This document shows, one piece after another, positions 1 through 64,000 of a DNA stretch of 64,000 nt (the stretch's first letter is position 1; each line of letters begins with the position of its first letter). The notes beneath the pieces are model-generated. The model was not told the DNA's origin. It was given only the letters and a program-made list of their open reading frames with translations, and ran no database searches. The position numbers were made by a program, and so were the translations under genes. This DNA is from a virus. Location: positions 1 to 64,000 of the IMG/VR virus record IMGVR_UViG_3300020579_000011, one strand, 5' to 3'.

Positions 1-2481
1 AATAGGAGGCCAGGGCACCGACCGGAACCAGCTCGGCTTCGCGGACAGGTAGAACGAGTTCGGGAACGTCTGCGGCGGTGAGAAAGCGGCGTAGAGGTTT
101 ATGCCAGTGGGGACTTCTCCAGCGGTGAATTGGTTCGCCGCGTTGAACGTGTCGTAGTTGCCCCAGCGAAGAAGAGTTGACGCCACCAGGCTGTCGCTCG
201 GGACCGTCACGGTCTCCGTGTTCCCGTTCCCGATAGAGTAGATGGCGAGGTCCTCGGTCCCATTGTTCAGGTAGGCAGTAGCGGTGCCGTTCCCCAAGAC
301 GTTCGCGACTATGTTGTAGAAGCGGCTATAGGAACGCAGCAGGACGGCTAACCGATCGTTGTTGCACGCCGCGAACGTTGCCGTTGGATAGGTGCCGCTG
401 GACCAGCACTTCGGTTGACCGCCGACCCAGTAGTTGCGGAACGATGTCACGAAGTTGTGCGTGCCGTGGAAGACGTCGGCAGCCAGCAACGTCCCCACGT
501 TCCCTTCGTAGAGCATCATATCTGAGCCGGGCGCGTGCTGGCTGCTGGCGGGCATCATCCATCCGGCGCTGCCAGTGTAGTAGTTGTTTATAGCGAAGTT
601 GTAGGCGATGACGCAGCCCTCGCATCCGCTGTTGACCATCGTGAAGCCGCCAGGGGAATACTGCGAGATATTGTTCTGCACCAAAGTATCGCTGGTGTTG
701 AACATCTCGGCGGGGTAGGCGACGGTCGCGCTGCTCTGGTTGTGGTAGAAGTAGTTGTCCTGAATCGTCGCGTGAGAAGAGTAAGCGACCTCGATAGCCC
801 CCTCCGCGAAGTCCTTCTCCCTGACTCCCTTGACCCAGCAACCCAGGCAGTTGTAGATGATAGTCCCGGACGCTCCCGACGATCCCGCGCTGTCAACGGA
901 GAGGTTCTCCACTCCGTCGTTGAAGATAGGAGCCGTGGCCCACCACGCGCCCGGAGACTTCGCCGAGGTCCAGTTGTTCATCTTGAGTGGATACTGGAGG
1001 ACGATGGTGTTCGACGTACAGGCCGCGCCGAACGTCGAAGGCCCGCAGGAGGACACCACGTTCTGTTGCACGTTGTTCCGGTGAGTCCGCTGGCTCTGCC
1101 CCGTGTAGTTCTCAAGCGAGCATGGAGGGGTGATCGTGTTGTCGTCGCATACGAACGGTAGCGGAAGGCTGGACGTTCCTGGGTCGGACGCGTCGTCGGC
1201 CTGGTCGAGAAAGAGCGGATAGCCTACTTTAAGGTTCGCGTGGGCGCTCAGGGTGATCGTGGTATTGCCGACCGTGTAGCCCGCCGTCCAGTTTGCGGTG
1301 TTCGTAGGTCCGCCCTGCCAGTTCGTCTCGTTGTTGGTCTGGTCCACGCATACACTAGCCGCGTGGTTGTGGCAGCCATCCCCGCCGCCCGTGAACACGA
1401 GGAAGGTTTGGTCGGCCCCGGCTCCGCGCAGCACCACGTTGCTCGCGCCGTTGAAGCTAATCCCCGGACTGAGGTTATAGTTGCCAGCGTTCAGGAACAC
1501 CACATTCGCAGCGGTTCCTTGCGCCCCCGGCGATGTCGAGCAGCTCTGGATAGCCGCGTTGATTAGCGTGACGGTCGTGCCTGAACTCAACGTCGAGCAG
1601 ATGTTCGTCGCGTTCGGGATGCCTCCTGGAACGCCCACTCCACTCCAATCCGTCGCACGAGTTGGCGGAACGATACCTCCCCACAGAGGATTGAATGTCG
1701 GAGTTAACGGGAATGTCCCCGTGGGAATAATTGCTAAATCCTCGATAGTCATAAACGAACTAGACGTTCCTGTCTCTGCGTTTCCGATTCGAATGGCATT
1801 GATGGAGCAGGAAGGACAAACGATTTGCGGAGCCAAGTTCGTGATTCCGACTTGTGTATAGGGCGGTTGTGATTGATAAACAGCGAGCTGCATATGTCCG
1901 TTTGTCTCGTCGTCCAGAGCCTCCATTAGATAGGTGGTTCCTGGAGTCAATGAAATATAAGTGCTGTGCTGCGTCCCCGAAAAAGTTCTTTCTAGATTGA
2001 TAACGAGTCCCGATTGATTATCCAACTGTACAAACATATTGAAGCCATTCGTGTCGTCTTGAATGGGAATGATGTCCTGCAAGTTGGTCGGAGTATTTGG
2101 TACGGTGATGCAAAATATAATAACTGCTTGGCTCCCAACTCCCGCTACGCTCGTTTGCCAATACTGGAAGTTTGTGCTCATGTCCATTTTGAAAGACTGA
2201 GAAAGCATCGCAGGTGTGTAGGAAACTCCACCATTGGTGAGCGTCACCGGCAAGTTGCAAAGTGGGTTGTGCGGACCCACGGTCAGTTTGGAAAGGGTGC
2301 CTCCCGTTGATGCCCATGCACTAAAACCACCCACAGTTCCATTTGCTAGAATCGTAGATGTCAACTGCGTTCCTGGTGCCGATGGAGTCGTGTTATAGAG
2401 ATTAAGTATCGCTGCGGCCGGCGTCTGACCAAAAAGTGTACTAGGCATGAGAAATAACAATAAACTGAACCGTTTTTTCAC
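1..2481 (-). CDS. Secreted beta-helix (pectate-lyase-like) tail/adhesin protein, 3' end cut by window
   Basis: Open from a GTG at 2481 to the left edge, at least 827 codons, no stop seen. The GTG shares bases with the TGA of the upstream gene (GTGA), and AAGGTGA lies about 7 nt upstream, which favours it over the ATG at 2448. Starting there adds a clear Sec signal peptide (MKKRFSLLLFLMPSTLFGQ). The rest is rich in Asn, Thr, Gly and Cys and contains stretches typical of parallel beta-helix proteins, such as NVVLRGAGADQTFLVFTGGG near residue 320 and many short TIQDNYFYH/NNISQY-like rungs. Likely a surface fibre, depolymerase or adhesin; no catalytic residues can be assigned. Last gene seen of the fibre block. 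Confidence 0.82.
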   Translation of the reverse strand, partial: MKKRFSLLLFLMPSTLFGQTPAAAILNLYNTTPSAPGTQLTSTILANGTVGGFSAWASTGGTLSKLTVGPHNPLCNLPVTLTNGGVSYTPAMLSQSFKMDMSTNFQYWQTSVAGVGSQAVIIFCITVPNTPTNLQDIIPIQDDTNGFNMFVQLDNQSGLVINLERTFSGTQHSTYISLTPGTTYLMEALDDETNGHMQLAVYQSQPPYTQVGITNLAPQIVCPSCSINAIRIGNAETGTSSSFMTIEDLAIIPTGTFPLTPTFNPLWGGIVPPTRATDWSGVGVPGGIPNATNICSTLSSGTTVTLINAAIQSCSTSPGAQGTAANVVFLNAGNYNLSPGISFNGASNVVLRGAGADQTFLVFTGGGDGCHNHAASVCVDQTNNETNWQGGPTNTANWTAGYTVGNTTITLSAHANLKVGYPLFLDQADDASDPGTSSLPLPFVCDDNTITPPCSLENYTGQSQRTHRNNVQQNVVSSCGPSTFGAACTSNTIVLQYPLKMNNWTSAKSPGAWWATAPIFNDGVENLSVDSAGSSGASGTIIYNCLGCWVKGVREKDFAEGAIEVAYSSHATIQDNYFYHNQSSATVAYPAEMFNTSDTLVQNNISQYSPGGFTMVNSGCEGCVIAYNFAINNYYTGSAGWMMPASSQHAPGSDMMLYEGNVGTLLAADVFHGTHNFVTSFRNYWVGGQPKCWSSGTYPTATFAACNNDRLAVLLRSYSRFYNIVANVLGNGTATAYLNNGTEDLAIYSIGNGNTETVTVPSDSLVASTLLRWGNYDTFNAANQFTAGEVPTGINLYAAFSPPQTFPNSFYLSAKPSWFRSVPWPPI

Positions 2482-4730
2482 TGGACGGTCACCTTTTCGT
2501 CAGCGTTGATTTTGTCATCTGGCTTCAAGAAGGCAACTCCCGCATTGCCACCGAGTCCCGCTTTGCCACCAATCCCCGCAGGTTGTGGGGCTTGGAATGC
2601 CACGGCAAAATCCTGAATACTCGAAATAACGGAGTTCACCATCGTATAGCCGAAATTCACTACTGCGGTGGTCGAATCGTAGAAATGACAAGACGCATCG
2701 CCATTGCTCAAACCATTGTTGTCACCCGATCCCGTTGGTCCCCAGGTAGCCGTGTTGTAATCGTAAGTCGCATTCGAAGTTCCTGCGACACCGGTACAGC
2801 CTCCCGCTGGGCCATTGCCAACTTGCGCCATGTCGATGATGAAATCTCCGGGAATAGATGGTTGAATACTAGCCTGATCACTAAAACTTTGTCCTGCGGA
2901 CCCTTGTGTTGCAATGTTCCAGGTAGCGCCACTGGATGGCGCGGTCAAGGTCGAAGCGTTAGCGGCCTTCGACCCCGTATCAAGAGCCGAAGTGGCAGCG
3001 CCGGCAAGATCGTACAAAATAATAAGATCATTCCCCGTGTTGGTCCCGATGGTCACAGTCACATGGTTCGAATTGTTGGGAATCGCATTGGCTGCGGTAT
3101 AAATTTGTGGGTGCTGAGGAACACCAGAAACGCATGCTGCATTGCAGGGGACGGCTGTATACACGTTTGACTGGCTATCCGCTACCGCCGTTAAACTTGC
3201 GCCAGCCGTCCCAGCTTCATTCCCTACGACTACTAGATCACCCGGAGGAGTTGAGAAAGGAATCGCAAAGTTACAGGGAGGTGTTCCGCATGTGCCTCCG
3301 GTTATGTATGCGGTCTGTGAACGGATGATACTGATACCTGGCGTCGGTGCAGAGCCTCCTGGCCCTGGTTTTATGGCAATCGACATCGATACAAAAGTAT
3401 CGTGCGTAGTTTGCACGACCGTCATTCCGGGATTGATGGCTGCCGCAGAGTTCTGAATTTGGAACTGCGCGGCGGCTCCAAATTCAATTACTTCACCATA
3501 AAGGCCGGTAAAGCCAGAGCCGTAGACTGTATCCGTAAAGACGTTCGACACTCCCAGAGGATGGTTATTATCGAAAATTTGATTAAGGATGAGGTCTCCG
3601 CTCGTGCCTGGCGTGAATGAACCGGAATTGATATTCGGAGCGATGTTGTTTGTTGGCGTTATGCCTGTCGTGCAGATACCGCTGCCATCAATCGGACTCG
3701 AAGTCGCAACGTTGTAAAACAAAAATAGGGCGAACTGAATATCCGAGAGCTGCGCGCCGAAATGAATCTTTATTTGATTCACGTTTGCTGAGGCGCTTGC
3801 GGAGAATAAACTGTATTTGCTGTTTGTGTCCGAGCACGTCAATGCCGTGGACCATGAATCCGATTTGTCATCGGAGATCGTCGCGGTATTCGCTATCGGA
3901 TTTTTAAGAGCAAGGACGAAGTAGTCATTGGCAGTCGTAACGCGCGGACCTGTCGTTTCAGTATAAATAATGAAATCGTCTCCGGTGCAAATTTGAGAGC
4001 CGGTTCCGCAGTTGGCCGCATTGCTGGACATACCAGAAAAGCCCCAGGAACGCTTCAGCGCTGGAGCGCTTCCGCTGGCTATAGGATTCGGCCCTGCCAA
4101 TTCCATCGTTACGGATTCCCATACGCTACTTGTCACAGAACAAGTCGCGGAAGAAAAACTGGACACGATAGCATTCGAATCAACGGCACGGACTTCGCCG
4201 GTTGCGGAAACACTTGGCAAGGTACCGGGCGCGCACGTCTGACCGCTAGTCGTGTCCCCCATGAAACCGATTACCCAATTGTTGGGGTTGTCTATCGTCA
4301 TGCCTCCGTAGGTAACCGTTGTACTCGCCGAGGCTTTATTTGCGGTCTGACGCGCAGTCGCCGTAGCTCCGCAATTTGTGGAATCCACTACTGTTCCTGA
4401 ATACGACAATCCCGCGACACCGGTAGCGTTTGTGGCCGTGCCAGAACTAGTGTCCGCTGAGGATGTGGCAATCTTGCAATAGAGCAACCATGAAGCTGTC
4501 GTGCATCCTCCGGAGATCGTGCAGGTGCTTATGGTCGTATAGCCGGCTGGAAGCGTCGGAGGCGTTGTACTGGCATCACGGAAGGCAAAGAAAATGTTTA
4601 TGTCGCCGGTTGCTGTCGCGCTGAGGGTACAAGAAGTTGTCGCAGCCGAGCAAGAGCCTGCGCGAGCAATGGATGCGCGCGACGAAGAAGCGCATAGCAA
4701 AATGGCAAAGAATAAAAGTAATTTTCTCAT
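2478..4730 (-). CDS. Large secreted Ser/Thr-rich fibre-like protein (750 aa)
   Basis: The protein starts with a strong Sec signal peptide (MRKLLLFFAILLCASSSRA) and continues as a Ser/Thr/Ala/Gly-rich chain with paired Cys residues. Two related halves appear: segments around GTCGTPPCNFAIPFSTPPGD, TYTTISTCTISGGCTT and repeated SAxA/GNDLIILYDLAG strands suggest tandem beta-sandwich modules, each about 200 residues. The ATG at 4730 overlaps the TGA of the 2448-aa gene (ATGA), and its own stop overlaps the next start, so the three fibre genes are translationally coupled. No enzyme motif is visible. Function as fibre, adhesin or other surface protein is inferred from position and composition. Confidence 0.8.
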   Translation of the reverse strand: MRKLLLFFAILLCASSSRASIARAGSCSAATTSCTLSATATGDINIFFAFRDASTTPPTLPAGYTTISTCTISGGCTTASWLLYCKIATSSADTSSGTATNATGVAGLSYSGTVVDSTNCGATATARQTANKASASTTVTYGGMTIDNPNNWVIGFMGDTTSGQTCAPGTLPSVSATGEVRAVDSNAIVSSFSSATCSVTSSVWESVTMELAGPNPIASGSAPALKRSWGFSGMSSNAANCGTGSQICTGDDFIIYTETTGPRVTTANDYFVLALKNPIANTATISDDKSDSWSTALTCSDTNSKYSLFSASASANVNQIKIHFGAQLSDIQFALFLFYNVATSSPIDGSGICTTGITPTNNIAPNINSGSFTPGTSGDLILNQIFDNNHPLGVSNVFTDTVYGSGFTGLYGEVIEFGAAAQFQIQNSAAAINPGMTVVQTTHDTFVSMSIAIKPGPGGSAPTPGISIIRSQTAYITGGTCGTPPCNFAIPFSTPPGDLVVVGNEAGTAGASLTAVADSQSNVYTAVPCNAACVSGVPQHPQIYTAANAIPNNSNHVTVTIGTNTGNDLIILYDLAGAATSALDTGSKAANASTLTAPSSGATWNIATQGSAGQSFSDQASIQPSIPGDFIIDMAQVGNGPAGGCTGVAGTSNATYDYNTATWGPTGSGDNNGLSNGDASCHFYDSTTAVVNFGYTMVNSVISSIQDFAVAFQAPQPAGIGGKAGLGGNAGVAFLKPDDKINADEKVTVQ

Positions 4731-7700
4731 TGGATTGGCTCAACCGTGAGATAGAGTTTCCCAACTCCCGGTCCTCCCGACCCACAAGCAGACGCAGTAG
4801 TCGAGTAATTGATGGAAGTCGCGCCAGTGGAATGCAGGATAAAGGTACCCTGCCCGAAGTCTGTTGTGGAGATCGGAACGAGAACTCCAGTCGAGAATGT
4901 TGTACCGACGCCGTTCAGTGGTATGAACTCGGTTTTTGAGACGGTCGTATCGTCGGTATAAATGACGTTAACGAGGTAGCTTCCTGTTGTCGTGCAGGCC
5001 GTCGTGACATCAATGTGAGCGCTTATGCGATACGTTCCAACCGGACAATTTGCGCTAGAACAAAGAACAGTAGAGCCTACCGATGTTGCCGTAGACCAGG
5101 AGACGGTCGTCGAATGGTTGGCATCACCGCTAAAGCCTTGAGTATCTACCGCCGAGGTGACTGTGTTGGTGAGTATGCCTTGGGCGACCACTCCTGGACG
5201 TGTCACGGCGTAGGCCGTGACTGCGGTAGGCGCTTGATCAATGATCGAGTTCGCCGGAATAACCGTATTCGAGGTCGTGTTGGCGGCGCCTTGTTGTAAG
5301 TAAAGCATTCCGGCATTTGAGCCCAAGACCTGTAAGACGCCCGCTTTACCAGCCGCCCCACTCCCTCCGGTGCCAGGTGTACCAGGTGTAACTACGACGT
5401 TGCCACCGTTCGAATTGGCTCCTGCTCCTCCCGAGGTGCCCCCATTACCCGCTGTTAAACTGATTGCACCGCCTGCGCCACCGGAGCTTGATGTTGCTCC
5501 CGTTGCCGCGCCGCCCGTACCGGCATTTATTGAAACGGCCGAGCCGGTTCCTCCTGACCCGCTGGCGTTCGAACTAGCTCCTCCTGCTATGCCGGTGATG
5601 TTAAAGACCGTGCCAGCCGCGCCTGCGGTCGCGTTTGCCGTGGAAGCCGGGGCGTTCCCAGTGACGTTGAATTGGCCGACCGAACCAGAAGTGCCCGTAG
5701 CGCTATTCGTGCCTGGCGCGCCGAGGGTGATGGTAAAGCCGCCGCCGCTGCCCGCCGTACCCGCTCCAGACCCACCATTGCCGCCAGCACCGGTCGTAAC
5801 GCTGAATCCGCCGCCTGCGCCGCCGTTATTAGTCGCTGTACCTCCCGCAGCACCTCCTGCGCCCGTTGTGAGCGTAAAGGCTCCGCCCGCCCCACCCACA
5901 CCTGTCGTGGCACCTCCTGCTGAACCCGCGCCGGTCAAAAGGGTAATTGGAGCCCCAATGCTACCTGCGTTGCTTGCGCCCGCAGCGCCGCCCGCCGCTG
6001 CTGCGGATATGTTCAGGACGGCCGGCGCGTTCGCATTGGCCGGACCAGCCGCTCCCTGCGTGATTTGCAAAGCGATAGCCGTCGTGGTCGTCAGAGTCGT
6101 GATCTGATGTTCTACTGCTCCTGCGGTCGTCGCGGCGGTAGTTTCTCCGGTCGTCAAGCAGGTCGTCCCGCTCGTGAGCGCGCAGTTGATGGTCAGGGGA
6201 TTGTTGCCATCGGCAATCGTTGCAATGGCTCCGGTCGCGCTAACCACTTTGTTTATGGGAATCGTGGATGATGTTGTCAAAACGTTCGCGGCCAAAACTC
6301 CAGAATCCGTTAGCGTACAAGTCGTGCTGGACGTTGTGCAGCTTATAAGGTCGCCGGTTACTGGTGCAGTCGCGAAGCCAAGGATGGTGTTGCTCGCCGT
6401 TGCCGCGCTTCCCCAGGTCGTCGTGAAATTTCCGCTTGCAGGAAAAACTGCTAACGTTCCGGCCGTTCCGGATGCGCCAAGCGTTACTGCGGCTGGCAGG
6501 CTCAGGGTACAAGTCCCCGTCATTGTGATCGTGCAGGTTCCTGATGCGGTGATTTGGTTTGTAGTCCCGGCAATCGTGACCGACGTTACTCCTCCACCGC
6601 CACTAGGAGCATTGCCTATTGTTTGGACTTGCCAATTCGTACCGTCGAAAACTTCCCATACAGGAGTATTGGCTTTGATGTCTCCAGAAGCGAGCGCTGT
6701 GCCATCCCATTTCTGAACGGGGGCTGCGGAAGTCGAATTTACGTTCTCAGTGAGCGCTCCCGTATTTGCGGTCGTTGTGTAATAAATAATCGCATCACCT
6801 TTGACCGGCGTGAACGAAGGCGAAGTCGTACAGGATTGCGCCGTTCCAGAGCCAGACGAATCAGAGCATTGCAGTGGCAAAGCGATGCCATGGCCTGTGG
6901 CCGAGGCCAGTGTCTTATTAGCGCCAGCAGCTTGGACAACGGCACCGTTCGCAAAATTGGATGACGCCGTGACGATGTTGCTTGGGGCCAAGGAAAACTG
7001 TGTATAGGTTAGTGACGACCCAGAAGAACCGATGCTCGTCACCTGCGAAGTGAGCAGCCAGCTCGTTGTCGCGTTCACTGTTCCCGACTGGACAGGAATT
7101 GATCCGGTGTTGTTCACATCAGAAGGCGTGTCGTAGTCGAGCGCACGAGTGAATACGGCGGAGATCCCGGTCGTGCCGACGATAGTAGCCGTGTAGACAC
7201 CGTTCTGGCTCGCCGTTGTCTGGTCTTTGAGCAGCACGCGCTGGCCGATTGTGTTTATAGCTACTCCATCCAGCGTGAACGCGCCGGTAGCCGTGATCGT
7301 GAAAGTATCGCCGATACCTCCACCAACTTGGTTATAGGTGCCTGTTAGGTTGCTGCCGGTCGTAGCGGCGAGGACCGCCACAGCCGGATTGACTCCTGCA
7401 ACGGCGTTATTGACAGCCGTAGTAACGAAAGAATCCGTTGCCAAGTCATTCGAGCTGTCTCCGGCACTCTGCGTCGTCGCCGTTGTGCCGCTTGGCAGCG
7501 CTGGAGTGCCCGACAGATTCGCAGCCGTGCCTGTGGTGTTATTCGCCAGTGTCGCGCTAGAGGCGTCTATAATCTGGCTGCTTGAATTAGTGCCCACAAT
7601 CGTCTTCGATGCCGGGACAGCCGCGCCATTCACTTTCACGACTGAGGTAGCGCACGCTCCTGCGGAAGTCGTCGCATCGCCGGTCAAGGCTGGCATAGCG

Positions 7701-10700
7701 GCGCATGGTAGACCTGTCGCATTTGTCAGAGTCAATGTTGTCGGAGTCCCAAGGTTCGCGGTTTGGGTGATGCGTACTTCCCAAATTCCGCTTGCTCCTT
7801 GAGTCAGGGTTGCGTATTGACCATTCCCCAGCGTAAAGGACGTTGCTCCGTCCGTCGCTGAAGTGCCATTGAATACACTGAACGTGTCTGGACTCGTGCG
7901 CCCGAAAACTAAACTCCCAGCACCGTCGTCTATAACCGTTACTGCGAATCCTCCCGTGCAACCTGTGGCTGTCGATAGGGGCACAATGGGTGCGCTTGCA
8001 CCTGATTGGAAACGCAAAATATGTACGCGGTCAATGAGAGCTGTAGAACTATCGCACTGGATTGTATAGCCCGACGACGTGACGACAGCCCCGCCGTTGC
8101 CATCCTGAACGCCAGGAGACGAGAAAGCGGGGGCAGAGCCGTTTACTGCAACTAAACTTTGTCCAGTGACTTGACCGACGATGCTACCGAGGGTGGAACT
8201 TGTTGCCCAATCCGTAACTGCGTTCGCCGTGCCCGTGCCCGGACCGCTTCCGCCAGAGCAGCCGGCAGTTGTCGCACCGCCATTTGAATCCGTGCAAAGA
8301 GTTGCTGCCGTGCCGCTCACGGTGCCCGCAGTAAGGATTTTTGTATCCGTGCCCTGTTCGCCGGTGAGTGCGGTTCCGCCGTTGACCGATAAGCTTGTGT
8401 TCGCCGTAATCGTGGTTCCAGTGATGGCAGCCGGCGTGGTCCCGCCAATAGCGCCAGGGCTTGGAAAAGAGACAGTAGAGCCGCCTAGAGCTACAGCCGT
8501 ACCAGCGATATTGATTGAAGAATGAGCGAGGCCGGTGTTTGCGAGCGAATTGTTCGTAACATTGCTCAAATTTGTAACAGTGGGATTCGGGTAGGCTCCG
8601 CCGAAGTCTCCGCCTGCCGCTTCGGTTGAATACATTGCGGCATTACCGTTGAAGGATGGAACCTGTAATGTGTTCAGAACGCCAGTGGAGGTAACCCAGA
8701 CTTCTTTCACTGCGTTTAGTTCGATGTCGGTGCAATCGACGCTTATCCCCGATGGGCAGTTCGTCGTCCATGGCACGGAACTGGTAGAGGAAGGCGCTAG
8801 GACAAATCCTGTATTCGTGTTTGTCGCCGCTCCAGTGATTGACGGCCATCCGGTTGACCCGCTCGCGCTTGCCGTGATCGTCATACCGTTACTCGCCGCG
8901 CCAAAGGTGACATTTGTTCCAGCGATGAGCGGGGCACTGCCTTCGTAGTCCGTGAATGTCGCCGTGTTCGCGTAGATTGGAAAGACTTGCCAATTTAGCA
9001 AGACTGGAACTGTGGCTGTCCCATTAAAGGTATCGCCGCCCGCGAGAGCAACCGTAGCGGTCGTGCTGCCGATGGTCATTATATTTGCGAACCATCCTGT
9101 CGATGGTTGAGCAGCGGGCAGCGTGTAGGCACACGCGGAACTGCAATTCATTAAGACAAGTTTTCCATTGTCGGATGTGCTTGCGGTGTGATTCGCGGTG
9201 TAAGTGACCGTCCCTCCGCCTGCGCCACGGCAGATGTTATCTCCGCCTAAAAAATTAGAGGAATTACATCCACTGCCGAGCACTCCAATCGCTCCAGAGA
9301 AGTCTGGTAAGGTCACGGTGCGGTTGGCTGTGATCGCGGAGACGATGGATTCCACAAATCCATTGTTGAGGATGTTGAAAGAGGTCGTGTTGATGCCCGC
9401 GCTGGTGATGGACTGGCTGAGGGCTAGGTTTTGGGTTGGGGCACTGATACCACAATTAGCCGACGTATCTACATAAGTAAGTCCCGGACCCGCACCAGAA
9501 AAACTGTCGAAATTAGCACAATTATAGGAAGCATTCGTGGTAAAGGCCCCATTACGCCATATGGCATAATTAGCGGCCCCGTTGACGGGTACAGCAGGCG
9601 TAGTTATCGTTACCGTCTGGTTACCCGTAGTGGTGGTCACACAACTTTTTGGTCCAAGCGTAGTTAGGTTTCCGTTCACGTCAACAGCCGCGAGAGAATA
9701 GCAGATATTGCCTACCGGAACGCTGCCGCCGCTGCTTACCACTACCGAAGCAGCAGCGGTCGGAATGGCCATCTGGTAGCCCACCTCTCCAGTACCAAAA
9801 ACATTGAGCGTGTTGTTTCCAAAATTCGAGTCGTGGTAGGAATTAACGTTCTGTCCGCTTATCGCGTTCCCCACGGCCAACCCGACCGGCTGGCCCGTGA
9901 GATAACCGTAACCCGAGGCGGGGCCAGCAAAAGAGTCAAAGATAGATAACTTGCCACCGTAAGAACCGCCATTTGTGGTTAGGTTGGCTACCATCGCCGT
10001 GCTTGCCGTATCCAGCTCGACGTTACTGATGGTGATGTTTCCGCCCACATTTCCAGCGCCGAGATTCGCTATCGCCAAAAACGGAGGAACGTTTCCCTGA
10101 ATACGAGTGTTGCCGCTGATTGTTATATCTGTTCCCGAACCTCCCGTGAGCAGAAAGATACCCCGCCCACTCAAACTAAGATTGGTCAAAGCCGCGTTTG
10201 AACTAAGGTAGAAGACGGGTGTAGAACTTCCCGGACCCTGGTTGGCAATCAAGGCTATGTGGTCAAAATTATTACTAAAGACTCCCGCCCGTAGCATCAG
10301 CGGCATGGACATCGGGCCAGCGGTCGCGTCAAAGTTGACGTAGTTCATGCTATCGTTTGAGGCGCCGTCTTCCAGTACCGCAACCGCAGCATTTCCGGCG
10401 CTAAATTGGACGCCAGTAATTTGGTTAATCCCGTTCGAGGCATAGACGGCAGGATTAGCCCTTAAACCTTGGATAGAACCACCAACTGGGTAGCCGAAAG
10501 ATAACGAACTATTCGTCTGCGCTCCAAGCGTGCCAAAAATCTTGGTACCACCACTAACCTCCATCGTGTCATTGAGCGCAAGGTTTGAACCCGCGAGGCT
10601 AATGGCAAGCGTATACGCCGAAAGATTCAAATAAGAGTTCGTCACATACGAATTTGTACTACCAGGAAAATAAAGCAAGCTGTTGAAGCTGCAATGGCTC

Positions 10701-12073
10701 GCCGCCGTGACGATGTTGGGTGTGTTGTCGAAGAGGATGGTCGCACCCGAAACCGAGGTGCTTGCGGAGTTGGCCAGCGTAAGCGTCGTGGTGCCCGCAC
10801 CGGACACGACGGTAGTCACCAGCGGGTCGGCTTGCGCGGAGACGGGCGGCGTGCTAGGTACGAAGTACGGAAAGAGTTGCCCGCTCATCATCGTGGAACC
10901 GTAATCCTGCCAGGTGGTATCTGGCGTTAGCCCATTGACCGTGCTCTGTACCTTGCTTACACCCGCCAATGTCAGCGATCCGCTCGGCCCTGCGTAAACG
11001 TAATAGCGGTAGGCGTTGGCCTGCGAGGTCCAAGTAAGCTTATTGTCGTACCAATAGTTAAGGGTCCCGCCCGCACCCGAGACGGTTGGTGCCCCCGAGG
11101 ACACCGCGTTCCCGGTCAGATAGGTAAAATGGTTCGCGTCCGTGACCGTGACGTTGTACCACCCGCCGAAGTACAGGTTGTCTGTTCCGTTTACGTTCGG
11201 CGTCGTAATGTTAACCCACGCGCCCGTAGAGAGTCCGTGTGCAGTAGCCGTGGCCGTCACGGTCTGCCCGGAGCGCGTGAAACCGGAGATGGAAACGGTC
11301 TGGTAGCCCAACGCGGCTTGCCCGGTCGAGGTGCAAACCTGTGAGGTCGCGGCGCTTAGTCCGCCCGCCTTATCTTCCGCCAGGATGGCGTAGCAATACT
11401 GCGTCGAGCCAGCAACCGAAGCCACGTCAAAACCCGTGCCGGTCGGAGCCGAGGAAACGCTCGGCGTCACCGCAAGGCCCGTGGGCGTGGTTATGCTGTT
11501 CGCCGGTCCAGCACCGAAGACCACGACTCCATCCCCATTCTGAAAGGAGCTCGCCGAAGAGAGAGCGCAAGAAGTCGAGCTGATCGTGCAAGTAATTCCA
11601 GGAATGGCAGGAGCGACGGCCTGATTAACCGCCCGCACTCCATAGGCTCTCACATCGGTATAGGGATTCGGACCTTTGCCTTGAAAGTCTCGCGTAGTAG
11701 AGAATACTGTTCCGCTGTCTGCTTCCCCTGAAGTGACAAGTGTTCCCACTCCGTTGGTGGATTGGATGGTTCCCAAGGGACCAGCGGCCGAAGACCCACC
11801 TCCAGGACAAACGTTCGCACCTACTGAGTTCAGGCATGTCAGTTGACCTGTTCCTGAATCGCAATAAGTACGAACCTTTCCTGTGGGTGGATTTCCTGGA
11901 CTGGCTATGCACACGTAGTCCGTGATGGACTGCTGCGTGATAATATTCTGAAAACTAAATTCGTCCGTGTCGCGGTATTCGACACGTATATTCCTTGGGC
12001 CGTCGTCTTTCTTTTGTGCGAAAGCGGGGATACACGCCAGCAAAAGAAAGATGATCGCCAGTTTTGATTTCAT
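4727..12073 (-). CDS. Giant secreted tail-fibre/adhesin (2448 aa)
   Basis: Largest gene in the window. Residues 1-20 are a Sec signal peptide (MKSKLAIIFLLLACIPAFAQ). Residues about 140-760 look like a beta-helix/beta-sandwich region with Cys pairs. The middle repeats phrases common in phage fibres, for example GGDFGGAYPNPTVTNLSN. Residues about 1960-2240 are an extreme Gly/Ala/Thr tract (GAGGAGGAFTLTTGAGG and similar). A compact C-terminal domain (about 2260-2448) with paired Cys follows. Composition is mainly Thr, Ser, Gly, Ala and Asn. It sits just downstream of a small 225-aa fibre-associated gene and the glycosyltransferase cassette, so it is the obvious candidate substrate for glycosylation, though that is inference. 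Confidence 0.83.
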   Translation of the reverse strand: MKSKLAIIFLLLACIPAFAQKKDDGPRNIRVEYRDTDEFSFQNIITQQSITDYVCIASPGNPPTGKVRTYCDSGTGQLTCLNSVGANVCPGGGSSAAGPLGTIQSTNGVGTLVTSGEADSGTVFSTTRDFQGKGPNPYTDVRAYGVRAVNQAVAPAIPGITCTISSTSCALSSASSFQNGDGVVVFGAGPANSITTPTGLAVTPSVSSAPTGTGFDVASVAGSTQYCYAILAEDKAGGLSAATSQVCTSTGQAALGYQTVSISGFTRSGQTVTATATAHGLSTGAWVNITTPNVNGTDNLYFGGWYNVTVTDANHFTYLTGNAVSSGAPTVSGAGGTLNYWYDNKLTWTSQANAYRYYVYAGPSGSLTLAGVSKVQSTVNGLTPDTTWQDYGSTMMSGQLFPYFVPSTPPVSAQADPLVTTVVSGAGTTTLTLANSASTSVSGATILFDNTPNIVTAASHCSFNSLLYFPGSTNSYVTNSYLNLSAYTLAISLAGSNLALNDTMEVSGGTKIFGTLGAQTNSSLSFGYPVGGSIQGLRANPAVYASNGINQITGVQFSAGNAAVAVLEDGASNDSMNYVNFDATAGPMSMPLMLRAGVFSNNFDHIALIANQGPGSSTPVFYLSSNAALTNLSLSGRGIFLLTGGSGTDITISGNTRIQGNVPPFLAIANLGAGNVGGNITISNVELDTASTAMVANLTTNGGSYGGKLSIFDSFAGPASGYGYLTGQPVGLAVGNAISGQNVNSYHDSNFGNNTLNVFGTGEVGYQMAIPTAAASVVVSSGGSVPVGNICYSLAAVDVNGNLTTLGPKSCVTTTTGNQTVTITTPAVPVNGAANYAIWRNGAFTTNASYNCANFDSFSGAGPGLTYVDTSANCGISAPTQNLALSQSITSAGINTTSFNILNNGFVESIVSAITANRTVTLPDFSGAIGVLGSGCNSSNFLGGDNICRGAGGGTVTYTANHTASTSDNGKLVLMNCSSACAYTLPAAQPSTGWFANIMTIGSTTATVALAGGDTFNGTATVPVLLNWQVFPIYANTATFTDYEGSAPLIAGTNVTFGAASNGMTITASASGSTGWPSITGAATNTNTGFVLAPSSTSSVPWTTNCPSGISVDCTDIELNAVKEVWVTSTGVLNTLQVPSFNGNAAMYSTEAAGGDFGGAYPNPTVTNLSNVTNNSLANTGLAHSSINIAGTAVALGGSTVSFPSPGAIGGTTPAAITGTTITANTSLSVNGGTALTGEQGTDTKILTAGTVSGTAATLCTDSNGGATTAGCSGGSGPGTGTANAVTDWATSSTLGSIVGQVTGQSLVAVNGSAPAFSSPGVQDGNGGAVVTSSGYTIQCDSSTALIDRVHILRFQSGASAPIVPLSTATGCTGGFAVTVIDDGAGSLVFGRTSPDTFSVFNGTSATDGATSFTLGNGQYATLTQGASGIWEVRITQTANLGTPTTLTLTNATGLPCAAMPALTGDATTSAGACATSVVKVNGAAVPASKTIVGTNSSSQIIDASSATLANNTTGTAANLSGTPALPSGTTATTQSAGDSSNDLATDSFVTTAVNNAVAGVNPAVAVLAATTGSNLTGTYNQVGGGIGDTFTITATGAFTLDGVAINTIGQRVLLKDQTTASQNGVYTATIVGTTGISAVFTRALDYDTPSDVNNTGSIPVQSGTVNATTSWLLTSQVTSIGSSGSSLTYTQFSLAPSNIVTASSNFANGAVVQAAGANKTLASATGHGIALPLQCSDSSGSGTAQSCTTSPSFTPVKGDAIIYYTTTANTGALTENVNSTSAAPVQKWDGTALASGDIKANTPVWEVFDGTNWQVQTIGNAPSGGGGVTSVTIAGTTNQITASGTCTITMTGTCTLSLPAAVTLGASGTAGTLAVFPASGNFTTTWGSAATASNTILGFATAPVTGDLISCTTSSTTCTLTDSGVLAANVLTTSSTIPINKVVSATGAIATIADGNNPLTINCALTSGTTCLTTGETTAATTAGAVEHQITTLTTTTAIALQITQGAAGPANANAPAVLNISAAAAGGAAGASNAGSIGAPITLLTGAGSAGGATTGVGGAGGAFTLTTGAGGAAGGTATNNGGAGGGFSVTTGAGGNGGSGAGTAGSGGGFTITLGAPGTNSATGTSGSVGQFNVTGNAPASTANATAGAAGTVFNITGIAGGASSNASGSGGTGSAVSINAGTGGAATGATSSSGGAGGAISLTAGNGGTSGGAGANSNGGNVVVTPGTPGTGGSGAAGKAGVLQVLGSNAGMLYLQQGAANTTSNTVIPANSIIDQAPTAVTAYAVTRPGVVAQGILTNTVTSAVDTQGFSGDANHSTTVSWSTATSVGSTVLCSSANCPVGTYRISAHIDVTTACTTTGSYLVNVIYTDDTTVSKTEFIPLNGVGTTFSTGVLVPISTTDFGQGTFILHSTGATSINYSTTASACGSGGPGVGKLYLTVEPIQ

Positions 12074-12085
12074 TTACGCAGTCCC

Positions 12086-12763
12086 TTAAACGCTCAACTT
12101 GATGATGCCCGTAGGTGCCGTTCCAGACAGACCGGTAATCCTCACGCGCAGGAAGTTCACCCCGTCGATTGCAACATTGCGGATTTCTCCGGCTGCGTTT
12201 GTGCTGGTGTCGAGCGTGGCGTATTCATTGTCAATGTCGTTCAGCGAGCCTTGTAGAGTGGCTGTGATTCCCGCAGGCGCAGACGGATAGGAAGTCTGCC
12301 ACGTAACGGTCATTGCGTTTGCCGCATCTCCGGTAGGACTCTGAACGGCGCACGGTAAGCTCGAAGAATTATTTGTCAGCGCCTCGGCTACTTCCGCTAT
12401 GGGAACTAAAGCCGTGCCAAAATCGGCGGTTGTCGCTAGTTGCGCGGTCGTCAGTGCGAAAGTAATCGTGCCGATGCCACTTGTCGTGTCAATGACCACG
12501 TTCGAGATGGCGACGTTCGTTACGTTGTAGGCTCCAGATGCGCTCATGGTCCCAATGATTGTGATGAAATTTCCAATGATGGGAATGGGGCCTTCGAGAA
12601 TCTTCACGCCGACAGTGGCATTGTTCGAAGCATTGGCGGAGACACTCGTGACCTGCATTCGTGTGGTGGGTTTGCCTTGCGACTTCGAGCCAAAAGCGTA
12701 GAAGTTAACCCCTGTGAGGAGCATGGTCGCCGGGGCAGCGAACGGGGACGCATTGTAAATCAC
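12086..12763 (-). CDS. Putative tail/fibre-associated structural protein (225 aa)
   Basis: GTG start at 12763 is set by a strong Shine-Dalgarno AGGAGGT about 9 nt upstream. The chain is beta-rich with repeated Thr/Val/Ile strands; no signal peptide and no transmembrane segment, unlike the next three genes. The C-terminal half reads like a beta-sandwich (AGITATLQGSLNDIDNEYATLD, then VNFLRVRITGLSG), a pattern seen in phage virion proteins that carry a carbohydrate-binding-like fold. It lies between the sugar-modification cassette and the fibre genes. Not recognised by family; structural role is inferred from position. Confidence 0.65.
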   Translation of the reverse strand: MIYNASPFAAPATMLLTGVNFYAFGSKSQGKPTTRMQVTSVSANASNNATVGVKILEGPIPIIGNFITIIGTMSASGAYNVTNVAISNVVIDTTSGIGTITFALTTAQLATTADFGTALVPIAEVAEALTNNSSSLPCAVQSPTGDAANAMTVTWQTSYPSAPAGITATLQGSLNDIDNEYATLDTSTNAAGEIRNVAIDGVNFLRVRITGLSGTAPTGIIKLSV

Positions 12764-12822
12764 GGAATGGATACCTCCTGCGGTACCCGTTCCGCTGTGG
12801 CTACTTTACAGCAATATGGGAA

Positions 12823-13782
12823 TCAAAGCACAGAAATTTGCGCGTTGGGTGGAAGCGTAACGCTGTTCAGCCGTTTGGGAAGCCGGTCCAAAGTTAATTC
12901 CGAACGGAAGTCGCTCTCCCAGCCACCGGGAAGCGTCACGCGATAGTGAAATTCACGCTTTGGGAGGACGTACCCGATTTCTCGCTCCACCACTTCGCGC
13001 GTGAAAAGGTCAGCTCGCCAGTAAGGATCGGCAATCAGTGATTCCACTTGGGCGATGCGTTCTTCTAGAGTGCCCTCGAACTTCGGACCTGTTGGCCGGT
13101 TGTAACCTGAACAGCCCAGATGAGCGCCTTTGGCGATCCCGTTCCACGCGACTTGTCCCTTGTCTGCTTCGATGCAATATTGCCAGACTGCATCTTGCTC
13201 GTAGAACCCGGTATTTTCCTGATTGCCTTTGTTGTGGAGCAGGGAGTCCGGAAAAGTGCTCAAGATGTATTCACGCATCGAATTGTAGTAGAGCGGGTTA
13301 GCGTGCTTGATGACTTGAGCCAGTTTCTCGCGCCTAACAGAATATGAAGGACTGTAAAACCAAGCAGCAAACATCAAATCATCCGAGATCGGAGCTTGCC
13401 GATTGAACACCCAGCCGCAGGCGCAGAAAATACCTGTGAACATTTCGTGAGTCTCGCGGTACCAATTCAGACACTCTGGTCCTTGCATGAAGTCATCTTC
13501 GCTCACTATCACTAAGCCGATTTGCTGCCCGTATGCCCACCGGAGCATCTCCATTGTTGCGTAACTATTCCCGTAGTAATCGTGCCTTGGAATGATCTCG
13601 ACTCCGGCCCAAAACTCTCCGCAGACGTGACGCAGTTCTGGGTTATCATCGCCTCGGTCACTGAACACAACGATGGGTATTTTCTTATCTTGCTCACGGA
13701 TGCGCTTCAATGCGCAGTAGAGAAAATGATTCCGCTGGTAGGTCAAGACGCAACAAACTTCTTTGTAGAGATACACGCTCAC
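12823..13782 (-). CDS. Glycosyltransferase-like protein, GT-A type
   Basis: Begins with a nucleotide-sugar transferase style N-terminus (VCCVLTYQRNHFLYCALKRI, then IPIVVFSDRG), followed by a VIVSEDDF segment near residue 100 that matches the DxD/EDD metal-binding position of GT-A enzymes of the GNT-I/alpha-2,3-mannosyl type. Tyr/Trp-rich acceptor region follows. The GTG at 13782 overlaps the previous stop as GTGA, the same device used elsewhere in this genome; an in-frame ATG at 13812 and a GTG at 13776 are alternatives. Last gene of the sugar cassette. Donor and acceptor are unknown; probably modifies a virion or host-surface glycan. Confidence 0.7.
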   Translation of the reverse strand: MSVYLYKEVCCVLTYQRNHFLYCALKRIREQDKKIPIVVFSDRGDDNPELRHVCGEFWAGVEIIPRHDYYGNSYATMEMLRWAYGQQIGLVIVSEDDFMQGPECLNWYRETHEMFTGIFCACGWVFNRQAPISDDLMFAAWFYSPSYSVRREKLAQVIKHANPLYYNSMREYILSTFPDSLLHNKGNQENTGFYEQDAVWQYCIEADKGQVAWNGIAKGAHLGCSGYNRPTGPKFEGTLEERIAQVESLIADPYWRADLFTREVVEREIGYVLPKREFHYRVTLPGGWESDFRSELTLDRLPKRLNSVTLPPNAQISVL

Positions 13783-14411
13783 ATCCTTTTGAAGTGCCAA
13801 AGATTCTCCCATTCAAGTTCGCGCACTGGCCGGATGCCGTAAGGTTGCAGAAAGGAAACAATCTCCGCCATTGGCGAAGTCTCTCCGCGCTTCGCGTACA
13901 CTTCATCGGTCCAGACTTCTAGAAATAGATGCTCGACGGTCTTGAGTGTCCGTACGGCTCCTTTGAGGACACGCAGTTCCATGTTCTCCACGTCGATCTT
14001 GAGCAGTTTGACGTTTTCTAAGTTGAAATGGTCAAGCGTTTCTGTCTTGAACGTTTCGCCTTCATCGGGATTCATCTGTTCGCCGCGCTCTCCGACTAAA
14101 GCGTAGTTGAATGGCAGGCAGTTCTTGACGTGGTTGCCGTTGATGTTTTTTAGCAATTTCAAATAGTATTCGTGCTTCGACTCGAAGGCATAGACGCGCT
14201 TTGCTGGACAGAAGAGAGAAAAGAACAGAGCGTGCGTGCCGATGTGGGCTCCAGCATCTACATAATTTCCTTGCACGTCCAAACTGCGAATCACTTCTAA
14301 ATTCTTCAGCTCATACCAGCATACGTTGAGCAAGCAGTTTCCAATGTGGCTCTTTTCGTCCACGTCGAAGAAAGTCACTTCGCGGCCTTCGTATATTATT
14401 TTAGCGTCCAT
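13779..14411 (-). CDS. FkbM-family methyltransferase (210 aa)
   Basis: SAM-binding motif I is visible as VDAGAHIGTHALFFSLF (about residues 50-66), followed by VYAFESKHEYY (motif II) and LLKIDVENMELRVLKGA (about 140-156), the hallmark strand-helix of the FkbM family. These enzymes O-methylate sugars or polyketides. The ATG at 14411 overlaps the stop of the upstream FkbM gene as TGATG. It is one of two FkbM genes side by side among glycosyltransferases, so methyl capping of a glycan is the likely role. Substrate is not deducible. Confidence 0.82.
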   Translation of the reverse strand: MDAKIIYEGREVTFFDVDEKSHIGNCLLNVCWYELKNLEVIRSLDVQGNYVDAGAHIGTHALFFSLFCPAKRVYAFESKHEYYLKLLKNINGNHVKNCLPFNYALVGERGEQMNPDEGETFKTETLDHFNLENVKLLKIDVENMELRVLKGAVRTLKTVEHLFLEVWTDEVYAKRGETSPMAEIVSFLQPYGIRPVRELEWENLWHFKRM

Positions 14412-15154
14412 CAGCGCGGTCTATACAGCCAATGAGCTTCATGGTCGAACCCTAGATTTGTTCCGTCATAGCCAAGCGATTCCATGAGCGCATAAATGTC
14501 TTTGGGATTTTGCTGGTAGCGTTCGATAACTGCATCCTCGTGGATACTCACCCACACCAAAGGCCGAATTTCACGCATGGTCTTCTCGGCTCCGCGCAGT
14601 ACCATCAATTCTGCCCCCTCTACATCTATGGTAATGGCGTTCGGCCTGTATCCCGTTAGCGAAACGAAGCCATCTAGAGTTAGCCTGGGGATATCTTTTC
14701 CATCCTCGTTGATGTGTCGGAATTTTGTATTCGTGAGAATCTTACCGGCCTTTGCTTCCTTGGGCCAAGAACCGTGATGGATAGTTATTATTCCTGGCTG
14801 TTCACTGTGCGCAAGAAAAGCCTTTGTGCAACACTTAGGAGTTTGCAATTCATTTGCTCGCCAAGTTTCCATGAGACTCGGCCACAATTCAACACAAGGC
14901 TCAAACAGGCACATATTTTCAGCGCCTACAAATTGCGCGTAGATGGCGGAAATCCAGCCAATCTCCGCTCCTACGTCGAATAGAATGTCACCGCGCTTCA
15001 AATTCTCTTCCATTGAAGCGAAACGCATCTTTTCCCACCACGGCCACCACGCATGATAGTCCGCGAGAAACTTCGGGATCTTCACCTTATAGCGGTCGCA
15101 GACGAGTTGCTCCACCCATTCGACTTCGGAGAGTGGTATGAAAGTGTCAGGCAT
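14411..15154 (-). CDS. FkbM-family methyltransferase (247 aa)
   Basis: Second FkbM enzyme. Motif I is ILFDVGAEIGWISAIYAQF (about residues 53-71), motif II reads MCLFEPCVELWPS, and the family signature is AITIDVEGAELMVLRGAEKT (about 165-184). Start set at ATG 15154, which overlaps the upstream TGA (TGATG); a TTG one codon earlier is possible. Sequence similarity to its neighbour is limited outside the motifs, so this is probably not a fresh duplication. Expected to transfer a methyl group from SAM to a sugar hydroxyl in the same pathway as the flanking glycosyltransferases. Confidence 0.82.
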   Translation of the reverse strand: MPDTFIPLSEVEWVEQLVCDRYKVKIPKFLADYHAWWPWWEKMRFASMEENLKRGDILFDVGAEIGWISAIYAQFVGAENMCLFEPCVELWPSLMETWRANELQTPKCCTKAFLAHSEQPGIITIHHGSWPKEAKAGKILTNTKFRHINEDGKDIPRLTLDGFVSLTGYRPNAITIDVEGAELMVLRGAEKTMREIRPLVWVSIHEDAVIERYQQNPKDIYALMESLGYDGTNLGFDHEAHWLYRPR

Positions 15155-15891
15155 CAAAACACCATGAGTTCGTCGAATTTACTGTCAGTGCCTCGCGCGT
15201 CAAGATGAAGTGACCGATGGAAATTGCCATCAGGAATGTATGTCGCCACTTTCCATTCTTCCCAAGGTGAGTGCTGCACATAGGTCATCAATCGGTCTTC
15301 GATCATCGTGTTGGCTTCGGGACTGAAAACGTTCATTGCGCGCTTGTAAAGTTCCACGGTCGCAACGTGAGGCCGCTGAGACCATTGCCTCGTCTTCCAT
15401 AGCGGCACGCCATGAGATTCGAATTGCTCCTCGTACAAGTAAAGATGATACGGGCAGACGCGAGACTCAGGCAGGAACCGGACGCAACTAACATCACCTG
15501 AGAGCAGGGCGTCTACGATTCCTTGCCAGTCGATAGGACGGTCTGTGACGAGAGGACAATCGTGCTCTACGAACATAAGCAAAGGAGTCTTTACAAATGG
15601 GAGCGTATAGCGCGTCATTGCGACTTGATGTACATGATTTTCAAACAGCCATCCAAATACACGAAACTCTCCACTTGTTTCTCGTTCCAATAATCTGTCC
15701 ACATACTCAAAGTAGTCTCCTGCTCTAGCTTTCCACTGCTCCTTACGGACTCCATCAACCATAATGATAATTCTCGCGCCTGGCAACCAGTGCCGAATAC
15801 TGGCAATCGTCTGGTCGATTATCTCCGTGGACGGATGCGCTTTGATAGGCGATGTTGGAATCAACACCGTTATGGCTTCGTCAGGATTCAT
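15154..15891 (-). CDS. Glycosyltransferase-like protein, paralogue of upstream neighbour
   Basis: N-terminus AITVLIPTSPIKAHPSTEII, then ARIIIMVDGVRKEQ and a LLMFVEHDCPLV segment near residue 120 give the layout of a GT-A fold with an HD(C)P metal-site region. The same three blocks occur in the neighbouring 243-aa protein (TVLITTSPSPKHPSTDLI, ILILCDGVRPEQ, LILFTEHDQALLP), so the pair are tandem paralogues. Both end with a region containing W-Q/E-E-xx-ATYIPDG or LTIYTPHG and a conserved HLDxRG-D near the C-terminus. ATGA overlap with its neighbour. Exact activity unknown. Confidence 0.68.
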   Translation of the reverse strand: MNPDEAITVLIPTSPIKAHPSTEIIDQTIASIRHWLPGARIIIMVDGVRKEQWKARAGDYFEYVDRLLERETSGEFRVFGWLFENHVHQVAMTRYTLPFVKTPLLMFVEHDCPLVTDRPIDWQGIVDALLSGDVSCVRFLPESRVCPYHLYLYEEQFESHGVPLWKTRQWSQRPHVATVELYKRAMNVFSPEANTMIEDRLMTYVQHSPWEEWKVATYIPDGNFHRSLHLDARGTDSKFDELMVF

Positions 15892-16619
15892 TCTTTGCCT
15901 TCAAGCACTGAATGAAATTTAACGTCGTCGCCGCGACCGTCGAGATGTCGAATCCTGGCCATCGGTCCATGTGGCGTGTAAATTGTTAGCCTATTTTCTT
16001 CCCAATCGTCACATTGACCGTACAGTCTGTCTTCAAGGTAGCAACGATCGTCTGGCTTTAGATGCGCGTCAATCATTTTGCGATAGTAATCCACAAAGGC
16101 TAAATGTGTACGCTGCGACCACTGGATAGTTTTAGTTAATGTGGAATATTTTTGCAGCGGTCCAAGCATGAACTGCTCCCACTCCGGCTTTATTGAATCT
16201 TCGAGCATGAAACGAATCACGTTGACTTCACGCCTAGCATTCATAACGGCACATACATCTCCCCACGGAAACCAAATGGGAAGTAGGGCTTGGTCATGCT
16301 CCGTAAACAGAATCAACGGAGTCTTAACCTGCTCAATCCCTTTTGCGATTGTCCACGCTTGGTGCTGCCATTCAGGAAACACAATTAGCCGCACGTTTTT
16401 CCATCTTTCAAGGGACAGAGTTTCCAAGCGAATCACAAACTCGCTGTAAGCCGCGCGATGATGTTCCTGCTCTGGCCGTACGCCATCGCAGAGAATCAGT
16501 ATTTCCGCAGTCGGCAAGTGCCAGCGAACCGAATCAATTGTTTCTTCGATCAGGTCTGTGCTTGGGTGCTTGGGGCTAGGAGATGTGGTAATCAGCACAG
16601 TGGTCAGATTGTCGATCAT
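15888..16619 (-). CDS. Glycosyltransferase-like protein, paralogue of downstream neighbour
   Basis: Tandem paralogue of the following gene with the same ordered motifs: TTSPSPKHPSTDLIEETI at the N-terminus, LCDGVRPEQ near residue 45, TPLILFTEHDQ near residue 105, and RHLDGRGDDVKF at the C-terminus. These resemble nucleotide-diphospho-sugar transferases, with the EHD as likely metal ligand. The ATG overlaps the TGA of the small signal-peptide gene (ATGA), placing the three in one operon. Sugar donor and acceptor are unknown. Confidence 0.68.
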   Translation of the reverse strand: MIDNLTTVLITTSPSPKHPSTDLIEETIDSVRWHLPTAEILILCDGVRPEQEHHRAAYSEFVIRLETLSLERWKNVRLIVFPEWQHQAWTIAKGIEQVKTPLILFTEHDQALLPIWFPWGDVCAVMNARREVNVIRFMLEDSIKPEWEQFMLGPLQKYSTLTKTIQWSQRTHLAFVDYYRKMIDAHLKPDDRCYLEDRLYGQCDDWEENRLTIYTPHGPMARIRHLDGRGDDVKFHSVLEGKE

Positions 16620-16936
16620 GGCTTTTTAGATTCAGGTTTGGGGATGGCGACAAACTCCAATTTCTGACGGTCAACATTCCAATCTTTTTTTTCGATTTTC
16701 GCTTGTTTGTACGCTTCGTCTATAGCGGCTTCAATGCCTTGGTCCATCTGCGGGACTTGCATCTCAATTTCCTTCATGCGAGATTGCAACTGGCGGTATT
16801 CGCCGACGACGTTTGCGCGGTCGAGCTGCAAGCGGAGAATCTTCACCTTTGCATCTGACGGAAACACTGGAGCTTCTGCGGCGCGAGCGAGGCCGAGAGT
16901 AAAAAGTAAGGCCACTGCAACGAGACATTTTTTCAT
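16616..16936 (-). CDS. Small exported coiled-coil protein (106 aa)
   Basis: Residues 1-20 are a textbook Sec signal peptide with an Ala-x-Ala cleavage site (MKKCLVAVALLFTLGLARA). The mature part is mainly helical and charged (KILRLQLDRANVVGEYRQLQ, then a helix with Met-Glu-Ile spacing), consistent with a short periplasmic coiled coil, ending in a Lys/Pro-rich tail. It lies inside the glycosyltransferase operon, with its stop overlapping the next start. No family recognised. Possible roles include a periplasmic partner for glycan or fibre export, or an inner spanin-like or superinfection-exclusion protein; none is supported by a specific motif. Confidence 0.7.
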   Translation of the reverse strand: MKKCLVAVALLFTLGLARAAEAPVFPSDAKVKILRLQLDRANVVGEYRQLQSRMKEIEMQVPQMDQGIEAAIDEAYKQAKIEKKDWNVDRQKLEFVAIPKPESKKP

Positions 16937-16949
16937 GTTGTTTCTCCTT

Positions 16950-17837
16950 TTATAATGCTCCGAGATCGTGAAGGTCCTGGTGAAGATTCTGTTTGAGTGA
17001 CTCTTTCCATGCCGCCCACCACATCCGCACTATATTATTTACAGAAGGCCAATTGCCTGACCATATCTCAAGTAGTACAGGCAATTCATTCCAGTCCTTA
17101 ATTATAGAAAGGGGACACGCTCCAAAAACACGCTCCCAATATTCGGGATATGGTCCAGTCGGGGATGCCGCATCAAGCAGCGCCACAGCACCCAACTCTA
17201 GCGCCTCGCAAACACGAAACGAATCTACCGTCAGCGGCCCAGAGGGACAAGGAATCACTTTTGAACGCGCCATGAGTCCGTAGTATTCAGCCTGCGAGAT
17301 ACCCTTTGCGAAGCCATCGCTTCCGTGGAATTCCCATTTCTTCAAGGACATCGCAATCTTAGGAAACTGCGACATCATATCCCATCGACGTTTGTGCGTG
17401 ATTTGGCCAGCAAAAGAGCAATCTAGCGTGCGCTCAGGCCATGCATCAACCCGGCAGTTTGGCGTCCAGCCCCATGGGATATAACGCGATGCCGTTTGAT
17501 GCTTGTGTGGAGTTTGCAACCACACTCGGCAATTGCGTGGAATGAATACTTTATCTTCAACGTGGATGGCGAGCAAGTCTCCGTCGCGCGTAACACCCAT
17601 CCCGCCATCTTCATTCGCTGTGATTATCAGCAGGCACCAAGAAAGCGGCGTTATAGTTTTCGCAAGATTGTTTAAATCTCTGTCCCAATCCGCTTTGATG
17701 ACGACGATTGCTCCGTCGCCTTGAACTTCTTTCACGTCCATGCGGTGCGTAAAGCCCTCCGTCAGCCACTCGACGATTGCGTGACACCACGAGCCCCTCT
17801 GCCCTCCGTACCACAGCACTTCAATCTCTTTCGGCAT
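16950..17837 (-). CDS. Glycosyltransferase, exostosin/GT47-like C-terminal motif
   Basis: The C-terminal half carries a nucleotide-sugar-binding pattern SKVIPCPSGPLTVDSFRVCE followed by ALELGAVALLD (about residues 200-235), as in exostosin-type and some GT-B transferases where the Glu binds the sugar nucleotide. The N-terminal half (LWYGGQRGSW...) has no clear motif. Start placed at ATG 17837 because AAAGG lies 6 nt upstream; an in-frame ATG 18 nt earlier exists. It overlaps the end of the zinc-ribbon gene by 17 nt. Part of the sugar cassette. Confidence 0.68.
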   Translation of the reverse strand: MPKEIEVLWYGGQRGSWCHAIVEWLTEGFTHRMDVKEVQGDGAIVVIKADWDRDLNNLAKTITPLSWCLLIITANEDGGMGVTRDGDLLAIHVEDKVFIPRNCRVWLQTPHKHQTASRYIPWGWTPNCRVDAWPERTLDCSFAGQITHKRRWDMMSQFPKIAMSLKKWEFHGSDGFAKGISQAEYYGLMARSKVIPCPSGPLTVDSFRVCEALELGAVALLDAASPTGPYPEYWERVFGACPLSIIKDWNELPVLLEIWSGNWPSVNNIVRMWWAAWKESLKQNLHQDLHDLGAL

Positions 17838-18009
17838 TGGATACCTTTCGTCCACACTCAGCGCAAAATCTAGGTTTCAAGGTGTCGTCGAGATCATTCA
17901 CGTAATAAAAGATGGCGTCGCACTCTGAGCAATGAAGTTGGAGTACCTCCAGCGTGCGCTTCTCCATGAAGCCGATGTGTGTTTCCTGTTTCAGACGATT
18001 CGAGGCCAT
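17821..18009 (-). CDS. Small zinc-ribbon protein (62 aa)
   Basis: Contains two CxxC knuckles, HCSEC and FCAEC, about 22 residues apart, a four-Cys zinc-ribbon layout, with basic residues around them. Probably folds round one zinc ion. It lies between a small membrane protein and a glycosyltransferase. No function can be assigned; similar tiny zinc ribbons occur repeatedly in this genome. Confidence 0.6.
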   Translation of the reverse strand: MASNRLKQETHIGFMEKRTLEVLQLHCSECDAIFYYVNDLDDTLKPRFCAECGRKVSNAERD

Positions 18010-18018
18010 GTGATTTTC

Positions 18019-18147
18019 CTACGGCTGAAAATTCTCGATGGTATCGTAAAGCCACTTGAGTCCGAGCGCGAGTATCGCCAAGACAATGCCGAACACAAGA
18101 AGCAAATTCCAATACCTACGCAGTATGGTTACGCACGAGGGTGTCAT
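18019..18147 (-). CDS. Single-pass small membrane protein (42 aa)
   Basis: ATG at 18147 overlaps the TGA of the large glycosyltransferase (ATGA). The peptide has a basic N-terminus (RRYW) then one hydrophobic helix (LLLVFGIVLAILALGL) and a short polar tail, the usual look of a one-pass inner-membrane protein with the C-terminus outside. Role unknown; a membrane anchor for the glycosylation machinery or a small phage membrane effector are both possible. Confidence 0.55.
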   Translation of the reverse strand: MTPSCVTILRRYWNLLLVFGIVLAILALGLKWLYDTIENFQP

Positions 18148-20027
18148 TTGAACACCGTATCCAAGACCGATTGCACTCGATGTGTGTACGTCCCGCACTC
18201 GCGGATATAATCCATGCACTCTCGCACGATGGCACGGCGCTCCACCGGCATTTGCAGCCAGCGGTCAATCTGCTCGCCAAGGTCTTCAAGATTCTGCGCT
18301 TGGTAAGTAGCACACGGCATCGTCAGACCCTCAAATCGGGGATAGAGCAGGAACCCGCCACGCCCGCAGGTCTCGTAGAGCCGGTCAGAGGCGTAGTGAG
18401 GTACTCCTGAAAAAATATTGTCTCCCACGCAAACTTTCATGGAAGCGTACACGTCATTGAGCTGCGATTCGCGGACACCCTGAAATGTCTTGAATCGCGC
18501 TCCGTACTTTGTCCTCAAAAACTCAATCAGCTCCATGCGAAAAGGATATTCTCTGTGGTAGCTTTCGATAGCTCCGACAAAACCGACATCGCAGAACAAA
18601 TCTCCGCGTGGGAACCCGTAATGCACGCCGCGCTCGACAACTGCAGGTTGTAAATAATGATGATTCACTCCGCGTTCCAGAAATTTCTCCTGGTTTCCAC
18701 CATCGGCGGTAAAAAGATGTGAACATTTCCAAAATGGCGTCTTGCCAATGCGCTCCTCGCGCTCCGGGATGCCCCAATAGCGGTCCAAGTGGTACCCGAC
18801 TGAAGGGATGCCTCTTTCTTTGAGGCATTCCATGAATCGAAACATTTCTTCGTCGGGAGCTACTTGCCAGCCGTGCGTGTGTACAAACATAAAAAGGTCT
18901 GCATCACAAACAGCGCCTTGCAATTCCTGAATCGTGCTCTTGTCTTCTGGGACGCGAATTACTTCATGGCCGAGATGCTCAAGTGACCAAGCCAAGTCCG
19001 ATTCTGTACAGAAGCTGTGGGAAAAGTTGCCGAGAAACGCGATTCTCTTTTGTCCAACAAACTCGCGGTGAACTCTTGTCGGCCCAGTTGCGACGATCTC
19101 AGGTCGCAGTCCGTCAAGATGGCTCTTCAAAATGTCCTTGAATAGTTCGTTGTCGTTTTCCCATTCGACGCGCGGCGGTGTCTCCCACGCAATCGGCAGG
19201 AGTTCCATTTCCAGCATCTTTTTAGCCGCTACATGAATGTCGATAGCTGAAACTTCATATATCGTCGCGAGGCCGAATGAGGATTTGCCTGTCGGTCGAA
19301 CCCAAGCCGATACACACGCAATCTCATTCATCGGCGGGCCGTCCACGGTAAGGATCGCCGCATTGACGGACAGAGATTCGTGCAACGCCGCTCCATACCC
19401 TTCCGTACCGCTTGGGTGCAAGTGGAACGCATGAGAGTTTTGCAGCCGCTTCAACTCTTCTTCACTGACACGCTCCAATACAGTTACATTGGCAGGCAGT
19501 TCCACGCCTTTTAGTTTCTGGCTGATGATGGTTAGTTCCGCTCCGATGCCCTCGCCATTCTGCTTCCATCGAAACGCATCCGTGATCGCGGTCGTATTTC
19601 GCAAAGATGAGTTACCGCCAACGTGAAGAAAACGCCGTTCTCGCGCAATTGTTGGGTCGTATTGGTCACGACTCAGGAAGCCAAGGCAAAACGTCATGCC
19701 GGGAAATATTCCTTCGAGGATTCTCTGTGCTTCGTTAGTTTTCGCAAAGACTTTGACGAAGTTACGCTTCACTACCGGAATCAGGTCTTGCGTAAACCAT
19801 TCTGGATTCACCCATAGCCAGCGAATCGGCGCTACGGAAAAGAGGTGCCGCGAGACAGTCTCAAGAGAAATAGATAGTTCGCAAACGGGGAAGTTTTCCG
19901 GCAGAGGTGCGTCATATTGCAGGCCGTGTACTTCGTGGCCGAGTTCTTCAAGATAGGCGCGAAGTAGTTGGTATTCGCACTGGAGACCGAGGCCCCCATT
20001 GATGTTCGAACAAATCGCTATGCGCAT
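18144..20027 (-). CDS. Two-domain glycosyltransferase: GT4-like plus CgeB-like
   Basis: Residues about 1-290 form a GT-B/GT4-like unit: MRIAICSNINGGLGLQCEY at the start and HPSGTEGYGAALHESLS near residue 205, which is the E-x7-E nucleotide-sugar site. Residues about 320-627 are a second unit resembling CgeB/spore-maturation glycosyltransferases, with DVGFVGAIESYHREYPFR, ASMKVCVGDNIFSG and YASDRLYETCGRGGFLLYPR. Joining both in one chain suggests two successive transfers to the same acceptor. First enzyme of the cassette in transcription order after the small RHH gene. Confidence 0.8.
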   Translation of the reverse strand: MRIAICSNINGGLGLQCEYQLLRAYLEELGHEVHGLQYDAPLPENFPVCELSISLETVSRHLFSVAPIRWLWVNPEWFTQDLIPVVKRNFVKVFAKTNEAQRILEGIFPGMTFCLGFLSRDQYDPTIARERRFLHVGGNSSLRNTTAITDAFRWKQNGEGIGAELTIISQKLKGVELPANVTVLERVSEEELKRLQNSHAFHLHPSGTEGYGAALHESLSVNAAILTVDGPPMNEIACVSAWVRPTGKSSFGLATIYEVSAIDIHVAAKKMLEMELLPIAWETPPRVEWENDNELFKDILKSHLDGLRPEIVATGPTRVHREFVGQKRIAFLGNFSHSFCTESDLAWSLEHLGHEVIRVPEDKSTIQELQGAVCDADLFMFVHTHGWQVAPDEEMFRFMECLKERGIPSVGYHLDRYWGIPEREERIGKTPFWKCSHLFTADGGNQEKFLERGVNHHYLQPAVVERGVHYGFPRGDLFCDVGFVGAIESYHREYPFRMELIEFLRTKYGARFKTFQGVRESQLNDVYASMKVCVGDNIFSGVPHYASDRLYETCGRGGFLLYPRFEGLTMPCATYQAQNLEDLGEQIDRWLQMPVERRAIVRECMDYIRECGTYTHRVQSVLDTVFK

Positions 20028-20204
20028 CTATTTCGTAATCACTTTCGCTTGAAGGAGGGCATAACGAATCACGTCAGACTCAGTGACCTTCGCAGACTTG
20101 GCGAATTGCGTGACTTGTTCTTTTTCTTTTTTCGTCACACGAGCGCGCACCACATCAATGCGCTTTACGTTGACTATGGAATCCAAACCTTCTAAAACCT
20201 TCAT
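20028..20204 (-). CDS. Small ribbon-helix-helix-like protein (58 aa)
   Basis: The segment RIDVVRARVTKKEKEQVTQF followed by AKVTESDVIRYALLQ has the strand, helix, turn, helix order of ribbon-helix-helix DNA-binding proteins (MetJ/Arc/CopG type). Start put at ATG 20204; a TTG three codons earlier is open. It ends one base before the glycosyltransferase ATG. It may regulate transcription of the sugar cassette, or be a minor regulator elsewhere; no operator is identifiable here. Confidence 0.55.
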   Translation of the reverse strand: MKVLEGLDSIVNVKRIDVVRARVTKKEKEQVTQFAKSAKVTESDVIRYALLQAKVITK

Positions 20205-20242
20205 GTGGAGCAATGTGCCACAAGTGAGGCTACATATGCAAG

Positions 20243-22492
20243 CTATCGTTTCGGTGGAAATTCTTCTTCGCCGGGAATATGCTCGCCGACTTCTCTTGCT
20301 GTTCCAGAGGCTTTCTCGCGCCGGATGAAGTCAATCGCACGTTCCATTGCCTTGCGGTACATCGCACTGTCCTTGTTGCGCAAAGCCTTTTCTAGTTGTG
20401 CTGGCGTAAACTGCGGATTCTCATTCATGAATGGCATTCCTGGCCGCAGACTCTTCACTCCACGCCACGATCCGCCCATGCGGTCAATGCCCTGCCTACC
20501 GCGTCCAGCCAATGTATGCTCGCCTTCGGTGCTTTCGTCAAAGTAGCGACCTGGTCTGTCAGCCGACTGCATCATGCCCACTTCCTGCTGGATAAGTCCC
20601 TCGGCATCCGTGATCTCGTCCTGAGAATACTTCTTGTCGATCGAGACAGGTTTCTCCATCGGCTTGACTGTGGTCTTCGGCTCAACTGCTGTCAGTCCCT
20701 TGACGTGAACCTCTTCTGGCTCATTTCGCATCTCGCGCAAATCGGCTGCGTTGCGCAACATTCGCGCTTTGTCCTCTGGTGCGACGCCCGGCTTGTTAGC
20801 ATCCCGTTCCAACTGCTCTACGCTCATGTCGTTTACGATGTCGCGGGTCACTTTGCGGCGCTCTGGCGTCTCGCCGGGTAGCGGTCTGCGTGGTTCTGGT
20901 GCCCTTTCTGGCTCTACAGTGGGCTTCTGCATTGGTTTTACTTCTGTCGGCGTGCCGACATTAGCAGTCGGAGGCTTCATGGGCGCAATAGGCGTCTCTG
21001 AGGGCACTTTTATGGGCTGCTCGAAGTCCAATGACGGGATATTTGGCGTTGAGGCCGTGGCTGGCTTGCCAAGCAGCAGGGGTCTGCCTGCCAGAGAGGA
21101 GCGAGGCACCTGTACACCCGATTTAGCAAGATTACCTTTCTCATCGTACTTCCTGAATGGTTGCGCTTCAGCATCAGGCTCGACCATAAAGCGAACGCCT
21201 GGGACATCCTGCAAGAGTTTCGTTCCGGCTGGACTGCGCCTAAGTTCGGCAATAGCGTTAATTCTGTCCTGATATGGAGTCTTAGGATCACGTACCATTT
21301 CTACTAGTGTTTCGCGCGGGACTGATTGAAAAGTGACCGGAACCTTCGGGATAGGCGAGTTCGGGTCAACAATTCGTCCGCCAGGAACAATTGGAGTGCC
21401 CTTTCCAAGTGTCGGAGCCGCTTCCTCTGCAAGTTGAGCCTTTGTCTTCACAATTGGCATTGACTGCGGAGGAGTCATAGGCTTCACGGTCGCAGGTTCC
21501 GGTGAAGGCCCTCCTGCTCCCGTCGATAGAGTGTTAGAACCCTGTAACTGTGGCTGTACGGGAACACTTCCAATAGGTGAAGGCTTCTGCTTAGCAGTTT
21601 CGCGTTCCTCGATCTGACGGATTCTCCCTTGATCTGTCAGTTCTTTCATGCGCGACTTCTCAGCCTCTCCAAGTTTTCCTGAGAGTTGCGCTTGTTGTTC
21701 CGCTTCGTCGAACGGCGTATAGAAACCAAGTCCCGGATTGAGGTTCAATCTCTTTGGTAATGCCGCATCTGCAAGAGCGGGACCGCCAAGCACGCCGGCA
21801 ATTTCCATTCCTGGAATGCCCGTAGCGTGACCAGCTCCAGCACCAGCTACGCGAGCAGCCGTGCGTGTTGCTGGCGTCAATTTGTTTTCTGGCGTGCGTA
21901 CAGCGTCCGCTAGACCTTGCTTCGCATTCTCGATGGCATTCGAACCGGCAGCGACCGCCGATTCAGCGGGCTTCTTTAGAAGGGCAAGATTTGTAATTCC
22001 ACCAGCAATATCGCCTGCAATCGCTTTGTAGTTTTTGTTTCGTACATCTTCTGCGGCTTGGTTAGCTCCAGTGACGGTTTTTCCAAATTCTAGTGGATCG
22101 CGCAGTAATCCATGCTCACCAAAAGCTATACCCGGGATACCTGTTCCGCCGATCTGAGAGACATTCTTCCACGATGGGTCTGTCCACACTTGGCGAGGAA
22201 TACCGATAGTCTCACTCACGTCTCCGGCGATAGAACCTGGATTGTGATAAATATTTTTTGCCTCGCGCGTCAACTCATCAATGGGATGCTGGAATCCAGT
22301 CGTCACTTCAGAAAGACGCTGGATAGCGTTCGGTTTAGGCTGAGGCGTAACTGGCGCAGAAGTTGGAGTAGGCGAGGCAGTTTTCTTGGCTGGCTCTAGG
22401 CCGTATTTGTCATCAGTGACACCAGTGGCAGGCTTGGCAGGTTCCAGTCCATATTCGTCATCTACGACGGCGCTACTGCTTTGCGGGGGCAC
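20243..22492 (-). CDS. Putative internal virion / ejection protein (749 aa)
   Basis: GTG start with GGAG 7 nt upstream, overlapping the end of the preceding gene by 20 nt. The N-terminus repeats a short motif twice (VVDDEYGLEPAKPAT and VTDDKYGLEPAKKTA), then a long Pro/Lys/Thr-rich, low-complexity chain with several Ala/Gly helices (LADAVRTPENKLTP, AARVAGAGAGHATGIPG). The last 180 residues are charged and helical. The layout (disordered linkers, amphipathic helices, position after the tail genes) fits podovirus proteins ejected into the cell with the DNA. Not recognised by family. Confidence 0.6.
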   Translation of the reverse strand: MPPQSSSAVVDDEYGLEPAKPATGVTDDKYGLEPAKKTASPTPTSAPVTPQPKPNAIQRLSEVTTGFQHPIDELTREAKNIYHNPGSIAGDVSETIGIPRQVWTDPSWKNVSQIGGTGIPGIAFGEHGLLRDPLEFGKTVTGANQAAEDVRNKNYKAIAGDIAGGITNLALLKKPAESAVAAGSNAIENAKQGLADAVRTPENKLTPATRTAARVAGAGAGHATGIPGMEIAGVLGGPALADAALPKRLNLNPGLGFYTPFDEAEQQAQLSGKLGEAEKSRMKELTDQGRIRQIEERETAKQKPSPIGSVPVQPQLQGSNTLSTGAGGPSPEPATVKPMTPPQSMPIVKTKAQLAEEAAPTLGKGTPIVPGGRIVDPNSPIPKVPVTFQSVPRETLVEMVRDPKTPYQDRINAIAELRRSPAGTKLLQDVPGVRFMVEPDAEAQPFRKYDEKGNLAKSGVQVPRSSLAGRPLLLGKPATASTPNIPSLDFEQPIKVPSETPIAPMKPPTANVGTPTEVKPMQKPTVEPERAPEPRRPLPGETPERRKVTRDIVNDMSVEQLERDANKPGVAPEDKARMLRNAADLREMRNEPEEVHVKGLTAVEPKTTVKPMEKPVSIDKKYSQDEITDAEGLIQQEVGMMQSADRPGRYFDESTEGEHTLAGRGRQGIDRMGGSWRGVKSLRPGMPFMNENPQFTPAQLEKALRNKDSAMYRKAMERAIDFIRREKASGTAREVGEHIPGEEEFPPKR

Positions 22493-23954
22493 TCTTTGTC
22501 TCCGACCATCCCTTGTACTTCGGATCTTTCAGGAAAGCATCTTTCTTTTCTTTCAGGACGAAATGTTCGTTGCCTTGCGGATCGAAAACGCTGACTTTTC
22601 CTTCTGGCGGTTTGGCTCCTCCACCTCCAGTCTTAGCATTGTTCGCAGACGTCTCCGGTTTGTCTCCCATCTTTGCATATTCGGTTAGCCATTCCTTCGC
22701 CACATTGAGTGCCTGAATCATGTTCTCGGGAGCCTGCTTGCCAGCATCGAACATTTTTTGGAAATGCTCGAACAGTTCGTTAGACATGCGTCCACGGGCG
22801 TGCGCAAGAGTCACGGCGGAAGACACAAAAGCAATCTCATCTTTGTAGTGCGCGAAGTCCTTGTCTTCGGCTCCGACCTTTCCTTGCCAGAAGTCATTCC
22901 AGCGACCTTCGGCTGGTCCAAGCTTTCCTGCAACTTTCTCTGTTTCGTCAAGCGCACGGTCAATCCCCGGTAGCGTCGATTGCGCTTGCTGCTTCATCGT
23001 CTTCATCGTGTTGGTGAGCTTGTCTGGGTCATTGGCATTAGCTGAACGGATTCTTGCCGCCTCTGTCATCGCCAAATTACGGCCTGTTGCAATACGCTCG
23101 GCTGACTGTGCTCGTTCAGTAGCAATCTGTTCGGCTGATTTCGTTCTGCCCTCGGCAATTTTCTCGGCGCTGCTTTCTTTCCCAGTCGCAATCTTTTCTT
23201 GGGAACCTTCCTTGCCAGTGGCAATCTTTTCTGCGCTGGCTTCGCGGGACTGTTCTCTGCGCTCGGCGGCTTCGTCTTTTTCCTCTTGCACTCTGCCACG
23301 CGCTTCGCCAGCCGCTTCCGCTATTTCTGGACGCTGCTTGACTGCTTCCTCTTCAGTTTCTTGTTTCTTCGCGCCTGCCAGCCGATTCTCGTCGGCACTT
23401 TCTCGCAGATTCCTGTTGAGGTCTGTGCCCGGTATGTTTGCCATTGTTCCGGGTATCGTAGCGTTCCCTGCGATGTTGCCAATTAGCCCTAGAACGTGCG
23501 CGAGTTTTCCGCCAAAGCCTGGATGGTTTTCAGGACTGCCAAGCGGATTTGCTTTTTGGTCTTCGATCTTGTCTATTTTCCCCTCGTAATAACCAGAAGA
23601 ACCTGGAAGCACTCCCGGAGAAGTAGATGGCAACGCTTGGCGCTCTTGGAAATTAAGTGTCGGCAGAGTCATCGGCTTTACGTCGATACCGGTCGTATTC
23701 GTTGGCGGAGTCATGGGAGTAAATTCTGGAGCAGGAACATTTGGCGATGCGACCGGAGCGGGCACGTTAGGATGCGGAAGAACTGGAGGCGTCATCTTCG
23801 CAACAGGGGTCGGAGTTGCGCTGACAGGTGCGACAGGAGAGCCAATCATAGACGACGAAGGAACAATACCAGGTTGCGGCAAAAGCCCTTTTGAGCGAAG
23901 TTCATCCTCGCTTGCGTTGGGTGAAAGTTTCAGGACGTCCTGAAGACTCAACAT
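22473..23954 (-). CDS. Putative internal virion protein with coiled-coil repeats (493 aa)
   Basis: Residues about 205-300 are a regular charged helix built from a roughly 10-residue repeat, SxEKIATGKE, with variants QEKIATGKE, AEKIAEGRT, AEQIATERA and AERIATGRN. Pro-rich linkers lie on the N-terminal side and a helical domain on the C-terminal side ending WSETKSAPAKQ. The repeats suggest a long coiled coil. Like its neighbours it is probably an ejection or internal core protein; no enzymatic motif is seen. Confidence 0.6.
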   Translation of the reverse strand: MLSLQDVLKLSPNASEDELRSKGLLPQPGIVPSSSMIGSPVAPVSATPTPVAKMTPPVLPHPNVPAPVASPNVPAPEFTPMTPPTNTTGIDVKPMTLPTLNFQERQALPSTSPGVLPGSSGYYEGKIDKIEDQKANPLGSPENHPGFGGKLAHVLGLIGNIAGNATIPGTMANIPGTDLNRNLRESADENRLAGAKKQETEEEAVKQRPEIAEAAGEARGRVQEEKDEAAERREQSREASAEKIATGKEGSQEKIATGKESSAEKIAEGRTKSAEQIATERAQSAERIATGRNLAMTEAARIRSANANDPDKLTNTMKTMKQQAQSTLPGIDRALDETEKVAGKLGPAEGRWNDFWQGKVGAEDKDFAHYKDEIAFVSSAVTLAHARGRMSNELFEHFQKMFDAGKQAPENMIQALNVAKEWLTEYAKMGDKPETSANNAKTGGGGAKPPEGKVSVFDPQGNEHFVLKEKKDAFLKDPKYKGWSETKSAPAKQ

Positions 23955-23967
23955 TCGTTTCTATCCT

Positions 23968-24636
23968 CTACCCGGCTGCCGATCCACCGCCTCCGCCACC
24001 ACCGCCGCTCGGCTTGAACGCATTTAGCCATCCCATCGCATTTTGTTGCCAGCCGGTCTGACCTGCCTTAATCATGGTGTTCAAGTCTTCGTCCGAAATG
24101 CCCATCGCCTTTAACTGGTCAGCGTTCAAATTTCCGTACAAGCCACCTAGTTCACCTTGCGCAAATTGCTGCTTTTTGTTTGCGAGCGAAGTGTCGAGGT
24201 TCGTTATATCTTGCGTATTGGTTGCGAGCGCACGGCTCTTGATTCGCGCAGCCTCATCCAGTGCTGGCGCAAATCCTCCCGCATTACGTGTGCGCGAGCT
24301 GGCTAGGTTCGCTTCGCCTTTTACTCCCGAGTTGACGCCGCCGATAGCTTCGGCACCGGAGACAGTTGCTGTATTTCTCTGTTCAGGAGTTAGGCCAACA
24401 GGATTGTTAGCTTCGCGTTCAAGGCCAGGGATGATCGAAGAACCAATCTGCGAAGCGGTCGCTCCGAATCCACCAGCTACTCCGTTTGCTGTTTTGGAAT
24501 TTTGTGAAGCTTGATTTTGTGCGGAACGGTCGCATCGAGCAACAGGACCACCGTATTCGAAAGAGTGAGATTCAACGGGGAGATATTCCCCGATTACGTC
24601 CGTGAGCTGGACGGTAACAAGCGTGTAGATTTTCAC
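23968..24636 (-). CDS. Putative internal virion protein (222 aa)
   Basis: Ala/Asn/Gly/Gln-rich helical protein ending in a poly-Gly tail (SGGGGGGGGS). Middle segments such as LTPEQRNTATVSGAEAIGG and LDEAARIKSRALATNTQD look like amphipathic helices. The N-terminal 35 residues have a different, beta-like character. It sits between a GNAT-like gene and the coiled-coil protein, the usual place of small ejection proteins in podoviruses. No family recognised. Confidence 0.55.
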   Translation of the reverse strand: MKIYTLVTVQLTDVIGEYLPVESHSFEYGGPVARCDRSAQNQASQNSKTANGVAGGFGATASQIGSSIIPGLEREANNPVGLTPEQRNTATVSGAEAIGGVNSGVKGEANLASSRTRNAGGFAPALDEAARIKSRALATNTQDITNLDTSLANKKQQFAQGELGGLYGNLNADQLKAMGISDEDLNTMIKAGQTGWQQNAMGWLNAFKPSGGGGGGGGSAAG

Positions 24637-25070
24637 GTTGCTTGAACTTCACTTTCCACCCGAGGAACATATTGCAGCAAATCATACGAGAAGCGCGGCC
24701 AAGGTCTGTCCCTGCTCATTCCCACTTCTGGGCCGCATAGTCGCCGCTCGAAACTGTCCGCAATCTCTGGCGGCACGACACATGTTAGCGTATCTACGCC
24801 CTTTTGCCACGCGGCAAGTTTTGTGGCCTCGACAAGTTGCTGCATCCATTCCCACCGCTGCTCCGCCGTGCCATCCGAATGACTCACCCACAGATACACC
24901 GTCAATTCGACTTTCGCAGCAATGCCCTGAACGACGAGTCCTTTATCCTCGACCACTTTCTTGATGAGAAAGAGCGGATCGCTAAGAGCAGGAAATAAAT
25001 AGTCAAAATCACTCTCTCTATGAATCGCCTTGAGCGCCTCGATATCCCCATCTTGCATGTCCCTAATCAT
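24633..25070 (-). CDS. GNAT-like acetyltransferase fold protein (145 aa)
   Basis: The start MIRDMQDGDIEALKAIHRES is the typical first strand and helix of GNAT proteins, and strands at VQGIAAKVELTVYLWV and a helix at WEWMQQLVEATKLAAWQKG follow in the right order. The acetyl-CoA loop Q/RxxGxG/A is not clear, so it may be an inactive or divergent member. ATGA overlap with the downstream gene. Small GNAT-like genes are common next to structural genes of podoviruses; the job there is unknown. Confidence 0.62.
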   Translation of the reverse strand: MIRDMQDGDIEALKAIHRESDFDYLFPALSDPLFLIKKVVEDKGLVVQGIAAKVELTVYLWVSHSDGTAEQRWEWMQQLVEATKLAAWQKGVDTLTCVVPPEIADSFERRLCGPEVGMSRDRPWPRFSYDLLQYVPRVESEVQAT

Positions 25071-25654
25071 CAGCCTTTTTTCCTGAAAAGTTGCTTGCCC
25101 AGTCCGCTGCCAGCTTGCTCGCCAGAGTTCTGTGCAGTCCCAGATCCCGTACTGGGCAAGAGCGTAGCCCTTCCTGTTCCACCAGGCAAGAACGGCGTCG
25201 GTGTCGTGCCGCCAAAGCGTATCTTAGGTCCAGGCAGTCCACCAAGGAATTGCGAGTAGGCTTGAGCGATGTAGTGGACAGGGTTTCCATTGTCATCCAA
25301 TGCAGGCAGAGGCATGGGAGGCATTGTACGGCTCGCGCCAAGTTGAATGACGTGGGGTTGCGAGAATGTTAGCGGAGCTGAAGTGTGGAGTTGCTGGACC
25401 TCGACAAAGTAGTTAATTCCTTTCTGAATCGAACTACTGTCGTTGATGACCGCATGGACGTTGCCGTTTCCATCGGTTTTGACAGTCAATCCTTGAATCG
25501 GAGGAGGGGCAGGAACGGTCGCTGTTGGGTCGGCTCCAATGTTCGTTCCGAGGCTGTTAGCGCCGTCCTGCAAAAGTTTTAGGGCATTGGCAAGATGTTG
25601 TCCAACACCGGGAATCTGTCGAAGCAGCGTAATCTCGCGGTTTATGTCGATCAT
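25070..25654 (-). CDS. Putative structural protein (194 aa)
   Basis: N-terminal amphipathic helix (REITLLRQIPGVGQHLANAL), then a beta-rich central part (IQGLTVKTDGNGNVHAVIND; YFVEVQQLHTSAP) and a Gly/Ser/Pro-rich flexible tail ending in Lys/Arg. The central part resembles the beta-sandwich of small phage connector or tail proteins. The stop overlaps the GNAT-like ATG and the start overlaps the end of the 1512-aa gene, so all three are coupled. Function inferred only from context. Confidence 0.55.
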   Translation of the reverse strand: MIDINREITLLRQIPGVGQHLANALKLLQDGANSLGTNIGADPTATVPAPPPIQGLTVKTDGNGNVHAVINDSSSIQKGINYFVEVQQLHTSAPLTFSQPHVIQLGASRTMPPMPLPALDDNGNPVHYIAQAYSQFLGGLPGPKIRFGGTTPTPFLPGGTGRATLLPSTGSGTAQNSGEQAGSGLGKQLFRKKG

Positions 25655-28600
25655 ATATTTATTCCGCGAACCGGCGAAAATGGATCTTGTCGCAACGGCA
25701 TGACAATACGGCTCAATGCAAATCCGGCACCCACGGCGTTGCAGGAAAACTGTACGAAAAGACGGTTCCCTGTTTCGTTCAACGGAACTTCGGTATCTCC
25801 ACTAGTCGTCGCCGGCAGATTGATATTCGGCAAGAGTGCGTGTCCGTAGGGCGAAGTTATGGAATCAGGAAAGACATTTATCGCAAGACTCCCGCTTCCA
25901 CCAAGGATGAGGCTCATAAACTCGAACATCTTGCGCACTGAACCGAGTTGTAGTCCTTGCTCTTGTTCTGGCGTCGGGAAACCATGCGAAGTCCATAGCT
26001 GCCAGAAGGCTTCTCCGTCGTCTTCGAGAAGCCCAGGCGTCAACTGATAAATTTTAGCTGTGCCTTCGGAGTTCCCGAAAAATGTTTGCTGAGTCGTGTC
26101 CTGCCGCTTGATGAGTCCGGCGCATGGAGACTGAATTGACCAGATATTCCACTTCCGCGCCATATCCACGGAAAGGAGTTTGCCACCAAAAGAAGAGACA
26201 TGAATTTCAGCGCGGCCACCAAGCTCAGAAGCAGTCGTAAGGAATTTGTAGTTAAGCGCGATGACTAGGTTTGGAGTCGTTGGATTGCCGTTATCGGGAA
26301 TGAGTCCTACTGGTAGCCACGGATTCTGGACGTTCATTCCGTTTTGCACTGTGAATGTTTTCATCGGCACTCCAATAAGGATTCGCCGATTGGTGATATC
26401 GTTCGTCACCCAAAGCGTGTGTCCATACTTCCAGTTAATCAGATTCCAGAGTTCTTGAATTTCTTCCGTGATCTTGACCGGCTCGCCGCCATTGAAAACG
26501 AACGCTCCAGGCTGGCCTGCGATGATGGCCCATTCTTCGCCAGAGTCTTGATCGTTTACGCCAGCTACTCCATAGACAGAAGTCGTACCTACGACGTTTG
26601 AAATAACGCGCGGAGTTGACCACTGCGAAGGTTCAGTAGTTTTGCTGTCTTGAGTCGAAACTAGCGAGCCTGTTTTAACCACGTAGAGCGTGTCAAAAAG
26701 CGTGAATGCCGATTTGTTTGGCTGCTGATTCTGAACGTTCGTCAGTACAACGCCATTGATGCGGTCGAAGGCTTCGAAGTTGCCCTGATAGCTTCCGATG
26801 ATTTGTCCAGACAAGTCCGGTTGCTCGGTCGGAAACGGTTCTATTCGGTCAGTCGTCATTGTCCAGTTCGCCGTCAGTCCGGTCACATAAAGACGAATCA
26901 TGAGGTCGGTAGGAACTGGAGCAAGCGTCTTCGTCAGCATAGTTCCCGTGTAAATCGCCATCTGTGAGGTCATACTTGAAAGCTGAATATTGAAAGTGCC
27001 GAGAGCTTTTCCGAGACTTGGACTGTAGAGGTCCACAACTAGATTTCCCAGTGCTCCGGCAGCCCCAGATGTTTGAACGGCAGATGCTGTGATGCGCACG
27101 CTATAAGTGGTCGAGGCATCGATAATCGGTACGAGGTCTTCGTCCTGGTAGGCAGGTTGCGTAATCATGCCTTGCGGACCGGATGGAGATATGATGGTTC
27201 CCGTTCCAACGATTTGATACGCATTTCCGAAGATAGGTGACAAAACAACGCTGCCGCCAGCTCCAGCTATGGGATCGACGGTCCAGCCAGCCGGGTAGGT
27301 TTGTATCGAGCCTGCTCCGCCTGAGACACCGCTGCGGTTAACTTGGATTCCTCCATCGAAGCTGTAATTCAAGAGGTTTTGTATTTTGTTTTGCTCGCCA
27401 AGTGCGAAGATTCTGCCAGCATAAGGAATCAAAGCCAAAGGAGAACCTAGTTCGGTTGTCTCGAACAGATTGTTTCCTGGAACGTCAATTTCCGTGGCTC
27501 CCGTGAGCACATCGTCAGAGAAACTTAGCGTGATGCTTGTAGAAGTGTTGTCCAGCAAATATGTGGATGTGTTGACGACGTTTTGTCCGTTACTAAGGAC
27601 CGTTACGGGAGTTGGGATATTGTAGAATTGCCCTCCATTTGCGGCAGTCAAGTGAATGATCCGCGCAACGACATTCGATGGGCCGGTCAAGAGATCTGAG
27701 ATAGCGAGTCCTTGCGCTCCGGCTACAACGTCGTAGGTGAGCACAGGAGAAGGCTGCGTAATGTACCCGTCATCTGTCAAGAAGGAGTAGCAAATCATGC
27801 GGATACCAGCCGCGATGATTCCAACCGTGACGATGGTCCCAACGCCAGATTTGTTTCCAACGATTGCAAACGGGTCGAATTGGAAGATGGTGCCGAAAAT
27901 TAGCGCTCCAGCATTTTCCGCCGCGCTCGGGATATTTTTCGTGCTTTGCAGGGCGATGGAGAAAGTTCCTGCGGTCACGGAAATAATAATCGCGTCCGCC
28001 ACATTGAAGAGGCCGTTGCCGTTGAGTGTATCTACGACAGTCACGGCTTGGCCTGCCACTGGCGCTGTCCCGGTAATCAAGTTGAATCCATAGGTCGCTA
28101 CGTTGTTGGTGAGTGCGGTGCTTACGATTTGTAGTTGCGAAGCGTTTGGCGTCTCGTCAACTGTCCACGTTCCGTCATATCCCGTTGGAGGAGCACCGCC
28201 AGTCGCCGTGATCTGGAATTGATTGCCAACTTCAAGATTAGGAACTTGGACTGCGGTCGTCAGAGTCGCTTCGGTCGCTTGGAAAGAGCAGCCTGCGGGA
28301 GTCATTTGGTTATAAAAGGTCGTGAAATTCACCGTCATGGTGATGGCGGCATAGGATTGCTCGCCGGGAATGGGCTGTCCCACGCTCGTCACGGTATAAA
28401 ACTGTGGCGCGAGTAGCCCCGCAGGATCATTGTTAACCATGAATCCGTTGATTGTTGGAAAGCCCGCGAGCACGACATTCATTCCGGGAAGCAAGTAGGT
28501 AGGTACAAGCGTTGCCGAACGAAAAAACAATGTCAGCACATTTCCAGGAGTCGCAGGGGTTCCAAAGGTTCCATGGTCAGAAGGCGAATCCGAAACCAAA

Positions 28601-30189
28601 AGAAAGTCATGCGGGCCAGTGAGTAGCGAGACTGCCGGATTCTGCGTGATAGAGGTAATCGCGCTGCCGGTCGTCGTCGTTGATGCCGTTGGCGGAGCGC
28701 CGGGACCGACTTGCGACAATCGAGGAAAGTTTACTCCGTCAAACGTGCGAGGAATGTCCGTCCCGTTGAGCAGATTGCTAAAAGCGATGAATTCGCGGTC
28801 GTCCACAGTTGCCGATTCCGCGAAACTGTTGGGCTGGATTTGTTGTGTCGCTCCGATCAAGTAAGAAACGACTATTTGAGCGGAAGTTATTTCAAATGTT
28901 CCACTGGTCTGTGGAAGTGGAGGAATATGCGGCTTGTTACTCGATATCGATCCCTGTATATAGACTCCAAACGACGGGTCATTGATGATTGCGGGCGTAA
29001 GACTTGTACCCCAAAAAGAGGAATCACCTCCAAAATCGAATTGCTGGTCGGCAGTTGCGTCAAAATCTCCGCTTTGCCCATTACCAACTTGCAGTCCCGC
29101 GCTTGAAAGCGTTACGCCGATCTGGGGGACCATTGCCCCGGTAACACTGAAGGAAAAATGTCCGGTGAGGACTACAAATAGGTCTAGAATCACGGCATTT
29201 GCAGGGATGGAAAAACCGTAATTACTTGCAAGTAAAAGGTCAGTGCTCCTATTCGTACCGCTATCCAGATTATTTGTAGCGTAATTGCCATCTGGAGGGC
29301 CGGTCACATTGGCCGGATTTGACCAAGGCGAAGCGGCGGGGAATCCTCCAGCTCCGGTAGTTGTGCCCGTAATCGCATACTGTTGTGCGCTCCCTGGAGT
29401 TGCCGAACCGCTGAAAGGAACTAAGATTCCTGGGTTGTTGGTTACATCTTCCTGCCAGATGGTACCAGTGTCGTCCAAAGCCAGAGTTATAATATCGCCA
29501 TCGGTTTGCTCGAACGTCTTTACGTAATTGAAATTCCTCCCAGAATCTCCGCTGAGAATCAATTGCACTTTCGCGCCGGACAACCGTACGGTACGCGATA
29601 TGCCGGTGGAACTTGTGTACTCGACCGTGAACTGCACGCCAAAACTTGGGTCGTTAACAACAGATGGAGTGAGGATATTTCCTAGCGACTGGTTGTCGCT
29701 AGAAAAACTGAATGTTGTATCCGTCGAGCCATTTGGGAAAATGAACACATCTGGGAAAATGTTCGCAATGACAGAGCCTTGATAAACTATCGAAGCAAGA
29801 AGAATCAGCCCAGGGAATCCCGATCCGCTGACTCCGCCAGTCACGTTGATATTTATGGATTCTATCGAACTGGAAGGATTGACGGAGAAACCGTAATTTG
29901 TGGTTACGAGACTATTGCTATTCTGCCCGTGAGCAAGCGACCTAGTTGCATAGATGCCGATAGGAGGGCCAGTGACGCTAAATGGATTGCTCCAAGGAAG
30001 TGCCCCGCCTCCGTCAAGTCCGTTGCCAGCGTAACCATTGAGCGCGAGTGTGTAGATACTCTGAAGTCCCGGACGAGGGAGTACGCCGCTAACTTGGAAG
30101 TCACAATTGAAAACGAGCGGCGAACCCCCTTCCGGAAGGCTCTCTGGTGACGCACCTGTGAATAACCCAAGAAATTTCTCAAGGGACAC
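25651..30189 (-). CDS. Very large tail protein (about 1512 aa)
   Basis: The beginning, LEKFLGLFTGASPESLPEGG followed by VLPRPGLQSIY, resembles large podoviral tail or tail-hub proteins that start with a conserved ASPxxLPxGxSPLxxxxDF block. Two similar beta-sandwich modules near the N-terminus repeat NPFSVTGPPIGIYATRSL and NPANVTGPPDGNYATNNL. Beta-rich throughout, with an ordered C-terminal region (WQLWTSHGFPTPEQEQGLQL). The GTG at 30189 has no Shine-Dalgarno; the frame stays open upstream to a TGA near 30228 and encodes residues NINNARNPTLQS that look like real N-terminal sequence, so the true start may be upstream (see findings). Confidence 0.75.
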   Translation of the reverse strand: MSLEKFLGLFTGASPESLPEGGSPLVFNCDFQVSGVLPRPGLQSIYTLALNGYAGNGLDGGGALPWSNPFSVTGPPIGIYATRSLAHGQNSNSLVTTNYGFSVNPSSSIESININVTGGVSGSGFPGLILLASIVYQGSVIANIFPDVFIFPNGSTDTTFSFSSDNQSLGNILTPSVVNDPSFGVQFTVEYTSSTGISRTVRLSGAKVQLILSGDSGRNFNYVKTFEQTDGDIITLALDDTGTIWQEDVTNNPGILVPFSGSATPGSAQQYAITGTTTGAGGFPAASPWSNPANVTGPPDGNYATNNLDSGTNRSTDLLLASNYGFSIPANAVILDLFVVLTGHFSFSVTGAMVPQIGVTLSSAGLQVGNGQSGDFDATADQQFDFGGDSSFWGTSLTPAIINDPSFGVYIQGSISSNKPHIPPLPQTSGTFEITSAQIVVSYLIGATQQIQPNSFAESATVDDREFIAFSNLLNGTDIPRTFDGVNFPRLSQVGPGAPPTASTTTTGSAITSITQNPAVSLLTGPHDFLLVSDSPSDHGTFGTPATPGNVLTLFFRSATLVPTYLLPGMNVVLAGFPTINGFMVNNDPAGLLAPQFYTVTSVGQPIPGEQSYAAITMTVNFTTFYNQMTPAGCSFQATEATLTTAVQVPNLEVGNQFQITATGGAPPTGYDGTWTVDETPNASQLQIVSTALTNNVATYGFNLITGTAPVAGQAVTVVDTLNGNGLFNVADAIIISVTAGTFSIALQSTKNIPSAAENAGALIFGTIFQFDPFAIVGNKSGVGTIVTVGIIAAGIRMICYSFLTDDGYITQPSPVLTYDVVAGAQGLAISDLLTGPSNVVARIIHLTAANGGQFYNIPTPVTVLSNGQNVVNTSTYLLDNTSTSITLSFSDDVLTGATEIDVPGNNLFETTELGSPLALIPYAGRIFALGEQNKIQNLLNYSFDGGIQVNRSGVSGGAGSIQTYPAGWTVDPIAGAGGSVVLSPIFGNAYQIVGTGTIISPSGPQGMITQPAYQDEDLVPIIDASTTYSVRITASAVQTSGAAGALGNLVVDLYSPSLGKALGTFNIQLSSMTSQMAIYTGTMLTKTLAPVPTDLMIRLYVTGLTANWTMTTDRIEPFPTEQPDLSGQIIGSYQGNFEAFDRINGVVLTNVQNQQPNKSAFTLFDTLYVVKTGSLVSTQDSKTTEPSQWSTPRVISNVVGTTSVYGVAGVNDQDSGEEWAIIAGQPGAFVFNGGEPVKITEEIQELWNLINWKYGHTLWVTNDITNRRILIGVPMKTFTVQNGMNVQNPWLPVGLIPDNGNPTTPNLVIALNYKFLTTASELGGRAEIHVSSFGGKLLSVDMARKWNIWSIQSPCAGLIKRQDTTQQTFFGNSEGTAKIYQLTPGLLEDDGEAFWQLWTSHGFPTPEQEQGLQLGSVRKMFEFMSLILGGSGSLAINVFPDSITSPYGHALLPNINLPATTSGDTEVPLNETGNRLFVQFSCNAVGAGFALSRIVMPLRQDPFSPVRGINI

Positions 30190-30237
30190 GGATTGCAGCG
30201 TCGGATTGCGAGCGTTGTTGATATTTCATTCTCCGTT

Positions 30238-30624
30238 TTACGGGAATATCGTCGCATTCCGGCGATAGATGGCTTCAAAGAAAATCACGTCGGCCTGCAC
30301 CGCAGATAATGTGCTACCCGCGAGAATCTCGACAAGCGGAGCAGCCGTAGCCAGCGATCCTGTCAGTGGAACTTGCAGGATCATCATGTTGCCAGTGGAT
30401 TTGATGTACTGGTAGATGTATCCAGAGCCGTTCTGCGAATACAGAATCACGCCAAAGGGATTGCTATTGCTTTTCGGCAAGAGTGCGGCATTGAGCACCG
30501 AAGCTAAAGGCAATCCGCCTGGCGAATAGGTTCCAGGTCCAACTGTCAATGTTCCGATGTGACGCTCGAATCGCTGATCGTTCGTTCCTTCATGTCCGCC
30601 AACTACGATTGCTGCTTGTGCCAT
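30238..30624 (-). CDS. Small structural protein (128 aa)
   Basis: ATG at 30624 is preceded by AAAGGAGAC, a good Shine-Dalgarno. Compact beta-rich protein (HIGTLTVGPGTYSPGG; GVILYSQNGSGYIYQYIKST; VQADVIFFEAIYRRN) with no signal peptide or membrane segment. It resembles head decoration or tail accessory proteins in size and composition only. Located between a fibre-like gene and the 1512-aa tail gene. Confidence 0.6.
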   Translation of the reverse strand: MAQAAIVVGGHEGTNDQRFERHIGTLTVGPGTYSPGGLPLASVLNAALLPKSNSNPFGVILYSQNGSGYIYQYIKSTGNMMILQVPLTGSLATAAPLVEILAGSTLSAVQADVIFFEAIYRRNATIFP

Positions 30625-30696
30625 GTTGTGTCTCCTTTTTCAGCGTACCCGAGGCGCTCCCTAAGTGTTGTTTTCAACTCTGCTAGGGCAGATGTC

Positions 30697-31704
30697 CTAC
30701 ATGCTCTGCATCGGACCGACTGAGAGCAAACTTGTCCCATCCCAAATAAATTGCTGCACATTGCGGATGTTTGGTGTCGGGTCGATTGTGCCTTGTCCCA
30801 CCATATTCGTGGGCCAAGTCATCACACGGGCTCCCGTAGCGTCCTGTTTAATCACGAACGTATAGAGCTGTCCGACAACTCCACCGGAGAACGTTGAGGA
30901 ACTGACATTCCCAGAAAGCGTCATAACGAAAGAATTGTTCACCGCGCCATTGAATGCGGGGGTAGCGGAAAATGAGGGCGTCGCAGCGGCAGGTAAATCG
31001 GCCGGCTGCATCAATCTAGCCGTCACAGCTCCAAGGCCACCACTGGCAGGGCCAGCGACAATTAAATTTGGAAGTTGCGGCGCGAAATCAAACGCTAGGG
31101 CGAGCACACCAGTTGCCGTGACAGGACCGCCAGTAAATAAGCCAGTGAAGAGAGCTCCAGGCGTCACCGAAGCGTTGATACTTGTTACTGTGCCGATGCC
31201 ACCGCCAATGTCTGCCGCTGTCAGTTGCCGCCGTGTAGGAGCGCCAGGACCGCCAGATGCGGGACCGACGATAACTGTGCTGTTCGGCCAATCGGTCGAG
31301 TAGGCAAGCGCGAGGACGCCAGAAATCGTGACAGGCGAGCCAGTGACCGCATATCCAGTAGGTACACTAAGTCCAACACTATTTGTCGATCCGCCACCCG
31401 GCGTGACGATTTGCTGGTCGGGGAAAATTTGTGGATTGGGTGCGATGCGATTGTAAGTGTCCGAATAAACTAGTGAGTACACGCCAACTGGAGCGTAAAA
31501 GTGAAAATTCCCGTTGCCATCGGCTTGAATAGGATTCGGAAGAATGGTTGCGCCAGTGGAATCTGTGTAGAGCGTAGCCAGCGGAGCAGGAGGGATAGTA
31601 ATCGGATTTGTCGGCGACGTGAGTGGCTGGTTGCACACGTAGACGTTGCAGCCAGGAACCGCTTCTCCGATTGCATTGATGATGATGCCGTCAAATCGGT
31701 TCAT
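30697..31704 (-). CDS. Tail-fibre-like protein (335 aa)
   Basis: Residues about 1-105 look like a carboxypeptidase-regulatory-like beta-sandwich (IIINAIGEAVPGCNVYVCNQ ... YAPVGVYSLVYSD), a domain often used at the virion-proximal end of fibres. Then two repeats of a fibre phrase: STVIVGPASGGPGAPTRRQL and NLIVAGPASGGLGAVTARLM, with GTVTSINASV between them. The C-terminus carries FVMTLSGNVSSS and a short beta domain. Unlike the three fibre genes at the left end it has no signal peptide. Confidence 0.68.
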   Translation of the reverse strand: MNRFDGIIINAIGEAVPGCNVYVCNQPLTSPTNPITIPPAPLATLYTDSTGATILPNPIQADGNGNFHFYAPVGVYSLVYSDTYNRIAPNPQIFPDQQIVTPGGGSTNSVGLSVPTGYAVTGSPVTISGVLALAYSTDWPNSTVIVGPASGGPGAPTRRQLTAADIGGGIGTVTSINASVTPGALFTGLFTGGPVTATGVLALAFDFAPQLPNLIVAGPASGGLGAVTARLMQPADLPAAATPSFSATPAFNGAVNNSFVMTLSGNVSSSTFSGGVVGQLYTFVIKQDATGARVMTWPTNMVGQGTIDPTPNIRNVQQFIWDGTSLLSVGPMQSM

Positions 31705-31705
31705 C

Positions 31706-32515
31706 TTATCCCTGAAAAGCCGTCGAACCTACGTTTCCGGAACTGCCACGCGAATCTCCGCCGTATGCTTGCCTGCGATATTGGACGCTCTGCGAGCGTC
31801 GCACAAATTCATTCGCCATATCGAAAATCGCGTCGTCTCGCTGCTGAATCAGTCCTTCGACAGCCGCAGCGCCGCGGGCATTCGCGTACATCGCGGCCAT
31901 GTGGTAAGCAAGAGCGTCGGCGCTGTCAATGATGTTGATAGCCGTTGTGGGAAAATCCGTAGGAGGAACATCCAGAGGCATCAACGTCGATTTGTAGCGG
32001 AGCCGCAGATTTTTGGCCTGCGTGCTGCCGGGCATGTAAATGCCGTAGTCGCGCCATTCCCACACACCCATGTATGGTCCTTGATTCGTCGATGCTATTC
32101 CGCCTTGTGGCTGGCTCATGGGCTCGAATTCAAGGCCGGAACCAACAATCTGTTCAGAGACCTCGTAAGGCTGCATCATGTCGTTTGGAAGTGTCGGCGT
32201 CGGATGCATGTTCGAGCCATCGAAATATCCGTTGTAGCCGATGTAGACCTGAACATTCGGGCTCACTGCCAAAACCGGAGTCACGTTGTACATGATGTAG
32301 TTGTCTTTGGTGGGAAACGTGACACCTTCGTTGCGCAGTTTGCGCATTAGTGTGGTAAGCGCCGAATTCAGGTAGGGGATTACAAAAGGCGCGGAGTCCG
32401 TGAAGATGCGGCCTTGCGTTCCATTCAGCCCAGGGTAGGTGTCATTGATTATGGACCTGACGAGCGTCGTAACTGTAGAAATATTTGGAAACAACGACTG
32501 CGAAAAGTCGGGCAA
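31706..32515 (-). CDS. Putative head-tail adaptor / connector (269 aa)
   Basis: Pattern SQSLFPNISTVTTLVRSIIND then FVIPYLNSALTTLMRKLRNE, a later LRLRYKSTLMPLDVPPTDFP segment and a helix IIDSADALAYHMAAMYANAR match the general build of adaptor proteins that bind the portal in short-tailed phages (helical bundle plus beta insert). It is placed downstream of the capsid block and upstream of the fibre and tail genes. Family assignment is by resemblance of layout, not by a diagnostic motif. Confidence 0.6.
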   Translation of the reverse strand: MPDFSQSLFPNISTVTTLVRSIINDTYPGLNGTQGRIFTDSAPFVIPYLNSALTTLMRKLRNEGVTFPTKDNYIMYNVTPVLAVSPNVQVYIGYNGYFDGSNMHPTPTLPNDMMQPYEVSEQIVGSGLEFEPMSQPQGGIASTNQGPYMGVWEWRDYGIYMPGSTQAKNLRLRYKSTLMPLDVPPTDFPTTAINIIDSADALAYHMAAMYANARGAAAVEGLIQQRDDAIFDMANEFVRRSQSVQYRRQAYGGDSRGSSGNVGSTAFQG

Positions 32516-32607
32516 TGGTTGCCTCCTCTCAAAACATCACCAAGGCCGGATGCGCCACTCGATTCGGGTAGATCGTAGTGATACGAACCCGGCCTCAGTG
32601 AAGATCG

Positions 32608-33471
32608 TTAAGCCGCAGACCTCTTGCCGCGCTTCTTCGTGCCCGCTTCCACGGTTTCATCTTCTTCTTCGGGAATGTGAGCAGCGGCAGCTTTCTGCGG
32701 GAAAAGTTTGTCGTACTTCACGCGGTCAACAATGCAGACGTCATTGGCAAAATTCTTGTGATACGCGATGCCCTCGCGGATGTGGTCTCCGCAATTCGGG
32801 CAGGTGACCATGCGCGTGGTGGACTGATGCCAGACAGATTGCAGACCGAGGTAATCCATCGCAAAGTGTTCGCGCGGGGTAATCATGTGCCGTTCGTTCT
32901 TCGCAGCCTTTTCTTCCGCAGAAGCGATTAGCACTTTGAACGTGTTTTCGACACGCCTCTTGAATTTCTCGATCTCAGCATCAAGTGCGGGATCGTCTGG
33001 TGCCGTGAGCGACCACCACACACCGAATGCGTTCATGTTATTGCCATACTGGTCTTGCGCGATGCCGGGAGTTCCGGGCGGAATCTCGCGGAGTTGTGTC
33101 TCCCATGGGCTTGACGGATGCACGGAAGGATTGAGCAGGCTGTTCGCGTGTTTTCTTCCGTCCTCCTGAATGTAATAGGTTTCGTCCGTTCCTGGCCGCG
33201 TGAAACGGTTCTTAACGAGCGCACGGATCGTTGTCCATCCGACTTTCTCGCCAGGCTTGCACTCCGGAACCTTGAAGTTAGGAAAGTTTGGCGGCTGGCA
33301 AATCGGAGCGTGTTGAAGTCCTGATACGCAGTTGTAAATGTAGATTACTCCCACGTTCGGGTCTTCATCCGACGTACTGAGCATTGCTTGGCCGTTTTCC
33401 TCTGCATTCTTAATGGCCGTCATCTTGCGTGCGATTGGTGAGTTTGGTGCTAGTCCTCTCGTTGCTTCCAT
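32608..33471 (-). CDS. Hypothetical virion-module protein with zinc knuckle (287 aa)
   Basis: Contains TCPNCGDHIREGIAYHKN near residue 222 followed by a Cys (DVCIVDR), a CxxC...C zinc-knuckle arrangement. Elsewhere it has helical charged regions (EKFKRRVENTFKVLIASAEE). The C-terminus is acidic then Lys/Arg-rich. The ATG is preceded by GGGGAGGA. The AATCGGGTA element that recurs in front of late genes sits just upstream. Function unknown; co-transcribed with head-tail genes. Confidence 0.6.
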   Translation of the reverse strand: MEATRGLAPNSPIARKMTAIKNAEENGQAMLSTSDEDPNVGVIYIYNCVSGLQHAPICQPPNFPNFKVPECKPGEKVGWTTIRALVKNRFTRPGTDETYYIQEDGRKHANSLLNPSVHPSSPWETQLREIPPGTPGIAQDQYGNNMNAFGVWWSLTAPDDPALDAEIEKFKRRVENTFKVLIASAEEKAAKNERHMITPREHFAMDYLGLQSVWHQSTTRMVTCPNCGDHIREGIAYHKNFANDVCIVDRVKYDKLFPQKAAAAHIPEEEDETVEAGTKKRGKRSAA

Positions 33472-33500
33472 TCAATCCTCCCCGATACCCGATTTAACTC

Positions 33501-34214
33501 CTAGTTGATAAGCCGTGGCCTTGATGCTACTTGAAATCCTTGTTGGAAATTCGGTCTGCGCCCTCGTACTGTCAGACGATTCCAGACTTTTTGAATCTGT
33601 TCCATTTTCTTGTCTAGCAGAGAAGTACGGCAACCCTGCAAACTGAACGAAACTGGATTGATAAATGCGGGCATCGCCTCTGCCATTTTTTCCGCGACCT
33701 CTTCGGCTTCACGGCTCTTCTGTTCATTCTGCTCGAACTGTCTGGCTGCTTCCTGCTCGCTTGTCGAGAGCCGCTGAAAGGCTTGCATCATGGGAATAAT
33801 GCGGTCGATCAAGAAGTGATTGAGTTCCAGATGTTCTACAACCATCTTCCCGTTCACGAGTTCACGGCTCATAAACGGCTGAACGGGTTCGTAGCGTCCT
33901 TTGTAGGGATATTCTCCCGTCGTATAGGTCCGGGAAACTTGATCCCAGGTATTGCGGTAGTAGCTTGTCGGCGAGCCGTAGAACGATGCAGGTTTCCAGC
34001 GCATCAGCGTCCAGCATTGCATCTCGTGATTCTGGCAGCGGTCTCGGTATTCCCGGCGTTCATTGCCGTACTTGTCGCGCCAGATATTCCCCATCCGAAT
34101 GAAGGATGTGCGACCCCAAGCGAACTTGAAGATGTTCTCGCCGTATGGATTCACTCCGAAGACACGGAGCCTATCTTGAAATTCCCTTGGGCAGATGCGG
34201 GCTTCTTTGGTCAT
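33501..34214 (-). CDS. Hypothetical protein of the head-tail module (237 aa)
   Basis: Start taken at ATG 34214, which overlaps the stop of the GroES-like gene (ATGA); an upstream in-frame ATG at 34241 would overlap it further. N-terminal region is aromatic and basic (FKFAWGRTSFIRMGNIWRD; RWKPASFYGSPTSYYRNTWD), the middle is a charged coiled coil (SEQEAARQFEQNEQKSREAE), and the C-terminus is basic. Not recognised. Confidence 0.6.
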   Translation of the reverse strand: MTKEARICPREFQDRLRVFGVNPYGENIFKFAWGRTSFIRMGNIWRDKYGNERREYRDRCQNHEMQCWTLMRWKPASFYGSPTSYYRNTWDQVSRTYTTGEYPYKGRYEPVQPFMSRELVNGKMVVEHLELNHFLIDRIIPMMQAFQRLSTSEQEAARQFEQNEQKSREAEEVAEKMAEAMPAFINPVSFSLQGCRTSLLDKKMEQIQKVWNRLTVRGRRPNFQQGFQVASRPRLIN

Positions 34215-34564
34215 TCGATGACTTCGGCGCGAGCGTAACATTCCTCGTCGCGCACCATGAGTAAATCCTTTTCTCCGGTCAACTCTTCGAGGTCTTCAAA
34301 GGTCATCGAGAAAGCCGTGATGATAACAAGGTCTCCGGGTTTCAAGTCACTCGCAACAAACTTTCCATTGCGAACTACCTCGGCGGCTTCGACAACTTCA
34401 GCTTGGTAACTCTTTGCTTGCGAGCGGTCCACGATGAGTCCGGCATCAGTCTTAATTTCCTCAAGGCTGAGTTTTCTGACAATCACCCAGCCGTGCCGAG
34501 GATGAACCGCATACTTCACTTTTGCCGCTACTGTCTCACCCATTTCAACATCTATTCCTTTCAT
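34211..34564 (-). CDS. Phage GroES-like co-chaperonin (117 aa)
   Basis: After a 20-residue extension the chain follows the Cpn10 plan: HPRHGWVIVRKLSLEEIKTD, the mobile-loop position with DAGLIVDRSQAKS, AEVVEAAEVVRNGK, LKPGDLVIITAF and a final DLLMVRDEECYARAEVIE. GroES caps the GroEL folding chamber as a heptamer; the IVL-type GroEL-binding tripeptide appears here as LIV. It is the next gene after the major capsid gene, which suggests it helps fold the capsid protein with host GroEL, as gp31 does in T4. The length is a little above the 95-100 of bacterial GroES. Confidence 0.78.
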   Translation of the reverse strand: MKGIDVEMGETVAAKVKYAVHPRHGWVIVRKLSLEEIKTDAGLIVDRSQAKSYQAEVVEAAEVVRNGKFVASDLKPGDLVIITAFSMTFEDLEELTGEKDLLMVRDEECYARAEVIE

Positions 34565-34634
34565 ACTTTCTCCCCGAATACCCGATTTTTGAAGGGGCGA
34601 TCTTGCGACCGCCCCAATGTCACAGCGCCACCGA

Positions 34635-36610
34635 TTAACTGGTGACGGAAGGAACCGCAGCGTTTGAAATGTAGCACGCCGCCTTCGAGTTGCTTTGGAA
34701 AACGTTGAGGAACGTGTTGTAATAAAAGATACTACTGGTCAAGTATGTACCTTGGTTAACGAAGTCCGGAATCGGCATGGTGGTGACGCCATCTCCGAAT
34801 TCGTAAAGGGACGGCTCGACGGTTTCGATGATGCCCCAAGTTTCCGGGCATACGGCATCGAGGCGTCCTTGTTTTGCGGTGTACACGACATTCAGCGTGC
34901 GTCCGCCGTAGGTGATCGGCATCTTTTTCTTCGTCATGTCCAGAGCTTTGTCCCCCGGAGGGTTGAAGTTCTGCATCAAGACGTTGGTGTAAAGTTGCGT
35001 CACGGCGAGTTGCTGGTCTGGCCCGCAGATCCATTCGAAATCGGCTACTGCCTCGTTTTCTGAACCAAGACCGCGGCCAATGAGAATTTCTGCTTTGAAG
35101 CCGTCTGTCGTGTTGATGGCAAAGTTGCCCTTGTTGATGTTCGGGACCGAGAGCTGGCCTGGATACGTTGCACGGTTGAGTCCCATGATCGTACCGGTCG
35201 TCGCGTTCGTCTGCCAAGCATAGAGTCCAAGCACGCCCGAATTAAGCGCACCTGTCCCGTTCTGGATGACGACGAAATCTCCTGTCGAAGTGCTGGTCGG
35301 CAATGCGGTCGAGAAGTAGACCGTATCGTTGGCACCGTCCACGTAGGAGACTACCGCTACTGCCGGTGTGGTTCTCGCGCCGCCACCTTCCGCAGCGAAC
35401 AACTGGACCGATTGCTGCTCTTGGAACTGATTGGCTTGCCCGCCAAGACCAACAATCGATGACGGGTTTGCGCCGCCAAGCGTGTTGTTGTTGATCGTCG
35501 CCGTGGTTGGAATTTGCACGATCGAGCCTGCGCCATCGCTCAAGAACTGAGCGTCAACGCCACGCATAAAGGAATCGAAAGAATTTTTCAATTCTTCAGC
35601 CCGCAGAGAGATGAGGCTTCTCTTTGGACCCTCCGTGGCCTTCCTTGCAAGGTACGTTATTTCGCCAGATGCTTTGTTACTACGCCTGTTTCTTGATTAG
35701 CGTAGGCCCCGGCATTTCTGCGGGGCTCTCTTTGTCGCCAAAGAGTTCGGACTGTATCTTCACTTCCTCCACAAGTTCAAGGAAGGCTTCGCGTGCGGTC
35801 TCTACGGTGCCCGTTCGGTTAAGGCGGTTCAATTGTTTCACCCTAATTGCGATAGCCTTATCCATTTCGGAAATTCTGACAAACCGCCTGTCACCACGGC
35901 GTGCCATATATTTAATCATCAGCCTCGCTTGTTCTTTTTTGCCACTCAGCGAGTTGAAGATAATCTCAAGGAATCTCTTTTTGTTGCTGCAACGCCCTTT
36001 AATATCCACATGCCAGAAATGCACATGCGTTGAGCGCGTAACATATTGGATTCCCCAAGAATCCAGAATGGATTCGACTCGTGAAATTATCAGAGGATTT
36101 GAATTACAAACTGCGGATACACATGCTCGCCACCCTCCTGTAGTGGAGAAGTTAATAGAGCCTTCTCCATCCAAGATTGCTGCCATGTATCCGATGTCAT
36201 TCTCTGAAAATTCCATGACGGTTCCCTCGGTATTGTCTCTAGTTTACCAAGCTAGAGAGTTTCACCGATACAGCGAAGTTTAGGCTGGGCGCGATGTGCT
36301 CATACCCAGCGAACAAGCCCACTGGAGACAAATCCCCCGAGAGCCACTTTGATCCGGTCCCGCGAAGCAAGCTATCACCGTCACCGGTTTGCGTGGTGAT
36401 GGCTGCACCTGACTGGACGCGGAACGGAATGCGAAACGCCGGTCGGGTTGTGCCGCCAGCCGCAGTAATATTTGCGGTCGGGTATGTCTTTGCTCCTTTT
36501 TTGAAGAAGTTGTACATCGTGCGGCTTTTGTAGACGAGATCGGGAATGCCCTTACTGAACGCTTCCAGTTCGACCGCTTCGACTGCTGCTTCTGCTAGTG
36601 GTGAAGCCAT
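34635..36610 (-). CDS. Major capsid protein, gene split by a group I intron
   Basis: Proposed join, in coding order, 36610-36254 (exon 1, 119 codons) and 35654-34635 (exon 2), giving about 458 residues. Exon 1 alone would stop three codons into the intron; exon 2 has no good start of its own, and its open frame continues upstream of the TTG at 35591 with coding-like YLARKATEGPKRSLISLRAE. The junction reads KLS-YLARKA. Features: helical N-arm (EAFSKGIPDLVYKS), a long E-loop-like region (FRIPFRVQSGAAITTQTGDG), spine helix (RAEELKNSFDSFMRGVDAQF), and a beta-rich end. Position between scaffold and GroES, and size, fit an HK97-fold major capsid protein. The exact splice sites are inferred. Confidence 0.72.
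35655..36253 (-). other. Group I self-splicing intron in the capsid gene
   Basis: A 599-nt insertion splits the capsid frame. In RNA sense: exon 1 ends CUCUCU (36254) and UCUCUAG pairs with CUAGAGA a few bases later (P1). GGUA just before that strand can pair with UACC, the first bases of exon 2 (P10). The intron ends in G (35655). Near the 3' end are an R-like element GUAGAGACCG (35805-35796), hairpin CUUCCU/AGGAAG (P8; 35785-35763), the S-like element AAGAUACAGUCC (35760-35749), then perfect hairpins CUCUUU/AAAGAG, GCCCCG/CGGGGC and CUACGC/GCGUAG (P9 region). Weak points: the splice-site U pairs with A rather than the usual G, and P7 has a C-A mismatch. Confidence 0.7.
35680..36216 (-). CDS. 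Intron-encoded LAGLIDADG homing endonuclease (178 aa)
   Basis: One LAGLIDADG helix is visible as IGYMAAILDGEGSI at residues 8-21, where Asp/Glu supply metal ligands; a second copy is not evident, so it may act as a homodimer. Basic C-terminal half (MIKYMARRGDRRFVRISE; RVKQLNRLNRTG). It lies wholly inside the intron, 37 nt after the 5' splice site, and its last 45 codons overlap the intron core helices P7-P9. Such enzymes cut intron-less alleles so that repair copies the intron in. Expected target: the intron-less capsid sequence round the exon junction. Confidence 0.85.
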   Translation of the reverse strand: MEFSENDIGYMAAILDGEGSINFSTTGGWRACVSAVCNSNPLIISRVESILDSWGIQYVTRSTHVHFWHVDIKGRCSNKKRFLEIIFNSLSGKKEQARLMIKYMARRGDRRFVRISEMDKAIAIRVKQLNRLNRTGTVETAREAFLELVEEVKIQSELFGDKESPAEMPGPTLIKKQA

Positions 36611-36681
36611 AGATCAAACCTCGGAATGTAGCTCAACGCCTGCGGTTTCGCGTCCCGACGCGCCAGCTTCGCATCTGCTGT

Positions 36682-36816
36682 CTATTCCGCGTTGGCACTC
36701 TTCTCGGAGTCAACCAAGAAAAGTCTCACTTCACCCGATAGTTTTTTGGAACGTTTAGGAGGGTACTGCTGCATTCGGAGTGCTCGCCGAATGACGTGGA
36801 TTTTTTGCGAGGTCAT
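36682..36816 (-). CDS. Possible 44-aa basic peptide between scaffold and capsid genes
   Basis: ATG at 36816 follows GAGGAGG with almost no spacer. The peptide is basic (HVIRRALRMQQYPPKRSKKL) and has no match I recognise. The remainder of the 281-bp gap (36611-36891) has no other reading frame and carries one copy of the ATCGGGTGAAG element at 36732-36741. It may be non-coding leader for the capsid mRNA. Confidence 0.25.
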   Translation of the reverse strand: MTSQKIHVIRRALRMQQYPPKRSKKLSGEVRLFLVDSEKSANAE

Positions 36817-36891
36817 CCTCCTCGATGGTTCCTAAACAGTTGGCAGCGTACTATGCTTTTCTCTCGCAGGGCAAGAAAAAACGTGTTTGGG

Positions 36892-38238
36892 TCAATATCG
36901 ATTAGCGGGAGCGTCCTTGAAACCTTTGACAAGTTTTCCGTCCAAGAGATAGGCCATCCCAGCTATCCACATGGAATCGCTGGTTTTTACCCAATCCACT
37001 TGCTCGCGTCGTGGCCGTTGTCCCTGCGTCACATTGATAGGAACTACCTTTTTCTCGCCGTTTGGCTGCGCACCTGCCGCTGGCTTTGGTTTCGTTCCGA
37101 TGTTCGGGTAGATTTCATTGCGGTGTAGGCGGAACTGCTCTGGCAGTCGCTCAATAAACGCTCTGTGGATGTAGTCCGCTGTCTTTACTGAGTCACCCTT
37201 TGCGCGGATCGAGCGCACATTGTTCAAGTACGCTTTGTCGTTCGCCAACACTTTCCAAACTCGCGCGATCAGCCCATTTCGGAAATGGTTCATGCCCTCT
37301 TTCTTGAGGCCCAAGTCCTTTTGTAGAGGATTGATGAGTTTGTCTAGTTCGGGATTGTTGGCCCGGTTTACATCTGTCTCTACGCGCGTCTGAAATTCTG
37401 TTTTCTTCTGGTTCTCGAATTCCTCGCGGTCTTTGGCGAGCTTTTCCGCTTCCGGGTTCTTGGTTGTTGCGCTCTTGCCGATATTGTCGGCCTTCTCTTT
37501 TATGTCGCCGAGCCATCCCTTGATCTTGCCAAGCAAATCATAGCTTTCTTGGCCTTTACCTTCTTTCACGAGTGCGAGGAGATTATCCACAGTGCGCACG
37601 AGGCCCGATTGTTCGAGCCGGGCAGAAAAGTGAGGCAGAATGGCTTCGTCGAAATGCTCGATGTTCTTGTCGCGGAGAACGTCCAGAGAGTTGCGCGTGG
37701 AGCGAATCAATCCTTGGGGATTCTGCGGGTCGTAAAGCTGCTCAATGAGAGCCTTGTCCCCGTTTGCGAATTGCTGGATTTCGTTGCGGTAGTCCTGAAC
37801 TTCGGTTTGAAGCTCCGTGATGCCCTGCTCGCCGCCAAGAGATTCGATTGTCGCTCGCATGTTGCGAATGGCGGATATAGCTTCGCCTGGAGTCTTTGCT
37901 TCTGGGAACTCCTTCATCACAGCTTGATTGCGGAAGTAGGATTCAGCCCACTTTTTGGCTGCTTGAGGATTGGTCTTTTTCAGTTCGGCGATTTCGGCGC
38001 GTGTCTTGGCGTCGATTTTCCGTCCATCGGTTTCGATGTCGGATAAATCGGGTTCGGTCTTTTCGCCACCACCCGCAGCATCAGTCGCAGCCGCTGCATC
38101 GGCATCCGCTTGCGACGTCTCCGCAGCATCCGCGCCACCTGCCGCAGCAGCATCGTCAACAATGGTTTCATCCGCTGGAGCATCTGCTACCGCCGCACCG
38201 CCATCGCCTACTCCCGGTATGATTTCTTCGCCTGGCAT
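36892..38238 (-). CDS. Scaffold-like head assembly protein (448 aa)
   Basis: Starts with about 75 residues of very acidic, Ala-rich low complexity (ADETIVDDAAAAGGADAAET), then a long helical, charged middle (residues 85-320, e.g. ITELQTEVQDYRNEIQQFAN and AEKLAKDREEFENQKKTEFQ) and a basic Pro/Lys tail. This acidic, coiled-coil profile between portal and capsid genes is the classic scaffold profile. The ATG is preceded by TTCGGGGAGG. No protease is fused to it or seen nearby. Confidence 0.7.
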   Translation of the reverse strand: MPGEEIIPGVGDGGAAVADAPADETIVDDAAAAGGADAAETSQADADAAAATDAAGGGEKTEPDLSDIETDGRKIDAKTRAEIAELKKTNPQAAKKWAESYFRNQAVMKEFPEAKTPGEAISAIRNMRATIESLGGEQGITELQTEVQDYRNEIQQFANGDKALIEQLYDPQNPQGLIRSTRNSLDVLRDKNIEHFDEAILPHFSARLEQSGLVRTVDNLLALVKEGKGQESYDLLGKIKGWLGDIKEKADNIGKSATTKNPEAEKLAKDREEFENQKKTEFQTRVETDVNRANNPELDKLINPLQKDLGLKKEGMNHFRNGLIARVWKVLANDKAYLNNVRSIRAKGDSVKTADYIHRAFIERLPEQFRLHRNEIYPNIGTKPKPAAGAQPNGEKKVVPINVTQGQRPRREQVDWVKTSDSMWIAGMAYLLDGKLVKGFKDAPANRY

Positions 38239-38267
38239 GTTGCCTCCCCGAATTTAGCCTGTACCCG

Positions 38268-38393
38268 TCAGGCTGCCCGAAAACAACTTCGACAAAGTAT
38301 CCATCCAGATTTCAACTTGGCCCATCCCTTACGCACGGGGTTTGCTTTACCTCGTCGCTTGCCGCAAATACAACAAATCCATTTGACTTTCAC
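38268..38393 (-). CDS. 41-aa zinc-ribbon microprotein between portal and scaffold
   Basis: GTG at 38393 overlaps the portal TGA as GTGA, as in other genes here. The peptide has two CxxC-type knuckles, ICCICGKRRGK and ILCRSCFRAA, about 23 residues apart, with many Lys/Arg and Trp between. This is a complete mini zinc ribbon with a basic nucleic-acid-binding look. Likely real because of the overlap, the spaced Cys pairs and the otherwise unexplained 150-bp gap. Function unknown. Confidence 0.55.
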   Translation of the reverse strand: MKVKWICCICGKRRGKANPVRKGWAKLKSGWILCRSCFRAA

Positions 38394-40900
38394 TGCGCTG
38401 CTCCGACTGGCTGTTTCTGCTTCGCTGCCAATTCCTTTTCTTTGTTCGCTTGGTCCGTAGCCTGCTTTTCCATTAATTCTTCGGGATTCAGTTTTAATCC
38501 AGCTTGCGCGGCCATCTCCACTTGTCCACCCGGAGGCAAATCTTTGAAATTTATTGACTCGCTTGGCGGCTTCTTTGCACCTCCGCCCTGTTTCGCCGCG
38601 AGCGCTTGGTCGTGTTCCCCCATGTGCAGCACTACGTTATCAAAAAATGGCCGATTATTCTTCTTTAGCTTTCGACCTTCGGGCGACATTAGGAATTTCC
38701 GGCAACAGAAGGATTCGCTGGCATGGTCTTCCCATGGCTCGACCGGGATACTTGACACCTCTGGAGGTAGTTGCTGAGCCTCTGCGTGCGCTTGGTCGAA
38801 GTGCGCTGGATCGACTCCTTTGGCAATCGCGTTGGTCGCCGTCTCAGTAGCTTGAGCTATCTGCGGATTCGGAATGGCGGGCGTTGTGGTAAGGATTTCC
38901 AGTTCGCCGAGTTGCTTATTGAATGCAGCCACTTCCATAAAGTACAGGTCAGTCAGCCCTTTCATTTCCTGCAAGAATTCTAGGTTTGCAGGATTGAATA
39001 GTTCTTCCAACATCTGCGGATTCTTTTGTGCGCCTTCGAGCAACTCATCTAGTTTCGATTCCTTGTCAGCGTGAGTCTCGGGGAAGCTCGTATCCGCTTC
39101 CGGGAAGCACAGAATGTTGCCTTTGAGGTCGTTGACTTCAAGACGGATAACCTCGCCACCTGGAATCTTCTCGTTGATGCTATTGTCGCGGCACTTGGCT
39201 CCCCAGCGTACAAGTTGGCGCATGGAACAGGCTTCGGCATCCTGCATCGAGTGCCACGTTGGAGCGAGACGACCTAACGCTTGGTCACGCTGAATCTTTT
39301 TGCCGGTTGCCGTAGGGTTGTCGCCTTCTTCGGCTCCAGCGAGCGCGGGATAGGCTCCAGACAGCAATTGCGAGATCGGCCCAATATATTCCTTAACGAA
39401 TTCTGGTAGAGAAGCGTTTACGTTGATGGCGGGCTCGACGAATACAAGTTGATCAGCGGTCATGCCTGGCTGCGGCTTGAACGCTCCAACATCAACGTAA
39501 ACGCTTCTCTGGGCGCGGATCGCGTCCACATCGAACGCTTTGTTGTGCATCCATTTCTTTGGCACTGTCCGGATGAATGTGTCGTTCATCAAGTCGAGCC
39601 AGTTATTGACTCGCTTCTGAATCGGCATCATTGATGTGCCGAGGGCGTTCCTGTTCTGGCCGTCGCCTGAGAATGCCTGGCCTAGCGCCCAGCAATGGTC
39701 CATGCCTTCATTACGGGCGTAGCAGAACACTTCACCGGCGTAGACCGCAAGAACGCCATCAGGAAACTTTTGGACTAACGAGGCACGCACTCCTGGTTTG
39801 ATTCCGTCATCCATGAATTGCGATGGCCTGTGCCAGCTCATCTGCACGGTTACGTCTTGCGCGATGGAATCCGAAGTGACGTACGTGGACTGCATCCCGA
39901 GTTTTACGTTCTGTCGCGCGAGTTTCGCTATCTCGCCTTCCGTTATTCCTGTCGAGCCTGACCTTATTTTATCGGCTACTTGGACGAATCGGCCCTTGGC
40001 CCGCTGTACGCTGATTTCAGTCTCATACTGCAACGAGTCTACGTCGCATAGGTCATTGGCGCTCATGGGCGACAGTTTCACTTCGAGCTTGCCGTGCGCT
40101 GTCCTTACTTCTTGGCCTCGCGGCTTTCTCTTGGCGACCGGAGCGGCTTGCTCTTCGGCTCCCTGTGGCTCTTCTTCTGCACCTTGTTGTGGCTGCGCGG
40201 AGAGTTGCTGGTCGAGAGGTTGAGCGGCCGCTTGGTCTGGTTGCGCTTCGGGAGGCTCCGTTTCCGGAACGATGTTATCTGGAACATCTTCATCTTCCCA
40301 CCCGAAGCGTTGGCCGTCTTTTATGAATCGTGAGTAGTACAAGAATCGGCCATCGGTGTAGAGATAGCGCGAGGCGTCAGTCTGAATCCGCATCAAGTTA
40401 TTGTTGCGCTCGATTACCTTGATGAATTTCTCGGCGGATTCAGCGGCAGTGATGGCTCCTGCGTTGTCGGCGCTTTGCGGCTCGAAGCGGACGGCAGGCA
40501 CAGCGCGAGTGAGTGTAGCAATCAGGATTTGTGCTTGAGCTGAATAGATGTTCGTTGGCAGGAGAGCGAGATCAAGTTGCATCCCTGCTCCATAGCCTGT
40601 CGATTCTCCGGGGATACGCCATCCGCCACCGCGTTCAGGAATCAAGAACTGGAAGCCGCGGTAGAATAAACTCGCTTCCCACGCGGTAATCACTTCGACT
40701 AGTCTGGCTGGATAGTCCCTGCGAGCCGCTTTCCCGTTGAGGAGTTTTATCGCCGCCAGTTCGTCTTGATTGAGGTCTGCTTCGTAGAGGGATTTCTCAG
40801 GAGAAAATTCTGACCCTGCCAGTTCGCCTAACGCGAATTCTGGCTCTTGCGTGTCTGAACCTGTGAGACCAACTGCTGCTGTTGCCAAAGACCCGCGCAA
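38390..40900 (-). CDS. Portal protein (836 aa)
   Basis: Position between terminase/small genes and scaffold, length near 700-850, and the clip/wing/stem-like order support a portal of short-tailed phages. Visible segments: ARLVEVITAWEASLFYRGFQ near residue 65, QLDLALLPTNIYSAQAQIL near 108, an acidic Gln/Pro insert at about 210-270, then PGMTADQLVFVEPAINVNAS and a stem/crown with ALGRLAPTWHSMQDAEACSM. The C-terminus is Gln/Lys-rich helix. Twelve copies would form the DNA gate at one capsid vertex. The start is a TTG at 40900 with a copy of AATCGGGTA directly before it; no ATG is available. Confidence 0.75.
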   Translation of the reverse strand: MRGSLATAAVGLTGSDTQEPEFALGELAGSEFSPEKSLYEADLNQDELAAIKLLNGKAARRDYPARLVEVITAWEASLFYRGFQFLIPERGGGWRIPGESTGYGAGMQLDLALLPTNIYSAQAQILIATLTRAVPAVRFEPQSADNAGAITAAESAEKFIKVIERNNNLMRIQTDASRYLYTDGRFLYYSRFIKDGQRFGWEDEDVPDNIVPETEPPEAQPDQAAAQPLDQQLSAQPQQGAEEEPQGAEEQAAPVAKRKPRGQEVRTAHGKLEVKLSPMSANDLCDVDSLQYETEISVQRAKGRFVQVADKIRSGSTGITEGEIAKLARQNVKLGMQSTYVTSDSIAQDVTVQMSWHRPSQFMDDGIKPGVRASLVQKFPDGVLAVYAGEVFCYARNEGMDHCWALGQAFSGDGQNRNALGTSMMPIQKRVNNWLDLMNDTFIRTVPKKWMHNKAFDVDAIRAQRSVYVDVGAFKPQPGMTADQLVFVEPAINVNASLPEFVKEYIGPISQLLSGAYPALAGAEEGDNPTATGKKIQRDQALGRLAPTWHSMQDAEACSMRQLVRWGAKCRDNSINEKIPGGEVIRLEVNDLKGNILCFPEADTSFPETHADKESKLDELLEGAQKNPQMLEELFNPANLEFLQEMKGLTDLYFMEVAAFNKQLGELEILTTTPAIPNPQIAQATETATNAIAKGVDPAHFDQAHAEAQQLPPEVSSIPVEPWEDHASESFCCRKFLMSPEGRKLKKNNRPFFDNVVLHMGEHDQALAAKQGGGAKKPPSESINFKDLPPGGQVEMAAQAGLKLNPEELMEKQATDQANKEKELAAKQKQPVGAAQ

Positions 40901-40909
40901 TCTACCCGA

Positions 40910-41182
40910 TTACGTGTTGATGCTAAGTGCACCGCCGCTGATGCCGATGCCGATATCCGGCAAGTTGGCGGATTGTTTGAATCTTATCGTATGCGGAGCC
41001 ACGACCTGAGAAATAGTTGTCGTCACGTTAACGTCAGGTCGCGTTGGAAATACAACCGTAATTTGCCTCCCCACATCCGCGCTCGTCAAAGCATGATTCA
41101 GGATTTCCATGCTCACGATGCCCGCTTCGCGAACTAGTGTTGAAATATAAAGCGGTCCTGCGTTATCTGCTGGTCTAGCCAT
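40910..41182 (-). CDS. Hypothetical structural-module protein (90 aa)
   Basis: Start set at ATG 41182 with AAGG 9 nt upstream; an earlier in-frame start at 41215 is open. Beta-rich (RQITVVFPTRPDVNVTTTIS; APHTIRFKQSANLPD), ending in a Gly/Ile strand. No family recognised. The 140 bases upstream (41183-41322) hold no convincing gene. Confidence 0.5.
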   Translation of the reverse strand: MARPADNAGPLYISTLVREAGIVSMEILNHALTSADVGRQITVVFPTRPDVNVTTTISQVVAPHTIRFKQSANLPDIGIGISGGALSINT

Positions 41183-41322
41183 CTCTAATACCTTCTTCCT
41201 CGCAAAGTCACCCATACAAAAATTCTAGCCATGGCATAAGTCTCGAACACTTCCGCTTGGCAACGCAAAGGGTGAACGACAGCCCATGTCCGGTCGTACT
41301 GCCGATAAAGTCGTAACTTCAT

Positions 41323-41511
41323 TTAACGACGCGCTGATGCAAAAGCTAAGGCCATCCGCGCTTTCTTTCCCACCTTGCCAGATTTGTGCTTGTCCAACTC
41401 GGCCTCTTCGTGGACCGAGTGACCGTGTGCGGTTGCAATTCGCGTAAAGGAACCCTTTGTGCCCGCTTTCTTTTCGCGATTGGCTTCGTGCTGCATCCAC
41501 CTGCTGCTCAT
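41323..41511 (-). CDS. Small basic protein (62 aa)
   Basis: Lys/Arg/His-rich helical peptide; the C-terminal KHKSGKVGKKARMALAFAS resembles the ending of the small DUF6496-like protein encoded 840 bp upstream (RSRMAEAFKKAKS). Chosen over a longer overlapping frame (41225-41530) whose composition looks non-coding. It begins 2 nt after the previous stop. Function unknown. Confidence 0.5.
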   Translation of the reverse strand: MSSRWMQHEANREKKAGTKGSFTRIATAHGHSVHEEAELDKHKSGKVGKKARMALAFASARR

Positions 41512-41513
41512 GT

Positions 41514-42098
41514 TTAACTCCTCGCCCCACTGAAAGCCTTAGCTAGTCTTGAGGGCTTCTGCTTTTCCGTGGTGCCACCTAGAATCTTCTGGGCTTCCCG
41601 CCAAGTAATATTTTCGCCTTCGTGCCCGTCGCAACAGTCGTCCCAATCTACTTCTTGACCTTTGTGATCGGACATTGCGTTACTCGCTTCATCCTGGTCC
41701 TTGGACATTAGCGAACAAATGCCGTCTTCGCCATTCTTGTCAGTCTCGAAATGCTCGCAGGGAGCACCTTGCTTGAATCCTCCACAATTTGTTCCGGTAG
41801 GCGACTTCGCCCATTCGAGTCCTGTCTGGTCTGCTGCATCGGCTCCGAGCGTTGTGACGTTGTAGATTACTTGGTCGTCGTCCACGACCAAAGGAGTTCC
41901 GCCACGTTGATAGCAGCAAACCGGAGTATATACTTCACCTGCCTTTTTAACTCTGTCTATGACGATCTTCGGGCCATGTATCTGACAGCGCTTTTGGTTG
42001 AGGTATAGAAACGGGCATACGAAACAAGACTTCGGCTGGTTGCCAGTATCCGTACCGCCGACGAATGCCAGTGCCCATCTCTGTACGCCTTCGCTCAT
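41514..42098 (-). CDS. Cys-rich hypothetical protein (194 aa)
   Basis: Many Cys residues in likely metal-binding spacing: SCFVCPFLYLNQKRCQIHG near residue 24, PVCCYQRGG near 58, NCGGFKQGAPCEHFE near 105 and DDCCDGHEGE near 152. The C-terminus ends LAKAFSGARS, like neighbouring small proteins. The pattern suggests one or more structural metal sites, possibly Fe-S or zinc. No known family. Confidence 0.6.
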   Translation of the reverse strand: MSEGVQRWALAFVGGTDTGNQPKSCFVCPFLYLNQKRCQIHGPKIVIDRVKKAGEVYTPVCCYQRGGTPLVVDDDQVIYNVTTLGADAADQTGLEWAKSPTGTNCGGFKQGAPCEHFETDKNGEDGICSLMSKDQDEASNAMSDHKGQEVDWDDCCDGHEGENITWREAQKILGGTTEKQKPSRLAKAFSGARS

Positions 42099-42103
42099 GT
42101 CGC

Positions 42104-42352
42104 CTATACGCGCTGCTCAAGTGGAATGCCGCATAATGTAACCTTATAACGCGAGCCTACGCCACGTCCAAGACCATCATTCGGTGCATTCTTCATCCAC
42201 TCAGTATCCCCGCGCACAACGCTAAGGACGGTGATGCTTTCACCGATTAATCGAGCTGCGGTCTCAGGATGGCACTCGAATGCTTTTATGCGTACCCCCA
42301 ATCGACCAAGTGCTGCGACTGACTCACGAATAATCTTTTCTGTTTCGGTCAT
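42104..42352 (-). CDS. Hypothetical protein (82 aa)
   Basis: N-terminal amphipathic helix (TEKIIRESVAALGRLGVRI), then a mixed alpha/beta body ending TLCGIPLEQRV. The ATG overlaps the stop of the next upstream gene (ATGA). Not recognised. Confidence 0.55.
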   Translation of the reverse strand: MTETEKIIRESVAALGRLGVRIKAFECHPETAARLIGESITVLSVVRGDTEWMKNAPNDGLGRGVGSRYKVTLCGIPLEQRV

Positions 42353-42534
42353 GATTTCGCTTTCTTGAAAGCCTCGGCCATCCTCGACCGCTTCTCTGGA
42401 ATGTCGTGTCCTTCCTTGCGCAAGTACGAAAGTAGAATCGCCTTGGCCTGTTTCGGATTCTTGACAATCTTGCCGCTGCCCCCAGAGTGGAGCTTGTGCG
42501 CGCGGAACAGCGGCATGATTTCTTTTGCTGGCAT
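42349..42534 (-). CDS. DUF6496-like small protein (61 aa)
   Basis: Pattern FRAHKLHSGGSGKIVKNPKQ followed by AKAILLSYLRKEG matches small phage proteins of the DUF6496 type (xxGKLHSGS...KNxKQAxAIALSE). Their role is unknown, but they commonly sit in late modules next to terminase and portal genes, as here. Ends with basic helix SRMAEAFKKAKS. Confidence 0.6.
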   Translation of the reverse strand: MPAKEIMPLFRAHKLHSGGSGKIVKNPKQAKAILLSYLRKEGHDIPEKRSRMAEAFKKAKS

Positions 42535-42975
42535 CTAGCCCATGCCCGGAATCGGTGACGACATCTTACCCTCTTCGACGCCTTCTTCTTCCGGTGACTC
42601 GCTCCGTTCGTGCTCGTTCAACCCAAGTGCGAGGCCCATGTGGGCATGCGCTGCACGGTGAGTCGGATGCTTCGAATGATGCGTGAATCCCATTCCGTCT
42701 TCTTTACCTTGTCGGTGTTCGCCGTGGTGTGTCGTTACGTGGTGTGTCTCGCCGTCGTGCTCGTGATGCATCTCAACGGCGGGTCCATGCTCTTGCACGA
42801 CGTCTCGGATATCTTCGGGCGACTCATCCTTCATCTCGGCGTCCGGGTCTGGCTGGTGTCCTGCGGGCCTACTTTTGGGATCGACAACTTTGGTCTGGTG
42901 TTGCTGGAAGGATTCGTCTTGTCTGCGTGCGTGCGAGAAACTGTGAGCTGGTCGTCCTTGCGAGTCTCTTGGCAT
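42535..42975 (-). CDS. His-rich hypothetical protein (146 aa)
   Basis: Start at ATG 42975 is fixed by AAGGAGAATTAAA just upstream; longer in-frame extension lacks a ribosome site. Very rich in His and acidic residues: AVEMHHEHDGETHHVTTHHG and HHSKHPTHRAAHAHMG. Such tracts bind divalent metals, but no fold is recognisable. A copy of AATCGGGTGAAG lies at 42997-43006, upstream of the start. Confidence 0.6.
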   Translation of the reverse strand: MPRDSQGRPAHSFSHARRQDESFQQHQTKVVDPKSRPAGHQPDPDAEMKDESPEDIRDVVQEHGPAVEMHHEHDGETHHVTTHHGEHRQGKEDGMGFTHHSKHPTHRAAHAHMGLALGLNEHERSESPEEEGVEEGKMSSPIPGMG

Positions 42976-42976
42976 T

Positions 42977-43360
42977 TTAATTCTCCTTTTTCGCTTCACC
43001 CGATTCTTGCACTTTGACGCTGGCGAGCTGCTTGGCCATCCAACGTTTCCCTGCGTCGCTTCGTAGCCATTCATCTTTCTGCACAACGCGCTGAAACGGT
43101 GTCCCGGAAAAGATAGGTGGCGCGTCTGGGTCAACAGGAGCTTTTGGTTCTTCTGGTGGCTCCGCGACCGTGGACGGTAGGCCCAAGCGCAATGTTAGTC
43201 TTTCTACGGAGTCTTGCAAGCGTTTGTTTTCGGCTAGGACGCGAAGGAGTTCGGCGGCGTGCAGGGCGCGTTCGTCTGTGATTTGCTGGCGCAAGTGCTC
43301 AATCAGGATTTTTGTGGACTGGAACAGGAGCCACCTTCCTTTTTGCCAGTTCTGAGGCAA
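42977..43360 (-). CDS. Coiled-coil hypothetical protein, start uncertain
   Basis: The reading frame is open from a TTG at 43360, but the first 18 codons overlap another gene; the real start may lie near 43300. The body has a clear coiled coil (EHLRQQITDERALHAAELLR; NKRLQDSVERLTLRLG) followed by a Pro/acidic linker and a short C-terminal helix. Not recognised. Confidence 0.5.
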   Translation of the reverse strand: MPQNWQKGRWLLFQSTKILIEHLRQQITDERALHAAELLRVLAENKRLQDSVERLTLRLGLPSTVAEPPEEPKAPVDPDAPPIFSGTPFQRVVQKDEWLRSDAGKRWMAKQLASVKVQESGEAKKEN

Positions 43361-43472
43361 TCTCGCGTTTCACCTTGCGCGTGGCCTTAGGATAATTGGC
43401 CTGCATGAACATCTTCGCGCCAACTCGCTTGAGAGCGCGGACTTGCTGGCGGGTTAGGAGTTGCTCGCTCAT
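43299..43472 (-). CDS. Small basic protein after TerL (57 aa)
   Basis: ATG at 43472 overlaps the TerL TGA (ATGA). The peptide is basic and helical (LTRQQVRALKRVGAKMFMQA; ATRKVKREIASELAKRKVA), the kind of DNA-binding small protein often found by terminase genes. Function unknown. Confidence 0.5.
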   Translation of the reverse strand: MSEQLLTRQQVRALKRVGAKMFMQANYPKATRKVKREIASELAKRKVAPVPVHKNPD

Positions 43473-45061
43473 TTACTCGGTTGGCGAAGTTTTGCAGCCC
43501 ATGTAGGTAGTGATGGCGGCTTTGGTCCTTGCCGTTCTTTGCGTTGCTGCTCGTTATACACTTTGTAGCCTGCCATGAACTTTGACATGGGTTCCTTGAT
43601 GGCGTCAAGACGTGCTCTCAATTTCACAGATTCTGGTACATCTGCCTCATCCAAAAGTGCGCCTGCTATGGCGTAGCGTGCTGAGTCGCCCATGTCGTCA
43701 GCTAGGCTCATACCCTTTGGCTTGACCACATCTTCGATTGAGGTAGCCGTGCCGTCGCCACGGACGAGAAGCGGAATGGATTCAATCAGCACAGGGCAAT
43801 CGGTCGTGATAAACCAATCGTCCGTATCCAGTAAGTCGTACATCTTCTGCCAGCCGGCGACTCGATCTGTATTCGAGCGCGTTGGACGCGGCAAACCGGC
43901 AGCGGCAAGAATATCGCCAACTTCATCGGCAATCGTGAAGTCACCCTGCGTCTTTATGAAACGCTCCCATGAGAAGTGAATCTGTTCAATGTTCATCGCC
44001 AACTTTTGTGCGCGCAGTCCGCCAACCATGGCAATCAGCGCCTCAGCCTGTTCCTTTGGTGTGTTCTTGTGGAGGTAGAGTTCGCCGATGGTTACGTTGA
44101 CCGTGCGAAGAGTTGGCTGACCGTGTTCGTTGAGCCTTGCTGAATCTTTGTAAAGCGCCTTCGTGAAAACCGTGATGCAGGCATAGTGACCGAATCCGTA
44201 GTCCCATCCAATCCAAGTCGGCTGCCATTCTTGGAAAATTAGTTCTTCTTTGAATTTGATGTGCCTCGAAGCGTCCCAATTCTCGAAGTATTGGCCGGAG
44301 ACCGTATCTAGTCGTCCTTCAAAGATGATCCCACGTTTCGGTGAGGCTTTGAGAGTCTGGATATATTCGCGGTTGTTGGCGTAGGTAGGATTATCGAGAA
44401 CTGTCGAGTGGAAATATTCGTAATCGGCAGCGTTGTACATTTCCGGGTCCATGCCGATGAACGGCTTCTTGTCCACCCAAAGTTTCTTGATCCAGCCCCA
44501 GCCTATGCCCATGGGATTCGTTACGCCAACCATGCACGGACGCGAGCCAGGAATCGGACAGCGATTGCGGCCACACAGGGCGTCCCAAACAGCAAAACTG
44601 AACTCGCCTAACTCTTCAAAACCGATGAATACGTATTCTGTCGAGAGGAATTTGCCTACATCTGCGTCACGCTCGCAGGCCGAAAGATAAAGTTTCGATT
44701 GTGCTCCTGTCTTTGGATCTGGATGGTGGTAAAGAATATGGTCCGTATGGTTATAGGTGTCGTAGGCTTCCCGTGGAATGACAGCGAGGAGTTTATCAAC
44801 TACTGTGCGCTTCAGGTCAGGGATCGTCTTGCGAAGGATGAGACTGTTTGAGCCGGGATACTCTAGCCCATGGATGAATGCTTCCCAGAGCATAGCCAAA
44901 CTTTTGCCGCTACCATAGCCACCGACCTCAAGTCGATAGCGTGCGCCTGATTTGTGGAAATCTTCTTGAGGAGCTGTCTCGCGGCCAGGTTGCTTGGGCC
45001 ATGGTCTGTAGTGGTCAGAGATGCGGAACTGTGGTGGGCCGGTTTGAGCTGCTGCTGGCAC
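43469..45061 (-). CDS. terL: Terminase large subunit (530 aa)
   Basis: Packaging motor ATPase plus nuclease. Walker A is VGGYGSGKSLAML near residue 47; Walker B with catalytic Glu is EYVFIGFEELGEFS near residue 140. The nuclease domain starts at PTWIGWDYGFGHYACITVF near residue 290, where the first Asp is a metal ligand, and a later acidic site is LADDMGDSARYAIAGALLDE near 475. It pumps DNA into the procapsid through the portal and cuts the concatemer. GTG start. Follows the RHH gene and TerS, as is usual. Confidence 0.9.
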   Translation of the reverse strand: MPAAAQTGPPQFRISDHYRPWPKQPGRETAPQEDFHKSGARYRLEVGGYGSGKSLAMLWEAFIHGLEYPGSNSLILRKTIPDLKRTVVDKLLAVIPREAYDTYNHTDHILYHHPDPKTGAQSKLYLSACERDADVGKFLSTEYVFIGFEELGEFSFAVWDALCGRNRCPIPGSRPCMVGVTNPMGIGWGWIKKLWVDKKPFIGMDPEMYNAADYEYFHSTVLDNPTYANNREYIQTLKASPKRGIIFEGRLDTVSGQYFENWDASRHIKFKEELIFQEWQPTWIGWDYGFGHYACITVFTKALYKDSARLNEHGQPTLRTVNVTIGELYLHKNTPKEQAEALIAMVGGLRAQKLAMNIEQIHFSWERFIKTQGDFTIADEVGDILAAAGLPRPTRSNTDRVAGWQKMYDLLDTDDWFITTDCPVLIESIPLLVRGDGTATSIEDVVKPKGMSLADDMGDSARYAIAGALLDEADVPESVKLRARLDAIKEPMSKFMAGYKVYNEQQRKERQGPKPPSLPTWAAKLRQPSK

Positions 45062-45074
45062 GCCAGCGAGTGTA

Positions 45075-45548
45075 TCACTTTCGCTTGAACCTTTGTTTCT
45101 TGGTAGGGATTTCTCCTAGAGCGATACCAGCAACCTCGCGTCTCTTCGTGCAAGATGGGCACGGGCATGTAAGCCAGTTAGATTCGGCTGTGTGCTTTAC
45201 TGGCGCGACATCTCCATCTGTTGCTCTATCTCGTCCAACAGGAACGGGAACACCCGAAAAAACCAAGCCTGTTTCTGGGCTTCTTCCCAATTCCTTCTGC
45301 GTTGGAGTAGCATTTCCTCGGCTTCGTTTATCGATCCGAGTGCGCCGTCCATCCAAAAGAACCTCTGTAGTCCCAAGGGCGTCTTGATTTGCACTATCTT
45401 CACGACTTACTCCGTTTCCAGGCTGGTTGCACGAGCGCCGCACCCACTCTGAAATTGAAAGGCCGCGAAGATTTGCTCGTCGTTGCCAATCTTCAAGGTC
45501 CGACGACTCCACGCGAACCGTCAATGATACTTTAGGTGTATGCGTCAT
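45075..45548 (-). CDS. Ribbon-helix-helix-like N-terminus with C-terminal zinc knuckle (157 aa)
   Basis: N-terminal VSLTVRVESSDLEDWQRRAN and LRGLSISEWVRRSCN form a strand plus two helices typical of RHH regulators. The tail has CPCPSCTKRREV, a likely zinc knuckle. The region between (residues about 55-130) has unusual composition and overlaps a second possible frame (45197-45403). Start ATG 45548 chosen; a TTG 15 nt earlier is open. It may bind DNA and act beside TerS. Confidence 0.5.
   Translation of the reverse strand: MTHTPKVSLTVRVESSDLEDWQRRANLRGLSISEWVRRSCNQPGNGVSREDSANQDALGTTEVLLDGRRTRIDKRSRGNATPTQKELGRSPETGLVFSGVPVPVGRDRATDGDVAPVKHTAESNWLTCPCPSCTKRREVAGIALGEIPTKKQRFKRK
45197..45403 (-). 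CDS. Alternative overlapping small ORF (68 aa)
   Basis: A GTG at 45403 has GGAG 6 nt upstream, and the peptide looks protein-like (LGSINEAEEMLLQRRRNWEE; FFRVFPFLLDEIEQQMEMSR). It lies fully inside the RHH/zinc-knuckle gene in another frame. Either the longer gene is real in this stretch or this one is; overlapping use of both is possible but not shown. Confidence 0.3.
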   Translation of the reverse strand: MKIVQIKTPLGLQRFFWMDGALGSINEAEEMLLQRRRNWEEAQKQAWFFRVFPFLLDEIEQQMEMSRQ

Positions 45549-45610
45549 GCGTACGTAAGACAATACAGTGAATACCTTAAAATGTGCAAGTCAAATGTAA
45601 GACTAATGCC

Positions 45611-46078
45611 TTACTCTGGTTTGTGTCCGTTGGCAGGTGTCACTTCAATTGCTGGTCGGTTTGGCCGAGGAATGTCTACTACGATCACTTGGACGCCGAT
45701 GTTTGTTGATGTCTCTGCCCCTCGTTCGGCGTAGCGGCCCTTTAGCTTGAATGCTATGTCTAATCCGCTCGTCCGCGGTCCCCAAGCGATTACTTCGCGG
45801 GAGTCTCCTACCTTTCCATTGTGCTGGAAAAACTTGGTTTCTTTCGCGTTCAATAGAGGCACTAAATGATTCTGTATTAAAGCTTTGTCTGTAAGACCGA
45901 GTTCGTCCATGAGTTCCGGCATTTTTAACTTGATGGATTCTAGAGCCTGATGCGCGGACTGATCTGGATTATTGGGCGAATAGCCAGCTTTGATCGCCGC
46001 CTGTTTTACGGTCTTGTTCTTTGGCAATTGCTTGATGAATGCGCGTTCGCGCTGAGTTAGTTTGCGTCTCTTAGCCAT
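45611..46078 (-). CDS. terS: Terminase small subunit (155 aa)
   Basis: The N-terminal KRRKLTQRERAFIKQLPKNK and VKQAAIKAGYSPNNPDQSAH form the helix-turn-helix typical of TerS (TxxQxxFxxxY...NxxxAAxxAGYS). A linker helix (LTDKALIQNHLVPLLNAKET) follows, then a beta-rich end. TerS recognises the packaging site and delivers DNA to TerL. The gene is the first of the packaging block and is preceded by AATCGGGTAT and a TTGTG-T-CACAA palindrome. Confidence 0.85.
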   Translation of the reverse strand: MAKRRKLTQRERAFIKQLPKNKTVKQAAIKAGYSPNNPDQSAHQALESIKLKMPELMDELGLTDKALIQNHLVPLLNAKETKFFQHNGKVGDSREVIAWGPRTSGLDIAFKLKGRYAERGAETSTNIGVQVIVVDIPRPNRPAIEVTPANGHKPE

Positions 46079-46108
46079 ATACCCGATTTCCCCGAACTAC
46101 TAGATAGA

Positions 46109-46119
46109 TTGTGTCACAA
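46109..46119. promoter_or_regulatory. TTGTGTCACAA palindrome upstream of terS
   Basis: Perfect 5+1+5 palindrome 31-41 bp before the terS start. Its TTGTG/CACAA half-sites also occur in the early control region (GCACAAGATTGTGC at 53170-53183). It could be a late operator for the same regulator. The similarity is short, so chance is possible. Confidence 0.3.
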
Positions 46120-46134
46120 AATCTGCCTCAGCTC

Positions 46135-46380
46135 TCATGTGCCGGTGGCTCCGGGCTGCTCTTCGATGCACTCCAACCATTCGGTCTCAATTCGCCGATT
46201 GAATTCTTCTATTTGCTCATCCGTCATTCCGTCGTGACAGTTAAACGGCTGCCCGACTGTGTGTGGCCAGCATTTGTCTGAGCTTAAGTGAAGGCATGTC
46301 TTATTTGGACAATCAGGCACGGCGCAATTGGGCCATTCGCCCATCGCATTCGCGTAATCAATACAGTTTGATTCGCTCAT
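46135..46380 (-). CDS. Cys-rich small protein (81 aa)
   Basis: Start at ATG 46380, which follows AGAGGAA; a TTG at 46410 is in frame. Contains NCAVPDCPNKTCLHLSSDKC then FNCHDGM, a Cys/His pattern suited to a metal-binding fold. Its tail is acidic. Not recognised. Confidence 0.5.
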   Translation of the reverse strand: MSESNCIDYANAMGEWPNCAVPDCPNKTCLHLSSDKCWPHTVGQPFNCHDGMTDEQIEEFNRRIETEWLECIEEQPGATGT

Positions 46381-46406
46381 TTCCTCTGCTTTGCCTGCTG
46401 GCCGGG

Positions 46407-46652
46407 TCAAACATTCTTTGGTGTTGCATGCTCGGCTAACGCAAACTGCTGCTCTAGTGCGTCTATCCGGTCCTGCACAGCCATGAACGCTGCATACCCC
46501 ACAAGCACCGCTATCGGCTCGTCGCTATCCTGAATCACGTAACGGGTCTCGCCAATATTGCGTAATGTCTCTGCGTTGAACTTGCGCAGAAAGCTCACGC
46601 CAACAAAACGTAATCGCCTGTCGAGATAGACCGTGCCTGCGTTAGCTGCCAT
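46407..46652 (-). CDS. Phd/YefM-like antitoxin-fold protein (81 aa)
   Basis: The core AETLRNIGETRYVIQDSDEP followed by IAVLVGYAAFMAVQDRIDAL matches the Phd/YefM plan (…YVI..S..PVAVLV.Y..Y..M...). These proteins bind DNA and neutralise a Doc- or RelE-type toxin. No toxin gene is adjacent, so this copy may regulate phage genes or counter a host toxin. Assignment is by pattern only. Confidence 0.5.
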   Translation of the reverse strand: MAANAGTVYLDRRLRFVGVSFLRKFNAETLRNIGETRYVIQDSDEPIAVLVGYAAFMAVQDRIDALEQQFALAEHATPKNV

Positions 46653-46688
46653 TGCTCCCCCTCCGGCTGTTTGCCCGTGCCTGCTGGC

Positions 46689-47348
46689 TCACTCGTTAGC
46701 TGCTAGGCCGCTCGGCTCAAAGTCTGCGAAATAACCTGCAAACTCGAAATGGGACTTTGCGATGCCGAGCAGCAAATTTCTGAACTCAATCGGAGTTTCA
46801 AGCCGCTGGCGGCGAGAAAGCCGCTGGCAAATCCCAGTGCGCGTCTTGCGACGGCGTTCTTCTTTTGAATGGAACCCATCTTCCAATCGAATCTTCGATG
46901 CCCCCTTGCCCCATCTTAGCAGTGGCAATCCGACTTTCGCAGCATAGAGCCAGGTTGCTTTCTGTGCGCGATGCCCGTAAAACTCCTGGTCAACGCAGCA
47001 CGTCCAGCCGCCTTCAAAGTCAGCATTGACCCATCCACCGACGCGCGGAGGTGCATTTAATCCGAACTCTTTCCATGCTGAGCTCGCTGCCGGATGTTCG
47101 AGCACACCGCCAAACTTGCGAACGCTGGCAAGCGCAGAGGCAAAGCACCCTCCATCGTCGCCCTTTACTCTCCGCACCTTTGCACTCGGTCCTCCGTGCC
47201 AGTAACGGCCCCAGCGGGCACAGGGCGGATGCGCCACGACCGGCCACGGTCCAGCATATTTCCGCGCATCGCGTTGCTCATCCCACAACTCGACATCGGG
47301 CAGCCCAGCATAAGGACCGTCAGGCATGACAAAAAGTGCCGCTATCAA
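46689..47348 (-). CDS. DNA cytosine methyltransferase-like protein (PPC-motif family)
   Basis: The block GPWPVVAHPPCARWGRYWHG near residue 35 carries a PPC motif like the catalytic loop of C5-cytosine methyltransferases, and GGVLEHPAASSAW near residue 85 resembles the ENP motif. A full SAM-binding motif I is not visible. This small family is common in phages and is usually called methyltransferase-like or hypothetical. A TTG start at 47348 gives the family-like beginning IAALFVMPDGPYAGLPDVEL and has AGGAG upstream; a GTG at 47384 is the longer option. Confidence 0.55.
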   Translation of the reverse strand: MIAALFVMPDGPYAGLPDVELWDEQRDARKYAGPWPVVAHPPCARWGRYWHGGPSAKVRRVKGDDGGCFASALASVRKFGGVLEHPAASSAWKEFGLNAPPRVGGWVNADFEGGWTCCVDQEFYGHRAQKATWLYAAKVGLPLLRWGKGASKIRLEDGFHSKEERRRKTRTGICQRLSRRQRLETPIEFRNLLLGIAKSHFEFAGYFADFEPSGLAANE

Positions 47349-47374
47349 CTTGTCCGCTCCTCTCTGGCCCGCGC

Positions 47375-47563
47375 TCAGGGCCACACATCTGCTGTTACGC
47401 TAATTGAAATGTGCACTCGGACTGCAAATTTATGGTCACAATTCCCGCATTCGTAGTAGCAGAGACTCTCGCCATTGTTGCCAATCGCTTCGCTCAAGTC
47501 GTTCTTGGCATGGCAGTATGGGCATTCAACCCGATGATAGTCTTTTGTGTACGTTTCACTCAC
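47375..47563 (-). CDS. Small zinc-ribbon protein (62 aa)
   Basis: Two CxxC knuckles, CPYCHAKN and CGNCDHKF, about 24 residues apart, give a standard zinc ribbon. N-terminal aromatic/acidic leader and a beta tail. Probable nucleic-acid or protein binding; function unknown. Confidence 0.6.
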   Translation of the reverse strand: MSETYTKDYHRVECPYCHAKNDLSEAIGNNGESLCYYECGNCDHKFAVRVHISISVTADVWP

Positions 47564-47583
47564 TTACGTCTTCTTCCCCGCGC

Positions 47584-47925
47584 TCAGGACTGCTTGGGCG
47601 GGCGCTTCGACTCTCTCCAATTCGGCAATGCACAAAACATATCGAACCGCCTCACTATTGGGCAAATAGCCGGACTCGTCTTGGTTTGAGTATTCGGAAT
47701 CGGTGCGCAGATAACATCTGGATGGATGCGCATGAAAAGCGGCGGCTCTATTCGATGCTCCGCTTGAGCCATGACCACTTGCAGCCAGTCAAGGCATTGT
47801 TTGTCAGACGGCTTTGACTCGTCGTTTTTGACGCCCATCTTGGTATAGAGAAAACATCGGTACATCGCCAACAGGTCACCGTTTGTCATCTCAACCTTCT
47901 TGCTACGCTTAGTTTTGTCGCTCAT
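47584..47925 (-). CDS. Hypothetical protein (113 aa)
   Basis: Basic N-terminus (KTKRSKKVEMTNGDLLAMYR) followed by a mixed alpha/beta body with FMRIHPDVICAPIPN. Overlaps the upstream gene by 4 bases (ATGA). Not recognised. Confidence 0.5.
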   Translation of the reverse strand: MSDKTKRSKKVEMTNGDLLAMYRCFLYTKMGVKNDESKPSDKQCLDWLQVVMAQAEHRIEPPLFMRIHPDVICAPIPNTQTKTSPAICPIVRRFDMFCALPNWRESKRPPKQS

Positions 47926-48455
47926 CCGGCTTTCGCCTCCTTGTCTGGCTCCTGGGTGGCGAGGGCGGCGCGTGTGTTCTCAGGTTCAAGTTCCAGGCAG
48001 CGGTGGATAACGTAAGCTACAACGTCTGGCATGTCGCGCTGTTCCGCGTTGCAAAATTGCAGGAAGCGGTTTAACTCATCGCGTCTTCCATCTTGCTCTG
48101 AAAGGCCACGCTCGCTCGGCTGGCGGGCCGCAGCCCCGGCGCAATAAGCGTCATGGATAATTGAAAGTATCACGTCGTGTTGTGGGCGATTATCCGTAGG
48201 GCTTGCCTGCCAGGGCTTAAACCGTGCAGCCCAGAACTCCTCAGCATCGAATCCCGTCCCTGCCTCCTGAACGGCTGGCACTGCGCTCTCAGCGGACTGG
48301 GCGGCGAGAGCTTTAGTGTGAAAGTCTAGGACCAGCTTCGCTATTGCTGGCCCTAATTTGGCGGCGTTCCACCTCTCATCCATAGCTCTTTTCGCTAGGC
48401 CATACGCCACGTCACCTATTCCTATTTCCTGCAACGATAACTGCTTGTCGCTCAT
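47922..48455 (-). CDS. Hypothetical protein (177 aa)
   Basis: Mainly helical, Ala-rich protein (AYGLAKRAMDERWNAAKLGP; LDFHTKALAAQSAESAVP). C-terminal half has the helix ELNRFLQFCNAEQRDM. ATG overlaps the stop of the upstream 54-aa gene (ATGA). Not recognised. Confidence 0.55.
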   Translation of the reverse strand: MSDKQLSLQEIGIGDVAYGLAKRAMDERWNAAKLGPAIAKLVLDFHTKALAAQSAESAVPAVQEAGTGFDAEEFWAARFKPWQASPTDNRPQHDVILSIIHDAYCAGAAARQPSERGLSEQDGRRDELNRFLQFCNAEQRDMPDVVAYVIHRCLELEPENTRAALATQEPDKEAKAG

Positions 48456-48616
48456 CGTTTCCTCCGCTTGGCTGGCACGGACGTAATTTCAATCTCCATC
48501 TTGTCTCCCAAATCCAAGCACTTTGCATCGTGGCCTCCCGTGAGGCTCGTCACCCTCGCTACACGCTTGCTCCAAGTGATGTCTATACGTAGCACCTTCC
48601 GCGCTTTGGTCTTCAC
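48452..48616 (-). CDS. Small basic protein (54 aa)
   Basis: GTG at 48616 overlaps the upstream TGA as GTGA, and its stop overlaps the next ATG. The first 6 residues (MKTKAR) and 16 coding bases are the same as in the gene just upstream, though the rest differs (VLRIDITWSKRVARVTSLTG). Beta-rich and basic. Function unknown. Confidence 0.5.
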   Translation of the reverse strand: MKTKARKVLRIDITWSKRVARVTSLTGGHDAKCLDLGDKMEIEITSVPAKRRKR

Positions 48617-48777
48617 TTTGTGGCCTCGTAACGCACGACACGATAGATACCGCCATCATTCCAACTTTTTATCGCCTTTACTGCTAGGTATCTACGTGTC
48701 TTGGCAACAAGCGGCTTCCACTTACCATTCCCGCCGACGAACTCCACCACCCACACGCTACGCGCTTTGGTCTTCAT
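48613..48777 (-). CDS. Small protein, related to 52-aa protein at 49.8-50.0 kb
   Basis: Begins MKTKARSVWVVEFVGGNGKW and ends IYRVVRYEATK. The same frame of residues is seen in the protein at 49818-49976 (RSVWVLYYQGKF ... YELIRYDASKR), so the two are paralogues with a helix between two strands. ATGA overlap with its upstream gene. The longer in-frame extension to 48888 overlaps a better gene and is rejected. Confidence 0.55.
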   Translation of the reverse strand: MKTKARSVWVVEFVGGNGKWKPLVAKTRRYLAVKAIKSWNDGGIYRVVRYEATK

Positions 48778-48953
48778 GCCCGCTCTCTTTCCAGCTTCTC
48801 GCGGATGGCGTCCTCGATGAACCGCCTTCGCTCCATAATCAGCGCGTTCTTGGCGTGTCCGCTCGGTGTCTGCCCAAAAATGTGCCAAGTAACCTCAAAC
48901 GTGGGCTGGTCGCCGCTGGCGTTCGCTATTAAAACTTCAAATACGTCGCTCAT
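48774..48953 (-). CDS. Small hypothetical protein (59 aa)
   Basis: ATG at 48953 overlaps the TGA of the gene before (ATGA), and its TGA overlaps the next ATG. Sequence DVFEVLIANASGDQPTFEVT then a basic helix NALIMERRRFIEDAIREKLE. Coherent coding composition and double overlap make it likely real. Not recognised. Confidence 0.5.
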   Translation of the reverse strand: MSDVFEVLIANASGDQPTFEVTWHIFGQTPSGHAKNALIMERRRFIEDAIREKLERERA

Positions 48954-49303
48954 TTCTCCTCCATCGCTTTGCGAATCGCGGCTGCCGCCAGCTTAATACT
49001 CGCTTCATCGCCAAGTTCGATACAGCGGGCGCAACTTCCGAGGCGGATAATGCAATGCCGTTTGTGCTCTTCCAATTTTGCTTCCCGCTTGGCCTCCACC
49101 ACCAGGGAGTCGAGGCCGGAGACGAGCGGTTCAAGAGCGTCGGCGGCTTGTCTTAGCCCTTTCGCGTGCCATTCGCAGCCTTCACAGGGCTTCCAAGGGG
49201 CAGTCTCAACCGGAATCTCGCAAGAACTCTCTATCAGGTCTGCATCTTCACGCCAGTGCTTCGTCAGCTCCGCTAGTCGCTCAGTGAGAGGAGTCGGGGT
49301 CAT
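48950..49303 (-). CDS. Hypothetical protein with two Cys pairs (117 aa)
   Basis: Helical protein with CEGCEWH near residue 40 and HCIIRLGSCARCIELG near residue 83, possible metal sites, and a coiled segment (LDSLVVEAKREAKLEEHKRH). ATG overlaps the upstream TGA. Not recognised. Confidence 0.55.
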   Translation of the reverse strand: MTPTPLTERLAELTKHWREDADLIESSCEIPVETAPWKPCEGCEWHAKGLRQAADALEPLVSGLDSLVVEAKREAKLEEHKRHCIIRLGSCARCIELGDEASIKLAAAAIRKAMEEK

Positions 49304-49539
49304 CGAGTTTCTCCTAGGCGTGCGCGAATCCTGTCAATCCAGCCGAGCAGCCAAGTTCTGATTTGCCAGACGCCACAAGCCGCCAGAAGATACACTTCTA
49401 AGTACGGCATTAGAACGTCCCAATGCGTCAAAGCTTGCTTGTCCGACCCCACGACACCTACGAAGAGCATCGCAATAGCGACGACGAAGCCGCCCAACCC
49501 AAAAGCGATAGCTAAAATTGTTCTGACAGTGTTCTCCAC
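49300..49539 (-). CDS. Two-helix membrane protein, holin-like size (79 aa)
   Basis: GTG start at 49539 with GGGAGG and GGGA upstream. First hydrophobic helix TILAIAFGLGGFVVAIAMLF, then a polar loop, then VYLLAACGVWQIRTWLLGW, then a basic tail (RIRARLGETR). Two transmembrane helices with a basic C-terminus is the plan of a class II-type holin, but no endolysin is recognised nearby, so lysis function is only a possibility. Confidence 0.5.
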   Translation of the reverse strand: MENTVRTILAIAFGLGGFVVAIAMLFVGVVGSDKQALTHWDVLMPYLEVYLLAACGVWQIRTWLLGWIDRIRARLGETR

Positions 49540-49562
49540 TCCCTTTCCTCCCTCTCTTCGTG

Positions 49563-49778
49563 CTACCTGGTCCCCATTGCGAAACGGCGCTTCCGTCCGA
49601 ACAAGGCTTTCTCGCATTCGTGCCTCAGCTTCAAACGTTCTGCCTGAGTCTGCAAGCGCTGCGTGAAGTAGTAATCCCACCTCACTTCGCCAATCCATTC
49701 GACCATCGGGCGAAAGGAGAACAATTCCCATCCTTGCTCGAACGTTGTGCCGACGTGGAACGGAGCGCGTATTTTCAT
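49563..49778 (-). CDS. Small hypothetical protein (71 aa)
   Basis: Aromatic-rich N-terminus (FEQGWELFSFRPMVEWIGEV) and a basic helical C-terminus (AERLKLRHECEKALFGRKRR). Preceded by CCAGG and close to the next gene. Not recognised; composition is coding-like. Confidence 0.45.
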   Translation of the reverse strand: MKIRAPFHVGTTFEQGWELFSFRPMVEWIGEVRWDYYFTQRLQTQAERLKLRHECEKALFGRKRRFAMGTR

Positions 49779-49817
49779 TTACCTGGTCCCTCGGTCAAAC
49801 CCGATGCAAATGCCTAG

Positions 49818-49976
49818 CTATCGCTTGCTGGCGTCATAGCGAATCAATTCGTAATCTTTCCTTTGGTCGTAATACTTGTGCATTCGATAACGAATGTCAG
49901 CGAGACCACGGGCTTTTGTTACGTAGGCTTCGCAGAATTTCCCTTGGTAGTAAAGCACCCACACGCTTCGCTTCAT
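49818..49976 (-). CDS. Small protein, paralogue of the 48.6-48.8 kb protein (52 aa)
   Basis: ATG 49976 has GGAGG about 10 nt upstream. RSVWVLYYQGKF at the N-terminus, a helix GLADIRYRMHKYYDQRKD and YELIRYDASKR at the end match the order of the 54-aa protein at 48613-48777. Longer in-frame start at 50057 lacks a ribosome site. Function unknown. Confidence 0.5.
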   Translation of the reverse strand: MKRSVWVLYYQGKFCEAYVTKARGLADIRYRMHKYYDQRKDYELIRYDASKR

Positions 49977-50063
49977 TCTGTCAGCCCCTCCTCGGCTTAT
50001 TGGCACGCTAGTCATGGATTTTTCACACTGGTTTGCCCACCTGCGGCGCTGTGTCAAGAGCAG

Positions 50064-50507
50064 CTACCGCAAGTTTCTGAACCAAACTTGCTTCGGCCCT
50101 TCAGGATAAATTCCTTTGCTGCGCTTGCGCGATGGCCGGTCGTAATTGCCGCCTTTCGTCATGTGGCTGAACGTCCAGCCCGCAGCTCGCAGCGAAGTGC
50201 CTGGCTCGCTCCCAAGAATCTCCGTCCAAATCTTCCGATAGCCCATTTCCTTTGCGATACGCGCCGCCGCGCCATAGAGAAATGAGCACTCATTCTTGCC
50301 GCCGAACGTCACAAGCCGCGTGACCGCGCACTCCATGTACTGCTCCGAGAGCCGCGCTTGGCGGCGTCCAACGATGCACGCGCCGACTAACTGCTCGCCC
50401 TTCATTGCTCCTATCGCCCACCGACAGCCCACAACTGAGCGATGGTGACGGTGCCTATCGCTCACGAGCGCGTTAGCCTCGACAAGCGTTAGCGGAATCA
50501 CCCTCAC
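50064..50507 (-). CDS. XF1762-family protein (147 aa)
   Basis: Matches the XF1762-type pattern: VIPLTLVEANALVSDRHRHH at the start, GAMKGEQLVGACIVGRRQAR, LVTFGGKNECSFLYGAAARI and LGSEPGTSLRAAGWTF. The layout is close to GNAT acetyltransferases. The family is widespread in phages and mobile elements but has no settled biochemical role. Ends with aromatic QVWFRNLR. Confidence 0.8.
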   Translation of the reverse strand: MRVIPLTLVEANALVSDRHRHHRSVVGCRWAIGAMKGEQLVGACIVGRRQARLSEQYMECAVTRLVTFGGKNECSFLYGAAARIAKEMGYRKIWTEILGSEPGTSLRAAGWTFSHMTKGGNYDRPSRKRSKGIYPEGPKQVWFRNLR

Positions 50508-50543
50508 CTCATCCTCTCTTCCCTGCCCGCGCCACGGGTAACC

Positions 50544-51290
50544 TCAAGCTCCTGCCAGTTTCTTCATATCGGCCATTGCGTCTTCGTCCGTATCAAAGAA
50601 CCGGCAAGGATTGAATTTGCGCGACGTGTCGCTGGCGTCGTAGATCAACTGCGCCGCGAGTAGCGTGCCGTGAAAGGCTTCGAGTTTTTTGCCCTCTTCG
50701 CCTGCCAACGTCATGACCCATCCGCCTCGGCAATGCGTCATCTGGCAGGTGTGCCAGGTATTCATTTTTAGATGATGCTCCGGTTGCATGACCGCTTCGT
50801 AAACTCGCTTGTGGATGTCGGGAATCACTGGAATTGTCGGCGCTTTGAAATTGCCTTTTACTGGCGCAGCGCCTTCCAAATCCGAGCAATACGAGCAACG
50901 CGAGCAATCCGAGCAACCCGAGCAACGCGAGCAACCCGAGCAACGCGAGCAACGCGAGCAATCCGAGCAATGCGAGCAACCCGAGCAATCCGAGCAATCC
51001 GAGCAACGCGAGCAACGCGAGCAACCCGAGCAACGCGAGCAATCCGAGCAATCCGAGCAACCCGAGCAATCCGAGCAATCCGAGCAACGCGAGCAACGCG
51101 AGCAACCCGAGCAACGCGAGCAATCCGAGCAATCCGAGCAACGCGAGCAACGCGAGCAACGCGAGCAATCCGAGCAATTAATGCAGTTTTCGCAATTCTT
51201 CAAACTGTCCAGCGCTTTTTGTGCCGCTTCTTTTGTTCCGAAATATTCTACGGAACATTTATTGCCGTTCGTGTCTTTAAGCCAAGTCAT
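50544..51290 (-). CDS. Cys-Ser-X tripeptide repeat protein (248 aa)
   Basis: N-terminal domain of about 30 residues (TWLKDTNGNKCSVEYFGTKE), then a run of about 35 tripeptides of the form Cys-Ser-X (X mostly Asp, Arg or Gly) at residues 32-140, then a C-terminal domain with HLKMNTWHTCQMTHCRGGWV and MTLAGEEGKKLEAFHG. Such a Cys every third residue would form a ladder able to bind metal or stack like a beta-helix. The repeat is made of 33 exact-length 9-bp DNA units. Proteins with this look occur in other phages but no function is known to me. Confidence 0.7.
   Translation of the reverse strand: MTWLKDTNGNKCSVEYFGTKEAAQKALDSLKNCENCINCSDCSRCSRCSRCSDCSDCSRCSGCSRCSRCSDCSDCSGCSDCSDCSRCSGCSRCSRCSDCSDCSGCSHCSDCSRCSRCSGCSRCSGCSDCSRCSYCSDLEGAAPVKGNFKAPTIPVIPDIHKRVYEAVMQPEHHLKMNTWHTCQMTHCRGGWVMTLAGEEGKKLEAFHGTLLAAQLIYDASDTSRKFNPCRFFDTDEDAMADMKKLAGA
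50881..51177. repeat. 33 tandem 9-bp units (NNCGAGCAA) with 81-bp higher-order copy
   Basis: On the plus strand each unit is NNCGAGCAA with NN mostly TC, CG or CC (once TA and TG). The encoded X residues include the nine-unit string D-D-R-G-R-R-D-D-G twice in a row, meaning an 81-bp block was duplicated after the 9-bp units arose. All other frames are open too, giving spurious Gln/Glu, Ala/Arg/Thr and Leu ORFs. Confidence 0.9.
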
Positions 51291-51312
51291 TGATTCCTCC
51301 TCGCGCCACTTC

Positions 51313-51555
51313 TCATTCGCTCACCTTCGCCGGTCTGCCTGCGGGCGTGTCGCAATCCCGTGCGGCATGATAGCCAGCAGGGTAGCCCTCATTGAATCCT
51401 TGTGCGTACGCCTGTATTTTTGTCATTCGAAGTAGGCTGGCAAGGGCCTTAATATCGCTATCGTTCCATGCCGCAGCCGGTAAGTGTTTGCGTGCGAATC
51501 GGCGAGCTATGTCAATAAATTTATTTTGCTTGAGCTTACTCATGTTCTTAACCAT
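51313..51555 (-). CDS. Hypothetical protein (80 aa)
   Basis: Basic helical N-terminus (SKLKQNKFIDIARRFARKHL), then AAWNDSDIKALASLLRMTKI and a Gly/Tyr-rich end (YAQGFNEGYPAGYHAARD). ATG 51555 overlaps the end of the upstream gene by 8 bases; ATG 51543 is also possible. Not recognised. Confidence 0.5.
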   Translation of the reverse strand: MVKNMSKLKQNKFIDIARRFARKHLPAAAWNDSDIKALASLLRMTKIQAYAQGFNEGYPAGYHAARDCDTPAGRPAKVSE

Positions 51556-51805
51556 CCTTCTTTGCGCCTGCGCCCGTCGCTTGATTGAATTTGGCTGGGT
51601 ATTTGGCGGTCTTAAATAATTCAGCGGCCGCCCTGTGCAACCCAGCGAGAGCTTTCAGTTCAAGGCAATACGCGCTGTTCGGAGTAGCTGATGATGACAC
51701 CCGTTTTTCTGATCGCCCAGCCAACTCTTCGTGGTAGCGAATGGCGGATTTAATACTCGCGGTCCAGATAAATTCTCTTTGAATCGCTGCTTCCTGAGTG
51801 TCCAT
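51548..51805 (-). CDS. Hypothetical helical protein (85 aa)
   Basis: ATG at 51805 uses the last base of the upstream TAA (TAATG). Helical body (AIQREFIWTASIKSAIRYHE; LELKALAGLHRAAAELFKTA) with a Lys/Gly tail. Not recognised. Confidence 0.5.
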   Translation of the reverse strand: MDTQEAAIQREFIWTASIKSAIRYHEELAGRSEKRVSSSATPNSAYCLELKALAGLHRAAAELFKTAKYPAKFNQATGAGAKKDG

Positions 51806-52263
51806 TAGGATTTGCCTCGAACTAAACAACCAAGTCTGACCTTTGCGATTTCTTTGCTGCACGGCGGCTTGCCGTACTTCCCAAATGGTCGAGGCTCTCC
51901 GTGACACGCCCCGCACAAGACAGCATCCGGTTTCGGTATTTCACACATTGAGGCAGTAAACTTTCTGCGGTCGTGGCGCAACTGAACGAAAAAGATTTGA
52001 CCGCAGAGCGCCGTGGCTACTAGATTTGGCGTTTCTAGCCGCAACATCCGGTCGTAATGCGCTTCGTACCAGTGAGCCGTCACGTAAGCAATTTTGTGGA
52101 TGAGCATTGATTGGCGGGAAGTGCCGTAAACGTACTTCGGATGCTTCGCAAGTCGAGTCTTCCCGAACTGCCAATCGGCAAAGTCGGGCCGTCCCTCAAT
52201 CCACATTCCGTTATCTGGCTGAGTCTCCATTAGCTTGGCCTCGCTCGCCGTCTTGAAAATCAT
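51805..52263 (-). CDS. Hypothetical protein with CxxCH knuckle (152 aa)
   Basis: ATG 52263 overlaps the upstream stop (ATGA). Mixed alpha/beta body (DFADWQFGKTRLAKHPKYVY; HKIAYVTAHWYEAHYDRMLR) and a CGACHGEPRPFGKYGKPPC segment near residue 120 with a later Cys, likely a zinc site. The CxxCH could look like a haem motif, but there is no signal peptide and the spacing favours zinc. Not recognised. Confidence 0.5.
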   Translation of the reverse strand: MIFKTASEAKLMETQPDNGMWIEGRPDFADWQFGKTRLAKHPKYVYGTSRQSMLIHKIAYVTAHWYEAHYDRMLRLETPNLVATALCGQIFFVQLRHDRRKFTASMCEIPKPDAVLCGACHGEPRPFGKYGKPPCSKEIAKVRLGCLVRGKS

Positions 52264-52526
52264 TTCTTCTTCTCGAAATAATAAATAATAATCAGATCGC
52301 CTGAGTGTGGAGGTGGAGGAAATTGAAAATGACATTCCCGGATTAAATTACCTTCTTCATCAACTGAGCAGTCATTATCCACCAATACTGTATTGCCGTC
52401 GCTATCGGTCCACCAAATCAACGGAGGGGGCGGTTGGTACGGTGGGATAACCGGCATGGAGCGCCAGATCATCCAAGAACCCCAGAAGATAAACAGGATT
52501 AATAAGACCATGAGAGGGAATTTCAT
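52260..52526 (-). CDS. Membrane-anchored small protein with periplasmic domain (88 aa)
   Basis: ATG 52526 with AAGGAGAT 6 nt upstream. N-terminal signal anchor (KFPLMVLLILFIFWGSWMIW), then a Pro-rich stretch (PPYQPPPPL) and a small outward domain with two Cys (DCSVDEEGNLIREC). Size and topology resemble spanin or superinfection-exclusion proteins, but no specific motif supports either. Confidence 0.55.
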   Translation of the reverse strand: MKFPLMVLLILFIFWGSWMIWRSMPVIPPYQPPPPLIWWTDSDGNTVLVDNDCSVDEEGNLIRECHFQFPPPPHSGDLIIIYYFEKKK

Positions 52527-52536
52527 AACTATCTCC

Positions 52537-52659
52537 TTACGGCAACGGAATTCCAAACACGATGCGCACAAATGCGTATGAAAGCGCAAAAAGTAGCAAC
52601 GATGCGCACGTCACCTTGGCTAGACCGAGGGCTGCACGCTGGTTCAACGTCCATGTCAT
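52537..52659 (-). CDS. Small single-pass membrane protein (40 aa)
   Basis: ATG overlaps the upstream TGA (ATGA). One hydrophobic helix LLLFALSYAFVRIVFG after a polar N-terminus. Role unknown. Confidence 0.45.
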   Translation of the reverse strand: MTWTLNQRAALGLAKVTCASLLLFALSYAFVRIVFGIPLP

Positions 52660-52931
52660 TGGAACCTCGCTCTCGCAAAACGTGCTTCCACGCCAGCCCA
52701 GATTTGCGAACACTTGCGCGTCGCAGCGTCTTGGAGTTCTTGACAATGACCGCAGAGTGCGACGCCCCACTTTCCGCAACCATAACAGATAGCTACTGGC
52801 GGATACGGCTCCTGCTCATGACTGAACACGCGCAACTTTCGGCTGATCTCACGTAAGCGCTTCTGTATCCCATTACTCCACTCAGTAACGATTTCCTCTG
52901 GACGCTTCACGCGGATGATGCGGATCGGCAT
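52656..52931 (-). CDS. Zinc-ribbon protein (91 aa)
   Basis: Basic N-terminal part (PIRIIRVKRPEEIVTEWSNG; IQKRLREISRKLRVF) and a Cys knuckle pair CYGCGKWGVALCGHCQE near residue 50. Ends with a basic helix. Starts one base after the stop of the HTH regulator, so both belong to the leftward operon. Function unknown. Confidence 0.55.
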   Translation of the reverse strand: MPIRIIRVKRPEEIVTEWSNGIQKRLREISRKLRVFSHEQEPYPPVAICYGCGKWGVALCGHCQELQDAATRKCSQIWAGVEARFARARFQ

Positions 52932-52932
52932 G

Positions 52933-53115
52933 TTACTTCGCCCTCGTAATCAGCTCAACGCGCGTCAATCCAAGTTGGCTTAAGAGTTCGTCGCTCGGAG
53001 TGCGCTGACCGCGTAAAATCATGTAAAGCAAGGATTTGCTAACCTTTAGCTTCTTGGCTGCTTCGGGCACAGAGCCGAGTTTCTCAATCGCTCTTTCTAT
53101 AGTGGGGTCGCACAT
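52933..53115 (-). CDS. Cro/YdaS-like HTH transcription regulator (60 aa)
   Basis: The sequence GSVPEAAKKLKVSKSLLYMI then LRGQRTPSDELLSQLGLTR is a five-helix-type HTH of the Cro/YdaS class; the recognition helix is about KSLLYMILRG. The ATG at 53115 lies only about 8 bp from a good -10 box (TACACT, 53129-53124), so the message may be leaderless or nearly so, as for lambda cI from PRM. First gene of the leftward arm. Probably binds the inverted repeats between the divergent promoters and controls the early/late switch. Confidence 0.75.
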   Translation of the reverse strand: MCDPTIERAIEKLGSVPEAAKKLKVSKSLLYMILRGQRTPSDELLSQLGLTRVELITRAK

Positions 53116-53123
53116 AGCACGCA

Positions 53124-53151
53124 AGTGTAGACTAAGAATAACGGATGTCAA
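53124..53151 (-). promoter_or_regulatory. Leftward promoter (PL-like) for the HTH gene
   Basis: Minus-strand TTGACA (53151-53146), 16-bp spacer, TACACT (53129-53124). The start point would fall near 53117, essentially at the ATG at 53115. The -35 lies in one arm of a 9-bp inverted repeat. Confidence 0.6.
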
Positions 53152-53189
53152 GCAAAAAAGATGATGTGTGCACAAGATTGTGCTTGACA
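53146..53189. promoter_or_regulatory. Operator region: 9-bp inverted repeat plus 14-bp palindrome
   Basis: TGTCAAGCA (53146-53154) and TGCTTGACA (53181-53189) are exact inverted copies, and each contains the -35 of one of the two divergent promoters. Between them lies the perfect palindrome GCACAAGATTGTGC (53170-53183). A regulator bound here would touch both promoters at once. Confidence 0.6.
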
Positions 53190-53212
53190 CGTTTCCGGGA
53201 TTATGCGAGTAT
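53184..53212 (+). promoter_or_regulatory. Rightward early promoter
   Basis: TTGACA at 53184-53189 with a weak -10 (GAGTAT, 53207-53212) 17 bp later. Drives the rightward replication arm. The -35 is perfect while the -10 is poor, suggesting need for an activator or regulation by the HTH protein. Confidence 0.45.
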
Positions 53213-53235
53213 CCGCTTATCGGAGACAAAAGCCC

Positions 53236-53619
53236 ATGCCACTGGAACGGAGAAAGCGCATAACCGAGAGCGATATCGTGAATCGGGCCGTAGCAGCCGA
53301 CATCGCGTGGTGGTCCCGCATGAACCCACATTGCCCGACTTGCTGCGTAAAACTCGCGGACCTCCAAACAGGGGATAGCTTGTATCGGCACATGGTTGGC
53401 GACTGCGAAAAAGATTTGTTGATCTTGGGCATCGACTGGGTTCGACAGGGCCGGAATGTTGACGCTCCACTGGCCGACGCCGCAGACCGCGAGGAAGTGA
53501 AAGTGAACAAAGGATATGTTGTGACCGGCAAAACAATGATGTGGATTGCCTTGGTCTTTCTCTCGCTGGCCGCGCTTGGTGGGTACAAGTTGGTTCAGTG
53601 GATTATGGAACGACGATGA
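53236..53619 (+). CDS. Hypothetical protein with C-terminal membrane anchor (127 aa)
   Basis: ATG 53236 has GGAG 9 nt upstream and is preferred to ATG 53203, which falls inside the promoter. N-terminal cytoplasmic part has CPTCCVKLADL and a later Cys; the C-terminus is a transmembrane helix (TMMWIALVFLSLAALGGYKL) with basic end RR, so a tail-anchored protein. First gene of the early arm. Function unknown. Confidence 0.6.
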   Translation: MPLERRKRITESDIVNRAVAADIAWWSRMNPHCPTCCVKLADLQTGDSLYRHMVGDCEKDLLILGIDWVRQGRNVDAPLADAADREEVKVNKGYVVTGKTMMWIALVFLSLAALGGYKLVQWIMERR

Positions 53620-53855
53620 TCGAAATGATTTGCACTCCATGCGGTCAACCAGTCGAGCCGAATACGTCTGCCATTGTTGGCGTTGAGCGCGAAGGGAAAT
53701 TGTTCTGGCGTTGGGCTTGTGAGCACAATCCGTGCGGCGATGCCGCTGTGATTCTAGCTTCCTCTTCGTGCCGCGAGGAATGGCTCCGTGAACATCCAGA
53801 ATATATCGAAGATATCGGAGACCTGCTCACGCGGAGTCAACACGACCATGATTGA
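53616..53855 (+). CDS. Small Cys-containing protein (79 aa)
   Basis: ATG overlaps the previous stop (ATGA). CTPCGQPVEPN near the start and CEHNPCGDA and CREEW later may form a zinc site. Ends acidic. Not recognised. Confidence 0.55.
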   Translation: MIEMICTPCGQPVEPNTSAIVGVEREGKLFWRWACEHNPCGDAAVILASSSCREEWLREHPEYIEDIGDLLTRSQHDHD

Positions 53856-54309
53856 CGCTGAACCCAAAAAGCCGCGCAAGAATAAGTCGCGGCCCGTACA
53901 GAGGAGTCTGGCGCACATGGAACGCAACGGATGGATTAGCGCCATCGTTGAACGATGGATTCCTCCTCGCGGGAACATGAAGTTTGGCAGGCGCATTGAC
54001 GTGTGGTCAATTGGTGATCTCCTCGTCTGCCGCCCACCGATGCTCGGTCATCCGGGAGTCACCGCGCTGGTGCAGTGCTGCTCAAGTGACATGGCCGCGC
54101 ATCGGTGGAAAGTTTACTCGCAGAAAGAATTCTACACTTGGCGCGACGCGGGGAACAAAGTGTTCCTGCAGGGATGGTCATTGAAGGGACCGCGAGGAGA
54201 AAAGAAGCGGTGGACTCTTTCCGAGGAAGTGTTGAGCGAAGAGTCATTCATGACGAGCATGGGATACGCGCGGAGTTTCCTGGATTTTGGGGATGACGTC
54301 TGGAGATAA
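53848..54309 (+). CDS. PD-(D/E)XK nuclease-like protein (153 aa)
   Basis: Order of blocks: NGWISAIVERWIPPRGNMKF, then GRRIDVWSIGDLLVCRP, then TALVQCCSSDMAAHRWKVYS, then DAGNKVFLQGWSLKG. This matches small phage/mobile proteins with a PDDEXK-like core where GxxDLL carries the Asp and a Q-x-CSSxxxxxRxxK follows; the usual Glu-x-Lys is replaced by Gln-x-Cys here, so activity may be lost or altered. Start at ATG 53848 overlaps the previous gene by 8 bases. Placed in the early arm, a recombination or DNA-modification role is plausible. Confidence 0.5.
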   Translation: MIDAEPKKPRKNKSRPVQRSLAHMERNGWISAIVERWIPPRGNMKFGRRIDVWSIGDLLVCRPPMLGHPGVTALVQCCSSDMAAHRWKVYSQKEFYTWRDAGNKVFLQGWSLKGPRGEKKRWTLSEEVLSEESFMTSMGYARSFLDFGDDVWR

Positions 54310-54312
54310 GCG

Positions 54313-54486
54313 ATGGGCGAATTCATCGATAGCATGTTTAGTGCGTTAGCGAGGGCGATTTGTTTTTTGGCTACCGCATGGTTTGTTGTTTTGCTTCTCG
54401 GCCACGCACCGAGGTCGTCGTACATTGTGGTCGCAGGTATTGTTAGCGTGTCGGCTGCAATTGGTTTTGATAAAAGGAAATCATGA
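54313..54486 (+). CDS. Small membrane protein, two helices (57 aa)
   Basis: Hydrophobic helices AICFLATAWFVVLLLG and YIVVAGIVSVSAAIGF separated by a short polar turn, with basic tail DKRKS. Its stop overlaps the next ATG. Role unknown. Confidence 0.5.
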   Translation: MGEFIDSMFSALARAICFLATAWFVVLLLGHAPRSSYIVVAGIVSVSAAIGFDKRKS

Positions 54487-54638
54487 CCGCCGAGCAGCGA
54501 GTTGAGCACTTGAAAGATATCCAGCAACTCGGCAACGACGACGCAATGCAGCGCGTGCTCGCCGCATATTGGCTTTGGATGTACGCGAAAAAGGAGGCAG
54601 TGAATGGGAACGCAAATAGTGAAACTGGAAAGCAGTGA
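54483..54638 (+). CDS. Small helical protein (51 aa)
   Basis: ATG overlaps previous stop (ATGA). Sequence TAEQRVEHLKDIQQLGNDDA then LAAYWLWMYAKKEA. The gene runs 35 bases into the next gene. Not recognised. Confidence 0.45.
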   Translation: MTAEQRVEHLKDIQQLGNDDAMQRVLAAYWLWMYAKKEAVNGNANSETGKQ

Positions 54639-55404
54639 GTTCGCAACAGCTCTAGCTCGCTTGCAGGCTGACGCGCAGAATATCGCCGTAAGGACCGCAG
54701 ACGATTGCTTGGCAGCCAAGACGATGCAGCAACAGGTCCGCAGGTACATGAAGGATGTCCACGCAAAGCTCGACCCGTTCGTGCAGATGGCGAAGAACAA
54801 TTACGATGACGCCAAAGCCGAGCGGGAAAAGTGGATTGGGCCTGGCGAGAAAGTTGACGAGACGCTGGCTCTCAAGGTGAAAGACTTTGAGCGAGCCGAA
54901 CGCGAACGCGCCGAAGCTGAGGAACGTCGCATCAACGAGGAACGCCGACGCAAAGCAGCCGAGGAAGCCGCCAAGCAACGCAAACGAGATGAAGCTGCCG
55001 CTGCTGAGAGACGCAAGGAAGAAGAGAAGCGAATTGCCGAAGCACAGAAGGCTGGCGAGCTAAAGAAGCGCGAAGCCGAGAAGATGCGCCGGGAAGCCGA
55101 GGAACGCGAAAGGCAGCAACGCGAGCAGGCTGTGCGTGACGCCGAAGCAGTCAAGGCGACCGTACAGGATGTCAAGGTTGCGCCATCGATCCCGAAGGTT
55201 ACTGGAGTACCGTCGCGCCGGAATTGGAAGTTCCGTATCGTGAATGAGAATGCTTTGATGGACGCCTTCCGCAGTTCAGGTGGCATGGGCCTGCGCGCTT
55301 TCGTTCAAATGAACCAAGACGAAGTTGGCCGGATGGTCCGCGCAACGAAGGACAAAGCCAAAGCGGAAGCATTCTGCCCCGGTATCGAAGTCTACGAGGA
55401 TTGA
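54604..55404 (+). CDS. Long coiled-coil phage protein upstream of recombinase (266 aa)
   Basis: AAAGGAGG precedes the ATG. N-terminal helical domain (LQADAQNIAVRTADDCLAAK; MKDVHAKLDPFVQMAKNNYD), then about 110 residues of Arg/Glu/Ala-rich coiled coil (residues 95-190), then a compact C-terminal domain (RRNWKFRIVNENALMDAFRS; GLRAFVQMNQDEVGRMVRAT). This layout is common in phage proteins placed before single-strand annealing genes; exact role unknown, but a recombination or DNA-binding accessory is likely. Confidence 0.65.
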   Translation: MGTQIVKLESSEFATALARLQADAQNIAVRTADDCLAAKTMQQQVRRYMKDVHAKLDPFVQMAKNNYDDAKAEREKWIGPGEKVDETLALKVKDFERAERERAEAEERRINEERRRKAAEEAAKQRKRDEAAAAERRKEEEKRIAEAQKAGELKKREAEKMRREAEERERQQREQAVRDAEAVKATVQDVKVAPSIPKVTGVPSRRNWKFRIVNENALMDAFRSSGGMGLRAFVQMNQDEVGRMVRATKDKAKAEAFCPGIEVYED

Positions 55405-55648
55405 GTTTCTCTGTCCTTCCCCAAAGTTGGTCAGAGAAGGGCGCTGTTATCCGGTTGCGGTAAAGATGTAGCTCGTAGGGTACGCAGTGATAGGGTTGTT
55501 TGTTGACCTTGGGCGTGAGTCTCTTAAATGAGCGTATCTCGTCTGGCCGGACATGCGGCCATAGCGGGAGAAAACCCAAGTGAGAACAATCTGATCTCAC
55601 CTCGACGTCACAATCCCTACTTTCAGCGCCCTAAGATTCGAGGAGAAT
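55405..55648 (+). other. 244-bp gene-free stretch with two hairpins
   Basis: No convincing reading frame. Contains TTCTCTG/CAGAGAA (55407-55413 with 55432-55438), a 7-bp stem right after the coiled-coil gene, and GTGAGA/TCTCAC (55580-55585 with 55595-55600) about 50 bp before the next ATG. No U-run follows the first stem, so it is not a standard terminator. Could hold a regulatory RNA or a promoter; none is clear. Confidence 0.4.
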
Positions 55649-55966
55649 ATGGAACGCACAACAATTAAATCGAGTTTAATCCGCGGCGTAGCTTACGACG
55701 CGGCGAGCAGCACGCTTGAGGTCGAATTCGTCCCAAGCAAAAAGCAATTGACCGACTGGAAGGCCGCGAAGAAAGAAGGCGAGGCACCTGGGCCAGTCTA
55801 TCGGTATCTCGCAGTCGAGCAAGAGAAGTTTGTTGCTTTGACTGGCGAGAATGAGTACAAATCAGCCGGCAAGTATTTCCTTCGCGTCATCAAGCCGCAT
55901 CACAAAGCCGAGAAAGTCGAGGAGACTCCCGTTGAAAAAGAAACCGAAGCGACGCCAGCCGAGTAA
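55649..55966 (+). CDS. KTSC-domain protein (105 aa)
   Basis: Pattern SSLIRGVAYDAASSTLEVEF then VYRYLAVEQEKFVALTG and YKSAGKYFLRVIKPHH is the KTSC domain (named after the Lys-Thr-Ser-Cys, here ending in SAGKYFLRVIK). Such domains are found with nucleases and RecT-like proteins and may bind nucleic acid. AGGAGAA precedes the ATG. An acidic Glu/Thr tail follows. Next to the annealing protein, whose start overlaps its end by 35 bases. Confidence 0.75.
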   Translation: MERTTIKSSLIRGVAYDAASSTLEVEFVPSKKQLTDWKAAKKEGEAPGPVYRYLAVEQEKFVALTGENEYKSAGKYFLRVIKPHHKAEKVEETPVEKETEATPAE

Positions 55967-57425
55967 GCAGCACGGCAGTACCGCCATCGTCAAACGGAAT
56001 GGCGAACTCCATGTTCCAAAGATTCCCGACAAGGTAGAGCAGGCTTTGATCGGCGGGAATCTCATCAACCTCAGTTCCGAGGAGCGTGTGTCGCTCGTGA
56101 TGGCGACGTGCAAATCTCTGCGACTGAATCCGCTCACGAATCCGTTCATCTTCATCCTAGTTCAAGATTGGGAGAACGATTCGGAGCGTTTGATTCTCTA
56201 CGCCTCGCGGAACTGCACGGACCAACTCCGCATGATTCACGGCGTTACCGAAGTGCAGCCGCTTGAACAGTGGGACGAAGATGAAATGTTGATGGCGCGA
56301 GCCTACCTGCGGGACCGGAGCGGACGGTGCGCCTCGGACATTGGAGCCATACCACGCAAGCGGTACTCCAAAAAAAAGGGAACGTGGTACGAACTCAGTG
56401 GCTCGATGCTTGCAAATGCCAAGATGCACGTCGGGACGAAGGCCACGCGCCGGGCCACACTCAAATTAGTTGGACTCGGCGGCGCCGTGATTGATGAATC
56501 CGAACTCGATACCATGAACGTGATCGGCGGGGTGACAAGAGAAGGCCGCATCTATCGGCACGAAGGAAGCGACGAAGTAGTTACGCCACGCGATGCAGCC
56601 CATCAAATCGCGGACGCTAAAACTTCGGGAACTTGGTGCGAGAAGCATCGCTGTGACTTTAGTAAGTGCCCGTCCGATGACCACACGCCGAAAGAAAACG
56701 AAGAGATGGACAAGGCCGCACAGAACGCCAAACCGAAACCTGCCAAGAAACCAGACCCTAAGCAGGGAGACTCAGCCGCCGATGTCCCCAAGGCCGCTAC
56801 TGCTCCCGTGGCGAGCCAGCCAGCGCACAAGTACGAGTTGACGATTGACTGGAGCATGGACCGCAACGCGCCAGTGCTCACAGGCTATGTCAAGGAACTG
56901 GTCGTAGCGCTTGGTGACATCAAACTCGAATGGAAGAACGAATTTTGGCACGCGGCAGCTAAGGATATTCCAGCCATCATGCAGATTGCTGGACAAAAAG
57001 GCTTCTTGGTGAAAGAGATTCAACCGGGACAAGTTCCTCGTACCGATCAGCCGAAGTCAGCGCCATCGGTGCCAAGGAAAGAGGGAGGCGGGAGTCCTGG
57101 ACCTTCCGCCTCCCCTGTGTTGGTGGTGGGTGTTATTGATCGTGTAACGGCACCGACAACTAGCAAGGGACAGCCAATGCGTCAAGTAACCATCCTTGTT
57201 GGTGGAAAAAAGCCAACATTTGGCTGCTTCCAGAAGGAACTATTCGATTACCTGGACAAAAGTAAGGGCGCAATCGAGGCATGGACAACGACAAGCGGGA
57301 AATATTTCAACTTGATTGGCCTAAAAAGTATTGTGACGCTCAAGGGCAAAATTGAGTTTGATGAAGACGGCAAAACTCCTTGTATTCAACGCGACCGAGA
57401 TGCTGGAACACCTAAACTGTTTTAG
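55932..57425 (+). CDS. Putative single-strand annealing recombinase (RecT/Bet-like), with OB-like C-terminus (497 aa)
   Basis: Start placed at TTG 55932 with GAGGAG 7 nt upstream; the longer frame to 55851 lacks a ribosome site. Residues 60-215 carry blocks seen in phage annealing proteins: ATCKSLRLNPLTNPFIFILV, LILYASRNCTDQLRMIHGV, and ANAKMHVGTKATRRATLKLV followed by GLGGAVIDESELD. The C-terminal half has VLVVGVIDRVTAPTTSKGQP, GGKKPTFGCFQKEL and ISLKSIVTLKGKIEFD-like strands that suggest an OB fold for ssDNA. Expected to anneal complementary single strands during replication or recombination. Family call is by pattern. Confidence 0.62.
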   Translation: MKKKPKRRQPSKQHGSTAIVKRNGELHVPKIPDKVEQALIGGNLINLSSEERVSLVMATCKSLRLNPLTNPFIFILVQDWENDSERLILYASRNCTDQLRMIHGVTEVQPLEQWDEDEMLMARAYLRDRSGRCASDIGAIPRKRYSKKKGTWYELSGSMLANAKMHVGTKATRRATLKLVGLGGAVIDESELDTMNVIGGVTREGRIYRHEGSDEVVTPRDAAHQIADAKTSGTWCEKHRCDFSKCPSDDHTPKENEEMDKAAQNAKPKPAKKPDPKQGDSAADVPKAATAPVASQPAHKYELTIDWSMDRNAPVLTGYVKELVVALGDIKLEWKNEFWHAAAKDIPAIMQIAGQKGFLVKEIQPGQVPRTDQPKSAPSVPRKEGGGSPGPSASPVLVVGVIDRVTAPTTSKGQPMRQVTILVGGKKPTFGCFQKELFDYLDKSKGAIEAWTTTSGKYFNLIGLKSIVTLKGKIEFDEDGKTPCIQRDRDAGTPKLF

Positions 57426-57967
57426 GAAGGGAAATTGAGTTGAGCAAATTCTCGATGCTTGATTTTCGCCGCTTTGTCGTAGGCACGTGCAGCCTTCTCT
57501 TTGGATTGAAAATAACCGAGATGTTCTCCAATGCCTCCAATCGCAATTTGCGCTCGCCATTCACCGCGACGAGCCTCCCACGATACTCCCCTGAATCCGC
57601 TCGAATTTCTCTTTTGGATCCCGCGATTTATTACATTCCCAGAAAAATCGGCAGGCCGAAGATTACGCCTCCTATTGTCGAGCGTATCTCGATTTTTATG
57701 ATCGCCTTGTTGGTCGCCTTCCAGTCCAAGGATAAGTCGGTGCATCTTACAATTTTTTGTCTTGCGATTTTCTCTTCCGCCTCCCAAATATACGGTCCTA
57801 GTTGCGTAAAAGGATTTTGTTTTTTGATCATACACAGCGCACCAGTTCCATTGCGACAGCCACTCAAAATCCTGCACATCAACGATGGCGTTTTGCCCTT
57901 GCGTCAATGGAATAAAGCGGTAGGATTCATCGAGCGGCTGAGTGACCGCGTGTCTCTTCACGCGCAT
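57422..57967 (-). CDS. HNH endonuclease with AP2 domain, opposite strand (181 aa)
   Basis: HNH core QQGDHKNRDTLDNRRRNLRP near residue 90, preceded by a zinc-less HxxH-like CKMHRLILGLEG, and an AP2 DNA-binding domain SSGFRGVSWEARRGEWRAQI, GEHLGYFQSKEKAARAYDKA near residues 120-175. This is the typical phage free-standing homing endonuclease. It lies opposite to every neighbour and overlaps the end of the annealing gene by 4 bases, as if inserted into the early arm. GTG/ATG start at 57967. Confidence 0.85.
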   Translation of the reverse strand: MRVKRHAVTQPLDESYRFIPLTQGQNAIVDVQDFEWLSQWNWCAVYDQKTKSFYATRTVYLGGGRENRKTKNCKMHRLILGLEGDQQGDHKNRDTLDNRRRNLRPADFSGNVINRGIQKRNSSGFRGVSWEARRGEWRAQIAIGGIGEHLGYFQSKEKAARAYDKAAKIKHREFAQLNFPS

Positions 57968-58022
57968 CGGTCCTCCTTCAAAGGACCTTTGTTCTCAGCC
58001 GCTATCCTACCACGGTTTACTC

Positions 58023-58253
58023 ATGGTTGAGCCGACGAAGCTAGACGAATCCAAATTCATCCGGCGCTATATGTACGGATCGACGCAGCGCGAAGGATTC
58101 AGGGAACTTTGGAAGACCTGGGTAGACCGTTGGGGAGAATTGCAGGCCGCAGACGCTCTACTGGCTGGAATGTGTGACTTCGAGGCTCGCTATCAGGACT
58201 TGAGACGCACAGTGGCCGAGCGCCGGAAGAGGAAAAAGAATGCACGAGTTTAA
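58023..58253 (+). CDS. Small basic protein (76 aa)
   Basis: Start at ATG 58023. Body YGSTQREGFRELWKTWVDRW, then AADALLAGMCDFEARYQDLR and a basic tail ERRKRKKNAR. Overlaps the next gene by 14 bases. Not recognised. Confidence 0.5.
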   Translation: MVEPTKLDESKFIRRYMYGSTQREGFRELWKTWVDRWGELQAADALLAGMCDFEARYQDLRRTVAERRKRKKNARV

Positions 58254-58665
58254 GCCCGACAAAGCCCGTACCGCGGCTGCTTACCACGCGGGCGTTTTGA
58301 AAGATCCGAAACAGCGCTCCTATATTTCTAATACTGGCCACGTGTTTTTGTTCGGCCCAGACCTAGCAGAACAATGGGAAAGAATTTTTGAGTATCAGCA
58401 AGGCAAGTGCGCAGCCTGCGGACTCCCACGCCAGCGAGACGAGCTCGACCTAGACCACGTGAAGGGAAATACAAAACTCACTCGCTGCGAATGCTACGGG
58501 CAGATGTTGAATGACGTGAACGCGCCCGCGTGCTTCGGCGTGAGACTGATCTGTACCATGGATGTGCGGAAACCTGGCTACAAACCGGACGGCTGCCATT
58601 CACGAAAACATGGACGCGAGGTTCGCTCAGACAGAAAGGAACGCCGTGAACAGGGAAGAGTTTAA
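58240..58665 (+). CDS. HNH endonuclease-like protein (141 aa)
   Basis: CAACGLPRQRDELDLDHVKG is a CxxC plus HNH-first-His layout (LDLDHV), and two later Cys motifs follow: TRCECYGQ and RLICTMDVRKPGYKPDGCH ending SRKHGR. This resembles phage HNH proteins with a zinc-bound finger. It may cut DNA during packaging or act as a homing or defence nuclease. Follows a small gene of unknown role. Confidence 0.72.
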   Translation: MHEFKPDKARTAAAYHAGVLKDPKQRSYISNTGHVFLFGPDLAEQWERIFEYQQGKCAACGLPRQRDELDLDHVKGNTKLTRCECYGQMLNDVNAPACFGVRLICTMDVRKPGYKPDGCHSRKHGREVRSDRKERREQGRV

Positions 58666-58927
58666 ATTGAAGTGGAAGATTGACCAGATTCTCGCCAAAC
58701 AATATCGCTGGCGCGAGGAGGAAAGACCAACTCCATCAGAGTGGGCATTGCTACTAGCTTATATGGACGCTGGAATCTTGTATTGTAGGCATTTTATTTT
58801 CTACTGGCGGAGTCCCGCTTCTACGTTTTCCACTCCTGTGCCCGACTGTAAGCCTTTGCCTTATTTGGAAGGGGGAGTTAAAAAAAGTCCTAAACAAAGT
58901 GCCACATTTCTGGGGGGAACCTTGTGA
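58646..58927 (+). CDS. Small hypothetical protein (93 aa)
   Basis: GTG 58646 has AAAGGA 5 nt upstream. Helical start (REEFKLKWKIDQILAKQYRW) followed by WREEERPTPSEWALLLAYMD; the last 40 residues look less protein-like, so the true end may be a frameshift or the tail is unstructured. Overlaps the HNH gene by 20 bases. Confidence 0.45.
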   Translation: MNREEFKLKWKIDQILAKQYRWREEERPTPSEWALLLAYMDAGILYCRHFIFYWRSPASTFSTPVPDCKPLPYLEGGVKKSPKQSATFLGGTL

Positions 58928-59000
58928 ATCCACAGGCTATCTGTGGACGGTTTGTTAAAATGTCTACAAGTCTTGTGTTATCAACGCCGAATTATGCACA
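58926..59000. promoter_or_regulatory. Cluster of DnaA-box-like 9-mers, candidate replication origin
   Basis: Against the consensus TTATCCACA: GAATCCACA (58926-58934, 2 mismatches), TGTGGACGG read on the other strand as CCGTCCACA (58942-58950, core TCCACA intact), TTATCAACG (58978-58986, 2 mismatches) and TTATGCACA (58992-59000, 1 mismatch). The first two flank GCTAT as the inverted repeat CCACAGGCTATCTGTGG. The next gene encodes a DnaA domain IV protein. AT-rich stretches lie in between. Confidence 0.5.
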
Positions 59001-59062
59001 CTCGGTGGAAAATATTTCACAAGACCTCTTGACGTAGTTTCAGAAGAAAGGACAATTCGACC

Positions 59063-59407
59063 ATGCACGACATAGCAATTCCACTCGACACAATCTTGGA
59101 GATGGTCAGCGGACTGTGCCCAAACTGCCAGAGCCAAGTGCGGAAGTATATCGCCGCGAATCAATTCGACAATCGGCACAGCATCGACGAGCGCATGAAA
59201 CAGATCATGCAGCGAGTCTACGATGAGACTGGCGTCACGATATTCGAGATGCGAGCCAAGGACAATCGCATGAGACTCGTAGAGGCGCGGCGCAAGGTTG
59301 CGGTCCTAGCGAGACAGCAATCCATTTCCTATCCACGAATCGGTGCGGCGCTAAGTAAGCACCATACGACCATCATGCATTTAGTGGAGACTGCTCAAGG
59401 CAGATAA
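59063..59407 (+). CDS. Stand-alone DnaA domain IV (DNA-binding) protein (114 aa)
   Basis: From about residue 55 the sequence follows the C-terminal DNA-binding domain of DnaA: VTIFEMRAKDNRMRLVEARR, VAVLARQQSISYPRIGAALS, KHHTTIMHLVETAQGR. The signature RDHTTVMHA of DnaA appears as KHHTTIMHL, in the helix that reads the DnaA box. The AAA+ domain is absent; the N-terminal 50 residues contain CPNCQSQVRKY. It could compete with host DnaA or recruit it to the phage origin. AAGG about 11 nt before ATG. Confidence 0.82.
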   Translation: MHDIAIPLDTILEMVSGLCPNCQSQVRKYIAANQFDNRHSIDERMKQIMQRVYDETGVTIFEMRAKDNRMRLVEARRKVAVLARQQSISYPRIGAALSKHHTTIMHLVETAQGR

Positions 59408-59620
59408 ATGAGACTCGGCAAATCCTCCCTAACGCAAGACGAGATGCGCACCGAAGCCCAGGTCCACGTCGAGGCGCTCAAGTCGTGTACCGAAGCTATG
59501 GCACCCAACGAGAAGGCGATGGTCACCAAACTCGCGGGGAATTTCGAGAAGTATGGACCCAAGACCTTCATAAGCAGCAATCAATTGTTTTGGCTCAGGG
59601 ACATACACGAACGATTCTGA
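59408..59620 (+). CDS. Small hypothetical protein (70 aa)
   Basis: Starts directly after the DnaA-like stop (TAAATG). Helical sequence (LTQDEMRTEAQVHVEALKSC; VTKLAGNFEKYGPKTFISSN). Not recognised. Confidence 0.5.
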   Translation: MRLGKSSLTQDEMRTEAQVHVEALKSCTEAMAPNEKAMVTKLAGNFEKYGPKTFISSNQLFWLRDIHERF

Positions 59621-59652
59621 ATGATCTTAGGCATCGCAATTGAGGAGGGCGC

Positions 59653-59862
59653 GTGACTTCCTACATTCCAAAGGTCGAGCGATGGAGAGACGAGTGCAAG
59701 GCTAAGATGGTCTTGGCTCACGAAGGTACAACCTTGTACGACATGCTCGCTGGACATTTGAAGATGTACGAGGAGCTGCTGGAGTCCATGCGCAAGTGCC
59801 ATGAGCCTGCCCAAAAGAGTTTGATGCCACAGGAGCCAAGAGAGCCAGGGTGCGAAGGATGA
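59653..59862 (+). CDS. Small hypothetical protein (69 aa)
   Basis: GTG 59653 with GGAGGG 3-8 nt upstream. Helical (ERWRDECKAKMVLAHEGTTL; HLKMYEELLESMRKCHEP) with a Pro-rich tail. Its TGA overlaps the helicase ATG at 59859. Not recognised. Confidence 0.5.
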   Translation: MTSYIPKVERWRDECKAKMVLAHEGTTLYDMLAGHLKMYEELLESMRKCHEPAQKSLMPQEPREPGCEG

Positions 59863-61253
59863 TTACGGACTACAACATTTTTCTAGAAACAAAATCGCAA
59901 CTTGGCACTCTCTCAGGATTCAAACCGCACAAGGTTCCTGATTCCCTATTCGACTTTCAGAAATCGCTTGTTGAGTGGTCCTTGATGAAAGGTAAAGCGG
60001 CCATCTTTGCGGATTGCGGACTCGGGAAAACACCGATGCAGTTGACTTGGGCCGATAACATTGTGCGAAAAGAAAACCGGTCTGTCCTTGTTCTCACTCC
60101 ATTGGCTGTCTCTGCGCAAACTGTTCGTGAGGGAGACAAGTTTCAGATCGAATGTAGGCAGTCGCGCGATGGGAAATTGCGCAAGGGCATCGTGGTCACG
60201 AACTATGAGCAGTTACACCACTTTGACCCAAATGATTTTGTGGGTTGTGTCTGCGACGAATCCAGCATCCTTAAATCCTACGATGGCACACGCCGCGGCG
60301 AAATCACAGAGTTCATGCGCAAGATGCCATACCGCCTACTTTGCACCGCGACAGCCGCGCCGAATGATTACATCGAACTTGGAACATCCAGCGAGGCCCT
60401 CGGAGAACTCGGGCATGTGGACATGCTCCAACGTTTTTTCAAGAACGACCAGAACACGGTCAAACCGATGGTCTATCGAAACAAAGGACAGAACTTCAAA
60501 GCCAACTATGAGCGGGCTAAATGGCGTTTCAAGGGCCATGCGGAGCTACCTTTCTGGCGTTGGCTCTGTTCTTGGGCGCGCGCGATTAGAAAGCCTTCGG
60601 ATCTTGGATTTGAGGACGGCGCATTTGTTCTTCCGCCGCTCATCGAATCGGAGCATTTGGTTGTCGCTGAGAAGTTAGCGCCTGGAATGCTTTTTGCCCT
60701 CCCTGCTATCGGCCTCAAGGAACAGCGCGAAGAACGGCGCCGCACATTAAAGGAACGCTGTGAGAAATTGGCGGAACTATCAAACACTGGAAAGCAAAGT
60801 CTAATCTGGTGTCACCTGAACGATGAAGGCGACCTACTTGAGAAGCTCATCCCAAACTCGGTCCAGATTAGTGGCAGTGATTCAGACGAAAAGAAAGAGG
60901 AAGCTTTTCTTGCCTTCGCGGACGGCAAACTAGAGAACCTCATCACTAAACCAAAGATCGGTGCATGGGGTATGAACTTCCAAAGATGCTCGCATGTTCT
61001 TTCGTTCCCCTCACATTCTTTCGAGCAATATTACCAGGGCATCCGGCGTTGCTGGCGATTCGGGCAGACCAAACCAGTGCGCTTCGATTTGGTTTTCACG
61101 GAAGGAGAAAAAGACGTGCTTGTGAATCTACGGAGAAAGACGCAGGCCTGCGAGCGCATGTTCGCTAGTCTAGTGGCTGAGATGAATAACGCGCTCCATT
61201 TGTCAAGAGGCGACGAAAGAGCCGCGGAAGTGGTGGTCCCGAAATGGCTATGA
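59859..61253 (+). CDS. SNF2-type DEAD/DEAH helicase (464 aa)
   Basis: Start at ATG 59859 overlapping the previous TGA; a GTG at 59850 is possible. Motif I is FADCGLGKTPMQLTWA near residue 49, motif II VCDESSIL near 130, motif III CTATAAPND near 160, motif V GAWGMNFQRC near 365 and motif VI YYQGIRRCWRFGQTKPV near 388 (QxxGRxxRxGQ-like). All major ATPase motifs are present, so it is probably active. It overlaps a DNA methyltransferase gene by 10 bases; the pair is seen in many phages and may act together on DNA. Confidence 0.85.
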   Translation: MITDYNIFLETKSQLGTLSGFKPHKVPDSLFDFQKSLVEWSLMKGKAAIFADCGLGKTPMQLTWADNIVRKENRSVLVLTPLAVSAQTVREGDKFQIECRQSRDGKLRKGIVVTNYEQLHHFDPNDFVGCVCDESSILKSYDGTRRGEITEFMRKMPYRLLCTATAAPNDYIELGTSSEALGELGHVDMLQRFFKNDQNTVKPMVYRNKGQNFKANYERAKWRFKGHAELPFWRWLCSWARAIRKPSDLGFEDGAFVLPPLIESEHLVVAEKLAPGMLFALPAIGLKEQREERRRTLKERCEKLAELSNTGKQSLIWCHLNDEGDLLEKLIPNSVQISGSDSDEKKEEAFLAFADGKLENLITKPKIGAWGMNFQRCSHVLSFPSHSFEQYYQGIRRCWRFGQTKPVRFDLVFTEGEKDVLVNLRRKTQACERMFASLVAEMNNALHLSRGDERAAEVVVPKWL

Positions 61254-62218
61254 TTCCGCAAGAGATCGACAAAAAGTACGCCATCTATCAGGGAGACTGC
61301 ATCGAGGTTATGGCTGGACTGCCAGAGGCCAGCGTGCATCTGTCTGTATACTCTCCGCCATTCGGAGGTCTGTATCACTATTCTTCGAGCGATCGAGACT
61401 TGTCCAACGCCAAAGATTACGGACAGTTCTTTGAGCACTATGCTTTTGTGGTCCGTGAGATTTTCCGGCTTACCTTGCCTGGGCGCATGACTGCTGTGCA
61501 TTGCATGGATGTGCCTTCTGGAAATTCTGGAACGGACCATCTGATTGACTTCCCGGGTGACATTATCCGCCTGCATGAAAAAGAAGGATTTAGGTACATA
61601 GCGCGTTATTCCATCTGGAAAGAACCTCTCGCTGTCCGCAATCGCACGATGGCAAAGAACCTCGCGCACAAAACAATCGTTGAGGACTCCTCACGGTGCA
61701 GCGTAGCTTCGGCAGATTATCTTCTAGTGTTCCGCAAGAAAGGAAAAAATACCGTCGCCATAAAACATCTGAACGGTCTTACGGAATATGCCGGCGAGCG
61801 AAAGATGCCAGCCGAACTCCTGAAATATAAAGGCTGGACAGGAAACCAGATCGAGAATCGTTACTCTCATTGGATTTGGAGACAGTATGCCTCTGCATTT
61901 TGGGATGATATTCGACTTGGCCGCGTGCTCCCGTTCAAAAATGCGCGTGATGAAGAGGACGAGAAGCATGTTCATCCTTTGCAATTGGATGTGATCGAAC
62001 GCTGCCTTGTGCTCTGGTCAAATCCCGGTGAAGTCATTCTCACGCCATTCATGGGAGTAGGCTCCGAGGTCTACGCCGCAGTCATGAACGGACGAAAGGG
62101 ACTCGGCATGGAATTAAAGAAAAGCTATTACAACCAAGCGCGAAAGAACATCGAGGCTGCTGTAAAGGGTTGGCAGGACCAAACTAATCAAGGTTCGCTA
62201 ATCGAAGTGTCCGCTTGA
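61244..62218 (+). CDS. Site-specific DNA methyltransferase (324 aa)
   Basis: Catalytic motif IV is SVYSPPFGGLYHYSSSD near residue 31 (SPPF in place of DPPY, typical of N4-cytosine or some N6-adenine enzymes). SAM-binding motif I is at the end: VILTPFMGVGSEVYAAVMNG near residue 262, followed by GLGMELKKSYYNQA. The order IV then I marks the beta class. No partner restriction enzyme is nearby, so it likely protects phage DNA from host cleavage or marks it for replication. Confidence 0.85.
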   Translation: MAMIPQEIDKKYAIYQGDCIEVMAGLPEASVHLSVYSPPFGGLYHYSSSDRDLSNAKDYGQFFEHYAFVVREIFRLTLPGRMTAVHCMDVPSGNSGTDHLIDFPGDIIRLHEKEGFRYIARYSIWKEPLAVRNRTMAKNLAHKTIVEDSSRCSVASADYLLVFRKKGKNTVAIKHLNGLTEYAGERKMPAELLKYKGWTGNQIENRYSHWIWRQYASAFWDDIRLGRVLPFKNARDEEDEKHVHPLQLDVIERCLVLWSNPGEVILTPFMGVGSEVYAAVMNGRKGLGMELKKSYYNQARKNIEAAVKGWQDQTNQGSLIEVSA

Positions 62219-62244
62219 CAAGTTCCGAGATTTGAGAGTAGGAT
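62215..62244 (+). promoter_or_regulatory. Promoter for the right-hand early genes
   Basis: TTGACA (62215-62220), 18-bp spacer, TAGGAT (62239-62244), overlapping the methyltransferase stop. It would give a leader of roughly 90 nt containing the inverted repeat at 62283-62329. Confidence 0.5.
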
Positions 62245-62282
62245 TTGCGCGCTCTGGTGCTCTCCGTCCTCAACCTTCCTTT

Positions 62283-62329
62283 GCCGGTAGCGAGGGGATG
62301 GATGGGCACCAGGCAAGAAAGCTACCGGC
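62283..62329 (+). promoter_or_regulatory. Leader hairpin: 9-bp inverted repeat
   Basis: GCCGGTAGC (62283-62291) and GCTACCGGC (62321-62329) are perfect inverted copies with a 29-nt loop, 12 bp before the start at 62342. It could hide the start or act as a protein-binding site. No U-run follows. Confidence 0.5.
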
Positions 62330-62341
62330 GACCATGAAGAA

Positions 62342-62626
62342 ATGTATGTTACATTCGGCGACAACGTGCCCTCCGTCACTTACTTTTGTTTGCGTCACAA
62401 AGGCTTTGTCACCGAGGAGTGCAAGACTCCAAACCATCGGTGCAAGCGCGGGCTGTGTCGGCCATGCGTGCGCAAGATTCTAGCTGAGGCTTACGCGACT
62501 TCGGAGCACGGGACCATCTCACGGGTATACGAGCAGATCATCCGAAAAGCGGAACGAGCGAAAAGGAGAGCGAATGGCAACAAAAGGAAAAAAGTCCAGC
62601 CCCAAAAAGAAGTCATCGCAGCCTAG
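62342..62626 (+). CDS. Cys-rich small protein (94 aa)
   Basis: Cys/His layout FCLRHKGFVTEECKTPNHRC then RGLCRPCVRKILA, a probable zinc-binding fold, followed by a basic tail (ERAKRRANGNKRKKVQPQKE). It may bind nucleic acid. The gene overlaps the next by 53 bases. Not recognised. Confidence 0.55.
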   Translation: MYVTFGDNVPSVTYFCLRHKGFVTEECKTPNHRCKRGLCRPCVRKILAEAYATSEHGTISRVYEQIIRKAERAKRRANGNKRKKVQPQKEVIAA

Positions 62627-63044
62627 CCCAAAGCCTGTCCCACCAAAGCGAACAGGCAAGGCTGGCATAGGTCCGCTTGAGCATCCCGGCGATCTCGTTC
62701 AGCAAGACGAAACACGCACAGCAAAAGAGAACGCCACCGTAACGTCTGAACCTGTGAAAGAAGAAGGCAGTTCCTTACCAGAATCCGAAAAGAAAACCCC
62801 GCGTCAACGTCGCTTACCAGGACTCGAAGACGCGAAGATCGAAGAACTCGAAAGCGCAGCGGAAGAATATGCCGACATCCGGGACCGGCGAATGGCTCTC
62901 ACGACGGATGAAGTCGCCTGCAAGGAAGAGCTGCTCGCATTGATGAAGAAGCACGGCAAAGTTTCCTACATCCACAACGGCTACGACATCAAGGTTGTCG
63001 TGGAGTCCGAGAAGCTAAAAGTTAAAATCAAGAAAGAAGATTAA
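62574..63044 (+). CDS. Phage protein with basic N-tail and helical C-domain (156 aa)
   Basis: AAGGAGAG just before ATG. The first 60 residues are Lys/Pro/Ser-rich and disordered; the conserved-looking end is LPGLEDAKIEELESAAEEYA then ALTTDEVACKEELLALMKKH and DIKVVVESEKLKVKIKKE. The latter pattern occurs in many phage early-region proteins of unknown role. Possibly a DNA-binding or coordination factor. Confidence 0.62.
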   Translation: MATKGKKSSPKKKSSQPSPKPVPPKRTGKAGIGPLEHPGDLVQQDETRTAKENATVTSEPVKEEGSSLPESEKKTPRQRRLPGLEDAKIEELESAAEEYADIRDRRMALTTDEVACKEELLALMKKHGKVSYIHNGYDIKVVVESEKLKVKIKKED

Positions 63045-63047
63045 TAG

Positions 63048-63203
63048 ATGCGCCGTCTTTGGCTATTTCTAAGAATTGTGTGGCGGCAAGCTGACCCTGT
63101 GCCAAGTGGTATCCCGCCAGAGGACCGCAAATACTTCGGCGGTTTTTGGTGCCGCATTGGAGTGAAACTCGCATGGAGAGTGGCGAGGATGATGCATCCA
63201 TGA
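63048..63203 (+). CDS. Small hypothetical protein (51 aa)
   Basis: ATG 63048, basic and aromatic (RRLWLFLRIVWRQADPVPSG; KYFGGFWCRIGVKLAWRVAR). Its TGA overlaps the next ATG (ATGA). Not recognised. Confidence 0.45.
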   Translation: MRRLWLFLRIVWRQADPVPSGIPPEDRKYFGGFWCRIGVKLAWRVARMMHP

Positions 63204-63502
63204 CGCAGCCTAGCTTATTCGACAATCCCGAAGTAGGCCGCGCACGCCACGCGGACCCGGACACAGCAAAGCAAGCCGCAAAGAGTATCACCGTAGCAGA
63301 CCTAGAACGCCGTGTGCTCAACTTGCTTGTGCGCAACCCATCGGGCCTCACGACACATGAGATAGCCAAGGCGCTGGACGTGGAGTTGGTGTCTATCTCA
63401 CCGAGGATGGCTCCGCTGCGGACGAAAGGACTCGTGAGAGATTCCGGCGAACGGCGCGAGACTCCATCGGGACGAACAGGGATTGTCTGGAAAGTCTGTT
63501 AG
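63200..63502 (+). CDS. Winged-helix-like protein (100 aa)
   Basis: ATG 63200 overlaps the previous stop. After a leader, VADLERRVLNLLVRNPSGLT, THEIAKALDVELVSISPRMA and PLRTKGLVRDSGERRETPSG form a helix-turn-helix plus wing (MarR/ArsR-like), where GLVR... is the wing. Ends with GIVWKVC. Possibly a transcription regulator or replication-initiation accessory. It precedes the J-domain gene by 9 bases. Confidence 0.65.
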   Translation: MTQPSLFDNPEVGRARHADPDTAKQAAKSITVADLERRVLNLLVRNPSGLTTHEIAKALDVELVSISPRMAPLRTKGLVRDSGERRETPSGRTGIVWKVC

Positions 63503-63511
63503 GAGGGATGA

Positions 63512-64000
63512 ATGAAAGAAGAAATTCAGGTAACGCACGGAAAGTTGGAATGGCCTGCGGGGACGCCGCGGACTCTTATTGGCAACCGTGAGCCAAACTC
63601 ACAGTGGAAGAAGACAACCGACTATTATGAAGAGGCTCTCATTAAGGAGCTGGACCGCCTCGGTGTAGTGGGAATAAAAATCACAACCAACAATACGGCA
63701 CAAGACCCAGGTGTAGCCGTCTGGATTAGCCGTCAGCGACCAGCGGATTACTCTTGGCAGCAGATTCTTGGAATTGATAGTCCCTCGCCGACCCGCGAAG
63801 AAGTGAACACCGCCTACCGGACAAAGAGCCGGCCGTACCATCCGGACAATCCATCAAACTCTGACCTAGAAATGTTTCTACTCATCACCAAGGCGCGCGA
63901 CCGTGCTCTTGAATGGATTGAGATGAGCGAAGGCCGCACTCACAATATGGTCATCGCCTGCGACCGATGGAAAGAAGCGCGACTCAACCTGAACGCCATT
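63512..64000 (+). CDS. J-domain protein, 3' end cut by window
   Basis: AGGAGGG lies about 5 nt before ATG 63512. The frame is open to the right edge (163 codons). Near residue 82 it reads WQQILGIDSPSPTREEVNTA then YRTKSRPYHPDNPSNSDLEM and FLLITKARDRALEWI, a DnaJ domain with the HPD triplet that stimulates DnaK/Hsp70. Residues before it (LIGNREPNSQWKKTTDYYEE) are not a known domain. Could recruit host DnaK to phage replication proteins or head assembly. Confidence 0.7.
   Translation, partial: MKEEIQVTHGKLEWPAGTPRTLIGNREPNSQWKKTTDYYEEALIKELDRLGVVGIKITTNNTAQDPGVAVWISRQRPADYSWQQILGIDSPSPTREEVNTAYRTKSRPYHPDNPSNSDLEMFLLITKARDRALEWIEMSEGRTHNMVIACDRWKEARLNLNAI

Follow-up and report, generated by a model that had tools for sequence, protein, structure and literature searches.

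What interrupts the capsid-like gene on the minus strand (36610..34635) of this virus, and can the interruption be removed from the RNA and move between genomes? The window, that is, the whole stretch of DNA analysed, comprises positions 1-64,000 of IMG/VR record IMGVR_UViG_3300020579_000011. Our answer, to which we assign a probability of about 0.93, is that a probable major capsid gene is split by a complete group I intron containing an intact LAGLIDADG homing endonuclease gene (HEG). An earlier note on this DNA was partly supported: it was right in kind, having recognized a group I intron with a LAGLIDADG HEG, most probably in the major capsid gene, and an overlap between RNA structure and coding sequence.

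The splice edges were located by alignment to 25 IMG/VR homologues. They lie at 36304/36303 (exon 1 ending ...TTCGCTGGGT) and 35666/35665 (exon 2 beginning GCGAAATAACG...). All 24 IMG/VR relatives that have no insertion at this place read FAG-(C/T/N)-E(I/V)TYLAR across the junction (FSG in L025). In the window, exon 1 ...TTC GCT GGG T (36304) joined to exon 2 GC GAA ATA ACG (35665) gives FAG-C-EITYLAR, and removal of the intron restores the intron-less form of the gene, GLFAG-C-EITYLAR. The spliced protein has 445 amino acids, with no internal stops and no indels relative to the intron-less relatives. Because the homologues fix the junction to the base, the intron extends from 36303 to 35666, is 638 nt long and ends in G. 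The gene is thus divided as follows:

36304..36610, minus strand: exon 1 of the capsid-like gene, 307 nt, ending ...TTCGCTGGGU; homologous up to 36304 to intron-less relatives
35666..36303, minus strand: group I intron, 638 nt, ending in G; supported by homologue alignment, an independent covariance model and helix conservation with double changes
34635..35665, minus strand: exon 2 of the capsid-like gene, 1031 nt, starting GCGAAATAACGTACC; from homologue alignment

The host gene is likely to be the major capsid gene. This assignment, already made in the earlier note, is supported by gene order and by weak PHROG hits. As regards an HK97-type major capsid protein, PHROG 'major head protein' was matched by 4 and by 2 of the 16 members, the best E value being 0.0034. 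The terminase large subunit gene (Terminase_3) is at 43469..45061 with the capsid-like gene downstream, and between the two are a long portal-like ORF and a scaffold-like ORF, both putative, as family searches gave no confirmation. The structure model of the capsid protein was unusable (pLDDT 36), a PDB sequence search with the protein gave zero matches, and no relative was found among 50,697 sequenced phage records. The locus presents a well-bounded mobile intron in an essential virion gene of phages for which these records offer no relatives of that gene. Among other genes of the window, a GroES-like co-chaperonin gene (Cpn10, E 5e-7) lies directly downstream of the capsid-like gene (34211-34564, minus strand). 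A 2448-aa ORF (4727-12073, minus strand), a glycosyltransferase-like gene (18144-20027, minus strand) and an N6/N4 DNA methylase gene (61244-62218, plus strand) were also seen.

The P3-P8 and P4-P6 core of a group I ribozyme is present in the insert together with the J4/5 and J8/7 motifs, and double changes were found in P3, P5, P7, P8 and P9.1. The core presumably resembles that of IC3 introns. Its elements are:

36284..36310, minus strand: P1, exon GCUGGGU (36310..36304) with IGS GCCCAGC (36290..36284), 7 bp, U.G at the splice site
35665..35662 and 36294..36291, minus strand: P10, exon 2 GCGA with UCGC, just 5' of the guide
36273..36278 and 35792..35787, minus strand: P3, 5' strand CUUCGC with GCGAAG; U-A to C-G double change in L002
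36220..36268, minus strand: P4 (UCGGU/ACCGA), J4/5 (GAAA/CAAU), P5 (UCUCUAG 36258..36252 with CUAGAGA 36242..36236) and P6 5' strand
35806..35815, minus strand: P6a 3' strand and P6 3' strand; ACGG pairs with CCGU (36221..36218), P6 3' is CC
35796..35802, minus strand: P7 5' strand with bulge, GAGACCG, pairing with CAGUCC (35754..35749); one C.A mismatch, in this copy only
35763..35785, minus strand: P8, CUUCC/GGAAG
35749..35761, minus strand: J8/7 and P7 3' strand, GAAGAUACAGUCC; sole match in the window at one mismatch or fewer
35728..35745, minus strand: P9 hairpin, CUCUUUG-GCGA-CAAAGAG
35706..35726, minus strand: P9.1 hairpin, GCCCCG/CGGGGC, with family-conserved loop CAGAAAUG; double changes in 6/6 pairs
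35680..35705, minus strand: P9.2 hairpin, CUACGC/GCGUAG, holding the HEG stop UAG; UACGCUG/CAGCGUA in L017

P1 with its U.G pair, P10 and the terminal G are present only at the corrected junction, where exon 1 ends in the U that pairs with G in P1, and the intron ends in ...CAUCUG. P1 is identical in L017 and has another sequence of the same form in L002 (ACACACU/GGUGUGU); P10 is GUCUA/UAGAC in L002 and only 3 bp long in L017. The P4/J4-5/P5 motif (UCGGU-GAAA...CAAU-ACCGA) was also weakly marked by Rfam. P6a brackets the body of the HEG, with CCGU/ACGG in the window, CCAAA/UUUGG in L017, CUGG/CCAG in L002 and CCGC/GCGG in L029. The S-like element of the earlier note (35761..35749), its P8 and its three P9-type hairpins are all in place. 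The hairpin that it had called P1 (UCUCUAG...CUAGAGA) turned out to be P5, stacked on P4 (UCGGU...ACCGA), and its P10 was likewise not confirmed.

In an alignment of 14 introns, standard pairs occupied 92.9% of the P3-P9.1 pair cells as against 31-48% with slid partners. Double-changed cells numbered 65 compared with a shuffled mean of 20, and none of 500 shuffles reached the observed covariation score. A family-specific covariance model was built from 8 other introns, leaving out those of the window, L017 and L002. Its two hits in the window, at 77.3 bits (E 2.2e-22) and 28.3 bits (E 2.6e-7), covered the two halves of the intron, and it also detected L002 and L017; there was no other match anywhere in the 64-kb window and none among 16 intron-less capsid loci. 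The Infernal search with Rfam Intron_gpI that the earlier note had proposed found nothing in the whole window at the gathering score of 50 bits, which is the threshold of one generic model and not a class-defining feature; sub-threshold pieces scored 22.4 and 10.8 bits. The match stayed below the threshold because the ORF splits the core. Several sister introns of the same family were above gathering. Infernal with the generic Rfam model thus misses ORF-split introns of this sort, and annotation pipelines may consequently report false 'split' capsid genes.

These data allow two other accounts of the interruption to be judged. The earlier note had placed the intron at 36253..35655 (599 nt), taking the P5 hairpin for P1 and obtaining a capsid protein of 458 aa that was said to read smoothly across the join. 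The interrupted frame and the insert with its intact LAGLIDADG ORF were confirmed, and so were an exon 1 ending in U and an insert ending in G, which hold also at the corrected edges. P5 does form a clean hairpin, and the join leaves the frame open, but the homologue alignment refuted these boundaries: the 5' end falls 50 nt inside the intron and the 3' end 11 nt inside exon 2. Residues 105-119 of the 458-aa join (15 residues) face 2 residues in the homologues, leaving 13 spurious ones found in no homologue. Moreover, the exon-2 codons GAA ATA ACG (E-I-T) would count as intron, P1 would have no U.G and the P4-P5 core motif would fall into the exon. This version is almost certainly wrong; the homologues place the splice elsewhere, an outcome that the earlier note had named as a refutation and that applies to the boundaries, and the same homologues prove the intron itself. 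We consider it extremely improbable that there is no splicing at all and that a free-standing HEG has split the gene into halves made as two separate proteins. It is true that the frame of exon 1 meets a stop codon within the insert and that a TTG start is available inside exon 2 (35591). However, the first 25 codons of exon 2, upstream of any start codon, are conserved as protein, and the insert contains a complete conserved group I core whose P1 and P10 fit the exons exactly.

In P7 the guanosine-binding G-C pair and the adjacent bulge are kept, and three pairs along there is a C.A mismatch where all 13 other introns of the 14-intron alignment have U-A. An A+.C pair can mimic G.U. The mismatch may be tolerated in this form; alternatively, splicing may be weakened by it, or a protein may compensate for it. 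That the copy is decaying, with a damaged HEG or ribozyme and poor splicing, seems unlikely. The mismatch is unique among the 14 introns and silent in the HEG (Thr ACC, ACT in L017), as decay would allow, but the HEG ORF and its LAGLIDADG motif are intact, every other helix of the window copy is fully paired, and a capsid gene left unspliced should be lethal. It is very unlikely, though conceivable, that the LAGLIDADG protein doubles as a maturase and that the C.A pair makes the ribozyme depend on its own endonuclease; if true, this would tie capsid production to HEG expression.

The reading frame in the intron and the signals around it are:

35680..36216, minus strand: ORF (178 aa) for a LAGLIDADG homing endonuclease with one motif, IGYMAAILDGEGSI; shares codons 134-178 with the ribozyme
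36225..36228, minus strand: Shine-Dalgarno-like GAGG of the HEG, putative in function, within conserved P4/P6 core sequence
36239..36241, minus strand: UAG, the first stop in frame for translation continuing past exon 1 on unspliced RNA; part of the P5 3' strand, with the HEG AUG 22 nt downstream

The protein contains the LAGLIDADG helix motif with the acidic catalytic residue (YMAAILDGEGSI). Its structure model (pLDDT 71, from a two-sequence alignment) has the order alpha-beta-beta-alpha-beta-beta-alpha, with very low confidence and a disordered-like appearance for residues 160-178. The best PDB matches of the model in Foldseek were I-CreI, I-MsoI and I-DmoI (probability 1.00, E 3e-3 to 6e-3). 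In sequence searches, Pfam LAGLIDADG_3 (PF14528) reached 13.5 bits against a cut-off of 22.5, and a PDB sequence search gave zero matches. PHROG family phrog_5046, labelled 'HNH endonuclease', matched residues 4-129 (E 2e-7); given the LAGLIDADG fold predicted by the model, this label is probably wrong. A search for homologues of the HEG in viral contigs, GTDB genomes and phage records found only that of L017. I-CreI, a chloroplast intron enzyme, shares the single-motif LAGLIDADG fold as the best structural match; it differs in sequence (~18% identity), and the window HEG has a C-terminal tail encoded by ribozyme sequence. The HEG product, a single-motif, I-CreI-like enzyme, would most likely act as a homodimer. 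The inverted repeat TTCGC-TGGGT-GCGAA at the homing site was looked at as a dimer target; it has an odd spacer, and we make no claim for it.

The HEG begins in the P6a loop, immediately behind the P6a 5' strand, and P6a-3', P6-3', P7, P3', P8, J8/7, P9, P9.1 and P9.2 all fall within its final 45 codons. The stop codon sits inside P9.2 (UAG in the window, UAA in L017), which is the last P9 hairpin, where the earlier note had put it; the overlap from P6a-3' to P9.2 is larger than had been noted. A quarter of the HEG reading frame therefore doubles as the catalytic half of the ribozyme, which ties the evolution of the protein to that of the RNA. Between the window and L017 the amino-acid identity of the HEG products is 84% within the overlap and 55% in the preceding part (p 6e-4). 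Four-fold sites had changed at 9/20 positions in the overlap versus 18/30 (p 0.39), so that synonymous constraint in this pair was not significant. The simplest explanation would be a protein tail dictated by the core sequence.

The L017 locus (IMG/VR 3300041955_000607) bears on mobility. It has the same intron at the same site as the window, and the two HEGs share 59% identity. The capsid gene of L017 has 90% identity to that of the intron-less L016 and 72% to that of the window past the first 60 nt of exon 2, yet from 15 nt upstream to 36 nt downstream of the junction the pattern reverses, and L017 is closer to the window. Close to the junction, 13 informative sites tell window and L016 apart; L017 agrees with the window at 9 of them and with L016 at 4, compared with 50 and 300 elsewhere (Fisher p 1.9e-5). 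Since the bounds of this footprint were set after the sequence had been seen, a scan is a fairer test than the Fisher p, and in it the junction stretch ranked top of 1280 windows. Exon edges that match the window and not the sister lineage are, as far as the sequences tell, the co-conversion trace expected of homing. The footprint links two uncultivated lineages.

A P7/P3' DNA pattern led to 24 viral loci. P3, P4, P5, P6, P6a, P7, P8 and P9 were common to all of those compared, and P9.1, P9.2 and GUAACA before the 3' site were present in nearly all of them. L002 has a second intron of the family (2100-2755) about 31 codons into the same capsid gene, at a different site. Its HNH-like ORF lies between P3' and P7-3' (P8 region) instead of in P6a, which indicates that HEGs and cores have been recombined.

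Other loci yielded side observations. A capsid-type gene on the minus strand of L042 (IMGVR_UViG_3300049781_000089, 7903-5668) contains about five group I introns of the same family, and one on the minus strand of L041 (IMGVR_UViG_3300037358_000003, 9045-5838) contains about four; in both the introns crowd into 2-3 kb. Several introns per capsid gene have a precedent in crAss-like Zeta phages (PMC7886860). The same ribozyme family was found in virion genes of unrelated phages (L029, L031, L034, L037, L043 and L045), the genes being those for major head (phrog_1357, phrog_2263) and major tail (phrog_4574) proteins. The family may prefer late structural genes, and a systematic count would be worthwhile. 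In L030 (739-1419) a LAGLIDADG-like ORF (YLAAMLDGEGSV) lies directly upstream of an intron core of the family. The idea that sister introns of the L034 type stand at stop codons between genes was dropped: splicing after ...ATGGGT yields a continuous major tail protein.

The analysis establishes that the intron is present, where it begins and ends, its RNA core, the fold of its HEG and a homing footprint that joins two phage lineages. We infer self-splicing in cells, DNA cleavage, dimerisation and a competition between translation and splicing. The intron, inserted after the first base of the Cys codon in GLFAG-C-EITYLAR, would fold in the pre-mRNA into a P1-P10 ribozyme and excise itself, restoring the 445-aa protein. 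On unspliced RNA, ribosomes leaving exon 1 would stop at the UAG in P5 (36241..36239) and might re-initiate at the HEG AUG 22 nt downstream. Because translation of the HEG would then pass through the core helices P7, P3', P8 and P9, it should compete with splicing; the two processes would use one RNA and should be mutually exclusive, like those of T4 td, for which such competition is reported (PMC2988022). The endonuclease would cut intron-less capsid alleles of co-infecting relatives, and recombination would then copy the intron in, with short co-conversion of the exon edges.

Several known systems resemble this intron in part. The intron of T4 td with I-TevI (PMC2988022) is also a phage group I intron whose HEG lies mostly in a non-essential loop, enters the structured core with its 3' end and can disturb splicing when translated. 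It differs in that the HEG is of the GIY-YIG type and the host gene encodes thymidylate synthase; the overlap in the window spans P6a-3' to P9.2. Introns in phage capsid genes are described in PMC3706429 and PMC7886860. The major capsid gene of mycobacteriophage LittleE (PMC3706429) is likewise interrupted by a group I intron and its putative HEG, and splicing was demonstrated by RT-PCR; there the HEG is HNH and on the opposite strand, and the phages and the capsid family are others. The same article cites a capsid intron of lactococcal phage Tuc2009. In the uncultivated crAss-like Delta/Zeta phages (PMC7886860), group I introns occur in MCP genes, several per gene, and an intron-encoded LAGLIDADG domain appears in the legend to Fig. 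3, in the transcription gene block. These phages belong to another group, and an overlap of HEG and core was not found described in the consulted part of the article. LAGLIDADG HEGs in phage introns are described in PMC11878797. In the Bastillevirinae studied there, nuclease genes overlap conserved group I elements, and a single LAGLIDADG example occurs there, in DNA polymerase; both the phage clade and the host gene are different from ours. HEG ORFs reaching into the ribozyme core are described in PMC2988022, PMC3984707 and PMC11878797. Capsid introns, LAGLIDADG HEGs in phages and overlaps of HEG and core thus all have precedents, and the overlap in the present intron is large.
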